Below, in pieces: positions 1 through 53,317 of a stretch of DNA of 53,317 nucleotides. The first letter of the stretch is position 1. Every line of letters starts with the position of its first letter. This DNA is from Terriglobia bacterium (GTDB lineage Bacteria > Acidobacteriota > Terriglobia > Bryobacterales > Bryobacteraceae), in assembly GCA_021324185.1 (NCBI GenBank), contig JAJPJN010000174.1, positions 1 through 53,317 on the forward strand, given 5' to 3'. Position numbers and translations under genes: made by a program. The notes beneath the pieces are model-generated. The model had not been told where the DNA came from and did no database searches. It saw only the letters and a list, made by a program, of their open reading frames with translations.

Positions 1-429
1 CACTTCAGCAACCATGCCGCGCCAATTTGCGCGTGAGTTCTCCCACAGTGCATAGGCTCCGGAGCATGCGGTTAAGACTAGGCCAAATGAGACAACGGAA
101 CGAAGCCAGCGAAAATTAGGTACGTGCCGAACTTTCAGCGCGGGCACCTGCACATTTTGCAGCTCCTGCTGGCCCGGCATCAAGGGTTCGGGCATCCTGC
201 CCGCGGCCTCTTTCACAGCAGCCGCGATGGCCTCGTAGTCGAGTTTAACCTTGCCTGCGAATTGCCGGACAAAACTTCTATAAAAAAAAGGAGAACTGAT
301 CTGCGAGAGGTCATCGGCCTCAATCGCCGCCAGATTCTTTACTGTAATGCGCGTGTCAGCGCTTATTTGCTCGAGCGAGAGGCCCAGTCGGATACGCGCG
401 TCGCGGAGCTTTTGGCCAACGGACTCCAT
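1..429 (-). CDS. RodZ-like HTH and transmembrane protein, N-terminal part
   Basis: The minus strand is open from an ATG at 429 to the window edge (143 codons), so the 3' end is missing. Residues 1-70 form an HTH_25/XRE-like domain (ESVGQKLRDARIRLGLSLEQ, then DTRIT and a FYRSFVRQFA segment), the arrangement seen in the cytoplasmic part of RodZ and related bacterial proteins. A Pro/Gln-rich linker follows, and a hydrophobic segment at about 109-128 is a likely single membrane span. RodZ links MreB to the cell envelope, but many RodZ-like HTH proteins have no known role. The missing periplasmic part would decide between these. A promoter-like pair lies very close upstream, which would give a leader of only about 7 nt. 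Confidence 0.75.
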   Translation of the reverse strand, partial: MESVGQKLRDARIRLGLSLEQISADTRITVKNLAAIEADDLSQISSPFFYRSFVRQFAGKVKLDYEAIAAAVKEAAGRMPEPLMPGQQELQNVQVPALKVRHVPNFRWLRSVVSFGLVLTACSGAYALWENSRANWRGMVAEV

Positions 430-442
430 AGATAGCCCAGGT

Positions 443-471
443 GGTATAGAAATAGCAAAGTTATAATACAA
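443..471 (-). promoter_or_regulatory. Putative sigma70-type promoter of the RodZ-like gene
   Basis: On the minus strand TTGTAT (466-471) and TATACC (443-448) are separated by 17 nt. The predicted start of transcription is about 7 nt before the ATG at 429, which would make the mRNA nearly leaderless. No strong Shine-Dalgarno is visible. Prediction from sequence only. Confidence 0.4.
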
Positions 472-548
472 CAGTCTTTTCGGCTAAAGCGGCGGTTCGG
501 AAGAGGTTTTTTGCCGGTCGGAAATAGGATCAACTCCCAAAATTACTA

Positions 549-1497
549 GTGCCACCAAAAGTTAATTCGCTCACATCATTTCGAAGTTTATTGAAAGCGC
601 AGCTTACCACCTCCCGGTGCTGGCGATGGGCGCTGATCGCCTGCGGATTGCCGCTTATGGCCGCCAATTCGGCCTTCGTTCAGCGGACAGCAGGCTCTTC
701 AATATACCCAGAAGGCAACGGCGTTCGGAGAGCGGCCCTCGGGTTCCGAAGCAATTTCCAAGCTGCAAGCCTGGATTGTGAGCGAGTTGAAACCGCTGGG
801 CGGACAAATCGAACTTGATTCCTTTACCGGACATACTCCGACAGGCCCGGTGCCAATGGGAAATATCATCCTGAAATTGCCCGGCACGTCTGGGAAGGTC
901 GTGGTTGTAAGCGGGCATTACGATACCAAGCGAATTCCGATGGTGCACTTTATCGGCGCCAATGACGCCGGTTCTTCGACCGGGTTCCTGATTGAGTTCG
1001 CGCGTGTAGCGGCGAAAATGCATCACCCAGACGATCTCTACATCGTGTTTTTCGATGGCGAAGAAGCCGTTGGCGAATGGACCGATACCAACAGCCGCTA
1101 TGGCAGCCGGCACTTGGTCGAAAAGTGGTCCTCAGATGGAACGCTCTCACGCATCAAGGCGCTGATCAATGTGGACATGATTGGAGACAAGGATCTCGAT
1201 GTTCTCAATGATCAGAACTCCTCGCCGTCACTGCGCGATTTGGTATTCAAGGTCGCAGCCAAGCTGGGTGATTCAAAATATTTTCTGAAGCAGCCAAACG
1301 GGATAGATGACGACCATATCCCATTCGTGAATGCAGGCGTCAACGCCGTTGACCTGATCGACTTCGACTACGGGCCCCAGAACAGCTACTGGCATAACGA
1401 GAAAGACACGATGGACAAACTCAGCGCCCATAGTTTGCAGGTCGTGGGCGATGTGGTTTTAGGCGTGGTCAAAGAGCTGGAGGGGCAGGGCTCATAG
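549..1497 (+). CDS. Secreted M28-family zinc peptidase (QC-like), apparent N-terminal frameshift
   Basis: The catalytic frame (open from 637 to the stop at 1497) carries the full M28 zinc-site set: SGHYDT, GANDAGSS, FFDGEEA, NVDMIGD and YWHNEKDT. These resemble bacterial glutaminyl cyclase/aminopeptidase relatives. Before the GTG at 778 the same frame already encodes conserved family sequence (FSGQQALQYT...GERPSGSEA), so 778 is not the true N-terminus. A signal-peptide-like stretch (WALIACGLPLMAANSAF) sits immediately upstream in another frame, reachable from GTG 549 or TTG 591. The two frames join only with a one-base shift near 672-682. The gene is therefore either recently frameshifted or affected by a base-calling error. 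The likely role is extracellular or periplasmic peptide processing. The neighbour on the opposite strand ends 3 nt away. Confidence 0.75.
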
Positions 1498-1499
1498 AC

Positions 1500-2558
1500 T
1501 TACGGATGCAGAATTAATTTCTGCACGCGCCAGTTCAGAAGTTCTGCAACGTAAAGCTCGTTTTCAGAAGGGCAAGCCAATTCGTGAATCCATCCGAACT
1601 GTTTCGGCTGGCGCCCTGACCGGCCAAGCATTCCTAAAACTTTGCCGTCGAGAGACAATTTATAAATTCGGCCTGGAAATGCATCCGCGCTGTAGAGATA
1701 CTGGTGCGGTCCTGGCGTAATGCAGATGGCCCAAGGTGCGCCCGGCTGCATTGTGCCCGTGGTTGCCGGCCCGGGACGATTGCCCATCCACGGCTGCGCA
1801 TTCTCGGGAGCGGGAACATCAATGCGAATTTCGCGCAGAAACGTTCCATCGGGATCGAACACCTGGATGCGGGCGTTACCGCGATCGGCTACATAGATAT
1901 TGCCCTGCGCATCCGCGGCAATGCTATGCGGCGTGTTAAATTCGCCTGGATTCCTACCAGGCGTTCCCCACTGCTTTACCCACTCGCCGTTCTTATCGTA
2001 TTTGGCCACGCGCGAGTTAATGTAACCATCGCTGATGAAGATGTCGCCCTGCGGGTCCCAAGTGACATCCGTTGGCTGGCGAAACTGGCCGTTCACCGCC
2101 GGACGCGGCGGGTTCAAGTGCGTCCATGGCCCATCGTTTTCGTCCGATGCCTCTTTCTTGCGGCCGAAGAGCATCACCACGCGGCCTTGCGGATTGAACT
2201 CAACAATCATGTCCGAGCCTTTATCGATCGCCCATATGTTGTCGTTCCTATCCACTCGCACGGCGTGCGCGTAGGACCAGGCATATAGACGTTTGCCGAT
2301 TTCGCGCAAATACCTGCCGCTGCGATCGAATTCGAGCAACTGCGCTGCAGCGGCTCCATACGCCGGGCCGGTTGTATTGCCGCGCGAGAAAACGAATACA
2401 TGTCCTTTCGAATTCACCGCTACGCCGGCTACTTCTCCGAAATACATATCCTGCGGCAGCTTCAGAAAATCAGGGACGGAATCGTACGCAATCTCGGGGA
2501 CACGCGATTGCGCTAGCAAGATGCTGCTCAGCAGCAGAATGAAAAGGCAAGGTTTCAA
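1500..2558 (-). CDS. Secreted NHL-repeat beta-propeller protein (PAL-like)
   Basis: 352 residues with a clear signal peptide (MKPCLFILLLSSILLAQS). The body contains repeated NHL-type blades: GVAVNSKGHVFVFSR, AVRVDRNDNIWAIDKGSDMIVEFNPQG, DVTWDPQGDIFISDGYINSRVAKYD, SIAADAQGNIYVADRGNARIQVFDPDG and a last blade ending in YVAELLNWRVQKL. The blade spacing resembles bacterial proteins annotated as peptidyl-alpha-hydroxyglycine alpha-amidating lyase-like, but the enzymatic activity is not established for these. It is transcribed away from the Gfo/Idh/MocA gene across a gap of about 40 bp, so the two may share a control region. Exported; the ligand or substrate is unknown. Confidence 0.8.
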   Translation of the reverse strand: MKPCLFILLLSSILLAQSRVPEIAYDSVPDFLKLPQDMYFGEVAGVAVNSKGHVFVFSRGNTTGPAYGAAAAQLLEFDRSGRYLREIGKRLYAWSYAHAVRVDRNDNIWAIDKGSDMIVEFNPQGRVVMLFGRKKEASDENDGPWTHLNPPRPAVNGQFRQPTDVTWDPQGDIFISDGYINSRVAKYDKNGEWVKQWGTPGRNPGEFNTPHSIAADAQGNIYVADRGNARIQVFDPDGTFLREIRIDVPAPENAQPWMGNRPGPATTGTMQPGAPWAICITPGPHQYLYSADAFPGRIYKLSLDGKVLGMLGRSGRQPKQFGWIHELACPSENELYVAELLNWRVQKLILHP

Positions 2559-2599
2559 AGAAGATCAGCTCCTGTGATGTGATGAATGGGGATTGCAGC

Positions 2600-3895
2600 A
2601 TGTATATCACGCCTGAAAAGCAAAACCGCCGAAAGTTTATGGGCCGGATGGCCGCCAGCGCAACGGGAATTCTGATTTTGAAACCGGAGACGGTACGCGC
2701 ATATCAGGCGAACTCAGCGGTGCGCTTGGGACTGCTTGGTTGTGGAGTACGCGGTACCGCGGTGGCCACATCGTTTGCCAGGAACACCAGCGCCCGAGTG
2801 GTCGCCCTGGCCGACATCTTCCCGGATCAACTGGCAAAAGCTGCAAGTACGTTCGGCGCTCTGGCAGCTTCACTGGGCTACAGCGGGCCCGAATCCAAGT
2901 TGCAATTTCGAGGCGCGCATGCCTATCAGGAGCTTGCGGCATCGGACCAGCTCGATGCCATTCAGATCTCGACGCCGCCCTTCTTCCACGTCGAGCACCT
3001 GGAAGCGGCCGTTGCTGGAGGCAAGCACGTCTATTGCGAAAAGCCGGTCGGCATCGATCTTCCTCAGACCAGGCGCGCACTTGCCGTTTCCAAACGCGCC
3101 GAGGGCGAGGTGAGCGTCGATGTCGGATTTCAGATTCGTAGCGCCCCACCGTTTGTTGAGCTGGTGCGGCGGATTCACGAAGGCGCGCTGGGCAAGCTGG
3201 TAAGTATAGACGCGCATTACTATGCGCCCGCGATTCAGTACCCGGAGCGTCCGGCAGGCATGCCGCACGACGAGCTTCGTTTGCGCAACTGGAACTGGGA
3301 TCTCACCCTATCAGGCGACATCATTGTGGAACAGGACATTCATGTTGTCGATATCTGCAACTGGATTCTGCAAAGCCACCCCACCACGGCTTATGCCACG
3401 GGAGCACGAAGCGTTATCACGCATTTCGGAAACAATTTCGACAATTACCAGGTGAATTACACCTATCCGAACAGCGTTCACGTCTCATTGGCGGCCAAAC
3501 AGTATGGAACGAATACTTCATTCGATGTGTCGGAGCGAGTATTCGGCGCGAACGGTTATTCGGAATCGCCTTACAGCGGCCCGCTGCGCATTATTGGGGA
3601 TAACGCATGGGAGTGGAAACAGGAAACACCCCTGGCTCCCGGCGGCGGGCAGTTTGCGGCGAACGGCGTCTTTTCGGATAACCTGGCCCAGGCCGACAGC
3701 GAAAAGGACAAAGGCTTCATCGAGAGCATCGTCACAGGCAAGTTTCACAATCAGATCGCGATGGGAGTAGAGAGCGCCCGGAGCGCCATAATGGCGCGCA
3801 TGTCTGCGCGAAGCGGCCAGCTAATTACCTGGGATCAACTTATGGCGAGCCATGAGCAGTTCGATCTCGGTTTTGATTTGAATCAGTTTTCGTAA
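2600..3895 (+). CDS. Tat-exported Gfo/Idh/MocA-family oxidoreductase
   Basis: The ATG at 2600 is preceded by GGGGA at 7 nt spacing. I prefer it to the upstream in-frame ATGs at 2579/2582. The N-terminus carries a twin-arginine signal (NRRKFMGRMAAS). The Rossmann motif is GLLGCGVRGTAVA and the family hallmark is YCEKPVGIDL. The C-terminal half has the alpha/beta dimerisation fold of the family. Such enzymes oxidise or reduce sugars, inositols and related polyols using tightly bound NAD(P), which fits Tat export of a folded, cofactor-loaded protein. The stop codon directly abuts the start of a TIM-barrel isomerase-like gene, so the pair is almost certainly one transcript. The substrate cannot be read from sequence. 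Confidence 0.88.
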   Translation: MYITPEKQNRRKFMGRMAASATGILILKPETVRAYQANSAVRLGLLGCGVRGTAVATSFARNTSARVVALADIFPDQLAKAASTFGALAASLGYSGPESKLQFRGAHAYQELAASDQLDAIQISTPPFFHVEHLEAAVAGGKHVYCEKPVGIDLPQTRRALAVSKRAEGEVSVDVGFQIRSAPPFVELVRRIHEGALGKLVSIDAHYYAPAIQYPERPAGMPHDELRLRNWNWDLTLSGDIIVEQDIHVVDICNWILQSHPTTAYATGARSVITHFGNNFDNYQVNYTYPNSVHVSLAAKQYGTNTSFDVSERVFGANGYSESPYSGPLRIIGDNAWEWKQETPLAPGGGQFAANGVFSDNLAQADSEKDKGFIESIVTGKFHNQIAMGVESARSAIMARMSARSGQLITWDQLMASHEQFDLGFDLNQFS

Positions 3896-4807
3896 ATGGA
3901 TTCGGAAATGAAAGGAAGGCGAGCTTTTCTGGGAAGCCTCGCGGCGATACCCGCGTTGTTACAATCCGACACTCGTTTGCCGCGTTTGGGCGTAGTGGTG
4001 AGTGCTATGGGTACTGGTGGTCCGGATCAGGCGCTAGCTGCGGTCCGCCGCCTTGGTCTGCCAACATGCCAGCTTGGAGTGGGCATGGCGCCCGCCGGTC
4101 TCGCCAAACCGATACGAGACGCAGCAGAAAAATATCAGGTGGAAATCACGGCTCTGATGACCTTAGGCTCGGGTCGGATGGTGTGGAATTTACGCGAGGG
4201 ACCGGAGACGATCGGATTTGTCCCGCGCGCAACGCGAGCGGCGCGCATCGATGCTCTAAAGCGCGCTTCCGATCTGGCCAAGGCATCGGGCGTAGGCGCA
4301 GTGCATACACATTGCGGGTTCATTCCGGAGAATCCGAACGACCCGCTCTATGGCGAAACGGTGACCGCTCTTCGGCAGGTAGCTGGTTACTGCCAATCAA
4401 ACGGCCAAGTCTTCCTTTGCGAAACGGGGCAAGAGACGCCAATTACTTTGCTGCGCGCAATCCTCGATGCCCGGCTCCATAACATTGCTGTCAATCTGGA
4501 TCTGGCGAACCTGATCCTGTACGGCAAAGGGGAGCCGGTGGGGGCACTCGAAGTGCTCGGCAAGTATGTGCGTGGCATGCACGCGAAAGATGGCTTGTAC
4601 CCGGCTGATCCGTACGGGCTCGGAAAAGAAGTGCCCATCGGCCAAGGGAAAGTACGCTTCCCCGAAGTGATGCAGAAACTGAAACAGCTTTCCTACACCG
4701 GACCGATCACGATTGAACGCGAAATCTCCGGGGCACGCCAGGAAGCGGATATACGGCAATCGAAGCTATATCTGGAACGCCTGATAGAACGCGAATATCT
4801 TTCTTAG
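3896..4807 (+). CDS. Exported sugar phosphate isomerase/epimerase-like TIM-barrel protein
   Basis: 303 residues starting immediately after the oxidoreductase stop codon (TAA then ATG). A second in-frame ATG at 3908 is an alternative start. The N-terminus has a Tat-like motif (GRRAFLGSLAAIPALL). The barrel carries AP-endonuclease-2/xylose-isomerase-like metal-site positions: FLCETGQE, VNLDLANLILYGKG, GMHAKDG and a final TIEREI. Proteins of this kind isomerise, epimerise or open sugar derivatives such as 3-keto glycosides. Pairing with a Tat-exported Gfo/Idh/MocA oxidoreductase suggests a short oxidation-then-rearrangement pathway in the periplasm. The exact reaction is inference. Confidence 0.82.
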   Translation: MDSEMKGRRAFLGSLAAIPALLQSDTRLPRLGVVVSAMGTGGPDQALAAVRRLGLPTCQLGVGMAPAGLAKPIRDAAEKYQVEITALMTLGSGRMVWNLREGPETIGFVPRATRAARIDALKRASDLAKASGVGAVHTHCGFIPENPNDPLYGETVTALRQVAGYCQSNGQVFLCETGQETPITLLRAILDARLHNIAVNLDLANLILYGKGEPVGALEVLGKYVRGMHAKDGLYPADPYGLGKEVPIGQGKVRFPEVMQKLKQLSYTGPITIEREISGARQEADIRQSKLYLERLIEREYLS

Positions 4808-4862
4808 ACGAAGGTATTTGATCAGCCCAGAAACGCACCGGGCCGGACACTTTGACCGCTGG

Positions 4863-4935
4863 AGCCGGCAGAGGGATTTGAACCCCCGACCCTCTGATTA
4901 CAAATCAGATGCTCTACCAACTGAGCTATGCCGGC
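4863..4935 (-). tRNA. tRNA-Thr (anticodon TGT)
   Basis: The minus strand folds as a complete 73-nt tRNA: acceptor GCCGGCA pairs with TGCCGGC, the D arm is GCTC...GAGC, the anticodon stem is TCTGA/TCAGA with loop TTTGTAA (anticodon TGT), and the T arm contains GTTCAAAT. The discriminator is T, and an encoded CCA follows at 4860-4862. It reads ACA threonine codons. No integrase or repeated tRNA end is seen nearby. Confidence 0.96.
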
Positions 4936-5026
4936 CTGATAACCGCTGCTCACTCAGTTTACAATGCACCAGCGGCTTACTCAGCTTCGTCAAGAAAAAC
5001 AACACAGCCCGCGCGACGATCTACCA

Positions 5027-5055
5027 TGTAAACCATAGAAAAACCTTGCTATACT
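5027..5055 (+). promoter_or_regulatory. Putative promoter of the yceD-rpmF-plsX operon
   Basis: A good -10 box TATACT lies at 5050-5055. A weak -35 (TGTAAA, 5027-5032) sits 17 nt upstream. This leaves a leader of about 40 nt before the GTG start at 5102. It is the only promoter-like element seen between tRNA-Thr and yceD. Confidence 0.45.
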
Positions 5056-5088
5056 CAATTTTGTCACCCGCCCCAACGAGTTCTCTCA

Positions 5089-5096
5089 GGGAGGAG
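5089..5096 (+). promoter_or_regulatory. Strong Shine-Dalgarno fixing the yceD GTG start
   Basis: GGGAGGAG lies 5 nt before GTG 5102. It decides this start over any downstream ATG. Confidence 0.7.
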
Positions 5097-5101
5097 TTTT
5101 T

Positions 5102-5638
5102 GTGTTTATCAGCCTCCAGCAACTGGAACATCGCCCGGTTCGTTTTGATGTAGAAGTCCCGGCGGGTGAAATGGAATACGACAACAAATTGAAGCAGATT
5201 TCTATGCTGGCCGCGCAGGGCACTGCCGCGTTACTGAACCATTCGGTGGGGGAAATTCGCATTCAAGGCACGTTGAGCGTTACGATGCAAGCTACTTGCG
5301 ATCGTTGCCTCGAAACCACCACTTTCCCCATCGAAAATCAGTTCGATCTGCTCTATATGCCCGCCGAAGCAACTCGCGGCGGCGAGGAAGAGATCCATCA
5401 AGCCGGCATTGAAGTAGGCTATTACGAGGGGAACGGGCTGGCGCTGCAGGATGTTCTGCGCGAAGTTGTCCTTTTGGCGCTTCCCATGCAATTGGTTTGC
5501 AATGAAGCGTGCAAGGGCATCTGCCCCGTATGCGGACAGGATCGCAATCAGAGAGATTGCGGCTGTCAAAGTGAAACCGTAGACGATCGCTGGAGCAAGT
5601 TGAAGTCTTTGCGGGCTGAAGTTAGCCCGCACAATTGA
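5102..5638 (+). CDS. yceD: YceD/DUF177 family protein
   Basis: 178 residues from a GTG with a strong Shine-Dalgarno. DUF177 features are present: a CDRCLE motif around residue 67-72 and a C-terminal Cys cluster (CNEACKGICPVCGQ...DCGC), as in family members that keep metal-type Cys pairs. YceD is linked to 23S rRNA maturation and stability and is almost always encoded just before rpmF and plsX, exactly as here. The last codons (tail LRAEVSPHN) overlap a perfect 7-bp hairpin repeat, so the extreme C-terminus may have been rewritten by a palindromic element. Confidence 0.9.
   Translation: MFISLQQLEHRPVRFDVEVPAGEMEYDNKLKQISMLAAQGTAALLNHSVGEIRIQGTLSVTMQATCDRCLETTTFPIENQFDLLYMPAEATRGGEEEIHQAGIEVGYYEGNGLALQDVLREVVLLALPMQLVCNEACKGICPVCGQDRNQRDCGCQSETVDDRWSKLKSLRAEVSPHN
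5611..5630. repeat. Palindromic hairpin at the 3' end of yceD
   Basis: GCGGGCT and AGCCCGC form a perfect 7-bp stem around a 6-nt loop, inside the last codons of yceD. No T-run follows, so it is more like a REP-type palindrome than an intrinsic terminator. A shorter GCCCG/CGGGC hairpin occurs near 50310. Confidence 0.5.
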
Positions 5639-5689
5639 ACCGGCGGTCCGTGAACAAATTTTCAAACAGAGAAGGAAAGTAGAAGAACT

Positions 5690-5872
5690 ATGCCCAATCC
5701 GAAACGCCGGCATTCCAAGCGGCGCACCTCCACACGCCGGGCTCACGATGCTTTGCGTGTTCCTCAAATGGCCGAGTGCCCCAATTGTCACGAGAAGATT
5801 CGTGCTCATCGCGCCTGCCCGCATTGCGGCAAATACAAGGGGCGTGAAGTAATTGAAGTAGTTGAAGCTTAG
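5690..5872 (+). CDS. rpmF: 50S ribosomal protein L32
   Basis: 60 residues, the usual L32 length. The N-terminus [20 protein letters not shown] is the diagnostic basic segment. The zinc-ribbon pairs CPNC and CPHC are both intact, so this is the zinc-binding form. GAAGGAAAG lies upstream of the ATG. It sits between yceD and plsX, the conserved ribosome/lipid gene order, and a cotranscript is likely. It is a structural component of the large ribosomal subunit. Confidence 0.97.
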
Positions 5873-5907
5873 CCCGCTTCGGACACTTTCGAAAACCTAA
5901 ACTAACA

Positions 5908-6927
5908 ATGACCACAATAGCCCTCGACGCCATGGGTGGTGATCTACATCCGCGGGCGGAGGTGGAAGGTGCGCTGCAGGCCGCGAAAGCTTTCGATGTG
6001 AAAGTGATTCTCGTGGGGCGCGAAGAGGTGGTGCGCAAGGAACTGGACAAGCATCCGCGCTGGCACGCGCTGCCGATTGAGATTAAGCACGCAAGCGAGC
6101 AGATCACTATGGAAGACAGCGCCGGCAAAGCCGTGCGCTCCAAGAAAGACAGTTCCATTCGGGTTGCCTCGCGGCTCGTGCGCGATGGCATCGCGCAAGG
6201 TGTTGTCTCGGCCGGAAACACGGGAGCAGTTATGGCTACCGCCAAAATGACGCAAGGCATGTTGCCTGGCGTCGATCGGCCGGCCCTCGCTTCTGCGTTT
6301 CCGACTCTCAACGGCAGGTCCGCCGTAATGCTCGACGTGGGCGCGAACGTGGACTGCACGGCGAACATGCTGGTGCAGTTCGCAGTAATGGGCCAGGCTT
6401 ACTCGCGAGTCATTTTTCGAACCGAGCGTCCGAAAATCGGCATTTTATCGATCGGCGAAGAAGAGCACAAAGGCAATGCGCTGACGCACGAAGTCTATCC
6501 CCTGCTCAAGGGCTTGCGGCATCTCAACTTTGTTGGCAATGTCGAGGGCCGCGATCTTTATCTCGGTACTGCCGACGTCATCGTCTGCGACGGGTTCGTA
6601 GGCAACGTGGCGCTGAAAGTCAGCGAGGGATTGGTGGAAGTCGTAGGCAAGCTGCTAAAGCAATCGTTACGTGCCAGCATCACCCGCCAGGTCGGCGCCT
6701 ATCTTGCCCGCGGGGCCTTCAATGACTTCAAAAAGCGCGTCGACTACTCAGAATACGGCGGCGCTCCGCTGCTCGGGCTGAATGGGATCTGTATCATCTG
6801 CCACGGACGATCGAACGCAAAGGCTATTAAGAACGCAATCCGGGTGGCGAAGGAATTCGCCGAAGGGAAAATCAACCAGCGCATCGCAACAGAACTAGAC
6901 GGCGGCGCATCGGCAGTAGCAGGATAA
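5908..6927 (+). CDS. plsX: Phosphate acyltransferase PlsX
   Basis: 339 residues, full length. The N-terminus [15 protein letters not shown] is the PlsX signature. Further family motifs are [25 protein letters not shown] and [12 protein letters not shown]. PlsX converts acyl-ACP and phosphate to acyl-phosphate, the first step of phosphatidic acid synthesis with PlsY. It is encoded 35 bp after rpmF, and the dsbD-like gene starts 1 nt after its stop, which suggests translational coupling. The expected neighbour fabH or fabD is not next to it. Confidence 0.97.
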
Positions 6928-6928
6928 T

Positions 6929-8848
6929 ATGTTCCGCGTTCTAGTGCTGGCGCTCGGCTTGGCGTCCGTCTTGTATGCCGCTAAAGAAGATCCTGTCCAG
7001 TGGACGCTCGCGCCAGTAGACGGGGTATCGCGCGTAGCCCCCGGTAGCGAACGCTACCTCGAACTGAAGGCCAGCATTCAACCGGGCTGGCATCTCTATT
7101 CACCGACGACCCCGCCCGGCGGTCCTATACCCACAAAAATCCAGCTCACGCCGAATCCCGCGATCGCTGCTTATAAAGTTTTTCGCCCGCAACCTGTTCG
7201 AAAGCTCGATCCTAATTTCCAGATTGAGACCGAAACATATACCGGTGATGTGACTTTTTTGATTGATGCAATCACTTCCGCAAATGCTGCGGGAACCGCA
7301 ACGATTGAAGCGCAAATGCGCTATCAGGTTTGTTCGGATGTGAAGTGTCTTCCTCCGGTGAAAAAGAAAATGACTACGGAGCTGCAGATCGCATCCGGCG
7401 CCCCGGCGCCCGCGTTTGCACTTCCGGCAGGTTATCAGCTCGTTCCGGAGTCCATATCCCCCCAGAGCGCGCCCGCAACCAGGAACCCCGGCTCAACCAG
7501 CAACAATCAACCTTTATTGCCGTTCCTGCTGACGGCGTTTGGCTTCGGACTCGCCGCGTTGTTCACGCCCTGCGTCTTCCCGATGATTCCCATCACCGTT
7601 TCTTTTTTCCTGAATCAAAGCGGTGCGCCCGGAGCAGCCGCCCGCGGCGGCGGATGGAAGCAGGCGCTGGTTTTTTGTGTGGGCATTATCGTGCTTTTCA
7701 CAGGACTTGGGTTTTTAGTCACAGCCATTGCGGGACCGTTCGGAGTTGTGCAGCTCGGTTCCAGTCCGTGGGTGAACGGCTTTATCGCGCTGGTATTTTT
7801 CGTATTCGGTCTGAGCCTGCTCGGCGCGTTTGAGCTGAGACTCCCTTCGGGGCTTTTGACCACACTGGATCGTGCATCGCAAAGCGGCGGCTATGCGGGA
7901 ACCTTACTGATGGGCCTGACGTTCTCGCTGACTGCCTTTGCCTGCATTGGGCCGATTGTCGGGCCGTTGCTAATTGCTTCGGTTCAGGACAAGGGCGCAG
8001 AGCCGGTGCTGGGCATGCTGGCGTTTGCAACTGGTTTGGCCGCGCCGTTCTTCCTGCTCGCGCTGTTTCCTTCTTACTTGAAGAAACTGCCGCGCAGCGG
8101 GGGCTGGATGGTCCGGGTGAAGATCGTGCTCGGCTTCATCATCCTGGCTGTGATGCTCAAATATCTGAGCAATGTAGATCAAGTGTTGCAGCTCCACTGG
8201 CTGACTCGCGAACGATTCCTGGCTGCTTGGATTGTGCTTTTTGCATTGCCCGGCCTCTATCTCCTAGGTCTGCTGCCGATGGAAGGCATCAAGCGCGATG
8301 AGCATCTCGGAGTAACTCGAATGCTGATCGCTGCGGTATTGCTCATTTTCTCGATGAGCCTCATACCGGGTTTGTTTGGAGCGCGCCTGGGAGATCTGGA
8401 CGCATTCATACCCGAGCCGGGCAATGCTGGCCTGCCGCTTGCTGCAACCTCCCCCACAAGCGGGGCCGCCGGCTATTTCAAGAATCAATTGGACGCTGCG
8501 CTTGCTGCCGCGCGCCAGCAAAACAAACTGGTTCTGGTCGACTTCACCGGTTACGCGTGCACCAATTGCCACTGGATGAAAGCGAACATGTTTCCCCGCC
8601 CGGAAATTCAGGCCGCTCTGAAGGATCTGATCGTGGTCGATCTTTACACCGACGGAACCGACGCGGACTCCGAAAAGAATCAGAAGCTCGAAGATGAAAA
8701 ATTCGGCACTGCTTCCATTCCGTTCTATGCGCTCATGGATGCCGATCAGAACGTCATCGCCACCTTTCCCCAACTGACACGCAATCCGCAGGAATTTCTC
8801 GCCTTTTTGGAGACCAAACCGGGGGCGAAGGTCTCGATGCTACGCTGA
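6929..8848 (+). CDS. dsbD: Thiol:disulfide interchange protein DsbD
   Basis: 639 residues in three parts. A signal peptide (to about residue 17) precedes an N-terminal periplasmic domain with a Cys pair (CSDVKC). The central eight-helix-type membrane domain carries FTPCVFPMIPI and AFACIGPIVGP, the two transmembrane cysteines. The C-terminal thioredoxin-like domain has CTNC at residues 544-547. DsbD moves electrons from cytoplasmic thioredoxin to periplasmic targets, keeping disulfide isomerases and cytochrome c maturation reduced. It starts 1 nt after the plsX stop, so the operon is likely yceD-rpmF-plsX-dsbD. That is an unusual lodger in this lipid/ribosome cluster. Confidence 0.92.
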   Translation: MFRVLVLALGLASVLYAAKEDPVQWTLAPVDGVSRVAPGSERYLELKASIQPGWHLYSPTTPPGGPIPTKIQLTPNPAIAAYKVFRPQPVRKLDPNFQIETETYTGDVTFLIDAITSANAAGTATIEAQMRYQVCSDVKCLPPVKKKMTTELQIASGAPAPAFALPAGYQLVPESISPQSAPATRNPGSTSNNQPLLPFLLTAFGFGLAALFTPCVFPMIPITVSFFLNQSGAPGAAARGGGWKQALVFCVGIIVLFTGLGFLVTAIAGPFGVVQLGSSPWVNGFIALVFFVFGLSLLGAFELRLPSGLLTTLDRASQSGGYAGTLLMGLTFSLTAFACIGPIVGPLLIASVQDKGAEPVLGMLAFATGLAAPFFLLALFPSYLKKLPRSGGWMVRVKIVLGFIILAVMLKYLSNVDQVLQLHWLTRERFLAAWIVLFALPGLYLLGLLPMEGIKRDEHLGVTRMLIAAVLLIFSMSLIPGLFGARLGDLDAFIPEPGNAGLPLAATSPTSGAAGYFKNQLDAALAAARQQNKLVLVDFTGYACTNCHWMKANMFPRPEIQAALKDLIVVDLYTDGTDADSEKNQKLEDEKFGTASIPFYALMDADQNVIATFPQLTRNPQEFLAFLETKPGAKVSMLR

Positions 8849-8875
8849 AAACGGTCTCCCTTTTTACGGCCTCCA

Positions 8876-8960
8876 GCGGATGTGGCGGAATTGGCAGACG
8901 CACTGGATTTAGGTTCCAGCGCTCGCAAGGGCGTGAGAGTTCAAGTCTCTCCATCCGCAC
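8876..8960 (+). tRNA. tRNA-Leu (anticodon TAG)
   Basis: An 85-nt class II tRNA. Acceptor GCGGATG pairs with CATCCGC, discriminator A, and CCA is encoded at 8961-8963. The anticodon stem CTGGA/TCCAG encloses TTTAGGT (anticodon TAG). The long variable arm (CTCGCAAGGGCG region) is typical of Leu. It lies 27 bp after dsbD on the same strand. Confidence 0.96.
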
Positions 8961-9050
8961 CAAATCTTTCCAGAAAACACACGGCTCCAAGCCGCCAATT
9001 CATGCTTGGCAGATTGATTTTCAGCCGCAAGGCTGGCATTCTGTACGTGC

Positions 9051-9416
9051 ATGATCAAACGAATTAAGTTTCTCGGCGTCCCTGTACGCGACCAGGACCG
9101 TGCGCTCAAGTTTTACACCGGAAAGCTCGGTTTTCGCGTACTGACAGATCAGCCTTTCTCGGAAAAGCAGCGCTGGATTGAGCTTTCGATTCCGGGCGCT
9201 GAAACCGGCATCGTGCTATTCACCCCGGAAGGTCAAGAGGATCGAATCGGAACGTTCGTCAATACCTCCTGGGAAGTGGATGATATCGACAAGACGTATT
9301 CCGAGCTGCAGAGCAAAGGAGTCGAATTTACCGGGCCTCCGCAAAGGCAGCCGTGGGGGAGCTTCCTGATGCTCAAGGACTCGGAAGGTAATCAGATCGT
9401 CCTCTCCTCCCGCTAG
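9051..9416 (+). CDS. VOC-superfamily (glyoxalase-like) protein
   Basis: 121 residues with one beta-alpha-beta-beta-beta repeat pair typical of the glyoxalase/bleomycin-resistance/dioxygenase fold. Visible pieces are FLGVPVRDQDRALKFYTGKLGF near the N-terminus, a central ELSIPGAETGIVLFTP strand, a WEVDDIDKTYSELQSKGVEF helix, and the ending FLMLKDSEGNQIVLSSR with the metal-site-like Glu. Such short proteins act as dimers on small molecules. The substrate is not predictable. It appears monocistronic, between tRNA-Leu and a convergent TonB receptor. Confidence 0.85.
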   Translation: MIKRIKFLGVPVRDQDRALKFYTGKLGFRVLTDQPFSEKQRWIELSIPGAETGIVLFTPEGQEDRIGTFVNTSWEVDDIDKTYSELQSKGVEFTGPPQRQPWGSFLMLKDSEGNQIVLSSR

Positions 9417-9440
9417 ACCCGCCGAACCGGCCCGCCTCGG

Positions 9441-11645
9441 TCAAAAGTGAAAACGGTAGCGCAACTCGCCGTATATCTGGCGCGGGTTGATCCAATGCGT
9501 TCCGCCGAAGGTATTGGCCGTATCAATCAGATAGCGCGAGTTGCCGATGTTGATCGCATTCAGCGCCAGTGACCAATTCTCGCCGAATCGCTTGCCGATC
9601 GACAAATCAACAGTCGAGTGTGGCGGAAGATGGGCCGGCCCGTCGCCGTTCAGAAATCCAGAACCGAATTGGTAGGCGGGGGTTGCCCATATGTTATGAG
9701 GCAGATTCAGACTGAGTACAGCACTCGCGGTGTTGCGCTGATCGTGATCGAGCAGGAAATTCCCCGCCGGCGCAAATTCCAGCAGCCCTCCAGTAATCGG
9801 CCCGATCCCCTGCGCAAGCTGGTTCGAATAGACCATCCGCAATTGGGCCGTGTGAAAGAGCCGCGGAGATCGTACGCTCACTTCCGTCCCGCTGATAATA
9901 GCCCCGAGGTCCGTCAGCGGAATGAAAATCCCTGAATTGCCCAGCACATCGTGATCCAGAAAATTGCGGGCACTGGTGTGGAACCTGTCAGCTTCCAGGT
10001 TCCAGCCGAAGAAAGGAATGGTCACGCCGAAATCGTGCTGGATGTCGCGCTCTCCCCGTAACGGCACGAAGCCGTAACCCTGCGTAAGCGCGAAGTCGAG
10101 CGACGGACCCTGCAAGCTATCTAGCGGCGGCGGCTGATAGTAATAGGCGTAGTAGCCGCGCAGAACCCAGTGCAGTCGCGGGATCCTGATGGCCGCTCCG
10201 AGGCGTGGGTCGGCAGCATTGTCGATAACCAAGCCATGATAATGACTAACGCGCACGCCCACGTCGAGCGTTAGCCATGAAGTTACTTTGTATTGATCCT
10301 CGGCAAAAACGGCTTCTGAATGCGCCCAGTGCTTTTGCTGCTGATTTAGCACCTGATCCCCCGGATTCGCCATCAACCCAAAAAACGTGTCGCCACGCTC
10401 CGACCAGACTTCCAGCCCAACGGCCACGTTGTGATGTTCCTCTTGCGCCTGCAACACAGATCGTGCCCCAATGTAATCGGATCGATTATTGTCGTTCAGA
10501 ATAAAGGGGGTGTCACTCGGTCCGCCGGCATAATCGGCGCGATTGAAATGGAAATAGGGTGTCAGGATGAAAAGCACACCCGGCGAAAAGGAATGCGTCC
10601 AGTTAAAGCCGATCAGGTAATCGCGCTCGAGGTCCAGATCCGCGATTCCGGATTCCTGTTGCTCCGGCGTGTTCGGAACCTGGTAATGGCTGCCGCGCAG
10701 CGAAGCGATCCAGCGGAATTGATCGTCTCGAGTCGGGTTGTATAGCAGCGACGCAAAGCCACCCACCCCGAAATTCTGATCGTGAATCACCTGCGGAACT
10801 GGCGTCGCCAGCCCCACGTTGGAGCGGTCTGCGTCCAGGCTCAAGTAATACGCCAGGCGCTCGCTATGATTGCCGAAATTGAACTGATCGTCCGTAGAAT
10901 AAAAATTTCCGGCTGATACGATCAACTGCGCTTCATTGTTTCGATCGAAGCCAGATGGGGTCACCACATTGAAAAAACCATACGTCCGATCTCCGTATTC
11001 GCTCGAGTAACCTCCCCGCTCCGTCTGAAGCTCAGCGACATTCTTCGGATCGATCAGCGGCGCTATATTGACGGAGATATTCGTGTTGATCACCGGAATG
11101 CCGTCAAAAAACCAGTTCACCTGGTGACCGCCGCGGATATGAGGCTGATCGTGCACCATGTAAGCGCCGGGAGTGAAGTCGGTAATCATGGCCAGACTAT
11201 TCGTCTGATCAGCCCCGGGTGTTTGCTCAATTTCCTTGGGGGAAACGGCCGTCTGCACCGTCGACGTTTCCGTGTTCAGCCGGCTTGCCTGGCTGCTTAC
11301 TTCGATCCTTTGATTCACAGCAGCTAATTGAAGCTGCAGATGCAGAATCGGGCTTTTCCCCTCACTTACATCCACCTGTTGCTGAAGGTCCTCGAAGCCG
11401 ACGGCCGAGATAAAAACGGTATACGCGCCTGGCTGCACAGCATCCGTTTGAAACTCTCCGTTCGCGTCAGATAGCAGGGACAGCGGCTGCGCCAGACTCA
11501 CGCCCCGTATAACAATCTGTGCGCCCTGAACCGGCCGGTGCTGCGGGTCGTGTACAACCCCGCGCAAAGTAGCCGCAATTGCGGGAACACAGAATACCAG
11601 CGCAGCAAGGCAGCCGCGCGACACTACGCCTGTTGTTGTTTTCAC
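9441..11645 (-). CDS. TonB-dependent receptor with carboxypeptidase-regulatory-like domain
   Basis: 734 residues with a signal peptide ending near AIA. A CarboxypepD_reg-like domain occupies about 25-110 (LRGVVHDPQHRPVQGAQIVI). The plug occupies about 130-240 (HIRGGHQVNWFFDGIPV, ELQTERGGYSSEYGDRTYGFFNV). The rest is an outer-membrane barrel ending in the aromatic YRFHF, as expected for Bam-dependent insertion. At 734 residues it is a conventional-size receptor, unlike the 1200-1300-residue Oar-like paralogues in this window. GAGAGGA lies upstream of the ATG. It starts about 60 nt after a small Cys-rich exported protein on the same strand, and the two probably form one transcript. The substrate is unknown; a metal is possible given the neighbour. 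Confidence 0.9.
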   Translation of the reverse strand: MKTTTGVVSRGCLAALVFCVPAIAATLRGVVHDPQHRPVQGAQIVIRGVSLAQPLSLLSDANGEFQTDAVQPGAYTVFISAVGFEDLQQQVDVSEGKSPILHLQLQLAAVNQRIEVSSQASRLNTETSTVQTAVSPKEIEQTPGADQTNSLAMITDFTPGAYMVHDQPHIRGGHQVNWFFDGIPVINTNISVNIAPLIDPKNVAELQTERGGYSSEYGDRTYGFFNVVTPSGFDRNNEAQLIVSAGNFYSTDDQFNFGNHSERLAYYLSLDADRSNVGLATPVPQVIHDQNFGVGGFASLLYNPTRDDQFRWIASLRGSHYQVPNTPEQQESGIADLDLERDYLIGFNWTHSFSPGVLFILTPYFHFNRADYAGGPSDTPFILNDNNRSDYIGARSVLQAQEEHHNVAVGLEVWSERGDTFFGLMANPGDQVLNQQQKHWAHSEAVFAEDQYKVTSWLTLDVGVRVSHYHGLVIDNAADPRLGAAIRIPRLHWVLRGYYAYYYQPPPLDSLQGPSLDFALTQGYGFVPLRGERDIQHDFGVTIPFFGWNLEADRFHTSARNFLDHDVLGNSGIFIPLTDLGAIISGTEVSVRSPRLFHTAQLRMVYSNQLAQGIGPITGGLLEFAPAGNFLLDHDQRNTASAVLSLNLPHNIWATPAYQFGSGFLNGDGPAHLPPHSTVDLSIGKRFGENWSLALNAINIGNSRYLIDTANTFGGTHWINPRQIYGELRYRFHF

Positions 11646-11704
11646 GTTCCTCTCTCCAAAGCAAAAGCCGCGCCGGATCTAAGGCCAGGCGCAACACGTC
11701 AACT

Positions 11705-12067
11705 TCAGATGAGGAAGAAAGGTGGGCCGCGCTTTTGGTGCGAGCGCTCCCTATTCGATCGAACGCCGCTCGAGGTATATGGCAGGGACTCAGCCCAGTC
11801 GATCAGCAGTCCGGAAGAAACCTGACTCTTAATCGCGAGACTTGCAAAATTAAGAGCAGCCTCGGGGAGCCGCGGCATCGAAAATGGGCACTTGGCCCGC
11901 ACACTTTGCGCGCCAGACGGCGGCATCGAACCGGCCATACTGCACTTGTGTGCGCCGGAGCGCCGGCAACATGCTGGAACGTGCGCGCTGGTTACGTCAA
12001 GGCGCGCCAGATACAACGGCAGGGCACTGAAAATGCTGACCAGGAACAGTGCCAGAAAACGTCGCAT
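11705..12067 (-). CDS. Small exported Cys/His-containing protein of unknown function
   Basis: About 120 residues from ATG 12067 (a TTG at 12070 is the alternative). An N-terminal hydrophobic segment (RRFLALFLVSIFSALPLYLA) looks like a signal peptide or anchor. It is followed by VPACCRRSGAHKCSM, a Cys/His-rich patch that could bind a metal, and the protein ends in a basic stretch plus GPPFF. I do not recognise a characterised family. It lies directly upstream of the TonB receptor on the same strand. A TATACA box at 12079-12084 lies about a dozen bases before the ATG, so the mRNA may be nearly leaderless. A link to metal or small-ligand uptake is inference from context only. Confidence 0.6.
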   Translation of the reverse strand: MRRFLALFLVSIFSALPLYLARLDVTSAHVPACCRRSGAHKCSMAGSMPPSGAQSVRAKCPFSMPRLPEAALNFASLAIKSQVSSGLLIDWAESLPYTSSGVRSNRERSHQKRGPPFFLI

Positions 12068-12119
12068 CAATTGACTATTGTATAGAGCGTGCCGCTGCTG
12101 TTCTGTTACGCTGAGGCGA

Positions 12120-13709
12120 ATGTTCGCTCGTTATCTTGCGCGTATTACAGCTCTGTTATTCGCTTCCCTGCCCCTTTTTTCGGCTCCGCCCACTCCGAAA
12201 CCGAAGCTCGTTGTCGGCATCATTATTGATCAGTTCCGTTATGACTATCTGACTCGCTTCCGCTCCGAGTATCACGGCGGTCTCGACCAGCTCATGACAC
12301 AAGGCGCCGATTTCACCAACGCCTTCTATGCGCAAGTGCCCACTGTGACAGCTGTGGGCCACAGTATTTTTATGTCGGGTGCAATGCCGGCAGTGAGCGG
12401 CATCGTCGGCAACACCTGGTATGACCGCGAAGAGCAAAAAGTCGTCACCAGCGTCTGTGATTGGAATGAAAAGATCGTTGGCGGAGAAAACGAAGCCAAG
12501 CGCCCCCGCTGCACAGACTCTGATCCCGCCTCGCCTCGCCGCTTGCTCGTGAGCACTTTGGGCGATGAGCTCCGTACCGCGCATCCCGACTCCAGGGTCA
12601 TCGGCATCTCCATCAAGGCGCGAGGCGCAATTCTGCCCTCCGGCCACCGCGCCGCGGCCGCGTTTTGGTTCGATGACACCACCGGTCATTTCGTCACCAG
12701 CACGTTCTACACGAGCCAGCTTCCGTTGTGGGCGGCCGCATTCAACGATCGCAATCTGCCGCTGAAATATGTCGACCAGAAATGGCCCGGCTTTCCACAG
12801 TGGGATTTTCGCGCGCCGGCCGGATCGCCTGCCTACGGAGGTATCGCCGCAAGTCCCTGGGGCAACGAACTGATTGAAGCCTTCGCTGAAGCTGCAATTA
12901 CGGGCGAGCAATTAGGCCAACACAACACCCCCGATCTTTTAACCGTTTCTTTTTCTTCCAATGACTATGTCGGCCACCGCGCCGGTCCCGACTCTCCGGA
13001 AGTGCGCGACATGGCGATCCGCACCGATCAGTTGCTGCAAAAGCTATTCCGTTTGATTGACCAAAAGGTCGGACTGAAAAATGTGATCATCGTTCTTTCA
13101 GCGGATCATGGAGTGGCGCCCACGCCGCAGCAGGACGAAGCCACGAAGATGCCCGGCGGCTACATCAAAGGCAGCCCGGAGTCCGTGGTGGAAGCCGCTC
13201 TGGAAAAGCGCTTCGGAAACGGCCCTTGGATCACCCCGGGAGGCGGCGAGACCACGCTCTATCTCAATCGCGAGACAATCGCGAAGGCAACTTCCGGCGG
13301 CAAAGCGATTTCCGAAGAGGAAATCTACGCGGCGGCGCAACAGGCGTTGTTTGCTGCCCCGCAACTCCACGTCGCCCGTGTGTATACGCGCGCTCAATTA
13401 GAAAACGGCGTTTCGGGCGACTTTATCGCGGCGGCGGCAATGAATGGATTTTACGCTCCACGCAGCGGGGATTTGTCATTGATCCTCGAGCCCGGCTACC
13501 TTCCTGGCCGAAGCGGTACCACTCATTTCTCGCCGTATTCGTATGACCGCCACGTCCCTGTGCTGTTTATGGGCCCGGGCATTCGTCCCGGCCACTATGA
13601 CGAAACCATTCAGCCCAACGATATTGCGCCGACCCTTGCCACCATGCTCGATATCCAAACTCCCAGCGGATCAAGCGGTCGCGTATTGACCGAGATGCTG
13701 TTGCATTGA
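12120..13709 (+). CDS. PafA-like alkaline phosphatase / type I phosphodiesterase family protein
   Basis: About 529 residues from ATG 12120, which places a signal peptide (LARITALLFASLPLFSA) at the N-terminus. A longer TTG start at 12078 is less likely. Alkaline-phosphatase-superfamily motifs are visible: VVGIIIDQFRYDYL (first metal Asp), a VPTVTAVGHS segment with the Thr nucleophile, SSNDYVGHRAGP, and SADHGVAPTP with metal Asp/His. The pattern matches PafA-type periplasmic phosphatases that release phosphate from monoesters. The last 39 bp overlap the 3' end of treZ on the opposite strand. It is divergent from the small exported protein. Confidence 0.87.
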   Translation: MFARYLARITALLFASLPLFSAPPTPKPKLVVGIIIDQFRYDYLTRFRSEYHGGLDQLMTQGADFTNAFYAQVPTVTAVGHSIFMSGAMPAVSGIVGNTWYDREEQKVVTSVCDWNEKIVGGENEAKRPRCTDSDPASPRRLLVSTLGDELRTAHPDSRVIGISIKARGAILPSGHRAAAAFWFDDTTGHFVTSTFYTSQLPLWAAAFNDRNLPLKYVDQKWPGFPQWDFRAPAGSPAYGGIAASPWGNELIEAFAEAAITGEQLGQHNTPDLLTVSFSSNDYVGHRAGPDSPEVRDMAIRTDQLLQKLFRLIDQKVGLKNVIIVLSADHGVAPTPQQDEATKMPGGYIKGSPESVVEAALEKRFGNGPWITPGGGETTLYLNRETIAKATSGGKAISEEEIYAAAQQALFAAPQLHVARVYTRAQLENGVSGDFIAAAAMNGFYAPRSGDLSLILEPGYLPGRSGTTHFSPYSYDRHVPVLFMGPGIRPGHYDETIQPNDIAPTLATMLDIQTPSGSSGRVLTEMLLH

Positions 13710-15446
13710 TGCGAAGGCGTGCGGAGCCAGAATAGCCACCGAATCGGGCGGAAGCTCGATTAATCCCGGACGCAGGTCCCAGCGCTCGCTGGAAGACAAT
13801 ACTCCGCGCGGCATGCAATTGATGGGAATCGGCTGCGTCTCGCTCGCAAGATTACAAACTACCTCCACGCTGCCCCGCCGCAGAACAAGCCATTGCGCAT
13901 GTTCGTCAAAGCTCACTTCCACCTCCGTGAGCCGCCCGTCCGTCAGTTCGGAACTCGAGCGCCTCAATGCAATCAGTTGCTTGTACCAGGCAAGCAATTC
14001 GGCGTGTGCGCCCTCGGTTATCTCATTCCAGCGCAATTTCGATCTTTCGAATGTGACTCTGTCCTGCGGGTCTGGCACATCTTTGGCATCCCATCCAAAG
14101 GCTTTGAATTCGTGCTGGCGCCCGTCTGACACTTTCTGCCCGAGCTCCTCATCCTCGTGTTGCGAGAAGTATTGAAAGGGAGAGGATGCGCCGAATTCTT
14201 CGCCTTGAAACAGCATGGGAACAAATGGCGAGGTCAATACCAACGCAGCGGCGATCTTCTGCCGTCCCACGTTCACTAAATGGCACAGACGTTCCCCTTG
14301 CGCCCGATTGCCAATCTGGTCATGATTTTGCGAATACGCCAAAAAGTGCCAGGCTGAGAGTCCGATTACCGGCCGCCCATGAATGTTGCCGCGATGCGGC
14401 GAATAGATTCCGTCGTACACGAAAACTGACTTGAGCGCTTTAGCGAGTTGGGACAGTGAGCCGAAATCTTCGTAATAGCCATTGCGCTCGCCGGTCAGCA
14501 CCGTATGAAGAGCATGATGAAAATCGTCGCTCCATTGCGCGTGAATTCCGTATCCCGCTGCTTGGCGGCTCCTGACGATGCACGGCGCATTGAGGTCGCT
14601 TTCTGCAATCAGCACCAAATGCCGGCCAACGCGTGCTGAAAGCGCCTCAACTTCGGAGGTCAGAAACTCCAAGAAATGGATCGCTGAATTGTCCACAAAC
14701 GCGTGTACCGCATCCAGTCGCAGACCATCAAAATGATAATCCCGCAGCCACATCAGCGCATTGTCGGCGAAGAATCTGCGCACTTCGTTGCTGCCCTTAT
14801 GATCGAGGTTAACGGCCTGCCCCCATGGCGTCCTGTAGGCATCCGTCAGGTATGGCCCGAACTTGCCCAGGTAGTTGCCTGCCGGCCCGAAGTGGTTGTA
14901 CACCACATCCAGCACGACAGCCAAGCCGCGCCGGTGACAGATATCGATGAGCAACTTCAGGTCGTCCGGCGTGCCGTACGCATGGTGAGGCGCGAACAAA
15001 TCGACACCATCGTATCCCCAGCCCCATGGGCCGGAAAACTCGTTTACCGGCATCAGCTCAATATGGGTTATGCCGAGGTCCAGCAGATAATCAAGCCGGT
15101 CGACGATAGCGCGAAACGTTCCTTCCGGCGTGAAGGTACCCACGTGGAGCTCGTAGATAATCGCGCTCGATAGCGGCTTCGGCTGCCAGTTCTGATCCGT
15201 CCAGGGAAACGCGGAATGATCAACCAGACGAGATAAACCGTGAATGCCGGAAGGCTGCCAGGCAGATCGCGGATCGGGAAAAGGTCCTTCGCCATTGATC
15301 AAGAATCCATAATCCGTTCCTGGCCCCGCCTCTCTTGATTCGATGCTCCACCAACCACCTCCCGTGGGCATCATCGACTGTTTGCGCTCGCCGATCTGAA
15401 CGGCTACCTCATTGGCGAGCGGGGCCCAGAGTTGAAACTCGTGCAT
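13671..15446 (-). CDS. treZ: Malto-oligosyltrehalose trehalohydrolase
   Basis: 591 residues. An N-terminal CBM48/E-set domain (about 1-90) precedes a GH13 barrel. Typical GH13 regions are VVLDVVYNHFGP, FDGLRLDAVHAF (nucleophile Asp), VLIAESD (acid Glu) and SQNHDQIGNR (transition-state Asp). PWGWGYDGVDLFAPHHAYG is TreZ-like. It cleaves the trehalose moiety from maltooligosyl-trehalose made by TreY. It starts 3 nt after the treY stop on the same strand, so the genes are translationally coupled. No treX debranching gene is present in the window. The 3' end overlaps the PafA-like gene tail to tail. Confidence 0.95.
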   Translation of the reverse strand: MHEFQLWAPLANEVAVQIGERKQSMMPTGGGWWSIESREAGPGTDYGFLINGEGPFPDPRSAWQPSGIHGLSRLVDHSAFPWTDQNWQPKPLSSAIIYELHVGTFTPEGTFRAIVDRLDYLLDLGITHIELMPVNEFSGPWGWGYDGVDLFAPHHAYGTPDDLKLLIDICHRRGLAVVLDVVYNHFGPAGNYLGKFGPYLTDAYRTPWGQAVNLDHKGSNEVRRFFADNALMWLRDYHFDGLRLDAVHAFVDNSAIHFLEFLTSEVEALSARVGRHLVLIAESDLNAPCIVRSRQAAGYGIHAQWSDDFHHALHTVLTGERNGYYEDFGSLSQLAKALKSVFVYDGIYSPHRGNIHGRPVIGLSAWHFLAYSQNHDQIGNRAQGERLCHLVNVGRQKIAAALVLTSPFVPMLFQGEEFGASSPFQYFSQHEDEELGQKVSDGRQHEFKAFGWDAKDVPDPQDRVTFERSKLRWNEITEGAHAELLAWYKQLIALRRSSSELTDGRLTEVEVSFDEHAQWLVLRRGSVEVVCNLASETQPIPINCMPRGVLSSSERWDLRPGLIELPPDSVAILAPHAFASMQQHLGQYATA

Positions 15447-15449
15447 CCT

Positions 15450-18098
15450 TTATTGCTCCGCTAATAATGCGACTGGAAAATCCCGAAAAATGTCCGCCGC
15501 CGCAACTCGCCCGCCTCGAAGATTCTTGCCGGTCAATCGATTCAGCCAGTTCTTTTCAGGCAGAGAGATTGAAGTGTCGCCCCATTCATCCTGAAGCGTC
15601 AGCACTAGCCTTGGCACAACCACGGCGACGCTCTCACCGCGCATGTAACCCACGACGTGTTCCGCGCGGCTACCGCTTGCGCCCAACGGTACATACGCGC
15701 CCTGCTTCCCGAATACTTCCGGCCTTTCGCGCCGCAGGTGCAGTGTATGATAAACCGTCCAGAGTTTTGGCAGGCCCTCGTCGCTGCGGCGCAACACTTC
15801 TGAGGCGCCTAACTCGGGCAATTCCTCCAGCAGCTTTCTGTGGCATTCGTAATGTACAGGCCGGCGATTATCCGGGTCGACCAGGCTTAAGTCCCACAGT
15901 TCTGTACCTTGATAGAGATCGGGAACACCGGGCGAAGTCAGTTTCAAAAGCACCTGGGCGAGCGAGTTCACGCGCCCCGGCTCAATCAGCGTGCTCACAA
16001 ACTGCTCAAAGTCGCCGCGGAACTCGGCGTCCTTGTAAATGCTCTCAATAAAGAATCGCACCGCTTCTTCAAATTCTTTGTTGGGGCTTAGCCAGGTTGT
16101 GTCCTGCTTTGCTTCCCGCAAAGCCTTTTCCATGTACGGCAGTAGCCTGCCGGTATCGATGGGCCACGCGCCCACCATCGTTTGATACAAAAACCACTCC
16201 GTGTTTCTGCCTGGCCAATTATTCTTTTTGTATTTTTCGTTTGCAGAGCTCCATCGCATGACGGCTTCCCGCCATGGCTCTGGGATCTCGGAAAGCAGAT
16301 TGATGCGCGCTCGCACATCTTCGCTGCGCTTGGTGTCATGAGTGGAAGAGGCCAGCATGGTGTGCGGGTGCGATTTCTGTGCTTCACAGCAGAAGGCATG
16401 AAATTGTTCCGTACACACACCGAAGCGCCCCGGGTCCCCACCGACTTCATTCAGTGAAATGAGGCGATTGTAGTCGTAAAAGAGAGTATCTTCCACGCCC
16501 TTTGCCATGGCCGGCCCGGTGAATTGCTGAAAGCGCATCACGAATTCGGATTCCATCGCGCCTCGCACCCGCAGTAAAAGCACGTCGCCAATAAAATCAA
16601 ATAACTCGCTATCCAGTTCCGTACGATTTGCCTTGGCCGCAGTCACCGCCTCATTGATGTAGCGAATATCGTCATCGGTAAGCTCATTGCGCTCAGGGAC
16701 AACGTAAGTTCGATAAACGGGAAAACACGCCGCTAATTCGCGGATGGCGCGAATGACATCATGCTGCGTAAAATCGCGCCGGTCGCGATGTGACTCGCAA
16801 ATTTCCGTGAACAGCGTCGCCAAACGATTCACGTCGCTCCCCAGCAGATCGCGCAGGACGCGATGTTTTCGGTCGCGTACGGCGGTCGCGTAATCCACCG
16901 TCTCGCCGGTAAATTCACTGTAGATTTCAGTGAAGAGTTGTTCGTTGTGCGAGTTGACGAATAAACCACCAGCCTGATTCAGGTAATCGTACCCGGTAGT
17001 CCCATCGATCGACCAATCCTGGCGCAGCCTTTCGCCCGGTTCCAGAATTTTTTCCGCCACAATCCAGACGTCTTCTGCGTTTTCGCGCAGACGCTTGAAG
17101 TACAGCTTCGGATCGCGCAGCCCGTCCGGATGATCAACGCGCACTCCATCCAGCACGCCCTCGTGCAGCCATTTGAGCAGCAGAGCATGCGTGTCTGCAA
17201 ACACGCGTTGGTTCTCCTGCCGCAGTCCCACCAGTGTATTGACATCAAAAAACCGGCGGTAACCAAGATCCTGCTCAGCAGTCCGCCAGAAAGCCAGCCG
17301 GTAATTTTGCTGCTCCAAAATATCGTCCAGCCGGTCTGGATCGCTGTTGAGTTCATCGAGAACTCTATCCATCTGCTGTGCAACGCATCGATCTTCTGCA
17401 AAAAGGCGATCCAACTGCTCCCGAATTACCCGCCGGTCTCGATCCCGCTGTACAACATCGTCGTAGTTCGTCGAGGTCGGCGCAGGCAATTGCGCCAGAG
17501 CATCCGCCAGAAAAGCCAGATAATCCGACCCGCACATTTGCGCGGCGCGCCCGAGAGGTCTCGCCAAAGATCGCGGAGCGGCAGGAAGCTCATGTTCCAA
17601 ATATCGGACGAAGAACTCGCCGCCCGACCGGCGCACTTTCAATTCGCCACGCGCCAGAACGCGTCCGTAATGGTCTCCCAGAATGGGCACCAGCAGTTTG
17701 TTGCGAAGGCGCTCTTGCGGCGATTGCCAGTCGATATCAAAAAAAAACGCGTACCGGCTCGCAGGCCCGTTCTCCAGAACATCCCACCAGTAGCGATTTC
17801 GGCGACCGCTGATTGCCATGTGGTTGGGAACAATGTCCAAAACCTGGCCCAGGTGATTGCGGCCCAGCTCGAGGCAAAAACGCTCATGCGCTGGTGCGCC
17901 GCCCAGTTCCTCGTTGACTCTGTGCGGATCTACAACGTCGTAGCCATGCTTGCTGCCCGGCGCCGCTTGCAGATAGGGCGAGCTATACACATGCGAAATA
18001 CCCAGTTCGTGCAAGTAATCGGCTATGCCTGCCGCAGCATCAAAGCCGAACTCGGCATGCAGTTGCAGCCGGTACGTTGCCGTCGGTATCCTCGCCAT
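15450..18098 (-). CDS. treY: Maltooligosyl trehalose synthase
   Basis: 882 residues, within the usual range. The N-terminal ATYRLQLHAEFGFDAAAGI and YSSPYLQAAPGSKHGYDVVD are TreY signatures. Catalytic regions are VRVDHPDGL (Asp), VWIVAEKILEPGE (Glu) and STHDTKRSEDVR (His-Asp). The C-terminal PDLYQGTELWDLSLVDPDNR is diagnostic. TreY rearranges the reducing end of maltodextrins into a trehalose unit, which TreZ then releases. Together they make trehalose from glycogen-type glucans for osmotic or desiccation protection in soil. It is divergent from the UxaA-family gene across an 83-bp gap. Confidence 0.96.
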   Translation of the reverse strand: MARIPTATYRLQLHAEFGFDAAAGIADYLHELGISHVYSSPYLQAAPGSKHGYDVVDPHRVNEELGGAPAHERFCLELGRNHLGQVLDIVPNHMAISGRRNRYWWDVLENGPASRYAFFFDIDWQSPQERLRNKLLVPILGDHYGRVLARGELKVRRSGGEFFVRYLEHELPAAPRSLARPLGRAAQMCGSDYLAFLADALAQLPAPTSTNYDDVVQRDRDRRVIREQLDRLFAEDRCVAQQMDRVLDELNSDPDRLDDILEQQNYRLAFWRTAEQDLGYRRFFDVNTLVGLRQENQRVFADTHALLLKWLHEGVLDGVRVDHPDGLRDPKLYFKRLRENAEDVWIVAEKILEPGERLRQDWSIDGTTGYDYLNQAGGLFVNSHNEQLFTEIYSEFTGETVDYATAVRDRKHRVLRDLLGSDVNRLATLFTEICESHRDRRDFTQHDVIRAIRELAACFPVYRTYVVPERNELTDDDIRYINEAVTAAKANRTELDSELFDFIGDVLLLRVRGAMESEFVMRFQQFTGPAMAKGVEDTLFYDYNRLISLNEVGGDPGRFGVCTEQFHAFCCEAQKSHPHTMLASSTHDTKRSEDVRARINLLSEIPEPWREAVMRWSSANEKYKKNNWPGRNTEWFLYQTMVGAWPIDTGRLLPYMEKALREAKQDTTWLSPNKEFEEAVRFFIESIYKDAEFRGDFEQFVSTLIEPGRVNSLAQVLLKLTSPGVPDLYQGTELWDLSLVDPDNRRPVHYECHRKLLEELPELGASEVLRRSDEGLPKLWTVYHTLHLRRERPEVFGKQGAYVPLGASGSRAEHVVGYMRGESVAVVVPRLVLTLQDEWGDTSISLPEKNWLNRLTGKNLRGGRVAAADIFRDFPVALLAEQ

Positions 18099-18181
18099 CT
18101 CCCCGTAAGAGGCTGTATCCGTAAGGATGGTTTCTAAGGCTCCGGAGTACCGCCAGGACGTACAGTGAAGATAAGACCTTC

Positions 18182-19705
18182 ATGTTGTATGAGATCGCAC
18201 GCGCACCCAGTGCTGCAAATTCTGTAATTCTTCTGACCCCGGATGATAACGTCGCAATCGCTCGTATTGCACTTGCCGCCGGTCAGGAGATCGCAGCCGG
18301 AAATCTGAATCTCCATACACGCGACGCGATTCCCGCCGGGCACAAAGTGGCTCTCCGCCGTATTGACCCGGGCGGCAGCATCATCCGCTATGGAAACATC
18401 ATCGGCTTCGCCACCTCTCCTATTCAGCCCGGAGAACACGTGCACGTCCACAACCTGGGGTATCGGGATCTGGATCTGTCCCGCGTCGAGCCGGGAAGCC
18501 ATGCCCTGCCGCGCCCCTCTGCGTCGCAACAGCGAACCTTTTGTGGCTTTCGCCGCCCTGATGGCCGCGCAGGAACGCGCAATTACATCGGTGTGGTTGC
18601 GGCCAGCAACTGCGCCGCGTATACAGCCGATCTGATTGCGGCAGATTTTCGCCGCGAAGCGCTTCCGCCTACTGTCGATGGCGTACTCGCCTTCCCGCAT
18701 GGCGAGGGCTGCGGTATGTCGATCGGGCCCGATACCGAACAGTTGCAGCGCACGTTGGAAGGCGTTTTAGACCACCCCAACATCTCTGCCGCTCTAATCC
18801 TGGGCCTTGGCTGCGAAGTGAATCAAATCAGTCATTATTTAGGACATCACAACGCATATAGGCCGCCCGCCCGGTTACACGGTCTGACTCTGCAGGAATC
18901 CGGGGGGACCGCCGCGACGGTTCAGGCCGCGCGGCAGCACATCTCGAAATTCATCGACGCTGCAGCGCGTGAACAGCGCCAACAAGTCTCCGCATCCCAT
19001 CTCGTTCTGGGCCTGAACTGCGGCGGCTCGGATTCGTTTTCCGGCATCACGGCCAATCCGGCACTCGGCTACTGTTGTGATCTGCTTGTGGCGCAAGGCG
19101 GAACCGTTGTGCTCGCCGAGACCACGGAAATTATTGGCGCCGAACATCTCCTGCTGAGCCGGGCGCGCACCCCCGAGGTGGCGCAAAAACTGCTGAACCA
19201 CATCGAGAGATATAAGGCGTATCTGCGCCGCTTCGGCGGCAGTTTCAATGACAATCCGTCACCGGGCAATAAAGAAGGTGGATTGACGACCATTCTCGAA
19301 AAGTCGTTGGGAGCGGTCGCTAAAGCCGGTACGACCGCATTGGAAGATGTTGTCGATTACGCTGAGCGTATTAAGACGCCCGGTTTTGTGTTTATGAATA
19401 CGCCTGGCTATGATCCGGTTTCGCTGACGGGCCTTGCTGCCGGCGGGGTCAATCTAATCGCATTCACCACCGGGCGCGGCAGCGCCATCGGTTTCCCAAA
19501 CGTACCTGTTTTGAAAATTGCGAGCAACTCCGCCACCTATCGCCGGATGGCGGGCAACATGGACATCAATGCCGGCCGCATTGCCGATGGCGATGCCTCG
19601 ATTGAGGATGTCGGCCGCGAAATCTTCGAAGCCCTCCTGCGTGTTGCCTCCGGCGAAAAGACGCGCGCCGAAGAACTGGGACATCATGAGTTTGCCCCCT
19701 GGTGA
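18182..19705 (+). CDS. UxaA-family (altronate/galactarate-type) dehydratase
   Basis: 507 residues. An N-terminal SAF-like domain (about 10-85) is followed by the UxaA core: GFRRPDGRAGTRNYIGVV, HGEGCGM, LGLGCEVNQ, GLNCGGSDSFSG and the C-terminal VNLIAFTTGRGS. The conserved Cys and His residues of these iron-dependent dehydratases are present. The family dehydrates sugar acids such as D-altronate or galactarate to keto-deoxy acids. Both domains are in one chain, as in UxaA. No uronate isomerase, reductase or KDG kinase lies next to it, so the exact substrate is open and I leave the symbol blank. It is convergent with the TauE/SafE gene 48 bp downstream. Confidence 0.88.
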   Translation: MLYEIARAPSAANSVILLTPDDNVAIARIALAAGQEIAAGNLNLHTRDAIPAGHKVALRRIDPGGSIIRYGNIIGFATSPIQPGEHVHVHNLGYRDLDLSRVEPGSHALPRPSASQQRTFCGFRRPDGRAGTRNYIGVVAASNCAAYTADLIAADFRREALPPTVDGVLAFPHGEGCGMSIGPDTEQLQRTLEGVLDHPNISAALILGLGCEVNQISHYLGHHNAYRPPARLHGLTLQESGGTAATVQAARQHISKFIDAAAREQRQQVSASHLVLGLNCGGSDSFSGITANPALGYCCDLLVAQGGTVVLAETTEIIGAEHLLLSRARTPEVAQKLLNHIERYKAYLRRFGGSFNDNPSPGNKEGGLTTILEKSLGAVAKAGTTALEDVVDYAERIKTPGFVFMNTPGYDPVSLTGLAAGGVNLIAFTTGRGSAIGFPNVPVLKIASNSATYRRMAGNMDINAGRIADGDASIEDVGREIFEALLRVASGEKTRAEELGHHEFAPW

Positions 19706-19753
19706 ATCGGTCCTGTGCTCTGATTCCGAACGGCGCTCGACAAGTGCCGCCCT

Positions 19754-20500
19754 TTACGGCTCGATGTAAAAGAAATATGCCGCCATGGCGGCGCCCACTG
19801 CAATCACAACTCCGCGAATAATCCTGGGCGGCAACCTGCGTGCAATGATCGGCCCCGTATACCCGCCTAGAATCGCCGCCGCCATCATCAACAGCGTGGG
19901 ACGCCAATACACCTCGTGCGCCGAGATGAAAATGAGCGCCGCAACCGCATTCAGCGAACCGCCCAGGATGCTCTTGATCCCATTCATCCCATGAATGTCA
20001 GTCAACCCGTACAGGCGAAACGCGGCTAAAATCATGATTCCAATTCCGCCGCCGAAATATCCTCCATAAACTGCGATCGGAAACAACAACGCCAGCATCA
20101 ACGCCTGGCTGGAATGTAGCCGTCCGCGCAGCGCAACGCTGACCCGGTTGCCAAACGCAAATAGCAGTGTCGCGAATAGCAGCAACCACGGCGCGAGGCG
20201 TCGAAACGTCACCTCCGGAGTAAGAAGAAGCAATGCGGCGCTGGCTATTCCGCCGGCCAGGCTGGTCACGAACCAGCTCTTCAGGCGTTTATCCGCCAGC
20301 CGCTCGATGTCCTTGCGGTATCCAATAACGCTCGCCATGGCGCCGGGCACCAGCGCCACCGTGTTCGAGGCATTTGCGATCACCGCGGGAACACCCGCAA
20401 ATACCAACGAAGGAAACGTCAGGAAGCTGCCGCCGCCTGCTACCGAATTGAGCGCACCGGCGACAAATGCCGCCGCTATCAGCAGCAGATAAACCGTCAC
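19754..20500 (-). CDS. TauE/SafE (TSUP) family permease
   Basis: 248 residues, almost entirely hydrophobic with about eight membrane segments. It begins VYLLLIAAAFVAGALNSVAGGGSFLTFP, the AGGGSFLTFP motif typical of the sulfite exporter TauE/SafE family. A second half-repeat with YGGYFGGGIGIM is also present. TSUP members move sulfite, sulfoacetate or related anions. The substrate here is unknown. The start overlaps the stop of the upstream HATPase gene by 4 bp (ATGA), so translation of the two is coupled, an unusual partnership. Confidence 0.88.
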   Translation of the reverse strand: MTVYLLLIAAAFVAGALNSVAGGGSFLTFPSLVFAGVPAVIANASNTVALVPGAMASVIGYRKDIERLADKRLKSWFVTSLAGGIASAALLLLTPEVTFRRLAPWLLLFATLLFAFGNRVSVALRGRLHSSQALMLALLFPIAVYGGYFGGGIGIMILAAFRLYGLTDIHGMNGIKSILGGSLNAVAALIFISAHEVYWRPTLLMMAAAILGGYTGPIIARRLPPRIIRGVVIAVGAAMAAYFFYIEP

Positions 20501-20997
20501 AGATACTTCACAAGCACAACTTCGTTACCCTGCTCGTTGTAGATCAGATCGTCCGCAATTTGTTTGACGAGTAAAATGCCGAATCCGCCGGGGCGCATGC
20601 CCAACCTCGCTCTTGCCTCGGCGTGTCGTAGCGGATTATCGGGCGGATTGTTTACGGCCGCATGAGCCACTCCGTTCAAGTCGAACCCCGGACCTGCATC
20701 ACGGATCTGCAGCAAAATCATCCGCGATGTGCGAATGTACGTCAGTTCGCACCCGCATTTCGGTTCGTGCGTACATCCATGCTCCAGCGCGTTGCCCAGC
20801 AGTTCGTCCATAGCCGTACAGAGCTGGTCGCACAGCTCTTCGGAAACACTGTGCATGTAAGCACGGAAGAAGTTCACCACCACGCTCCGCAGTTTCATCT
20901 CCGGTGCAATTCGCAGGCAGATCCAGGCGGGCAACGACGAGACCACCTGAATTTCCGGTATGTCACGGAACGCCTCTCGTGCGCTCAGTACGTTCAT
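20497..20997 (-). CDS. RsbW-like ATP-binding protein (HATPase_c)
   Basis: 166 residues. A GHKL ATP-binding fold is visible: the N box AMDELLGNALEHG, the G1-type IRDAGPGFD, and RPGGFGILLVKQIADD. This is the pattern of serine-kinase anti-sigma or anti-sigma-antagonist regulators (RsbW/SpoIIAB-like) rather than a full histidine kinase, since no HisKA domain is present. An extra Cys pair (GCTHEPKCGC) sits in the middle. No anti-anti-sigma or sigma gene is adjacent. The 4-bp overlap with the TauE/SafE permease suggests they are made together. The regulated target is unknown. Confidence 0.8.
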   Translation of the reverse strand: MNVLSAREAFRDIPEIQVVSSLPAWICLRIAPEMKLRSVVVNFFRAYMHSVSEELCDQLCTAMDELLGNALEHGCTHEPKCGCELTYIRTSRMILLQIRDAGPGFDLNGVAHAAVNNPPDNPLRHAEARARLGMRPGGFGILLVKQIADDLIYNEQGNEVVLVKYL

Positions 20998-21074
20998 TTT
21001 GGCGATAGGGCGAATTTCAATCTTCTCATCTGTGCACCTATAAGAGAGAGTGCTATTTTCAAAGCAGGTTGTGC

Positions 21075-21716
21075 ATGCGTTTCTGCAAATTTCTTTTGGT
21101 CCCGCTGACCGCCTCGGCGCTCATGGCGGGCCCGAAAAAAGTGATCTCTCCGGAAACGAGCGGCGGAAACGATCAGATCGACATTGTTGCCACCATCACG
21201 CTGGCTGAAGACGAGGTAGCGCACAAAATCGGCGCGGATCCCGGAAAAGGCGTGGTGCTTCTCGATGTGCGCGTTATCCCAAAAACGGACAAGCCGGTGC
21301 ACGTCAGCCCCGATGATTTCATTCTGCTCGCACACGATGACGGCGAACGCTCAAAACCATTCGAGCCTTCCGAAATCGCCGGAAACGGCGCGCTTGTGGT
21401 GAGCAGTACGACATCCGGCAATGGCAAGAAAACCGGTTCGTCAATCGGATTCGGGGGCATGATCGCCGGTGGAGGCGGCGGTGGTTCGCCGGGCGATTCC
21501 AAGGTAACGACGCTCAGTGCAAAGATGGACACCAAGAGCCAGGGCAACGAAAAATTGCTAGAGGCTCTACAGGCGAAGCAGTTCCCGGAGAAAGATTCCA
21601 CACAGCCCGTCGAGGGCTATCTTTATTTCCCCCTCGACGGAAAACACAAGTTGAAAAACCTCGCTGTCTTGTATCGAGGCCCAGCCGGAAGGCTGAACCT
21701 CGAATTCGAGCACTAA
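21075..21716 (+). CDS. Secreted protein of unknown function
   Basis: 213 residues from ATG 21075 (a TTG two codons upstream is less likely). A short signal peptide (MRFCKFLLVPLTASALMA) is followed by a domain with DIVATITLAEDEVAHKIGAD and VVLLDVRVIPKTDKPVHVSPDDFIL, reminiscent of beta-sandwich secreted proteins. A Gly-rich linker (GGMIAGGGGGGSPGD) comes next, then a C-terminal part ending GYLYFPLDGKHKLKNLAVLYRGPAGRLNLEFEH. I do not recognise a characterised family. It is divergent from the HATPase gene. Two small GC palindromes follow its stop codon. Confidence 0.65.
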   Translation: MRFCKFLLVPLTASALMAGPKKVISPETSGGNDQIDIVATITLAEDEVAHKIGADPGKGVVLLDVRVIPKTDKPVHVSPDDFILLAHDDGERSKPFEPSEIAGNGALVVSSTTSGNGKKTGSSIGFGGMIAGGGGGGSPGDSKVTTLSAKMDTKSQGNEKLLEALQAKQFPEKDSTQPVEGYLYFPLDGKHKLKNLAVLYRGPAGRLNLEFEH

Positions 21717-21720
21717 GCGG

Positions 21721-21775
21721 AAAGGGCGCACGCCCGTTTTGCGCGTTTATGCTAACCAGCAAAGGGCGCAAGCCC
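21721..21775. repeat. Two copies of a short GC palindrome after the secreted-protein gene
   Basis: AAAGGGCGCA begins at 21721 and again at 21761. Each copy can fold as GGGC/GCCC around a 4-nt loop. The first is followed by GTTTT and could act as a weak terminator for the upstream gene. It is more likely a small dispersed repeat than a strong terminator. Confidence 0.4.
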
Positions 21776-21809
21776 TACGCTTAACTCGCCAACGCGCGAA
21801 GACCCGTTC

Positions 21810-22127
21810 CTACTGGGCTTTATCTATAGAGTTGATCTTTACGGTGTCCCCGTCCACGGTTCCGTCAATTCGCACATTCTCGCCGGCATAGGCTTTTGCC
21901 TTGTCCTTCGAGCTGCTGTCGAATTTCAGAACCTTCCCGTTGCTGACCAGTACCGGATCGCTGCCCTTCTTCAGACAGGTATTGATGCACTTTGTATTTG
22001 CTTCGCTCGGAGCATTGTGTGCTGCGCCGCAATGCGCATCCGATACGTAGCCGGTAATCTCGTCGGCAAGCAATGCTGCCGGCGCAAACGCCATGGCGAG
22101 GGCGCAGGAAAGTACTAGTTTTTTCAT
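21810..22127 (-). CDS. Small secreted Cys-containing protein of unknown function
   Basis: 105 residues with a textbook signal peptide (MKKLVLSCALAMAFAPAALLA). The mature part has GYVSDAHCGAAH, then CINTCLKKGSDPVLVSNGKVLKFD and a final strand-rich AGENVRIDGTVDGDTVKINSI. The pattern looks like a small OB- or SH3-like beta-barrel with one conserved Cys plus a CxxxC pair, which could form disulfides or bind a ligand. I cannot give it a function. GGAGGAT lies upstream of the ATG. It stands alone between a convergent secreted protein and the two-component kinase. Confidence 0.75.
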   Translation of the reverse strand: MKKLVLSCALAMAFAPAALLADEITGYVSDAHCGAAHNAPSEANTKCINTCLKKGSDPVLVSNGKVLKFDSSSKDKAKAYAGENVRIDGTVDGDTVKINSIDKAQ

Positions 22128-22211
22128 TGGAATATCCTCCCTATCTGAACTACGATTTAAATTCTATTACGGATTAGCCCCTGCGGACATAAGCAGCCTT
22201 CAGCAGCGCCT

Positions 22212-23801
22212 TCAGGCCGCTTCGTTCGGTATTTCATCCTGATCCTGGTCCGGAATCGTGAAATGGAAAACTGAACCTTTGCCTTCCTCCGATTCCACCC
22301 AAATCCGCCCGCCCAGCCGTTCCATAATTCGTTTGCAGATCGACAACCCAAGCCCCGTCCCCGGCACATCCTGCCCGTGCAGGCGCTTGAACAGGTTGAA
22401 TACTTCGTTCAAATGTTGCGGTGGAATTCCGACCCCGTTGTCAGACACCGTAAAGTGCCAGGCGGCGAACTCGCGCCGCGCGCTCACGTGAATTCGAGGC
22501 GGTTGGTTGCTGCGATATTTAATCGCATTGCCAAGCAGATTCAGCAAAAGTTGCCGAAGCTGCACGCGATCAGCCATCACCGTCGGCAACGGATCATGCG
22601 TTACGGTGGCCTGCGTCTCGGAAATCTCGCTACTAAGGTCTTCTAACGTGCTGGCCAGAACATCGTCGCAGGAAACCGGGCTGATGTCGCGATCTTCCGT
22701 GCTGACCTGCGAATACGTCAGCAAATCCTTGATTAGCTGGTTCATCCGCTTAGCGGCTTCCACCGGGAAGCGCAGCAGTTCCAGATCCTCAGGATTGATA
22801 CGATTCCCGACGTGCCGTTCGAGCAGTTGCAAATGCGTGGTAATCGTGCGCAGCGGCGCCTGCAGGTCATGCGAGGCCGCATACGCAAAGCGCTTCAGGT
22901 CCTCATTCGAGCGTTGCAACTCCTCGCTGATTCGCTCCAATTCTTTGGTGCGCTCCCGCTCCTGCGTGCGCAACCGCGTCCGTTCTAAAGCCGCGCTGAT
23001 GCGGGCGCTCAGCAACACCGGCTCAAACGGCTTAAACAAATAATCTTCCGCCCCGCGCTGGATACACCGGCTCACACCGGAAAGCTCATCGAGCGCCGAA
23101 ATCATGATCACCGGAATGTCGCAGGTGTCCGGATTTTCCTTGATCGCTTCGAGAACATCCAGGCCGTCCATGTCCGGCATCATGAAATCCACTAACGCCA
23201 AATCGAACGGCTTGCGCGTCATCGCCCGCAACGCTTCCGGGCCATTTCTTGCGACATAAACATCGAACCCTAAACGCTGCAGTTGGCGCGCGAGTATGTC
23301 GCGATTGGCTCCATCGTCATCCACAGCAAGGATGGACGCCCTTATGCCCGCGGCCTTCCCGGGCACGGCATCGGCTTTCAAGCGCACGGAGGCATGCCGC
23401 GCAACCGTAAGCTTCTCGTGCGTGAAGTCGAGCAACTCCGCCGCGCCGGTCGCGATCCGCAAAACGTCGGTGATCAGCTCAGCCGGACCGCTCTCGAGAA
23501 TGGCTCCTGCCGCGCGCGAAACCCGGCGCATGGGCTCCACAATATTGGTGCGAAACTCCTCCACATCCTTCAGCGATACCGGACGGTCGGCATGCAGATA
23601 CTGCTGCAAAGCATTCAGCGTCTCCTTGCCGGCATCCTGGATGATCTGAAGTTGCGCGGCAACCGTCGCGGGCAGCGCGCCCATATCGTGCAACAGCATC
23701 TCGCTGTAACCGAGAATGTGATTCAAAGGCGTCCGCAGCCGGTGTCTCAGCTCGGCCAGAGCCTCACGCGAGAACTCGTCTAATTTCGTTTCGCTGCTCA
23801 T
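22212..23801 (-). CDS. Sensor kinase HisKA-like-REC-HisKA-HATPase
   Basis: 529 residues, soluble. A first HisKA-like segment at 8-60 (LRHRLRTPLNHILGYSEML, His20) has no ATPase domain after it. It is followed by a receiver at 154-275 (ILAVDDD, phospho-acceptor Asp205 in DFMMPDMDG, Lys257), a short coiled coil at about 275-300, then a true HisKA (HDLQAPLRT, His311) and HATPase_c (NLLGNAIKY, SDNGVGIP, GTGLGLSICKRI). The receiver before the kinase core suggests it takes phosphate or signal from the upstream hybrid kinase or lone receiver. Transcription runs hybrid kinase, receiver, then this gene, all on the minus strand within a few nt, so it acts in the same relay. The output is unknown. Confidence 0.88.
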   Translation of the reverse strand: MSSETKLDEFSREALAELRHRLRTPLNHILGYSEMLLHDMGALPATVAAQLQIIQDAGKETLNALQQYLHADRPVSLKDVEEFRTNIVEPMRRVSRAAGAILESGPAELITDVLRIATGAAELLDFTHEKLTVARHASVRLKADAVPGKAAGIRASILAVDDDGANRDILARQLQRLGFDVYVARNGPEALRAMTRKPFDLALVDFMMPDMDGLDVLEAIKENPDTCDIPVIMISALDELSGVSRCIQRGAEDYLFKPFEPVLLSARISAALERTRLRTQERERTKELERISEELQRSNEDLKRFAYAASHDLQAPLRTITTHLQLLERHVGNRINPEDLELLRFPVEAAKRMNQLIKDLLTYSQVSTEDRDISPVSCDDVLASTLEDLSSEISETQATVTHDPLPTVMADRVQLRQLLLNLLGNAIKYRSNQPPRIHVSARREFAAWHFTVSDNGVGIPPQHLNEVFNLFKRLHGQDVPGTGLGLSICKRIMERLGGRIWVESEEGKGSVFHFTIPDQDQDEIPNEAA

Positions 23802-23808
23802 CCTCTGC

Positions 23809-24186
23809 TCACTTGGCGTTTCGCGCGCCCAGCAGGCTTTCCATTTTCGAAATTAGACCTTCGAAATTCACCGGCTTGGTTTCGTATTCATCGCAGCCCG
23901 CGCCGATTGTCCTTTCCCGATCGCCCGTCATCGCGTGCGCTGTTAAAGCAATAATCGGTATGGACGCCGTCGGCGGATGAGCTTTTATCCTCCTCGTCGC
24001 CTCCCATCCATCCATGCCCGGGAGGTTGATATCCATCAAAATAAGATCGGGCAGAATTTCAACCGCCAGCCGCACCGCCTGCTCGCCATCCACTGCGTCC
24101 ACAATCTCGTATCCGCGCCGCTTTAATCGCCGCGAGAGCATGTCGCGATTGAAATCGTTATCCTCCACGAGCAAAATTTTCGGCAT
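23809..24186 (-). CDS. Single-domain response regulator (CheY/DivK-like)
   Basis: 125 residues, receiver only. The acidic pair is in LLVEDNDFN, the phospho-acceptor is in LMDINLPGMDG, and the Thr/Lys switch residues are in ALTAHAM and TKPVNFEG. With no output domain it must act by protein contact, as a shuttle between kinases. Its ATG directly follows the stop of the upstream hybrid kinase, and the next kinase starts about 7 nt downstream. The three genes therefore form one tightly packed relay operon. Confidence 0.93.
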   Translation of the reverse strand: MPKILLVEDNDFNRDMLSRRLKRRGYEIVDAVDGEQAVRLAVEILPDLILMDINLPGMDGWEATRRIKAHPPTASIPIIALTAHAMTGDRERTIGAGCDEYETKPVNFEGLISKMESLLGARNAK

Positions 24187-27100
24187 CTAGTGTTCCCGCC
24201 CGCCCGCAGAAGTTTTCGCCCCGGCGAGCATCTGCACCTCCCGAATCAGCGCCTCCCTGCTCAAACCGCTCTTCGCCAGCACGCCACGTATATTACCGTT
24301 CAGCCGCTTGCGATCTTCCTCTGTCATGTCCTTGGCGGTTACCACGATCACCGGAATGGAGCGCCATTCTTCGTGTTCACGCAGAGCACGGGCGAATTCG
24401 AATCCGTCCATTTCCGGCATCATTAAATCCAGAAGAATGAGTTCAAAATGCTCTTCTTCCAGTTTTTTCAAGGCTGCGGCTCCGTTCTCGGCCGTAGCTA
24501 CAGACCAGTTTTCTTTTTCCAGAATGGATTTCAAAAGCTCGCGGCTCGCCGCATCGTCCTCCACCACCAGCACCGGACAAGGTGGGCGCAGGCAGCGGTA
24601 ATGCGCCAGAATCGCCACCAGCCGCTCCCGGTCAATTGGCTTGGTGATGTAATGCGCGGCGCCCAGCGCATAGCCGAGCGCACGGTCGTCTGAAACCGTC
24701 GTCATAATCACCGGGATGTGCTTCAACTCGGCATCCGCTTTCAGCGCTGTCAGAGTGCTCCACCCATCCAGGTCCGGCATGATGACGTCCAGCGTGATGG
24801 CCGAGGGCCGCACTTCCCGAGCCAGTTTCAGCGCCGCGCGGCCGTTGGAAGCCTGCACCGTTGGAATTCCCTCGCGTTCGAGCGAGCGGCAGATCAGCTC
24901 CCGCGCCGAGGCATCATCATCCACCACCAGCACAGGTCGTAATCCACTGCGAGGCTCCATCGCCGCCGGTTGCGCTACTTCCTCGGCCGGCTCCGTTTTT
25001 ACTGGCAATGTGATTTCAAACTGCGAGCCTTTTCCAAGCTCGCTATGCACAGTAATATCGCCGCCCATCATGCGGCAGAAATGGCGCGTAATGGCCAACC
25101 CTAATCCCGTGCCGCCATACAACTTCGACGTGGAGCTGTCGCCCTGTGAAAAAGCTTCAAAAATGTTGTCCACTTTTTCTGAAGCGATTCCTATGCCGGT
25201 ATCGGAAACGGTGAACCGCATCTGATCGGAGTCTCTTCCCTTCTCCCGCTGCACACGCAACGTAACCGTTCCCGACGAGGTGAACTTCGCCGCATTCGAA
25301 AGCAAATTGAACAGGCTCTGCCTCACCTTCGTCAAATCGGCATACATGCTGCCGGGTTCGCCTGCCTGCTCCACCACCAATCGGTTCTGATTGGCGTCCA
25401 TCAGAGGCTTCACGGTATCCGTAATCTCGCGAATCAGCGTTCCGACCTCGAATGTTTCCAGATAGAGCTGCATCCGGCCGGCTTCTATCTTTGTGACGTC
25501 CAGAACATCATTGATCAACGAAAGCAGATGCCGCCCCGCGGTCCGGATTTTATTCAGATCCGGAACCAGCGATTGGATATTCAAATCCTCCGCCTCTTCC
25601 TGCAGCATTTCGCTGTAGCCGATGATTGCGTTCAGCGGCGTCCGCAGCTCATGACTCATATTTGCAAGAAAATCGCTCTTCGCGCGATTGGCGCGTTCGG
25701 CCGCTTCCTTGGCGGCTACCAGCTCCCGCTCAGCACGCTTGCGGTCCGTGATATCCGTGAGCGTGCCTTCGTAAAACAAAATCTCTCCGTTACTGTCCCG
25801 CACAACGCGCGAATTTTCCAGCACAACAATTTCGGCGCCATCGCGCCGCTTCAAAGTAAGCTCTGCGTTTCGCAATTCGCCGGTGCGCTCTAATTCTTCA
25901 ATCCGGCGCGCTCGCTCAAAACCATCGGCGTAGAGGCTCTCCACCACTCCCGGCACTTGCAGCTCATCCAGGCTCTCAAATCCCAGCATGCGGATGAGGG
26001 CCGGATTTGCAGCTAGAATATTACCCTGGCGGTCGCTTTGATAAACCCCCTCCAGAATGTTCTCGAACAGCGTTTTGTAACGGCCTTCCGAGGTTCTTAA
26101 CGCCCTCTCTGTCCGGCGACGCTCGGATAGATCGCGAATGTAAGCTGTGAACATCGGTGGCTCTTCATGCGGAAGCCGTGTCACTGCCAGCTCCACGGGA
26201 AATTCCGTTCCGTCGGATTTCATCCCGGTCAGCTCAACACGCTTGCCGAGAATGGGACCTTCCCCAGTTTCCAGATACCGCTTCATTCCCTCGTAATGTC
26301 TCTCGCGCAGGCTGGGCGGAATGATCAATTCCGGAAGCTTCCGTCCAATCACATCCTCTCTGCGATACCCGAACGTGCGCTCGGCCGCAGGATTGAATTC
26401 CACCACCCGGCTTTCGCGATCAATCGTGATAATGCAGTCCAGCGCGGATTCCAGAATGGCCGTCTTTCGGTTTTCACTTGATCGCAGCGCCTCTTCTCCA
26501 CGCGCCCGTTGAATGAATTGCCCGATCTGCCGCCCCACAGAAAGCAGCGTCTCCACCAAGTCGCTATCTGCCTGCCGCAAATCACGCGTGAAGAATTCAA
26601 TAACACCCACCACTACGCCACGGTCAGTCAACGGGAAAGCGATGCCGCTTTTCAATTTTTCGTCTGTGAGTTCGCGAATACGCGGCAAATTGACCTCTGC
26701 GGCAAGATCTTGCAGCCATACGACCGTCTGCTGCTCCCACACGCGCCCTGGCAAACCAGCTCCACGCGTAAACTGCCGGCTGCACGTCGCCTCTTCCAAG
26801 TGAACGGCCCATAAACCCGGCGTATGCCACGTTCCCACGCAGTGCAGCGAACTCTCACCCGCGTCGCGCAGCCATAGAAATCCCATCTCCCAGCGCAAAA
26901 ACTTCCCAATCGTCTCCAATAAGGAGCGCGCCACTTCGTCCAGCCGCCTGGCGCTCGCAAGCAACTGGCTCAGGCGGAACTGCATCTGAAGCCGCTGCTC
27001 GGCTTTCCTGCGCGTGTTGATGTCGAGGAATGTGACAATCGCTCCGCTCAGTTCGCCTCGACTCACAATCGGCGATGAAGCATATTCCGCCGGGAAACTG

Positions 27101-27423
27101 CTTCCATCCTTTCGAAACAGCACGTCGTCTGCGGATCGAGTCCCCTGCCCTGCCCGCAGCGCGCGAAAAATGGGACACTCCATTTCCGGATAAGGCGTCC
27201 CATCAGAGCGCGTGTGGTGTATCAGCTCGTGCATGTTCCGCCCGAGCAACTCCTGCGGAGCATACCCGAGCATTTCGCACGCCGCCCGATTCACAAACGT
27301 ACACCGGCCTTGCGCATCGATCCCGTAGATACCTTCCCCGGTGGAATCGAGCAGCTTTTGCCAATCTGTCGCGGATCGTCTAAGTGGAGGTTTGGCCGCG
27401 GCTCGCCGGCGGTCAGACTTCAT
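24187..27423 (-). CDS. Hybrid histidine kinase PAS-GAF-PAS-PAS-HisKA-HATPase-REC-REC
   Basis: 1078 residues with no membrane segment, so cytoplasmic sensing is likely. Domains are PAS 18-140, GAF about 150-305, PAS 315-440, PAS 445-565, HisKA with [19 protein letters not shown] (His591), HATPase_c 690-808 ([25 protein letters not shown]), a receiver at 830-942 (Asp879 in [10 protein letters not shown]) and a second receiver at 950-1065 (Asp999 in [10 protein letters not shown]). Two tandem receivers give a built-in relay. No HPt domain is visible in the window, so phosphate could pass to a distant HPt. It is the first gene of the three-gene operon. The ligand is unknown. Confidence 0.92.
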
Positions 27424-27504
27424 CTTTAGTTAGATAGATGATACTCGCTAATCGTTTCAGTTCGTCGCCTCTGCGCCACGGCAATGCGGTCGAAAGCCCT
27501 TCAC

Positions 27505-30500
27505 TCAGAAGTGAATCCGCAACCCGAACTCAATCTGCCGTGGCGTATTGGCCTGCGCTGTCACCACACCCCAGGTCTGCGGGCTATCGATGTTTAACAC
27601 CGGATTGGACGGTTGAAAGTGGTTCAGCAGGTTTGAAAACTGCGCGATGAATGTCGCCCCGGCCCGCTCAGTAACAAGAAAGTCCTTTGAGACAGTCATG
27701 TCCACATTCCACGTTGGGAATCCACGCAGCACGCCCGCTCCTCCGCCGCTCGTGTCGACCCCCAGTATCAGGCGGCGGAAGTCCGCATAGGTCGCGCTCG
27801 GGTTCGCAAACATGTTGATGCCGGAACCGCCCGCCGAAGCGTTTCCATTAGTTCCGATGCCCCCGGTGGCCGTGACATTGTAGTGTGCTGAATTGCCGCC
27901 CGTATACGGCGCAATCAGCACCGCATTCTCATTCGTAGTCGCCGAGCCGCAGTTTGCCTCGCCGAAGGATTGGCAATTGGAATTTGTTCCCGACCCCACG
28001 CTTACTTGAAGCGGCGCGCCGCTCTGCGCCGTGAAAAGCGGCGCAAACGCCCATCCACCCAGCAGATGACCCAACATTCCTTTCTGACCGGCAAATACTT
28101 TGGGTTGGTATAGAAGGCTGAGGTTATACACGAAGCGAATATCGAATGCCTGAGGTCCATACATCGAGCGCAGATTCCAATCGTCCAGAACCGTATAGCC
28201 GCTCGTCGTTTGTTGTACCGCGCCGGTACCCAAAGCGTGGCTCCAGGTGAAATTCGATTTCGCGGTAAGGCCGTGGAAATCGCGCGCTGTCACCGAAAAG
28301 AACGCCGCGTTGTAATTGCCATATCCGTCGCTGGTCGCCATCAGTATCGAGGAGAGTTGCGAAGGCGGCGAGCTCAGAATCGTGCGGCCCAAAGTCCATG
28401 ACGAGGCCGTATTCAAGCTGCTCCACAAATTAAACACCTGTGTCGCCAGAATCGTGCTCTTGCTGTTCGCAGCGACCGCCGCTGTACAGCTCCCATACTT
28501 GGCGCAATACGACGAATTCGCGCCACCCAGCGCAGCTTCAAAAAACGGCTGGTTACTGACCGGCTGATTAGAGCTCAATTGCCCGTACAGATTGGCGAAC
28601 GCATTCGCAAAGCTCTGGCCGTTCAACGTCATCATGTATGGGACGGCATCGAGATTGATCGTCTGATACTCATTGCGGATAATCCGGCCGATGTAGCCCG
28701 CCTCGAGCATGAAGTTCTGCGATAGCGCGCGCTGAACCGTAAAGTCAAACTGATCTGAGCGGCTGGGCCGGTAATTTGGATCCAGCGCATAGCCGTCCCC
28801 AGCCGCGGCGGCGCCATTGACGCCAGCAAAATAAGGCTGCGGCAGCGTTTGGCTAACTGTGGGTAGCGGCGCCGTCATTCCGTCCGTACCGATGCGGAAA
28901 GCAGTTAACGGCGTGACGCCGCTAGGTCCCAAGCAGGCGCCGCTGGAACTCGCTCCCACGCATTGAACCGCCTGTCCGAGTCCGGTCCCCAGCAGGGGAA
29001 TCAAAACAAGATCCACACCGTTCAAGCGCCCATAAATGCGGCTGTATCCGCCCCGAATAACCGTTTGATTCTGCCCAAACAGCCTGCCCAGCAGGCCGCT
29101 CCCGAAACTCGGATTCCAGGCGGCGGCAACGCGCGGGCTCAAACCTCCATAGAAGGGGTTGTATGGGTATTTGTGATCGCCATTGACGTTGCGTATCGTC
29201 GCGAACCCTAGTATCGGATCGTAAGCCTGTCCCGCAAGCGCTGCCTGTTTGACATTGGCCAGGTAGGTATTGGTGCTGATCTGCTTATCGTTGGTATCGA
29301 CTAATTCCACCTGCTTCCCATTGATCTCGTAGGGCGGCATCTCAATCGTGTAACTCAGCCCGTAAGTCAACGTGAAATCCTTTCGCATGTGCCAGGTGTC
29401 GCTGAAATACAAATCGTAAGTCGGAATAATCGTCTGGTCGAAAAGATTTGTGCCTATGGGCTGCAATGCCAGGTTAGTGCCCGCCCGCGAATACAGAACC
29501 TGCGGCGTGGAAACGATACCTAACACATCGTCGTAGAGCTGAGCCCAGTTGCTTTGTTGGTTCACAGGTAAATTGCCGGGATAAAAGCCGGAAAAATTGA
29601 TGCCCGAACCGGAACCGATCTGGTAGACCACCTGGGTAAGCACGTTAGTGCCGTTATCGTCTCGAGTGTGAAAATCGAAATTTCGCTCGTAAGTACCACC
29701 GAACTGGAACAGATGGTTCCCATGTATCTGGCTGACATCGTCGCGAAACGTATGGTCCTGCCCGTCCCAGGAACGCTCCCGCACGCTTGCAGAGTTGACA
29801 TTGTAGGGTATGAGCGCATTCGCACCCGTAGCGCCGGAACCGGTTTCGCCACCGATCTCAACCGCCCCGCCCAGCCCGGGGAGTTGAGGGGGCGCCAGGT
29901 TAGAGAACCACTGCCAGAAATTCCGCAAATAGCTCCAGTGAAAATCGTTCGTCAGGTTGGAATTGATAGTGGTTGTAAGTCCGGCTACGTAGTACGAAGG
30001 CTTCTGGACATGCGGGCTGACCGCTTTTGCTTGCCCGAACGTGTCGCCCGCAAACGCGCCGCCGATATCCACTTGGCTGGCCGTCAGCTCGTTGAAGGCA
30101 TAGTAGCGGTAGCTGGTCATCAAATGCCATTTCTGGCCGAAATCGTGGTCCACTCTCACAACCCCAAAATCCGCACTCTGCGGCAGCCGGATGGCAGCAA
30201 GATAGCCTTGCGTGTTATAGGTATCTCCCGCCTGCGGATCATTCGGCATCGGCATGTATTTTGACCAGAGCTGATTCACGATTGGATTCAAGCCAATGCG
30301 CCGCGGGTCACATGTCGCCGCTCCGCAGAGCGCCGGCTGATACGTGACGCCATTCACCGTTACTGGAACTGAATTGAGGTTATAGGCCTGATACACGCCG
30401 GAGCCGTTCGGAAGCTGAATAACTCCCGCCCGCATCAAAGCAGTCGGAACCAGCTTCTCAACCGTGGTTACCTGCGGAAAACGACGGCCTTCATAATTGA

Positions 30501-31470
30501 CAAAGAAATATGTCTTTCCGCCAAGTATATTAGGAGTTAAAGGTCCTCCAAGAGAGGCTCCGAAGCGGTTCTGATGGCTGGATGGAAGGGGAGTGTAGGG
30601 CTTTCCGGCCGTCGGCGTGTGATTATTCTTCCAGAGGTTGGCGCCAAAGTTGCTCCCCAAGTAGTAGTCATATAACGAGCCGTGAAATTGATTGGTGCCG
30701 CGTTTCGTCACCATTTGGACCTGCCCGCCAGCCGCCCCGTTGAAATCGGCGGTTTGATTGTTTGTCGCTACTTTGAACTCTTCGATGCTCTCCGCCGGCG
30801 TAGGCATCACCCCGGAAGGATTCCCGCCGGAAGCCGCCGACCCGATGTAGCCGCTGCTCTGCGTATACGACGCCGATGTGCCGTCCATGTCGTTGGTGTT
30901 GTTGCCGCCGTCCAGTTGGAAAGTGTTCTGGTCGGTTACGGCTCCTGCAACGTTGCCGGTCGGCGACACGCCCGGTTGTAAAGTAACGAAGGCATTGGCA
31001 TCTCGCCCCAGGTTCGGCAGCGACATAATGGCCGGCCCGGTGATGGTGTCTCCCACCGTCGCGCTGGCGGTCTGAAGTTCCGCTCCGGCTGACGCTTGCA
31101 CCTCCACCGTCGTGGCGGTTGAGCCGACCTGAAGCGTCACATCGATGGTCAGGACCAGGCCGACATTCACTTGTTGATTCGGCACTTTCGACAGCGAAAA
31201 GCCCGGTTTGCTTACCTCGATGTTGTATTTGCCCGGATCGACGTTTACGAAGCTGTACCGCCCGCTTTCGTTTGTCGTGGCCACCCGCGCCGTATTGGTG
31301 GACACGTCAATGAGCCGGACTTCTGCTCCCGCCACCACTCCGCCTTGAGCATCTGTCACCTGGCCCGAAACCGTGCCCGTCGAGGTCGATTGTGCGTAAG
31401 CCATGCTGCCCAATAGCAGCAGCACAGCCAAAAAGGCTGCTCTTAAACCATGCCAACGATTGAAAATCAA
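27505..31470 (-). CDS. Oar-like TonB-dependent receptor
   Basis: 1321 residues. The signal peptide ends at SMAYAQ. A CarboxypepD_reg domain (GTVSGQVTDAQGGVVAGAEVRL) fills about 30-115. The plug follows (LPNLGRDANAFVTLQPGV, ESIEEFKVATNNQTADF, GGQVQMVTKRGTNQFHGS). A very long barrel ends in FGLRIHF, with the terminal Phe expected for outer-membrane insertion. Large Oar-like receptors are abundant in Acidobacteriota and are thought to import oligosaccharides or peptides. No SusD partner is adjacent. It appears monocistronic, between the sensor-kinase operon downstream and the divergent RRM gene. Confidence 0.92.
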   Translation of the reverse strand: MIFNRWHGLRAAFLAVLLLLGSMAYAQSTSTGTVSGQVTDAQGGVVAGAEVRLIDVSTNTARVATTNESGRYSFVNVDPGKYNIEVSKPGFSLSKVPNQQVNVGLVLTIDVTLQVGSTATTVEVQASAGAELQTASATVGDTITGPAIMSLPNLGRDANAFVTLQPGVSPTGNVAGAVTDQNTFQLDGGNNTNDMDGTSASYTQSSGYIGSAASGGNPSGVMPTPAESIEEFKVATNNQTADFNGAAGGQVQMVTKRGTNQFHGSLYDYYLGSNFGANLWKNNHTPTAGKPYTPLPSSHQNRFGASLGGPLTPNILGGKTYFFVNYEGRRFPQVTTVEKLVPTALMRAGVIQLPNGSGVYQAYNLNSVPVTVNGVTYQPALCGAATCDPRRIGLNPIVNQLWSKYMPMPNDPQAGDTYNTQGYLAAIRLPQSADFGVVRVDHDFGQKWHLMTSYRYYAFNELTASQVDIGGAFAGDTFGQAKAVSPHVQKPSYYVAGLTTTINSNLTNDFHWSYLRNFWQWFSNLAPPQLPGLGGAVEIGGETGSGATGANALIPYNVNSASVRERSWDGQDHTFRDDVSQIHGNHLFQFGGTYERNFDFHTRDDNGTNVLTQVVYQIGSGSGINFSGFYPGNLPVNQQSNWAQLYDDVLGIVSTPQVLYSRAGTNLALQPIGTNLFDQTIIPTYDLYFSDTWHMRKDFTLTYGLSYTIEMPPYEINGKQVELVDTNDKQISTNTYLANVKQAALAGQAYDPILGFATIRNVNGDHKYPYNPFYGGLSPRVAAAWNPSFGSGLLGRLFGQNQTVIRGGYSRIYGRLNGVDLVLIPLLGTGLGQAVQCVGASSSGACLGPSGVTPLTAFRIGTDGMTAPLPTVSQTLPQPYFAGVNGAAAAGDGYALDPNYRPSRSDQFDFTVQRALSQNFMLEAGYIGRIIRNEYQTINLDAVPYMMTLNGQSFANAFANLYGQLSSNQPVSNQPFFEAALGGANSSYCAKYGSCTAAVAANSKSTILATQVFNLWSSLNTASSWTLGRTILSSPPSQLSSILMATSDGYGNYNAAFFSVTARDFHGLTAKSNFTWSHALGTGAVQQTTSGYTVLDDWNLRSMYGPQAFDIRFVYNLSLLYQPKVFAGQKGMLGHLLGGWAFAPLFTAQSGAPLQVSVGSGTNSNCQSFGEANCGSATTNENAVLIAPYTGGNSAHYNVTATGGIGTNGNASAGGSGINMFANPSATYADFRRLILGVDTSGGGAGVLRGFPTWNVDMTVSKDFLVTERAGATFIAQFSNLLNHFQPSNPVLNIDSPQTWGVVTAQANTPRQIEFGLRIHF

Positions 31471-31520
31471 AAAGATCGCCCCCTGCCGAACGGTCCATTG
31501 TATACGAGCGGGGAAATATC

Positions 31521-31529
31521 TGGTATACT
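31521..31529 (+). promoter_or_regulatory. Putative extended -10 promoter of the RRM gene
   Basis: TGG followed by TATACT (31524-31529) is an extended -10 type element. No clean -35 is seen at 17 nt. The mRNA would have a leader of about 120 nt before the GTG at 31659, as is common for cold-regulated RNA-binding genes. Confidence 0.4.
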
Positions 31530-31658
31530 GACGTTGTCTTTGCCCCGCATCGTTGTCATTCGAGTGCCTTCCGGCCGCTGTCTTCCCTTCCGTCGCGTTG
31601 GTTATTTGAAGATCCTGCAGTCAGAGCAAAGATAATTAACACTTAAAAGGAATCTACT

Positions 31659-31982
31659 GTGACCAACATATTTGTCGGAAATCTCAGTTATCAGGCAACA
31701 CAAGCCGATCTACAGAACGCATTTGGCGCCTACGGCAACATCGAAAGGATCAACGTCGTCACTGACCGGGAAACCGGCCAGCCCCGCGGCTTTGCCTTTA
31801 TCGAAATGACCGATCCGGCCGCTGCTCAGAATGCCATTGCAAATTTAAACGGCTCCGAGCTGCATGGCCGCGCCATTAACGTGAACGAAGCCCGCCCTAA
31901 GCCCGCGGGTGGTGGCGACTACGGACGCCGCAGCTCAGGTTATCGCGGCGGTAACGGCCGCAGCCGCGGAAATCGCTGGTAA
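31659..31982 (+). CDS. RRM-type RNA-binding protein
   Basis: 107 residues from a GTG with AAAAGGAA upstream. One RNA-recognition motif: RNP2 is IFVGNL (residues 4-9) and RNP1 is RGFAFIEM (about 43-50). A Gly/Arg/Ser-rich tail (GGGDYGRRSSGYRGGNG) follows, typical of cyanobacterial and other bacterial Rbp proteins. These bind single-stranded RNA and are often cold-induced. The 120-nt leader fits post-transcriptional control, but this is inference. It is divergent from the Oar-like receptor. A hairpin about 20 nt after the stop may terminate it. Confidence 0.93.
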   Translation: MTNIFVGNLSYQATQADLQNAFGAYGNIERINVVTDRETGQPRGFAFIEMTDPAAAQNAIANLNGSELHGRAINVNEARPKPAGGGDYGRRSSGYRGGNGRSRGNRW

Positions 31983-31989
31983 TCGCAAT

Positions 31990-33297
31990 TTACTTCACCG
32001 GGGCAGGCGCTTTTGCCTGCCTCGTTTGATTCACTTTCTTCATCCGCTTCGTAAGCTTCTTTTCAAGCCGCGCTTTTCGGCGCGTCCATGCTTCGCCGGG
32101 TCTGCAGGCTAGCGCCTGCGCCGTGAACTCCAACGCCTTGGCAAAGTTGCCTTCCTCGTGCTCATAGTATTTGGCTATCTCTTCGAGCGCGCACAGGCGA
32201 TACTCATTGCGGCACGCCGCCAGTTCGCCAAATAACTCCTGCGCGGCCTGCGCGCACCCCAATTTTTTCTCCAGCCGCGCCATGTCCCAGAGCGTTCGGA
32301 ATAAAAGACGGTCAGGCAGCCCTGCATCCACGGCGCGTTTCAACAGTTCTAATCCGCGCTCCGTTTCACCAGCACGGATGAGCCAGCGGCCGATGCCGCA
32401 TAGATCCTCACCCCGCTTCACACCCAATCGCGCCAGCGCATCGCAATCCGTTTGCCGGAAGGCCGCCGGAACAATTGCCGTAAGACAGGCCAGAGTCAGA
32501 ATGTCGATCGCGTTGTGATGAAAGATGGGCACCAGCCGGCGTGCTTCCTGCCAACGGACATACTCGAAATAGACGTACGGAATCAATTCGCCCGGCAAAT
32601 CGCCCTCGCGCTCAAACCCGAGCACCTGTTCCTCCAGTTCCATCAGCCGGCAGCTTTCCAAGCGCAATTTCCATAAACGCCGCGCTCCATGTAGCAAATC
32701 GAGGTGGGCGAGCCGGTCAAATGGAGATCTTTGACCTCGATGCTGGTAGCGCGCATCGAGCAGCGGCTCGTCGAAGGTCTTTCCGTTGTAAGTGATCAGC
32801 ACATCGAAGTTGCTGAGATGATCAGCAAGCGCCGCCAGCATGCTCGCTTCTTCTGAATATTCGCGCAGAAAAAATTGACGCAAGCGGAACCCTTCTGCCG
32901 TAATTTGCCCGACGCCCGCCAGAAATGCGTACGGATTCGAACTTCCCAGCAGTCCCGTCGTCTCCGTGTCGAGGAAAGCCAAGCGCTGGCACTCGACCGA
33001 AGGTATGGCGCCTTCGGCGAGGACGTCCAACATGTCAGCAGGCAATTCGGCCAGACTTCCAATATCGGCTGCTCCGTGTTGCCGGTGCGCCGGGAAGAGC
33101 CGCTCGATTTGAAAATGTTCCCCGAATCGATTCTCAACAACAACGCCCGCCGCCCACTCTTCAACACGCATGCGAGCCGGCTCGACATCAATCTGTTGGG
33201 GCCACAATGCCGGAGAAAAATTCCGTTGTGCAAACCTGAGTTCGATAGCGGCAACGCGCTGTTTCAATAGATCGAGCTGTTCTTTGGCAGTCGGCAC
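31990..33297 (-). CDS. YprB-like RNase H-fold exonuclease domain protein with TPR-like tail
   Basis: 435 residues. The central RNase_H-like/DnaQ-type domain (about 105-280) shows the acidic exonuclease pattern: AFLDTETTGL (Asp/Glu), TYNGKTFDEPLLDARY (Asp), HLDLLHGARRLW and HHNAIDILTLA (Asp). It matches the YprB family of predicted nucleases. The C-terminal third is helical with TPR-like repeats (RAGETERGLELLKRAVDAG, CAQAAQELFGELAAC) and ends in a Lys/Arg-rich tail. Substrate and partners are unknown. The last codons contain the hairpin that may end the RRM transcript on the other strand. Confidence 0.85.
   Translation of the reverse strand: MPTAKEQLDLLKQRVAAIELRFAQRNFSPALWPQQIDVEPARMRVEEWAAGVVVENRFGEHFQIERLFPAHRQHGAADIGSLAELPADMLDVLAEGAIPSVECQRLAFLDTETTGLLGSSNPYAFLAGVGQITAEGFRLRQFFLREYSEEASMLAALADHLSNFDVLITYNGKTFDEPLLDARYQHRGQRSPFDRLAHLDLLHGARRLWKLRLESCRLMELEEQVLGFEREGDLPGELIPYVYFEYVRWQEARRLVPIFHHNAIDILTLACLTAIVPAAFRQTDCDALARLGVKRGEDLCGIGRWLIRAGETERGLELLKRAVDAGLPDRLLFRTLWDMARLEKKLGCAQAAQELFGELAACRNEYRLCALEEIAKYYEHEEGNFAKALEFTAQALACRPGEAWTRRKARLEKKLTKRMKKVNQTRQAKAPAPVK
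32001..32024 (+). terminator. Candidate terminator hairpin of the RRM gene
   Basis: A stem of 7 perfect pairs (GGCAGGC/GCCTGCC), extendable to 9 with a G-T pair, encloses a 6-nt loop (GCTTTT). It begins 19 nt after the stop codon and is followed by TCGTTTG, a weak T-run. It lies inside the last codons of the opposite-strand exonuclease gene. Confidence 0.4.
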
Positions 33298-33333
33298 GCG
33301 GGTTTCGCTATTTCTTTGCCATTATACGCACCT

Positions 33334-35157
33334 ATGTTCAAATTGAGAATTTTGCTCTTCCTCGTCCTGCCTCTTGCGGCTTCGGCGCAGTTCGACATCA
33401 AAGCGCACTACACCAAGCACGAATACAAAATCGCCATGCGCGACGGCGTACATCTGTTCACGGCCGTGTACGTGCCCAACGATGCGTCGCCTTCGAACAA
33501 ATACCCGTTTCTGATGACTCGAACGCCCTACGGCGTCGGCCCGTACGGTGAAGACAAGTATCCGCGCCAGCTCGGCCCGGGAGCGAAGTTCGCCGAAGAT
33601 GGATTCATTTTTGTGTACCAGGACGTCCGTGGCCGCAACATGTCCGAAGGCACGTTTGTCGAAATGCGTCCGGAACCTGACCAGCTCAACGGCAAGGAGG
33701 TCGACGAAGCCTCCGACACCTACGACACCATCGAGTGGCTGCTTAAGAACGTGCCGAATAATAACGGTCTCGTAGGCCTCGTGGGCACATCCTATCCTGG
33801 CTTCTATACCAGCGCGGGCACCATCAACGCGCATCCGGCACTTGTTGCCGCTTCACCCCAGGCTCCCATGTCCGACATCTACATGGGCGACGATGCGTAT
33901 CACAACGGCGCATTTATGCTGATTGCGAATTTCGCGTTCTATATGGACTTTTTTGGTAAGCAAAATAATCCGGAATTACCCCAGCCTCGCAAGCCTTTTG
34001 ATTACGGGACGAAAGATGGGTATCAGTTCTATCTCAATATGGGGCCGCTGGTGAATTCAGACGAAAAATACTTCCACTTCACCAACCCATACTGGACCGA
34101 TTGCTACACGCACACAACGTATGACGAGTTCTGGCGCAGCCGCGATGTTTTACCTCATCTAAAGAACATCAAGCCGGCAATTCTGGTCGTCGGCGGCTGG
34201 TTCGACGCCGAAGATCTGTCCGGCGCCCTCAAGACCTTCCGCGCCATTGAGAAGCAATCGCCCGCCACATCGGACAAGCTCGTCATGGGACCTTGGGTGC
34301 ATGGCGGCTGGAATCGCGCACCGGGAGACAAACTCGGCGATCTTACATTCGGATCGAACAATTCCACCTTCTTTCAGGATGAAATCGAGCTGCCCTTCTT
34401 TCGCCAGTATCTAAAAAACGCAGCCCCTGCTGCACTGCCCAAAGCGTATGTCTTCGAGACCGGCAAGAACGTCTGGCGCAAGGAAGAGCAGTGGCCGCCT
34501 GCGAACGTCACCACGCGCAAGCTGTACTTTCAGGCCGGCGGCAAATTGAGCTTTGCGCCGCCCACACAGCCAACCGGCTTCGACGAGTACATCAGCGATC
34601 CGGCAAATCCGGTTCCGTTCTATAGCAAGCCGACTCTATCCATGGCGCGCGAATATATGGACGCCGATCAACGCTTCGCGCAAAGCCGCCCGGACGTCCT
34701 CACCTATGAGACAGACCCTCTGGAGCAAGATCTGACCGTCGCGGGCCCCATCTCTCCTACGTTATTTGTGTCGACCACCGGCACCGACTCGGATTTCGAT
34801 GTCAAGCTGATCGATGTCTATCCCGAAAATGCCGGCGACTCGCTGAGCGGCTATGAGCAGTTGGTGCGCGGCGAACCGTTTCGAGGCAAGTTCCGCAACA
34901 GCTTTGAGCATCCCGAACCGTTTAAACCAGGCGAAGTGGCGCAAATCCAGTTCGCAATGCCGGATGTTTATCATTGCTTCCAAAAAGGCCACCGCATCAT
35001 GGTGCAGGTTCAGAGTTCCTGGTTCCCTCTAACTGACCGCAACCCGCAAACCTTTACCGACATTCCAAACGCCAAGCCGGCAGATTTTCAGAAAGCCACC
35101 GAGCGCGTTTATCGATCGAGCGATCGCGCATCCTTTATCGGTTTGAATATTGAATGA
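33334..35157 (+). CDS. Secreted CocE/NonD-family hydrolase (alpha-amino acid ester hydrolase-like)
   Basis: About 607 residues from ATG 33334, which places a signal peptide (FKLRILLFLVLPLAASAQ) at the N-terminus. The alpha/beta hydrolase triad is visible: Ser153 in VGTSYPGFY, an Asp in VVGGWFDAEDL and a His in MGPWVHGGW. The C-terminal X-Pro dipeptidyl-peptidase-like jelly-roll domain (about 440-600) ends with a YRSSDRASFIGLNIE strand. Enzymes of this group hydrolyse esters and amides such as alpha-amino acid esters, cocaine or beta-lactam precursors. The natural substrate is unknown. The next gene overlaps its stop by 4 bp. Confidence 0.9.
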   Translation: MFKLRILLFLVLPLAASAQFDIKAHYTKHEYKIAMRDGVHLFTAVYVPNDASPSNKYPFLMTRTPYGVGPYGEDKYPRQLGPGAKFAEDGFIFVYQDVRGRNMSEGTFVEMRPEPDQLNGKEVDEASDTYDTIEWLLKNVPNNNGLVGLVGTSYPGFYTSAGTINAHPALVAASPQAPMSDIYMGDDAYHNGAFMLIANFAFYMDFFGKQNNPELPQPRKPFDYGTKDGYQFYLNMGPLVNSDEKYFHFTNPYWTDCYTHTTYDEFWRSRDVLPHLKNIKPAILVVGGWFDAEDLSGALKTFRAIEKQSPATSDKLVMGPWVHGGWNRAPGDKLGDLTFGSNNSTFFQDEIELPFFRQYLKNAAPAALPKAYVFETGKNVWRKEEQWPPANVTTRKLYFQAGGKLSFAPPTQPTGFDEYISDPANPVPFYSKPTLSMAREYMDADQRFAQSRPDVLTYETDPLEQDLTVAGPISPTLFVSTTGTDSDFDVKLIDVYPENAGDSLSGYEQLVRGEPFRGKFRNSFEHPEPFKPGEVAQIQFAMPDVYHCFQKGHRIMVQVQSSWFPLTDRNPQTFTDIPNAKPADFQKATERVYRSSDRASFIGLNIE

Positions 35158-35567
35158 TGCGAAAAATCCTGCGCTACACATGGATCCTGGTGGCTATCGC
35201 CGCGCTTTATGTAGCTTGGATCTTCTACTCACGTCACGAGCGCGAGGCCTCAGCCGAGGCAGCTATCGCCCGGCAGAAGCAGAAGGAAGCACAGCGCGTA
35301 GATAATCTGATCTTCGGATCCGGTGAGATTCAATTCACCACCTTCGGCGCAGACAATGGCGTGCTCCGCCCGGGCGAAAGCACGGAGCTTTGTTATGGCG
35401 TCGTAAACGCCGTGCGCGTAGAGATCGATCCGCCCATCGAACAGGCCAAACCCACTTATCACCACTGCGTCGAAATCGCTCCCAAAAAGACAACCACTTA
35501 CACCATCAAAGCCACGGATGCCAAGGGCAAGACAAAATCCGAATCGTTAACCATCCAAGTTAGATAG
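35154..35567 (+). CDS. Single-span membrane-anchored Ig-like domain protein
   Basis: 137 residues whose ATG overlaps the stop of the hydrolase gene. One membrane span at about 8-26 (YTWILVAIAALYVAWIF) is followed by a charged helix and a periplasmic beta-rich domain with ELCYGVVNAVRVEIDPPI, HHCVEIAPKKTTTYTIKA and the last strand ESLTIQVR, which resembles an Ig-like fold. A Cys in each strand could form a disulfide. No known family is recognised. Translational coupling with the secreted hydrolase suggests a cofactor or anchoring role for it, which is inference. Confidence 0.75.
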   Translation: MMRKILRYTWILVAIAALYVAWIFYSRHEREASAEAAIARQKQKEAQRVDNLIFGSGEIQFTTFGADNGVLRPGESTELCYGVVNAVRVEIDPPIEQAKPTYHHCVEIAPKKTTTYTIKATDAKGKTKSESLTIQVR

Positions 35568-35645
35568 GCAGAGTTTATTTGAACCCGGAGCAGATCGCGG
35601 TCGCTGTTTGGCTCTTCTATTACTTGGTTCGAGCGAGTCTGTTCT

Positions 35646-37022
35646 TCAGGGCTGGCCGGGATAGAACGACAGTGCGCTGCCCCCGAAGTTAGTCCATCCG
35701 TTCCAGCCACCGGAAGAAGGTTGCCAGTCTGACCAAACCGTACCGCTGCTATCCACCGCGAACAGTTGAATACGTTCGTCTTGCGTGCTGGCTGTGACCA
35801 GTTGCGGATCGAGACCGCTGCCGCCCATGTCGGTCCAGTTACCGCCGAAACTTCCGCCAGGCGATCCTTGCTGCCAAATGTTCAATACATCGTTGGGCGA
35901 TTGTGTCGATACACCGAACAATACCAGGCGGCCGTCCTTGTTCTGCCCGATGGCGATTCCCGGCTTGAGCGTCGCGCCGGGAATTTCGGTCCAGTTGTTC
36001 CAGCCGCCACCGGGCGAAGTCTGCGAGATTGTCCAGACATTGCCGGAAGAGTCTACACCAAATACCTGCAACTCACCACCAAGATTTCGCGCCACTGCCA
36101 GACGTGGATTCAACTGCACACCACTCAGCTCTTGCCAACCGCTCCAGCCACCCGCATCGGTTTGCCAGCAATGCCAGATATTGCCGTTGGAGTCGGCGCC
36201 AAATATTTCCAAGTGCCCGTTAAGATTGCGCCCCAGCACATACCCAGGCTTGATTTTGGGGTCTCCGCCGCCATTGTTTAGCGCACTCCAGCCTGAAGCC
36301 CAGCCTATTTCAGGCGCATTTTCAGAAACAGTATAGATTACACCGCCATTATTGAGACCCAAAAGACTCAAGCTGCCATCAGCGTTGTTTCCGGCTGTCA
36401 GATTTGCCAGGCCCAATCCCGCGCTACTGGTCATGTCGCTCCAGGTACTCCATGGCGCCCCACCGGGCGAGGGTTGCTGGCTCCAATAGACATCTCCGCT
36501 CGTCGGCACGAACACCTGCACTGTGTTGTCTTCGTTCTTCACGACAGCGATGCCGCCGGCGGAAGAGACGCCACTAAGTCCTGCCCAGCCGTTCCAATCC
36601 GCCGGCGGGCTCTGAGGTACGTCGGCAGCTTTCTGCCAGTCGTGTTCGACCGCGCCGTTCGCTCCAATAGCAAACATCTCCAACGCACCGTTCTGGTTCA
36701 TCTGGATTGGTCCGAAGAGTGCACCGGCGGCGTCAATTCGAACCACCACCGCCTCGGCCGCTGGCACGGAGAGAGTCAACGAGCCGGAAATGTCCGGTTG
36801 GAGCGGCGTCCATGCGCCGAGCCATGAGGAGTTGTTAGTAATAGTCTTGCCGGCCAGCGTTGCGGCTTTTGGAGTCGGATCGCCCGCTGTGCCGGACGTC
36901 AGCACCATATAAGAGCCGCTGGCTGTGCTGAACCCCTGCGGCTGAATCGTGAGATTGACAGTGGCGCTGTTACCTGTCAGATTATTCGTTTTGTTGATGA
37001 ACGTCAGATAGCTGGTCAGGCC
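35646..37022 (-). CDS. C-terminal part of a GH79-type protein: seven-repeat PLL-like beta-propeller lectin
   Basis: This frame is open upstream of ATG 36908 (back to at least 37022), where it encodes GLTSYLTFINKTNNLTG, the beta-domain continuation of the GH79-type protein that stops at 37016 in another frame. It then contains seven repeats of about 45-50 residues built on GxLxVFGVDSSGNVWxxxQ and a W..W motif, as in PLL/DUF346-type seven-bladed propeller lectins that bind fucose and related sugars. Visible blade cores are GALEMFAIGANG, NTVQVFVPTSGD, GSLSLLGLNNGG, GHLEIFGADSNG, GELQVFGVDSSG, GRLVLFGVSTQS and ERIQLFAVDSSG. It most likely belongs to one split gene with the upstream ORF. The intervening shift is about one base near 37025-37030. 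Confidence 0.8.
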   Translation of the reverse strand, partial: GLTSYLTFINKTNNLTGNSATVNLTIQPQGFSTASGSYMVLTSGTAGDPTPKAATLAGKTITNNSSWLGAWTPLQPDISGSLTLSVPAAEAVVVRIDAAGALFGPIQMNQNGALEMFAIGANGAVEHDWQKAADVPQSPPADWNGWAGLSGVSSAGGIAVVKNEDNTVQVFVPTSGDVYWSQQPSPGGAPWSTWSDMTSSAGLGLANLTAGNNADGSLSLLGLNNGGVIYTVSENAPEIGWASGWSALNNGGGDPKIKPGYVLGRNLNGHLEIFGADSNGNIWHCWQTDAGGWSGWQELSGVQLNPRLAVARNLGGELQVFGVDSSGNVWTISQTSPGGGWNNWTEIPGATLKPGIAIGQNKDGRLVLFGVSTQSPNDVLNIWQQGSPGGSFGGNWTDMGGSGLDPQLVTASTQDERIQLFAVDSSGTVWSDWQPSSGGWNGWTNFGGSALSFYPGQP

Positions 37023-38680
37023 AAGCCGACTGAATAAGCGGTGACCTGATTGTTAAGAGTATTATCCAGACTTACGGCTTCCGAATAGCCGTGGCCGCCC
37101 AAGTCGAACGCCTTAATGGCGTATCCTTTGGGGTTGATCACCCAATCGTCGCAGGGTTCCTGTACACCGCTGCTGTTCTGGCAGCCCGCGGGGAGGTAGC
37201 CGGCGCCGCCGTTCGTGACGGTTACCCCTGTAACCTGATATGAAGTAGGATTACTTCCGGGAATTGGGGCTGTTTGAACTGTTGCCGTTGCAGTTATGCA
37301 ACCGGTGCCAGAACACGGCGGAGCAATTGTGACTCCCGTGGGCGCCGTAGTGTAGGACCCGCCCCTGTTCACCGTTACGGATGTTACCGAGGTCCCGGTG
37401 CTGCTCACAAACGCGCTTGCCGACGCGCATACTAAGGGGCAATTACCTCCAGTAAAAGTCACCGTCGGCGGCTGTCCATAAGTGGCTGGAAGGTTGCCCG
37501 GCAATATGGTATCCGTGTAGAGCCACTGATTGTTGTGAAAATTGACGCCTGCGGCTCCATGCGCAGCCCACCAGTGCATATAGTCCAGCGCCCAGAGGGC
37601 TGAGGCGAATGCGTTGCTGGCGCCGTCTACACCGCCGAGGAAATCGTTCGATTCCGTCAAGCGATAAGCCAGATTGTCGTTAAGCACCGGCTGCAGATTA
37701 TGGCTGTAAAGCCAGAGGTAAGGCGTGTAGGGTTCAAAACCATACGGCCCCGTTGAGAGATGCGGCCCTTCGCTGCCAGTATGGTTGTCCACCCATTCTC
37801 CCGAAAGCATATCTTCAATCGCCGGCGTTGGCAAAAGGTAAACCTTGTGGCCTCCTGAGTTCCAACAAAAGCAGCCTCCAACGTAATAATGCTGAGTGAC
37901 GGCTGTGACCTGAGAGGTGATGATGCCGCCTGGAGTGGCCTTGCAATCGGCAAAGCCCTGAGTCCAGGAAACGCCATTGGGATAGGAGCTGCCGCAGGAG
38001 CTACCTGTATAGTACGAACTCAGATCGTAGGCGCCCGTATCGGGAGAAGCATAGTTTTCCTTAACCGAGTTGTCAATCCCGGTAGCGAACTTTTGCCAGT
38101 CCACTAGATAAGTCGGAAGGTTTGAAATGTTTGGATCGGTTCCGCCCTGACCATAGAGGAATCCATGCCAATCCTGCTCGTTGCCGATCGAGATGGCCTG
38201 CAGCGAAGGCTGATATCCAGACTTTGATATATATTTCGCAATTGCGGCATCGTCCGATGGCTGCGGGCAGTAAGGTGGCTGCGCGGATGGATTGCAATAA
38301 ATGGGGACGGAATAGATCACGTGCAGGCCGGCGAGGGGCGCCCACTGAAATAGGGCGTCTATATCTGAATTCGTTGGGTGAAAGCCATTGACTGTACTGC
38401 CACCAATGCGCAGGTTCTTCAGACTCAGGTTTTGGAAAAGAGTGGTTAGTTGGACATTCCCGGGCGACCAAAAATTGCCCACCACTCCCCCCTGATTGGT
38501 CGCTGAGGTGACCGTCGCCGTTTCAAACCCGAGACCAGTGAAATCGGCGGGAATGGCATAATTCCGGGATGTGGTGTCCACCGTCGCCTTAACCGCCGTC
38601 TGTCCTCGCACAGGACCCGCAATTAGAAAGGTGGGTAAAAACAGCAGAACACATCTGGAAATTCGAAACTTGTCTGACAC
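37016..38680 (-). CDS. Secreted GH79-type glycosidase (heparanase-like), catalytic part
   Basis: 554 residues with a signal peptide (CVLLFLPTFLIAGPVRG). The catalytic barrel shows ISIGNEQDWHG (acid/base Glu in GNE) and AYRLTESNDFLGG (candidate nucleophile Glu), followed by ASALWALDYMHWWAAHGAAGVNFHN, all in the GH79 pattern. A region at about 395-490 (PPTVTFTGG, NRGGSYTTAP, GAGYLPAG) is a repeat-type insertion before the last barrel strand. GH79 enzymes release glucuronic acid or related units from glycans. The stop at 37016 interrupts a typical AYSV...LYVTLINK strand; the lectin follows in another frame. The start is 15 nt after the stop of the Oar-like receptor, so they form an operon. Confidence 0.82.
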   Translation of the reverse strand: MSDKFRISRCVLLFLPTFLIAGPVRGQTAVKATVDTTSRNYAIPADFTGLGFETATVTSATNQGGVVGNFWSPGNVQLTTLFQNLSLKNLRIGGSTVNGFHPTNSDIDALFQWAPLAGLHVIYSVPIYCNPSAQPPYCPQPSDDAAIAKYISKSGYQPSLQAISIGNEQDWHGFLYGQGGTDPNISNLPTYLVDWQKFATGIDNSVKENYASPDTGAYDLSSYYTGSSCGSSYPNGVSWTQGFADCKATPGGIITSQVTAVTQHYYVGGCFCWNSGGHKVYLLPTPAIEDMLSGEWVDNHTGSEGPHLSTGPYGFEPYTPYLWLYSHNLQPVLNDNLAYRLTESNDFLGGVDGASNAFASALWALDYMHWWAAHGAAGVNFHNNQWLYTDTILPGNLPATYGQPPTVTFTGGNCPLVCASASAFVSSTGTSVTSVTVNRGGSYTTAPTGVTIAPPCSGTGCITATATVQTAPIPGSNPTSYQVTGVTVTNGGAGYLPAGCQNSSGVQEPCDDWVINPKGYAIKAFDLGGHGYSEAVSLDNTLNNQVTAYSVGLA

Positions 38681-38695
38681 TATTTCCTCCTCACG

Positions 38696-41600
38696 TCAGA
38701 AAAAGAGCTTTACGGCCACTTGACCGATACGGTAACCATTGCGGTCGCTGGTGATTTTGCTGAAATTAGTTAAGTTAGTGAAGTTGAGCTGGCCGGGGTT
38801 GTTGAATTGCGGATGATTCAGTGTGTTGAAGGTCTCCAAACGGAACTGCAGAGAAGTCTCACGACCAACGGTGAAATTCTTCAATAAAGAAGCGTCGAGA
38901 TTGTAAAAGCCGGGCCCACGCACCTGTTGGGCCTTTGCTCCAAGAGGTGAGAAGTCTCGCTGGCCGACTGCTGTTGCCGAGGGAGGCTGAGCGAATGCGC
39001 GAGGATTCAACCATTGATTGATATCGTGCGGACCGGCGTACGGGTTCTCGCCCGCAACCATATCGGCATTACAGCCAAAATCAGCGGTCGTCGCAGTCGG
39101 GCATGGAATCGTGAATGGTTGCCCACTCTGATAGGTATAGATGTAATTAATGGTCCATCCGCCAGCAAGTGCCTCAAGCCACCTGCCCGCCCCACTCAGG
39201 AGGTGATGGCCTCTCCCAAACGGCAGTGCATATTCCCCGGATACATGCACTACATGCGTTGTGTCGTTTTTGCATAGAACATAATCGGGACCGATCCCGA
39301 AACCCGGCAGCCACTGCGCACGATATCCCTCAATGAGTTCACCGTTGTTCGTCGCGGATGCCATGCACCTGGAATATGTGTAATTAGCCAGCAAAATCAA
39401 GTTATCTTTGAATTGGTGCTGATACACCGTCTGCAGCGAGTGATAGTTGCTTATCGCATTAGTAGCTACATCCTGCATGTTTGCTGAGAAGCTTGGGAAA
39501 GGTAGGTAGTTTGTCTGGTTGGTTCCCGGCGGTAAAATCACTTGAGGAGAATTCTGCGCTCCATATGAATCCTGATGTCGTCCCAGCGACGCCACATACC
39601 CGGTTTGGATCGAGTCGCGGGACGTGAATTGGTACTGCACAGTAACATTTGCGCTCTGCACAAACGGAGTCTTGTAATTGTACTGTTTCCCGAAAAGAGA
39701 CAGCCCGGAACCCGTCACAGTTAATGGATCTTCCAAATTAAGAACTCCGAACGTAGTTTCAAGAGTAGCTACCTGATTGTTCGGCAGCAGGTCCGGCGTT
39801 TGCGAAGTCAGGCTGGGATTGCTGATTAGAAACTGGAAGGGATAGTTCGTTCCCAGCGTACCGCCATATCCTACGGTTGCAAACGCGCCGTATGAAATGC
39901 CGTATCCAGCACGCAAAACAAGATTTGATCGCAGGCGCCAGGCTACTCCCGTCCGCGGAGCGAAATTAGTGAACTGTCCCCTGTTAACCCTGAGACCGGA
40001 GACGCAATCAACCTGAATGTTATATCCGGCTAGAAGAGCGTTGAAGGCGGCGGAACGCGGTTGACCGCATCCCTTTTGTGGCATATAATAAACGCCTCCG
40101 GGACCGTCTCCTCCGGTTTCCTGGAAGTTCGCTTGCGCGCCATTACTTTCTCCGTACGGTGAAGAGTATTCCCACCGCAGACCTAGATTCAAAGTAAGAC
40201 TCGGCGTAACATGCCAGTTATCTTGGAAATAAGAAGCCAAATAATCGGCAAAATATTTTGATCCGGCCCAGTTTGACCCCGAATAGCTGCTCATTCCTCC
40301 GAGGTTGGAAATCCCGCCTGGAACCAGAGTCGCGCGCGGGAGCAGGAGCATATCGGCGATCCCAAGTTCGTTACTGTTTTTGTTCGGAATATCGGAGTAC
40401 ATCCCGCTAAATCCGAATTCGCCCTTGCTGTATGCGGGTTGGAGCATATTTCCCCGTATGTGGTTAATCTCGAAACCTGCGCGGAATTCGTGTCTTTCAT
40501 GAACTTTCATCAGGTTATCGAATAACTCTAGGGCGCTTGTAGTCTGCAAGGTAGGCATATAACGGCGCCCGCCGAAACTGCTGAATCCACTGTAATCGAT
40601 GGTCGGAAGTCCGCCATTCCCGGGTATCTGCGGTATACCTTGAATTCCGTACTGGCCAGGCAATCCCAGCGTATTGGCAGTAGGCATGGTCAGGTTATGC
40701 ACCACGTGGTCATAACCGCCCGTTATCTCGTTTTCAAAAGTAGGCGAAAAGATATGGGTGTAGTTCAAAGCAAGCTGATAGTGCGGATCTTCATCGATGG
40801 GATTGATGTTGAGCGCACCACCTGCGATCCCGGCGAAAGGTTGGTAGGGTCCAATATGCTGGTGGCTGCGGCTGAAGACGCCCCAGATCAAATCCTTCTC
40901 GCTCAGGTTCTCGTCAATTCTGAGATCGTACTGATTAATGTACTGAGTCGCTGGCGGAACGGTATAGTAATTGTTCAGCAGAACACCGCCATTCGTCGGC
41001 GCTGGAAGCAGCTTGAGCAACGCAACTGAATTCTGATCAATTCTGGACGTTGGAATGATGTTCAAACTGGAAACGGGAATCTTTGTAAAGTCCTTGATGC
41101 CGCTCAAAGGCCCACCGGGTGCGTAATTCGCCGCATTGCAGCCAGAAGTGGAGCAGTTGTAAAACGGATCGCGAACATAGACCGTACTGTTGCTGTTATT
41201 CGTCAACCCGGTAATCGGATCCAGCGCGCCCGCGGGCACAGGCCGCGTGGTGGCGGGATCGAGGATTGTGCCGTGCGGAAATATGCGGCCTAAGCCGTCT
41301 GTGCTTGTCCCTGCGTTACCAATGATGTCGTCCGGATTACCGTTGATCAGATCCTGCAGGTTCGTGTAGTTACTGCTGCGCATTGCATTGGTCGGCACCG
41401 TAAAGCCGGAAAATGCCGCCTGCTGCTCGACATTTGTGCGCTGGTAGTCAAAGAAAAAGAACGTTTTATTTCGGCCGTTATAGAGCTTGGGGAGAACAAC
41501 CGGACCGCCTACCGTTCCTCCAAATTGATTCTGCCGGTATTCCTGCCGCGCCTTGCCATTCTGCTTGTTGAAATAATCGTTGGCATTGAAGTCTTCATTG

Positions 41601-42358
41601 CGCAGGTATTCCCAAACATCTCCTTTGATCTGGTTCGTGCCGGATTTAAGGACGGCGTTTACTACCGGCCCCGTGAACTGGCCGAACTCCGCGCTGTTGT
41701 TGCCTTCCTGTAGTTTGAATTCTTGGATCGCATCAGGCACTGGTGCCACGCTCACACCGCCAAACACCTCTGAGTTGTCATCAACGCCGTTCAAACGATA
41801 GTCCACCTGGACCTGACTAACGCCGTTTGCCCAGAGTTGATTGGCGTTATCCGGGGAGGAGCCCACAGGGGCAAGAGTGCCCGCCGAGATCTGCGCAAGA
41901 GAGAACCAGTTGCGCCCCTGCAAGGGCAGGTCGTTTACGGAAACTTCGGAAACCGTCTGACCCAGCGATGCATCCTGTGCCTGGAGTAGCGAGACCTGCG
42001 ACGTGACTGAGATCTGCTGGCGCACCTCGCCCATCGCCAGCGGCACGTCCGCCGTGACCACGTTCTGAACGTGGACCTGGATACCCTCCAGAATGTAGGT
42101 TTTGAATCCCGGCGCCTCGACCTTCAGCGTGTAGACACCTACCGGGACGCCCTCAAAGACATAAGTTCCGCTCGAGGTCGACTGCGTCTCAAGGCTGACA
42201 GTCGTCTCCTGATTAATCAGGGTGACGTGCGCATTGGGCACCACGGCGCCGCTGCTGTCTTTCACCGTGCCTGCTACGCCGCCCTGAGCAATCTGAGCGT
42301 GCGAGAGCCCGGTTCCTGCAAAAAACAGCAGCGCCACAGCACGAACGTACCTCGTCAT
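38696..42358 (-). CDS. Oar-like TonB-dependent receptor, partner of the GH79-lectin
   Basis: About 1220 residues from the ATG at 42358 (nine residues inside the longer frame), which places a signal peptide VRAVALLFFAGTGLSHAQ at the N-terminus. The CarboxypepD_reg domain contains GTVKDSSGAVVPNAHVTLI. The plug contains LPLQGRNWFSLAQ, DAIQEFKLQEGNNSAEFG and VVNAVLKSGTNQIKGDVWEYLR. The barrel ends in QVAVKLFF, with the terminal Phe. The gene is directly followed by the GH79-type enzyme (15-nt gap), so they are probably cotranscribed: receptor and exoglycosidase for one glycan. A membrane-bound regulator is encoded divergently 208 bp away. Confidence 0.93.
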   Translation of the reverse strand: MTRYVRAVALLFFAGTGLSHAQIAQGGVAGTVKDSSGAVVPNAHVTLINQETTVSLETQSTSSGTYVFEGVPVGVYTLKVEAPGFKTYILEGIQVHVQNVVTADVPLAMGEVRQQISVTSQVSLLQAQDASLGQTVSEVSVNDLPLQGRNWFSLAQISAGTLAPVGSSPDNANQLWANGVSQVQVDYRLNGVDDNSEVFGGVSVAPVPDAIQEFKLQEGNNSAEFGQFTGPVVNAVLKSGTNQIKGDVWEYLRNEDFNANDYFNKQNGKARQEYRQNQFGGTVGGPVVLPKLYNGRNKTFFFFDYQRTNVEQQAAFSGFTVPTNAMRSSNYTNLQDLINGNPDDIIGNAGTSTDGLGRIFPHGTILDPATTRPVPAGALDPITGLTNNSNSTVYVRDPFYNCSTSGCNAANYAPGGPLSGIKDFTKIPVSSLNIIPTSRIDQNSVALLKLLPAPTNGGVLLNNYYTVPPATQYINQYDLRIDENLSEKDLIWGVFSRSHQHIGPYQPFAGIAGGALNINPIDEDPHYQLALNYTHIFSPTFENEITGGYDHVVHNLTMPTANTLGLPGQYGIQGIPQIPGNGGLPTIDYSGFSSFGGRRYMPTLQTTSALELFDNLMKVHERHEFRAGFEINHIRGNMLQPAYSKGEFGFSGMYSDIPNKNSNELGIADMLLLPRATLVPGGISNLGGMSSYSGSNWAGSKYFADYLASYFQDNWHVTPSLTLNLGLRWEYSSPYGESNGAQANFQETGGDGPGGVYYMPQKGCGQPRSAAFNALLAGYNIQVDCVSGLRVNRGQFTNFAPRTGVAWRLRSNLVLRAGYGISYGAFATVGYGGTLGTNYPFQFLISNPSLTSQTPDLLPNNQVATLETTFGVLNLEDPLTVTGSGLSLFGKQYNYKTPFVQSANVTVQYQFTSRDSIQTGYVASLGRHQDSYGAQNSPQVILPPGTNQTNYLPFPSFSANMQDVATNAISNYHSLQTVYQHQFKDNLILLANYTYSRCMASATNNGELIEGYRAQWLPGFGIGPDYVLCKNDTTHVVHVSGEYALPFGRGHHLLSGAGRWLEALAGGWTINYIYTYQSGQPFTIPCPTATTADFGCNADMVAGENPYAGPHDINQWLNPRAFAQPPSATAVGQRDFSPLGAKAQQVRGPGFYNLDASLLKNFTVGRETSLQFRLETFNTLNHPQFNNPGQLNFTNLTNFSKITSDRNGYRIGQVAVKLFF

Positions 42359-42566
42359 GGGCGCTTCGAACAAAAATGCAATCAATCGTGACGTATGTGG
42401 ACATGTTAGCTGTTCTAGTAGGCGTTCTGTCTACGTTACGGGCGAGCTCGTTCTTGCACGTACGTTGCTGAAAAGCAAGCAGTTCTGCGGCCTACCTGAT
42501 ACGAACGGTTACGAGCTCCGTTTGCAGGCCGTCGTGCAGCGCTCTGCCGCGTGCTAAAATGCCGCG
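42359..42566. promoter_or_regulatory. Divergent control region between receptor operon and membrane regulator
   Basis: A 208-bp intergenic region with no ORF. ACGTACGT is a perfect palindrome at 42458-42465. Directly after it TTGCT-GAAA-AGCAA forms a hairpin with a GNRA loop (42465-42478). A related ACGTATG occurs at the receptor-proximal side near 42390. These are candidate operator elements. No confident promoter boxes are called. Confidence 0.35.
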
Positions 42567-44036
42567 ATGGCAGGGCACGGGCACGCAGTTATGGAGCCAT
42601 CCAGTGATCGCCAGGCGCAACTCACAAAATTGGCCGAATCACACGAAGTGGTTGTTGCACTTCGAAAGCATATCGAGGAGATCGTCGAAGGCAACGCATT
42701 CAAGGCAAGCCATCGCAGCGGACAATTTCTCAAGTACATTGTGGAGCAGGCCATAACTGGCCGCTTCGAATCTTTAAAGGAGCGCGTTATTGGCACCGAA
42801 CTCTTCGGCCGCCATCCTTCGTACGATACGGGCCAGGACGCAATTGTTCGTGTCGCCGCAAGTGACGTCCGCAGGCGTCTTCTACAACATTATGATAGGT
42901 ACTGTACAGAGTCTGAATTCCGCATTACAATTCCGCAGGGTTCCTATATCCCGGAAATTCTCTGCCGGTACGCACCTGGTGTCAAGGCGTCTGGATCAGC
43001 CAGCTCGCCCGGCAACGCAGAATTTTCTTCAGTGGGTTTGCCCACCTATGAGAACGAAATCCAAATAGCAGTAGATGAGGTACGAGGGCCGGCCGCCCCG
43101 GCAATGGGCATCCAAACTCCCCCATCTCGAAAGCGGTTTAATCGGCGACGGCTCTTCCTCGTGTTTCTGGCGTTGCCACTTCTTGCCGCGTATGCCATTT
43201 TCTGGAAGCGCTCGTTTTTAACGGACTTCGCACATGCTTCGGCTCGTACCTTTGCACCAGCTTCCGTCCTCCCCTGGTCCGCATTCTTCGAATTTCCCAA
43301 GTCCACGCATCTTATTACGAGCGATCCTGATATCTTCTGGATTCAGAAAATTACCGGAAATCCGATTTCGGTTTCCGATTATGCAAATCGCGTCTATCTA
43401 CCTGCTCACAATACCCTCAGCCCGGAGCTGAAGCAGATTTGTTTGAACTCTCTGCGTGGCGATAAGTCGGCCAGCGTCGATATTCCTATTGCTATGAACA
43501 TTGAAAATCTAGCGCTCAGCCGATCGAGACATCTGGACGTACACACAGCTCGCGACGTTCAATTTTCGGACCTGAAGACCGACGACAATCTTATATTTCT
43601 GGGAAGTCCACGATCAGATCCGTGGAGTTCCCTTTTCAATGATCAATTGGATCTTCAGTTTGTTGTCTCGAAAGGTACTATCGACGAAATCATTTATAAT
43701 GTTCACCCGAAAAAAGGAGAGCAGTTAATCTATGCCCAAACAGCCAAGGGAGGCGCTACCGGTGAATCTTTTGCTATCGTCGCCTTCGTTCGAAATCCCG
43801 ATCAGGATGGACAAGTACTTCTTTTGGCGGGGCTCAACGCTGAGGGCACACTTGCGGCGGGGAAGCTTGTAACAGATACTTCTCGCTGGTCAACGGCGCT
43901 GCAACAGTGCGGCATCTCGCCTCACGGACCAATTAAGCACTTCGAGATGCTGCTGCGTGTGAAAATGATGGCGAACACCCCGAACGAATCGGATCTTGTG
44001 ACTTGTCATATTCTGTCTGAACCTTCCCCGCGATAG
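42567..44036 (+). CDS. Membrane-anchored regulator-like protein with N-terminal DNA-binding-type domain
   Basis: 489 residues. The N-terminal 35-135 region has the conserved pattern SGQFLKYIVEQAITGRFESL, KERVIGTELFGRHPSYDT, DAIVRVAASDVRRRL and IPQGSYIPE, seen in acidobacterial proteins annotated as winged-helix-like or adenylate-cyclase-type regulators. A basic stretch then one membrane span (about 196-213) follows, then a periplasmic C-terminal domain of about 270 residues with no recognisable family. This is the layout of one-component ToxR/CadC-like transmembrane regulators. It is divergent from the Oar receptor/GH79 operon and probably senses its substrate. DNA binding has not been demonstrated for this family to my knowledge; treat it as inference. 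Confidence 0.65.
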   Translation: MAGHGHAVMEPSSDRQAQLTKLAESHEVVVALRKHIEEIVEGNAFKASHRSGQFLKYIVEQAITGRFESLKERVIGTELFGRHPSYDTGQDAIVRVAASDVRRRLLQHYDRYCTESEFRITIPQGSYIPEILCRYAPGVKASGSASSPGNAEFSSVGLPTYENEIQIAVDEVRGPAAPAMGIQTPPSRKRFNRRRLFLVFLALPLLAAYAIFWKRSFLTDFAHASARTFAPASVLPWSAFFEFPKSTHLITSDPDIFWIQKITGNPISVSDYANRVYLPAHNTLSPELKQICLNSLRGDKSASVDIPIAMNIENLALSRSRHLDVHTARDVQFSDLKTDDNLIFLGSPRSDPWSSLFNDQLDLQFVVSKGTIDEIIYNVHPKKGEQLIYAQTAKGGATGESFAIVAFVRNPDQDGQVLLLAGLNAEGTLAAGKLVTDTSRWSTALQQCGISPHGPIKHFEMLLRVKMMANTPNESDLVTCHILSEPSPR

Positions 44037-44080
44037 TGCATCTCAGTTACTTGAGTCGTGCGCCTGATTATAATGAGCCA

Positions 44081-45526
44081 ATGCGCCGCATGCTGGGAAC
44101 CCTCCTGGTGTTTTTTGCCGGCGCGAAGGTTACCGCACCGGAATTGACCTGGATGGCCTATCTTGGCGGTTCGGGTACGGACGATTGTGACGGAATCGCC
44201 GTGGACAGTGCCGGCGACATCTATCTCGCGTGCCATTCGGACTCTCCGGACTTTCCGCATCTTCCTCCGAAGGCTGCATCTCCATCTCGCGATGCGATAC
44301 ACGCCATCGTAGTCAAGATCGACGCGCGCTCAGGCCGGTTGGTATGGGTCACGCGCACTGGTGGAAGCGGCTGGGATGCTGCCGGTGACCTTACGGTAAG
44401 CCGGGACGGCACGATCTATGTTCTCGGCCAGACGCAATCCGCTGATTTCCCCACAACTGCGGACGCGGTGCAGCGACGCTTCGGAGGCCCGGCTCGCGAT
44501 GTGTTTCTGCTCAAGCTGGATTCTAAAGGAACGATCGTCTATTCAACTCTCCTGGGCGGCTCAAAGAATGATGAACCGGGCGGAATGGCAGTGGCTGGCG
44601 ACGGAACGGTCTACATCGGCGGCGTAACAACATCGCCGGACTTTCCCGGTTCACGAGCTGCTTCCTTTGGCCCCGGCGGTCAACAGGACGCGTTCATCGC
44701 CCGGCTGCGGCCTGGCGACCCCAATAGTTTGCAGACCGTATTGCTAGGAGGAAAAAACACGGACCGCGTCAGCAGTGTGGCGCTCGACAGCGCGGGCGAC
44801 ATTTTTGCTTCCGGCTATACATCCTCGGTCGACTTTCCTTTGAAGAATCCGCTACAGCCGCGATTCGGAGGTCAAGTCGATGGGTTCCTGGTCAAACTCC
44901 ACATCTCCGATTGGACTCTGCGGTTCTCGAGCTATTTGGGTGGCTCAATGATGGACGGAGCCTATGGAGTTGCCATCGATTCGTCCGGCAACCCAATTGT
45001 CTCCGGAGTAACTGAATCGGCCGATTTTCCGGCCACACCAGCCGCATTTCAGCCGCACCGGCGTGGATCCATTGATGCGTTCATCACGAAGCTGAGTGCT
45101 GATGGCGGCGGTATTCTTTGGTCCACCTTTTATGGCGGCTCCAAGGCGAATTCCGATCAGTACTTAGGTGGAAGCCTGGCCGTCGACAAAGCCGGCCGGA
45201 TCTGGCTTACCGGTATGACGAATTCACGTGATCTGCCGGCACGGAACCCATCGCAAGCACTATACGGTGGCAGCGACTTTGACGGGTTCCTTGCGGCTTT
45301 TTCATCCGACGGCGCGAAGCTCTGCTACGCCTCCTACTTCGTCGCAACTGGCCATGACATTTTGGAAGGACTCGCCATCTGGAATCACAAAGTATACGCT
45401 TCGGGCCTTTCCTCATCCACGAACCTCAGGCAGAGGGGGTCGCAAATCCAGCGCGGCTATGGCGGTGGACCATACGACGCCATCCTCATCGGCTTGCAAC
45501 TACCGATTGAGCAGGGCTGCCCCTAG
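44081..45526 (+). CDS. Secreted SBBP beta-propeller repeat protein
   Basis: About 481 residues from ATG 44081 (an upstream GTG at 44036 lies in the stop of the previous gene). A short signal peptide (RRMLGTLLVFFAGA) precedes repeats built on GIAVDSAGDIYLA, DLTVSRDGTIYVLGQTQSADFPTT, GMAVAGDGTVYIGGVTTSPDFP, SVALDSAGDIFASGYTSSVDFP, GVAIDSSGNPIVSGVTESADFPAT and SLAVDKAGRIWLTGMTNSRDLPA, that is the SBBP/DxAGNxYVTGxTxSxDFP motif. Such repeats form secreted propellers with unknown ligands. It follows the regulator on the same strand by 44 bp and is probably part of the same region, but a common function is inference. Confidence 0.88.
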   Translation: MRRMLGTLLVFFAGAKVTAPELTWMAYLGGSGTDDCDGIAVDSAGDIYLACHSDSPDFPHLPPKAASPSRDAIHAIVVKIDARSGRLVWVTRTGGSGWDAAGDLTVSRDGTIYVLGQTQSADFPTTADAVQRRFGGPARDVFLLKLDSKGTIVYSTLLGGSKNDEPGGMAVAGDGTVYIGGVTTSPDFPGSRAASFGPGGQQDAFIARLRPGDPNSLQTVLLGGKNTDRVSSVALDSAGDIFASGYTSSVDFPLKNPLQPRFGGQVDGFLVKLHISDWTLRFSSYLGGSMMDGAYGVAIDSSGNPIVSGVTESADFPATPAAFQPHRRGSIDAFITKLSADGGGILWSTFYGGSKANSDQYLGGSLAVDKAGRIWLTGMTNSRDLPARNPSQALYGGSDFDGFLAAFSSDGAKLCYASYFVATGHDILEGLAIWNHKVYASGLSSSTNLRQRGSQIQRGYGGGPYDAILIGLQLPIEQGCP

Positions 45527-45561
45527 GACGTTTGATTTTGCGCCGTCTCGTAAAATGAAGC

Positions 45562-46779
45562 GTGCCGGACGCTCTTCCTCGGCTGCGCTTCAATCTGGAT
45601 TTCATGCCTTCGCCGGACCCACGGCGGCCAGGGCTGATTATTCGTGATCCGTACCATTACACGGACGCGACGCTGATCGTGCCGCCACCGCTCGTGCAGG
45701 CGCTCGAGTGTTTTGATGGGCAGCAATCGACTTTGGATCTACGTTCAGAGCTGGTGCGTATTACGGGCGAGATTCAGGTAAGCGACCTCGAGAAGCATCT
45801 TTTCGATTCTTTGAACGATGCTGGGTTTCTCGAAAACGAGCGTTATCGCGAGTTAAAGGCCAAAAGAGAAGAGGAGTTTGCGCAGGAAGAGGTACGGCAG
45901 GCCATCTTTGCTGGCTCTGCCTATCCGGCGGATGCCGGCGCGCTTTCGACAGTATTGACGCGGCGCGTGGGGCGCCCGGAAGGATCGGCGGCAACCATCG
46001 CCGTGGCGGCGCCGCATGCCAGCCCCGATGGCGGTTGGGACACGTACAAGGCCGCCTATCAGGCGCTGCCCGCGGTCGAACAAGCGAAGGACAAGACGTT
46101 CGTGATCCTCGGCACATCGCATTACGGCGCGCCGGACCGTTTCGGGCTCACGCGCAAGCGGTTTGTCACGCCATTCGGCACTGCGCGAACGGAAACCGGT
46201 ATTGTCGACGAGTTGGAGACCGCCGCGGCGGAGGCGGTGCGCATGGAGGACTACTGCCATGCTGTGGAACACTCTATCGAGTTTCAGATCCTTTTTCTCC
46301 AGCACCTCTACGGCGCGGACATCCGCATCCTGCCAATTCTGTGCGGGCCATTTGTGAAGAGTATCTACCAGGGCGGCCTGCCCGAAGACAATGACGGTGT
46401 GGCGCGCTTCTTTGACGCTCTCGGGAATATCGCGGCGCGGGAATCTCAGCGGCTCTTTTGGGTGCTGGGTATCGATATGGCCCATATTGGGCAGCGCTAT
46501 GGCGATCCGCTGCGCGCCACGGCGAATGAGGGTGAGATGCTTGCCGTGGAGCAGCGCGACCGGCAGCGGATTGCGTGCATCAACGAAGGTGATGTGCGGG
46601 GCTATTGGTCACTTGTGCAAGAAGGGCATGACGATCTGAAGTGGTGCGGCGCATCGCCTATTTACACCTTCCTGAAAGCAATGCCTGGCCTACGCAGTGA
46701 TCTGCTCGATTATCATCAGTGGCAGATCGACCCCGCGAGTGTTGTCAGTTTTGGAGCGCTGCGCTTCAGAAAACAGTAA
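45562..46779 (+). CDS. AmmeMemoRadiSam system protein B (Memo-like)
   Basis: 405 residues from GTG 45562. The start is supported because the LPRLRFNLDFMPSPDPRRPG stretch before the ATG 45604 is conserved in relatives. Residues 1-110 form an N-terminal extension found in acidobacterial members. The Memo domain follows: AGSAYPADAG, VAAPHASPDGGW (His), VILGTSHYGA (His), EHSIEFQILFLQHL (His, Glu) and FWVLGIDMAHIGQRYG (His). Memo domains fold like extradiol dioxygenases. The ammemorysam trio (A, B, radical SAM) is usually clustered, but here the A and radical SAM partners are not in view. The reaction is unknown. Confidence 0.85.
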   Translation: MPDALPRLRFNLDFMPSPDPRRPGLIIRDPYHYTDATLIVPPPLVQALECFDGQQSTLDLRSELVRITGEIQVSDLEKHLFDSLNDAGFLENERYRELKAKREEEFAQEEVRQAIFAGSAYPADAGALSTVLTRRVGRPEGSAATIAVAAPHASPDGGWDTYKAAYQALPAVEQAKDKTFVILGTSHYGAPDRFGLTRKRFVTPFGTARTETGIVDELETAAAEAVRMEDYCHAVEHSIEFQILFLQHLYGADIRILPILCGPFVKSIYQGGLPEDNDGVARFFDALGNIAARESQRLFWVLGIDMAHIGQRYGDPLRATANEGEMLAVEQRDRQRIACINEGDVRGYWSLVQEGHDDLKWCGASPIYTFLKAMPGLRSDLLDYHQWQIDPASVVSFGALRFRKQ

Positions 46780-46787
46780 AGTCGAAG

Positions 46788-48008
46788 TTACTGAACGCCG
46801 CCACCCCACCAATATCCGGGACGCGTGCGGATCTTCAAACCCGGGCGATCGACCACTACGCGTATGGTGTGGAAGCCCGGTTCGTTGGTATCGTTCGGGC
46901 GGTAGCTCAACAGGTACTGGCTGTTCAAGTCCTTGCCAATATCCGCTATAGCCTGTTCCATGGCGTGTTCGGAAGCGAAATTGTAGACGCGGCCCCCGGT
47001 AAAGTAGGTGAACGCTTCAGCGGGACTCTTTCTAAACAATTCATGGATGGCGCGCAGAATCGGGGGCACGGCGTTGAGCGCGTTGGTGTAGTCGTTCTGC
47101 TGGACTTCCGTCGTTTGGTTGCGCGGCCCCATACCGCCGGCGATATTGGGCTGCGCCTCCGGCGGTATGCCGCCTTCGGCTGGACGCGGGTAATCCGGCT
47201 TCTTTAAGAGAGCGGTGTAAGCCCTGTTGATGTCGATGCAATAGACGATCACGTTGTCGAACTGCATCTGCTGGATGGCATCGCGCATCTTGCCCTCGCT
47301 GCCTTTATCGATATTGCGGCTGAGCACGATGACGACCCGGCGGCGCACGTTGCGCGGATCGTGACGTTTGAGCATGTGGTCGGCTTCCGTGATGGCATCG
47401 ATCAGGCGCGCGCTGCTCGAGCCGGCCTTCAGCTTCTGCATGGAATCCTGGAGCTTTTGCGGATCGTTGGTGAAATCCTGCAAGACCTGGAGGCGATGAT
47501 CGAAGGCCAGGATTGCGACATCACCTTCGACGCCCGTCACCAGTCCCTGCATCAGTATGCCGGTTTTTCGCAGCTTGTCCAGAACCGGTTCAATCTCCGA
47601 ATTGGCCTGCACGGCAACCACAACCGAGAGAGGCAACTGGGTGTAATCGGCGTTTACTTTTTGCGGCTTGTCGTTGTCGAAGACCTGAAAATCGGCTGCC
47701 GTCAAGCCGTTCACGTAGCCGTGGCCATCGGGATCAAAGACGGTGGTGGGCACGAGAACATCGCGGCCAATGACACGGAAGGTGGTACTATTGTCGTCTC
47801 CTGAGCTTTCCACAGGAGGTTCGGTGCTCTTGGGCGGCGGTTCCGCGTCACGCTTCGGCAACGTGGCTGGCGGAGGGCCAAGCTGGCCTGGCTGCGGCGG
47901 AGGGCCGGGCGGGAGCTGTCCGGGCGGCAGAATTTGCCCGAATTCCGGTGCTGCTAACCCGAACAGCAATATGACAAAAGACAAAACCTTCGGCGCCTGT
48001 CTCATCAT
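46788..48008 (-). CDS. Secreted VWA-domain protein of acidobacterial type, degenerate MIDAS
   Basis: 406 residues. Signal peptide (SFVILLFGLAAPEFGQ), a Pro-rich linker (about 25-65), then the layout of VWFA-related acidobacterial proteins: VLVPTTVFDPDGHGYVNGLTAADFQVFDN, then a VWA fold with LSVVVAVQANSEIEPVLDKL, RRRVVIVLSRNIDKGS and the C-terminal SQYLLSYRPND...FHTIRVVVDRPGLKIRTRPGYW. The usual DxSxS metal motif is replaced by VQANSE, so divalent-metal-dependent ligand binding is doubtful. It is encoded 45 bp after the mogA stop on the same strand, with a 12-bp perfect palindrome between. Function unknown. Confidence 0.85.
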   Translation of the reverse strand: MMRQAPKVLSFVILLFGLAAPEFGQILPPGQLPPGPPPQPGQLGPPPATLPKRDAEPPPKSTEPPVESSGDDNSTTFRVIGRDVLVPTTVFDPDGHGYVNGLTAADFQVFDNDKPQKVNADYTQLPLSVVVAVQANSEIEPVLDKLRKTGILMQGLVTGVEGDVAILAFDHRLQVLQDFTNDPQKLQDSMQKLKAGSSSARLIDAITEADHMLKRHDPRNVRRRVVIVLSRNIDKGSEGKMRDAIQQMQFDNVIVYCIDINRAYTALLKKPDYPRPAEGGIPPEAQPNIAGGMGPRNQTTEVQQNDYTNALNAVPPILRAIHELFRKSPAEAFTYFTGGRVYNFASEHAMEQAIADIGKDLNSQYLLSYRPNDTNEPGFHTIRVVVDRPGLKIRTRPGYWWGGGVQ

Positions 48009-48021
48009 TGTTGAGATGTTC

Positions 48022-48033
48022 CCCGCATGCGGG
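48022..48033. promoter_or_regulatory. Perfect 12-bp palindrome between mogA and the VWA gene
   Basis: CCCGCATGCGGG is a perfect dyad in the 45-bp gap before the VWA gene start (48008). It is a candidate operator for the VWA gene. There is no T-run, so it is probably not a terminator. Confidence 0.35.
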
Positions 48034-48053
48034 CAGTTTCGATCACCAGTTTC

Positions 48054-48545
48054 TCATTTATTTGCACAGTGTTCCGTTCGTCCGGCGAGCAGGTCGATCA
48101 GGTGCGGTATCAGGCTCTCGATGAGTCCTAAGGAGTAGAGGGCGCCTTTGGGGGAACCGGGCAGGTTCACGATGAGTGTCTGTTTTCTGTTGCCGGCAAG
48201 CGCGCGGGAAAGTACTGAGAATTTCGTCTGCTCGAGGCCTTTGGCGCGCATCAGCTCGGCTATGCCGGGAATCTCACGATCTAAAACGGCGCGAGTGGCT
48301 TCCGGGGTGACGTCCCGCGGGGAAACGCCGGTTCCGCCGGTGGTCAGAATAAGATTCGCGATGGCCTGATCCGCCCACGTCCTCAGACGTTCCGAGATGG
48401 CGGTTTCCTCGTCGGCAACAACATCGAGCTGAGCGACGGGCCAGCCCAACTCCGCGCAGCGAGTTTTCAGCGCGGGACCGGACAGGTCTTCGCGCGTACC
48501 GGCGACGGCGGAATCACTGATGGTCAAGATGGCGACGCGGATCAT
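48054..48545 (-). CDS. mogA: Molybdopterin adenylyltransferase MogA/MoaB-like
   Basis: 163 residues. VAILTISDSAVAGTREDLSGPAL and LILTTGGTGVSPRDVTPEAT are the family's nucleotide- and molybdopterin-binding motifs, with the Asp and Thr residues intact. IVNLPGSPKGA is the second half of the site. The enzyme adenylates molybdopterin before Mo insertion by MoeA. MogA and MoaB cannot be separated by sequence alone here. It is the last gene of the operon, with a 4-bp overlap with moaC. Confidence 0.9.
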   Translation of the reverse strand: MIRVAILTISDSAVAGTREDLSGPALKTRCAELGWPVAQLDVVADEETAISERLRTWADQAIANLILTTGGTGVSPRDVTPEATRAVLDREIPGIAELMRAKGLEQTKFSVLSRALAGNRKQTLIVNLPGSPKGALYSLGLIESLIPHLIDLLAGRTEHCANK

Positions 48546-49030
48546 TTGGCCGTCCTCTTCCTGGCGCCCCGGCGGAACGTTCCTGATTTGCCACCGGTCT
48601 TTTCGAGCAAGCAGATTTCGCGAATCTCGATCTGTTTATCCAATGCTTTTGTCATGTCATAGATGACCAGCGCCGCAACGCAAGCGGCAGTCATTGCTTC
48701 CATTTCGACGCCGGTCTGCGCGACGGTAGAAGCAGTGGCGGTGATTTCGATGCCGTTTTTCATGACGCGAAAATCCACACCGGCATGCGTGAGAGGCAAC
48801 TGATGGCAGAGCGGTATCAGATCAGAGGTCTTCTTGGCGGCGGAGATACCGGCGATGCGCGCGATTTCCAAGGGATCTCCTTTCGGGTTGTCGGGCAGCG
48901 CGCGAATGACACGCGGGGCCATTTGCACAAAGGCGCGAGCCATCGCGGTGCGCGCGGTGGGCGGCTTGCCGCCGACATTCACCATGGACACTTTGCCCGC
49001 GGCGTCATAATGCGAAAGTTTTGCCTTCAT
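48542..49030 (-). CDS. moaC: Cyclic pyranopterin monophosphate synthase MoaC
   Basis: 162 residues. Signature segments are MVNVGGKPPTARTA, SDLIPLCHQLPLTHAGV, VEMEAMTAACVAALVIYDMTKA and KTGGKSGTF. MoaC converts the MoaA product to cyclic pyranopterin monophosphate, the first stable cofactor intermediate. It overlaps moeA upstream and mogA downstream by 4 bp each, so the three are translationally coupled. moaA is not in view. Confidence 0.95.
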   Translation of the reverse strand: MKAKLSHYDAAGKVSMVNVGGKPPTARTAMARAFVQMAPRVIRALPDNPKGDPLEIARIAGISAAKKTSDLIPLCHQLPLTHAGVDFRVMKNGIEITATASTVAQTGVEMEAMTAACVAALVIYDMTKALDKQIEIREICLLEKTGGKSGTFRRGARKRTAK

Positions 49031-50253
49031 GGTTTTGCCATGACACGAATGGAATCGCCGATATTCCAGGTTTCGCGATCGTGATCGGCGACTAGGAATA
49101 CGTTGGCGCCCGCGAGTGAGGGAACATCACTTGAACCTTGCCACGGAATGTGTCTGAGCTGCTGGCCATCTTCGCTCAAGCGGGCCGGCAAAAAACGTGT
49201 GAGCCCCAATTTGTGACGGAAGGGCGCTGCGAAGCGAGCGGACAAGAGCGGCAGAATGGGCGCCTCGATTCCGGCGAGAACTTCAAGCGCGGCGCGCGCG
49301 AAGAGTTGGAAAGTGACGAGTGTCGAGCCTGGATTTCCGGGTAGTCCGAAGACGGGCTTGTTCGCGAAAATACCGAAGGCGGCCGGCTGCCCCGGCTGGA
49401 CGCGCACCCGTTCGAAATGGAAATTTACTCCTAAGGCGCGCAGCTCCGGTTTGACGAGATCGTATTTGCCTGCTGAGACACCCCCGGTGACGATCAGCAT
49501 GTCGTGTTGCAGGCCGCGTTCCAGCAAGGGCCGCAGGGCCTGGGGAGTGTCGCGGGCGACGGGCAAGATGGTTGGCTCGCCGCCAGCGGCTTGCACCAAT
49601 GCTGCGAGCATAAAGGAGTTCGAATTGCGGACCTGATGGGGCGCGGGTTGCTCGTCGATAGCGACGATCTCATCACCGGTAGCAAGGATGGCGACGCGCG
49701 GTAATGCTTCGACGTTCGCGGCCGCGTGCCCGGTCATGGCAATCGTTGCGACGTGGGAGGCATCGAGTTTTGTTCCGGCAGGAATCAGGATCGAACCCTT
49801 TTTGGCTTCGGCGCCTTGTTCGTTGATGAACTGATTGGGCTCGGCCGTGCGCTCGATCTTAACGAGCGGCTCTGCGCCGGGACCGTTGGTGCGCTCAACG
49901 TGCTCGACCATGACGACGGCATCGGCGCCGGGAGGAACGGGCGCTCCGGTCATAATTTCCAAGGCTTCACCGGATTCGAGCGGCGCCTGTTCGGCCTCGC
50001 CGGCGCGAACTTCGCCGCGAATGCGCAGCGTTCCGGGAACATCACTGGACTTCACCGCGAAGCCATCGCGCAACGAGCGGCGGAGGGCGGGATAATCTCT
50101 GTCGGCGTGAACGGCTTCAGCGAGGACGCGGCCGTGTGCGTGGGCGAGATCGACGAGTTGCAAATTTCGTGTGCGGCTCAGCGATTGAACTGCCGCAATG
50201 ACGATGCGGCGGGCTTCCTCGAAATCGAGGGCAGGTTTTTGTTGTGGCGGCAC
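49027..50253 (-). CDS. moeA: Molybdopterin molybdenumtransferase MoeA
   Basis: 408 residues. Motifs are AHGRVLAEAVHADRDYPALR, SLRDGFAVKS, EIMTGAPVPPGADAVVMVEH, VAILATGDEIV, MLIVTGGVSAGKYD and PVFGLPGNPGSTLVTF. All the main MoeA regions are present. It inserts molybdate into adenylated molybdopterin. It is the first gene of the moeA-moaC-mogA operon and overlaps moaC by 4 bp. Upstream lies the IS110/remnant region, so its promoter must sit in about 50254-50367. Confidence 0.95.
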   Translation of the reverse strand: MPPQQKPALDFEEARRIVIAAVQSLSRTRNLQLVDLAHAHGRVLAEAVHADRDYPALRRSLRDGFAVKSSDVPGTLRIRGEVRAGEAEQAPLESGEALEIMTGAPVPPGADAVVMVEHVERTNGPGAEPLVKIERTAEPNQFINEQGAEAKKGSILIPAGTKLDASHVATIAMTGHAAANVEALPRVAILATGDEIVAIDEQPAPHQVRNSNSFMLAALVQAAGGEPTILPVARDTPQALRPLLERGLQHDMLIVTGGVSAGKYDLVKPELRALGVNFHFERVRVQPGQPAAFGIFANKPVFGLPGNPGSTLVTFQLFARAALEVLAGIEAPILPLLSARFAAPFRHKLGLTRFLPARLSEDGQQLRHIPWQGSSDVPSLAGANVFLVADHDRETWNIGDSIRVMAKP

Positions 50254-50640
50254 GTTGGGATTTTACCTTGGAGGAAGAGCGATCAGCGGTCAGCGGTCAG
50301 CTTTCAGCCCGCTTTCGGGCGCAGCACGGGTGTGGGCGTCACAACGGGACTTGATTTCGGCGCGGTTTCAGGCGGCTATGGGGACGTTTTGGGGTGCTTC
50401 CAAGCGCTCCGGTTGTGATGCGGCCTTCCTTGCCGGGGTGGTTGTGTGCGATTGCGCACGCGTTTTCGCGCTGGCCAGCTTGTAGGGCTGGAGTTCGGCG
50501 CGGCGTGTTTCTTCCGCTGCAGCGCGTTTTTGCGATTCAAACCCAATTTGCTCTTTGAGCCTTTCGGCTCTTAGCTTTAGCAGGTCCTGCAGGGGGCGGG
50601 GGCGCACAACGGAGGATGAAAAGTGTTTTAGGAAGCGATA
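50254..50640. other. Non-genic stretch upstream of moeA with a gene remnant
   Basis: No complete gene. It holds a short imperfect direct repeat (CAGCGGT x2 then CAGCTTTCAG near 50285), a GCCCG/CGGGC hairpin near 50310, and a C-terminal remnant of the MSISE-type family (50368-50592, minus). The moeA promoter should lie at its left side but no clear boxes are visible. Confidence 0.5.
50368..50592 (-). pseudogene. C-terminal remnant of an MSISE-type family protein
   Basis: 74 codons are open to a stop at 50368. KLRAERLKEQIGFESQKRAA aligns with the KQRLLAERGFVSQQHAEAAE region of the gene at 52778 (shared GF, SQ, AAE and RR positions). The N-terminal two thirds are missing; sequence upstream of about 50592 no longer resembles the family. 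This indicates a broken copy next to the IS110 leader. It is a remnant, not a functional gene. Confidence 0.6.
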
Positions 50641-50835
50641 AGCTGCCCGGTGCCGAGGGCAAACGAAGGCCGGTCTTCGTCTGGTGCTTTGAGCCCGTTT
50701 GTGATTGTGGCCTGGACGCGTTGAGCAGTTGTGCATGGCACAGCGGATTGTCGCCTCTGCCGCAAGGCAGGGAGCACCTGAAGGAATGTCTTGAGTTGAT
50801 TCCAGCGTCCTTTGCTCGCGGCAGAGGAGACAAGC
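50641..50835 (+). ncRNA. Hairpin-rich leader of the IS110-type element, candidate bridge RNA remnant
   Basis: No open reading frame of its own. Three hairpins: ACGAAG/CTTCGT around 6 nt (50663-50680), TGTGC/GCACA around 3 nt (50730-50742), CTGCC/GGCAG around GCAA (50757-50770). In IS110-group elements the noncoding left end directly upstream of the recombinase encodes the bridge RNA that pairs with target and donor DNA. Position and length (about 195 nt) fit. The element is decayed, so this is at best a fossil. It is inferred from position and folding only. Confidence 0.35.
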
Positions 50836-51519
50836 ATGAAGACACTTACCGCCGTTGGGCGGGACTGGATGTGCACCAGAAGTCGATTTCAGTGTGCATC
50901 CGGCTGGGTGCGCGGTCACCGGAAGATAGAAACCCATACAGCCACTTTCGCGACGTTCACGGAAGATCTGGAACGCTTGCGCGATTGGCTGAGACAACAC
51001 AGGGTCAAGCAGGTCGCGATGGAGAGCACCGGCGTTTACTGGATTCCGGTGTGGAATCTACTGGAGCGCAAGCCGACATGCTTCGAGTTGCTGCTTTTGA
51101 ATCCGCAGCACGTGCGCGCCTTGCCGGGCCGCAAGACCGATGCACAGGGCTGTGAGCGGATTGCACAACTACTGCAGTATGGATTGGTGCGGGCCATTTT
51201 TGTGCCGCCGGTTCCGATCCGCGAGTTGCGGGTGCACGTGCAGCAGGACCGGAATCGCGTCATCAACCGCATTCACCGCTTACTGGAAAGCGCCAATATA
51301 AAGCTGGCCTCCGTATTGAGCAATATTGTCGGCAAGACCGGCCGCTCGATACTGGATGCACTCGCCACGGCGACGCTGGTAAAGCCGGAATCGTTGGCCG
51401 CCTTGGCTACTCACAAACGGCTGAAGAACAAACAGGAAGATTTGCGCACGGCGTTGCGCTGCGAACGCAGCGATCACTTCCGGTTTCTGTTGTCGGAGTT
51501 GCTCGGCGAGTTGGATTGA
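50836..51519 (+). pseudogene. Truncated, frameshifted IS110-family transposase
   Basis: ATG 50836 has AGAGGAGA upstream. The IS110 N-terminal motif GLDVHQKSISVCIRLGAR is present but in the neighbouring frame (about 50855-50925), while KIETHTATFATFTEDLERLR, VAMESTGVYWIPVWNLLE and GRKTDAQGCERIAQLLQYGL are back in the start frame, so two compensating shifts have occurred. The last catalytic Asp of the DEDD set is Gly here (KTDAQG where KTDxxD is expected). The protein stops at LLSELLGELD, before the C-terminal Tnp_20 domain with the catalytic Ser. It cannot be active. Direct fusion to TonB-receptor remnant sequence marks the right break. Confidence 0.85.
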
Positions 51520-52768
51520 AAATATGGTCCCACGCGCCACCAATGTTCCACGTATGATAGGGACTCGGCGTGATGGATGTTGTTCCTGCCACAATGCCGT
51601 TGTTTGTGTCCCACATCATGTAAGCGCGTCCGAAGATCGTGTTTTTGCCGTTGAAATGGTGATCAATGCGGAAATCGAAGTTGTCCGCATTGTTTACGCT
51701 GGAGCGTGTGTCCAGGCAATTATCGGCCGCGAACGTCAGGTTGGGCGTAAAGGCGCAATTCTTGTACTCCGTTGCCGTGTACGCCGAGATCACCTGGGCC
51801 AATTTACTGTCGATCAGACCGGAGGGAATCTTATTGCATCGGCTGCCGCCCGGCGCTTGCAACCCGTGTCCGGCCGCTCCAAATGCCGCACTCGGGTAAA
51901 GCAGCGGCATGGGTGCCCCGGAGCCGTCACAGAAAAATCGGACAGCCGAGTTCTTTCCAGATTCCGCGAACGGATTGTAAATCGCACTAGGAATAATTGC
52001 CGTTCTATTAGCGTTAACCGTTCCGACCAACTCCGGGCTCACTGTGCCGCTAAAGTCTCCGCCAAGCTCTTCAGCCGTCGGAACCCGCACATAGCTGTAG
52101 GAAGGCGTCGAATACCGCCAGCCCTCGTAAGCCACGTAGAAGAAGATCTTGTTGCGAATGATAGGACCGCCAATCGTTCCGCCGAATTCGTTTTGCGAAT
52201 AGTTAACCGGCGAGGTGGGAGTTCCGGAAAGTATCGCGGCCGGCGGTGCCCGCGGATATTTGACCCGCGCCTACCTGTGGCTGGAGCTTGTTGGCCAGCG
52301 CTGCGCAAGTAGCCGGCGTGCAGAACCCGGTAAAGGGATTGCGCGCGTCGAAGATGTTACTGCGTGTGAATTCCCATGCCGAGCCATGGACCGGTTTGTG
52401 CCCGATTTCGTGACAATATTCACGACCGAGCCCGCAAACATTCCCGTACTGCGCGTCGTTGTTGTGCGATTGAACTTTGAATTCCTGAATCGTATCCGCA
52501 ATAGGCGGAATGGCCCACGCGCCACGGTTGTCGGTGTTGATAATACCGTCCATGTACCAGGCGTTGGAACGGTTACGCGCTCCATTCACGGACGGCCGGT
52601 AGATCGTCGATCCTGGAATGGCAATATTACCGCCGTCCGCACTACGCACGCCGTTGCCGCCTTGCGCGGTATTCACAGGGTTCACACCCGGCTGAAGAAT
52701 AAGCAGTTGCGTGAAGTTGCGCCCAGTCAGCGGCAACTCCTGTACAGCGGCCCGTAACCCAAAGGAAA
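51518..52768 (-). pseudogene. TonB-dependent receptor remnant, frameshifted and cut at both ends
   Basis: The minus strand encodes Oar-like receptor sequence in order but in changing frames: VQELPLTGRNFTQLLILQPG, DTIQEFKVQSHNNDAQYGN, then VVNIVTKSGTNR (other frame), then HGSAWEFTRSNIFDARNPF, then SPVNYSQNEFGGTIGGPIIR and YEGWRYSTPSYSYVRVPTAE to FDFRIDHHFNGKNTIFGRAY and WNIGGAWDHIF. This requires shifts near 52445, 52395 and 52215. The signal peptide and CarboxypepD_reg domain are missing at the 5' side, where the next gene begins. Most of the barrel is missing at the 3' side, where the IS110 remnant begins. Dead gene. Confidence 0.9.
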
Positions 52769-52777
52769 TCACTTTAT

Positions 52778-53317
52778 ATGTCTATCTCCGAATCCAAACT
52801 CGAAGCCAATCGCGCCAATGCTCAAAAGAGCACCGGCCCCACCACCACCGCGGGCCTCGAAAAAGTCTCTCAGAACGCCTTGAAACACGGCCTCTGTGGC
52901 AGATTCCAGGTCCTGCCCTCGGAAAGTCAGGCCCTGTACGACGCTCTCTTGGGGGGCTTCTTGCGTGCCGAACAGCCCGCCGACGAAGTCGAACGCGAAC
53001 TGGTCACCAAAATGGCCCGCCACACTTGGCTCGCCGAACGCGCTATCCGCTGCCAGGATAGTTGTTTCATCGTCCTGTCCGCATCGGAAGAGGACGATGC
53101 CAACCGCCGGGACCCCACCATCATTGACACCCAGCTTGAGCGCTTCATCCGCTACCACGCTGCCCACGATCGCGCCTACCAGCGCGCCTCCCGAGAGCTG
53201 CAAGAGCGCAGAAAACAAAGGCTCTTAGCCGAGCGTGGCTTTGTTTCGCAACAGCATGCCGAAGCCGCCGAAAAGCGCCGCGAAAAACGCTCGCAACAGC
53301 AGGATGAACTGCATCAG
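52778..53317 (+). CDS. MSISE/HGL-type family protein of unknown function, partial
   Basis: Open from ATG 52778 (AAAGGAAA upstream) to the window edge, 180 codons, 3' end missing. The N-terminus SKLEANRANAQKSTGPTTTA and NALKHGLCG is the signature of a large bacterial family of unknown function, often in multiple copies and near mobile DNA. A helical middle part (VERELVTKMARHTWLAERAI) and a Gln/Arg/Glu-rich coiled-coil-like C-terminal part (RASRELQERRKQRLLAERGF) follow. A broken C-terminal copy lies at 50368-50592. The gene starts exactly where the TonB-receptor remnant begins to lose similarity, so it arrived by insertion or recombination. Confidence 0.8.
   Translation, partial: MSISESKLEANRANAQKSTGPTTTAGLEKVSQNALKHGLCGRFQVLPSESQALYDALLGGFLRAEQPADEVERELVTKMARHTWLAERAIRCQDSCFIVLSASEEDDANRRDPTIIDTQLERFIRYHAAHDRAYQRASRELQERRKQRLLAERGFVSQQHAEAAEKRREKRSQQQDELHQ

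Follow-up and report, generated by a model that had tools for sequence, protein, structure and literature searches.

The locus described here lies within a stretch of 53,317 nucleotides from a Terriglobia bacterium (contig JAJPJN010000174.1), which is called the window below. It contains the gene for a membrane-anchored regulator, P0001, a divergent gene for an Oar-type TonB-dependent receptor, P0005, a broken glycosidase-lectin gene read as P0003 and P0004, and a propeller gene 3′ of the regulator, with the following features:

42567 to 44036, plus strand: P0001, membrane-anchored regulator (ORF call, 489 aa)
42606 to 42974, plus strand: N-terminal winged-helix-like domain of P0001, residues 14-136 (structure model)
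43149 to 43205, plus strand: single transmembrane helix of P0001, about residues 195-213 (KD19 and model)
43260 to 44018, plus strand: C-terminal sensor-like domain of P0001, residues 232-484, presumably periplasmic (fold matches)
42386 to 42566, no strand: divergent intergenic region between regulator and receptor, presumed bidirectional promoter (gene arrangement)
38696 to 42385, minus strand: P0005, Oar-type TonB-dependent receptor, 1229 aa (PF25183, PF13620)
37016 to 38680, minus strand: P0003, GH79-like catalytic part of the broken GH79-PLL gene (match to 5g0m)
35646 to 36908, minus strand: P0004, rest of the GH79 C-terminal domain and PLL-type propeller, same broken gene (match to 5c9o and C16 copy)
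44036 to 45526, plus strand: SBBP propeller protein 3′ of the regulator (PF06739; likely start 44081)

Scans of positions 35400-45800 for sigma-70 promoters (8 found against 6.8 expected) and for terminators (14 against 10.8) gave counts near chance.

The receptor matches PF25183 (2.8e-195) and CarboxypepD_reg, PF13620 (1.2e-19), which bears out the Oar type assigned to it in an earlier, sequence-only reading of the locus and corrects the length of 1220 residues given there. The same reading was right that the SusC/SusD type is missing: the SusD models PF07980 and PF14322, both of which match in a Bacteroides control, are unmatched at E <= 0.001 in the organism's own genome (96.85% complete). 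PF25183 has 69 matches across the 4.7 Mb, a count that includes some fragments belonging to one gene.

The start of P0003 lies 15 nt 3′ of the receptor gene on the same strand and is an ordinary signal-peptide-like one. The protein has no Pfam match, and its catalytic part matches the GH79 beta-glucuronidase of Acidobacterium capsulatum (5g0m, 6.6e-16), in agreement with the GH79-type glycosidase named previously. Its residues E168 and E343, in the NE and TE contexts, align with E173 and E287 of 5g0m, which we take to be the catalytic glutamates. A glycan bearing uronic acid or fucose had been suggested as the target; the first of these would probably be the substrate. P0004 matches, over the propeller, the PLL lectins of Photorhabdus (5c9o, 4.7e-41, in five stretches), and scores 104.5 bits with the NCBIfam model beta_propeller_lectin, under its cut-off of 200. 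Lectins of the PLL family bind fucose or O-methylated sugars. The sequence-only reading had the glycosidase either fused to or followed by a sugar-binding propeller. In the window the frame is broken near 37020 and continues in another frame, whereas a paralogue on a second contig of the genome, C16, is intact, with a single open frame of 920 residues. P0003 and P0004 are therefore one gene split by a frameshift, so that fusion is the correct alternative, and the propeller, although of PLL type, is not a separate lectin. Unlike the proteins of 5g0m and 5c9o, GH79 and PLL parts are here joined in one presumably secreted protein.

The three-part unit of regulator, receptor and GH79-PLL gene is present twice in the genome, in the window and on C16, where the enzyme gene follows the receptor gene after 10 nt. 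The two receptors are 65% identical; between P0004 and the corresponding part of the unbroken C16 protein (residues 504-920) the identity is 58%. Since third positions are saturated and dN/dS could not be computed, the two copies were compared by identity at the three codon positions, which was 0.69/0.74/0.38 in the lectin part and 0.72/0.80/0.40 in the receptor, the same purifying pattern. As the lectin part keeps this pattern 3′ of the shift, the window frameshift would be either recent or an assembly error. The C16 regulator is only 24% identical to P0001, though receptor and enzyme go together there, and P0001 is therefore not strictly tied to the substrate of the GH79-PLL protein. GH79-like sequence was found in only two of 200 family genomes, this one included, and the fusion in this genome alone among the 200 family genomes and 396 phylum genomes searched; at most two candidates per genome were scored in the latter set, where rare fusions may be missed. 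The gene at 44036-45526 does contain SBBP repeats (PF06739, 2.7e-26) and probably starts at 44081, but it has no match at E 1e-5 in the C16 locus or in any of the 75 named relatives' loci and lies outside the conserved unit to which it had been assigned. The expectation that the same four-gene order would be kept in other Solibacteres is thus not borne out, and a conserved four-gene block is rejected.

P0001 is, as had been proposed, a membrane-anchored regulator-like protein with one hydrophobic span: a 19-residue window from residue 196 has a mean KD of 2.07, and the AlphaFold2 model (mean pLDDT 84.3) places a helix at residues 195-224. The basic stretch RKRFNRRR precedes this helix, and on that basis the N-terminus is predicted to face the cytoplasm. 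P0001 has no match in Pfam up to 0.01, in NCBIfam up to 0.1 or among PDB sequences up to 5. Modelled alone (pLDDT 92.4), the N-domain gave OmpR/PhoB-type DNA-binding domains as five of the six top rows of a structural comparison (VIA; Z 5.7-6.7), with SaeR as the best, if middling, match (Z 6.7, 87 aligned, rmsd 3.5); absence of other families from such lists was not taken as evidence. The model thus suggests a DNA-binding domain. Foldseek returned nothing significant for it (best E 1.1), Pfam Trans_reg_C was found weakly, at 0.021, in one of 55 regulator family members, and hhalign against 12 OmpR-type domains of the same genome was also weak, with pairwise E values of 0.013 and 0.054 at probabilities of 3% and 1%. 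In fold, the C-domain resembles residues 533-728 of BcsB, with 170 residues aligned at an rmsd of 3.4 (Z 12.1). It also resembles the S-layer anchoring domain 9fsa (Z 9.6) and the N-terminal domains of alpha-glucuronidases of families GH115 and GH67 (Z 8.0-9.8). A search confined to the open-access PMC literature, PMC10269533, PMC3174227, PMC7074687 and PMC11658791 among it, returned no description of the regulator family or of its pairing with Oar-type receptors; the family is apparently undescribed.

Regulators of this family are paired with Oar-type receptors more often than chance would allow. Among regulator loci picked by similarity to P0001 rather than at random, a divergent Oar-type receptor lies within 800 bp of 66 of 113 regulators (deduplicated, full-length and with enough 5′ flank), compared with 9 of 545 control genes (other genes of at least 300 aa from the same loci). 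The pairing is not universal: an Oar-type receptor is missing nearby in 28 of the 113, and within 800 bp a divergent one accompanies only three (L158, L161 and L163) of the ten named relatives nearest P0001. Regulator and receptor distances are correlated (Mantel r 0.70, with 0 of 2000 shuffles as high). Glycosidases, lyases or sulfatases make up 18 of the 35 genes scanned behind regulator-paired receptors, a count that covers these receptors alone. They include GH31 (L193), GH2 (L227) and heparinase (L212, L228); the cargo of L210, outside this count, is a heparinase too. The compact SusD-less glycan unit with a membrane regulator proposed earlier is supported as a recurring regulator-receptor pair whose cargo is often carbohydrate-active, and not as a conserved set of four genes. 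It could be argued, from the 69 PF25183 matches in 4.7 Mb, that Oar-type receptors are so common that their neighbours carry no meaning, but the excess over control genes, the Mantel test and the placement of the repeat described below make such a coincidence very improbable.

The intergenic regions of the P0001 clade carry an operator-like inverted repeat, CGTTA...TAACG. A first site (at least 11/12) was found in 16 of 22 regions of this clade and in 2 of 44 from other clades; among resampled sequences the rate was 0.8%. For a second site (at least 11/13) the figures are 15 of 22, 0 of 44 and 0.3%. In 14 family genomes, nine of ten exact sites lie 5′ of a clade regulator's called start (one of the nine overlaps it instead). 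The genomes of 11 further relatives contain 20 exact sites, of which 16 stand 5′ of a regulator gene (8), a carbohydrate enzyme gene (6) or an Oar receptor gene (2); the reversed pattern has 25 sites, none of them so placed. In frequency the repeat does not exceed its reversed form (11 against 17 lines in the family genomes, 21 against 25 in the further genomes); what distinguishes it is placement, not abundance. Genes preceded by it in relatives include GH3, GH92, GH2 and alpha-glucanase genes. The motifs vary by clade with the putative recognition helix, VRVTASDVR occurring with CGTTA...TAACG and VRVQASQLR with GAATTC repeats, and the regulators are putative ligands of these repeats. P0001 might instead be a membrane scaffold or an anti-sigma-like protein, with another factor bound to the repeats. 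Its want of a Pfam DNA-binding domain and the Foldseek and hhalign results would fit such a role, but helix and motif changing together and the OmpR-type domains heading the structural comparison argue for DNA binding and render this alternative unlikely.

The window copy departs from this pattern. The clade repeat was not found at 42386-42566, where the best matches (7/12 for site 1, 8/13 for site 2) are at the level of resampled sequence, and there are no exact sites in the organism's own genome. P0001 is also alone among 21 readable clade members in differing at one putative recognition-helix residue; at four loci (L167, L172, L193 and L194) this residue is kept and a full site 1 is missing. 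A candidate GAGCTC element specific to the window was dropped, its longer form occurring there at chance (14 matches against 12.1 expected). A frameshifted enzyme and a missing clade repeat give the window copy the look of one that has drifted or is decaying. It may even be a duplicate in decay that no longer functions, with C16 providing the working copy, a reading that is compatible with what we propose below about the type of system. The changed helix residue and the intact second copy point the same way, but the receptor and regulator frames are open and the lectin part beyond the frameshift has the purifying pattern seen in the receptor, and we hold full loss of function to be possible, though the less probable outcome.

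We consider it probable that the locus represents a dedicated SusD-less glycan-utilisation cassette under a one-component membrane regulator. The cytoplasmic N-domain of the regulator would bind DNA and its C-domain would sense something in the periplasm, so as to control a divergent operon that encodes the Oar-type TonB receptor together with a secreted glycosidase, GH79-like and carrying its own lectin. The enzyme would cut and hold the glycan outside the cell, the receptor would import the product and the regulator would read its arrival in the periplasm; the window copy itself may be controlled in this way. The Oar-type barrel could alternatively serve as a secretion port for the enzyme encoded behind it, with the regulator matching export capacity to enzyme load. 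Oar of Myxococcus xanthus reportedly secretes the protease PopC in a TonB-dependent manner (PMC11658791). A co-directional gene of varied family lies 3′ of the receptor in 43 of the 66 pairs, and in the window and on C16 alike the receptor keeps its enzyme, though the regulators are different. In our judgement, however, the 69 PF25183 matches of this genome are many for dedicated exporters, and the repeat before glycoside hydrolase genes resembles a utilisation regulon, as the start of P0003 resembles an ordinary signal peptide, so that we rate the secretion port as rather improbable. The glycan-utilisation cassette remains our preferred reading also over a combined one, which we regard as equally improbable, in which an undescribed acidobacterial regulator family with clade-specific helix and operator would serve a barrel that both exports the enzyme and imports the product, its BcsB-like domain reading the traffic of that barrel.

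Few groups of soil bacteria are as common as the acidobacteria, and to our knowledge their glycan sensing and uptake are little understood. As in the SusC/SusD loci of Bacteroidota, a TonB-dependent transporter, a secreted glycosidase and a local regulator share one locus here, transporter and glycosidase genes lying side by side on the same strand. The Bacteroidota loci have histidine-kinase or sigma/anti-sigma regulators; the present cassette differs in its one-component membrane regulator, the absence of SusD, its Oar-type (PF25183) barrel and the fusion of lectin to enzyme. The carbohydrate loci of Xanthomonas with TonB receptors are likewise not known to contain SusD, and have another receptor family and a soluble repressor. 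They share with the present locus the scavenging of sugars by TonB receptor, enzyme and regulator, the latter being membrane-bound here. SusC/SusD-type loci are treated in PMC11658791, and carbohydrate scavenging by the Xanthomonas loci in PMC1790865. The likeness of P0005 to Oar of M. xanthus is one of barrel type, by the name given in the sequence-only reading and by PF25183; Oar is reported to be a TonB-dependent exporter of PopC (PMC11658791), whereas P0005 is predicted to import. P0001 resembles ToxR, CadC and TcpP, as covered in PMC10269533, in its winged-helix-like N-domain, one span and presumably periplasmic C-domain, and differs from them in its BcsB-like sensor fold, its lack of a recognisable Pfam DNA-binding domain and its family's frequent pairing with an Oar-type receptor. 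According to that same paper, transmembrane regulators were surveyed with Pfam models and are slightly more numerous in Acidobacteriae; such a survey would probably miss the P0001 family, no Pfam DNA-binding domain being recognisable in it.

Because its core of switch and transporter is found again in many relatives, where a control-like DNA signal often accompanies it, the regulator-receptor pair may be the acidobacteria's own wiring of sugar scavenging. A regulator family lacking a Pfam model, together with a predicted operator that points to GH3, GH92, GH2 and alpha-glucanase genes, offers a direct handle on it, and the substrates of a genome's dozens of Oar-type receptors could be guessed from neighbouring genes and from regulons, and the guesses put to the test in relatives that are in culture.

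The best account of the window locus is a putative utilisation cassette that lacks SusD and has a membrane regulator of its own. A search for SusD in the window's genome (4.70 Mb in 184 contigs, 96.85% complete) gave no match, which bears out the sequence-only reading that the SusC/SusD type is absent here. The genes of the locus, and those of a second copy that we found on another contig of the same genome, C16, are as follows:

Genes of the window locus and of the C16 copy
Window 35646-36908: PLL-type lectin ORF, after the GH79-like ORF (5c9o, 4.7e-41)
Window 37016-38680: GH79-like ORF, starting 15 nt after the receptor (5g0m, 6.6e-16)
Window 38696-42385, - strand: Oar-type TonB receptor (PF25183, 2.8e-195), divergent from the regulator-like gene
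Window 42567-44036, + strand: regulator-like gene P0001
Window 44036-45526: SBBP gene, behind the regulator
C16 8311-9660, - strand: regulator
C16 9862-13515, + strand: receptor
C16 13526-16288, + strand: enzyme-lectin fusion, a single intact protein of 920 residues

The DNA between the GH79-like and lectin ORFs of the window is open in another frame, and because this frame carries on and the C16 fusion is intact, enzyme and lectin are a single gene, frameshifted in the window. The glycosidase had been described as fused to, or followed by, its propeller; the fusion stands, with the window copy split. The SBBP propeller, also counted as part of the unit, has to be dropped from it, as it lies behind the regulator and the C16 locus has no match to it. 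When the two copies are compared by BLAST, identity is 65% for the receptors and 46-58% for the catalytic and lectin pieces. Third codon positions of all three are saturated (0.35-0.40 identity) and second positions have kept 0.70-0.80 identity, downstream of the frameshift too, a pattern that points to long purifying selection on receptor, lectin and catalytic part; since the second positions are conserved past it, the frameshift is either recent or an assembly error. The regulators of the two copies share only 24% identity and belong to separate clades, so that the same receptor-enzyme block has been joined to two different regulators.

The window GH79-like ORF also contains about 110 extra residues (about 395-505) with VTxVTVxxGGxxY-like repeats, which the C16 paralogue lacks. 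In another acidobacterium (G329), a lectin-less GH79-like gene is divergent from an Oar-type receptor (L236, 9155-14501); no relative of P0001 was found in the 19 kb around it.

Matches to the membrane and C-terminal part of P0001 occur in 129 of 200 family genomes, its own included, and matches to the sensor-domain alignment in at least 48 of 396 phylum genomes and at least 20 of 211 genera, the best six or fewer candidates per genome being scored. For the former part, 60 of the 63 top-ranked family matches were followed into their gene neighbourhoods (a match in G140 and two pieces in G159 were left out), together with 75 loci from named genomes, all with acidobacterial titles, these loci being the best kept of 98 relatives. 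Deduplication left 119 full-length regulators, six of them with too little 5' flank, and among the 113 counted, 66 have a divergent Oar-type receptor no more than 800 bp away, the called starts overlapping in three of these. The receptor is directly downstream on the same strand for 8, divergent at more than 800 bp for 7, convergent for 3 and upstream on the same strand for 1; the other 28 have none nearby. Among the other genes in these loci that encode 300 residues or more, 9 of 545 have such a close divergent receptor, and of the 10 named relatives closest to P0001 only 3 do. Over the 66 pairs, distances between regulators correlate with those between receptors (r 0.70, with 0.13 as the best of 2000 shuffles), in part through shared descent of the genomes. 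Within this set, the regulator nearest to P0001 is that of L158 (54%) and the one nearest to the C16 regulator that of L139 (49%). The P0001 N-terminal domain is also found on other, mostly longer proteins of its own genome (15 matches, including the regulators of both units), two of which (L051, 2661-4208; L053, 7071-9179) also have an Oar-type receptor in divergent orientation, at 219 and 628 nt.

The P0001 sequence has no match in Pfam, NCBIfam or the PDB, and Pfam gave one weak Trans_reg_C match (0.021) and one weak BcsB match (0.0043) on 55 family members, P0001 being counted twice. In its model (mean pLDDT 84.3), a helix at 195-224 separates an N-domain from a C-domain. The C-domain resembles BcsB residues 533-728 (9fmt_F; Z 12.1, rmsd 3.4, 170 aligned) and, at lower scores, an S-layer anchoring domain (Z 9.6) and alpha-glucuronidase N-domains from GH115 and GH67 (Z 8.0-9.8); Foldseek alone was marginal (best E 1.7e-3). 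For the N-domain modelled alone (pLDDT 92.4), OmpR/PhoB-type DNA-binding domains are five of the top six among 219 compared chains (SaeR, Z 6.7; PhoB, Z 5.8), the sixth coming from a transcription initiation complex, and scores of such height can reflect a common arrangement. Foldseek returned nothing significant for this domain, and its hhalign alignment to OmpR-type domains is weak, in the expected register. Likeness of fold is no proof of function for either domain. Pfam models were the means by which a survey of transmembrane transcription regulators recognised DNA-binding domains (PMC10269533); the P0001 family would probably be missed in this way.

Behind the paired receptors, the next gene is co-directional, longer than 150 residues and within 400 nt in 43 of 66 pairs. 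We scanned 35 of these, leaving out the window's own, receptors (L112, L119, L149), short ORFs (L125, L134, L148) and L210, and 18 encode glycosidases, lyases or sulfatases:

Enzymes behind regulator-paired receptors
GH79-like fusion: L050, the C16 copy
GH99-like, 5 loci: L098 and L104 above the Pfam cut-off; L095, L100 and L103 below it, homologous to these two
GH92 (2), GH2 (2)
GH42, GH35, GH127, GH31 (one each)
Heparinase II/III (2), sulfatase (2)

L210, outside this count, is a heparinase as well. The remainder of the 35 comprises two GFO/IDH/MocA oxidoreductases, one DUF5054 protein, four FG-GAP/ASPIC proteins and mixed genes (e.g. ABC transporter, kinase, UPF0182) or genes without a match. 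The FG-GAP/UnbV_ASPIC proteins (L105 2370-4124, L109 2385-4268, L124 2279-4063, L137 2324-4078) stand in place of enzymes and are possibly a second cargo type. The chief competing mechanism is export, in which the Oar-type receptor would, by analogy, be a secretion port rather than an importer: Oar of M. xanthus is reported to secrete PopC (PMC11658791). For the utilisation cassette there are parallels elsewhere. TonB-receptor carbohydrate loci that do not belong to the SusC/SusD type are already known as a kind, and those of Xanthomonas are not known to include SusD. Carbohydrate scavenging through TonB receptors in Xanthomonas is the subject of PMC1790865.

Inverted 7-mers are present in 23 of 63 intergenic regions, compared with 7.1 in shuffles (maximum 13), and the intergenic motifs track the regulator clade. 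In the P0001 clade (22 pairs), the operator-like repeat has two sites: site 1 is CAACGTTAGG followed by TAACG, 18-20 bases from where the first block starts, and site 2 is TAACGGTAGCTAC. Site 1 scores at least 11/12 in 16/22 pairs of this clade, 2/44 pairs of the remaining clades and 0.8% of the resampled sequences, and site 2 at least 11/13 in 15/22, 0/44 and 0.3%, respectively; L100 also has site 1, within the called receptor start. In cluster 7, six of seven regulators carry VRVQASQLR and four of seven upstream regions have AATTC repeats about 10-12 bp apart, an arrangement found in 0/22 of the P0001 clade and in none of the shuffles (rate 0.0).

Since the motif was derived from these same intergenic regions, genome-wide searches are a more independent test. 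Of the 14 family genomes searched (own included), nine contain the exact pattern, at 10 distinct sites. Nine of these sites are 5' of a clade regulator: five are 95-98 nt away, another overlaps the called start (by 7 nt), and one stands before a regulator gene that is itself split in two; the sole exception is on G199:C614 (L271). The reversed pattern has 17 matches in these genomes. Eleven relatives' genomes gave 20 distinct sites: eight 5' of regulators, two of Oar receptors and six, at 67-253 nt, of carbohydrate enzymes (GH3 twice, GH92, GH2, an alpha-1,3-glucanase and a pectate-lyase-like protein), with the remaining four before a pro-kumamolisin peptidase, before a DUF3738 gene, between convergent genes and within a gene. 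As the 11 genomes were selected for their clade regulators, the eight regulator sites are in part to be expected, which is not so for the six enzyme and two receptor sites. The reversed pattern has 25 sites there, 20 within ORFs and none before a regulator or receptor (a receptor end lies within 1.5 kb at L289); a gene starts within 300 nt at 7/25, and these seven genes match no carbohydrate-enzyme family, four having no Pfam family at all. Acidobacterium sp. S8 has a fuller locus (L273, 1-9001), where one copy of the repeat separates a GH3 gene from the regulator and another precedes GH92, with an Oar-type receptor downstream.

The window itself is an exception: both sites score at chance in its intergenic region, and the exact pattern has no site anywhere in its genome. 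Among the 21 clade members whose N-domain is readable, its regulator is the only one with VRVAASDVR as the putative recognition-helix segment, the other 20 having VRVTA(S/T)DVR; the same alanine occurs in one member of another clade (cluster 6), and L167, L172, L193 and L194 lack a full site 1 and yet retain the threonine. Either the operator has changed along with the protein or control is decaying with the broken enzyme.

Elsewhere in the window, the locus is followed by a Memo-like protein (45562-46779), an acidobacterial VWA-domain protein (46788-48008; TIGR03436, 1.4e-43) and molybdenum-cofactor genes (48054-50253). An IS110-type transposase ORF (50812-51519) adjoins pieces matching Oar-type receptors (51407-52135 and 52203-52772), and a second Oar-type receptor (27505-31470) adjoins a large PAS/GAF hybrid histidine kinase (24187-27423).
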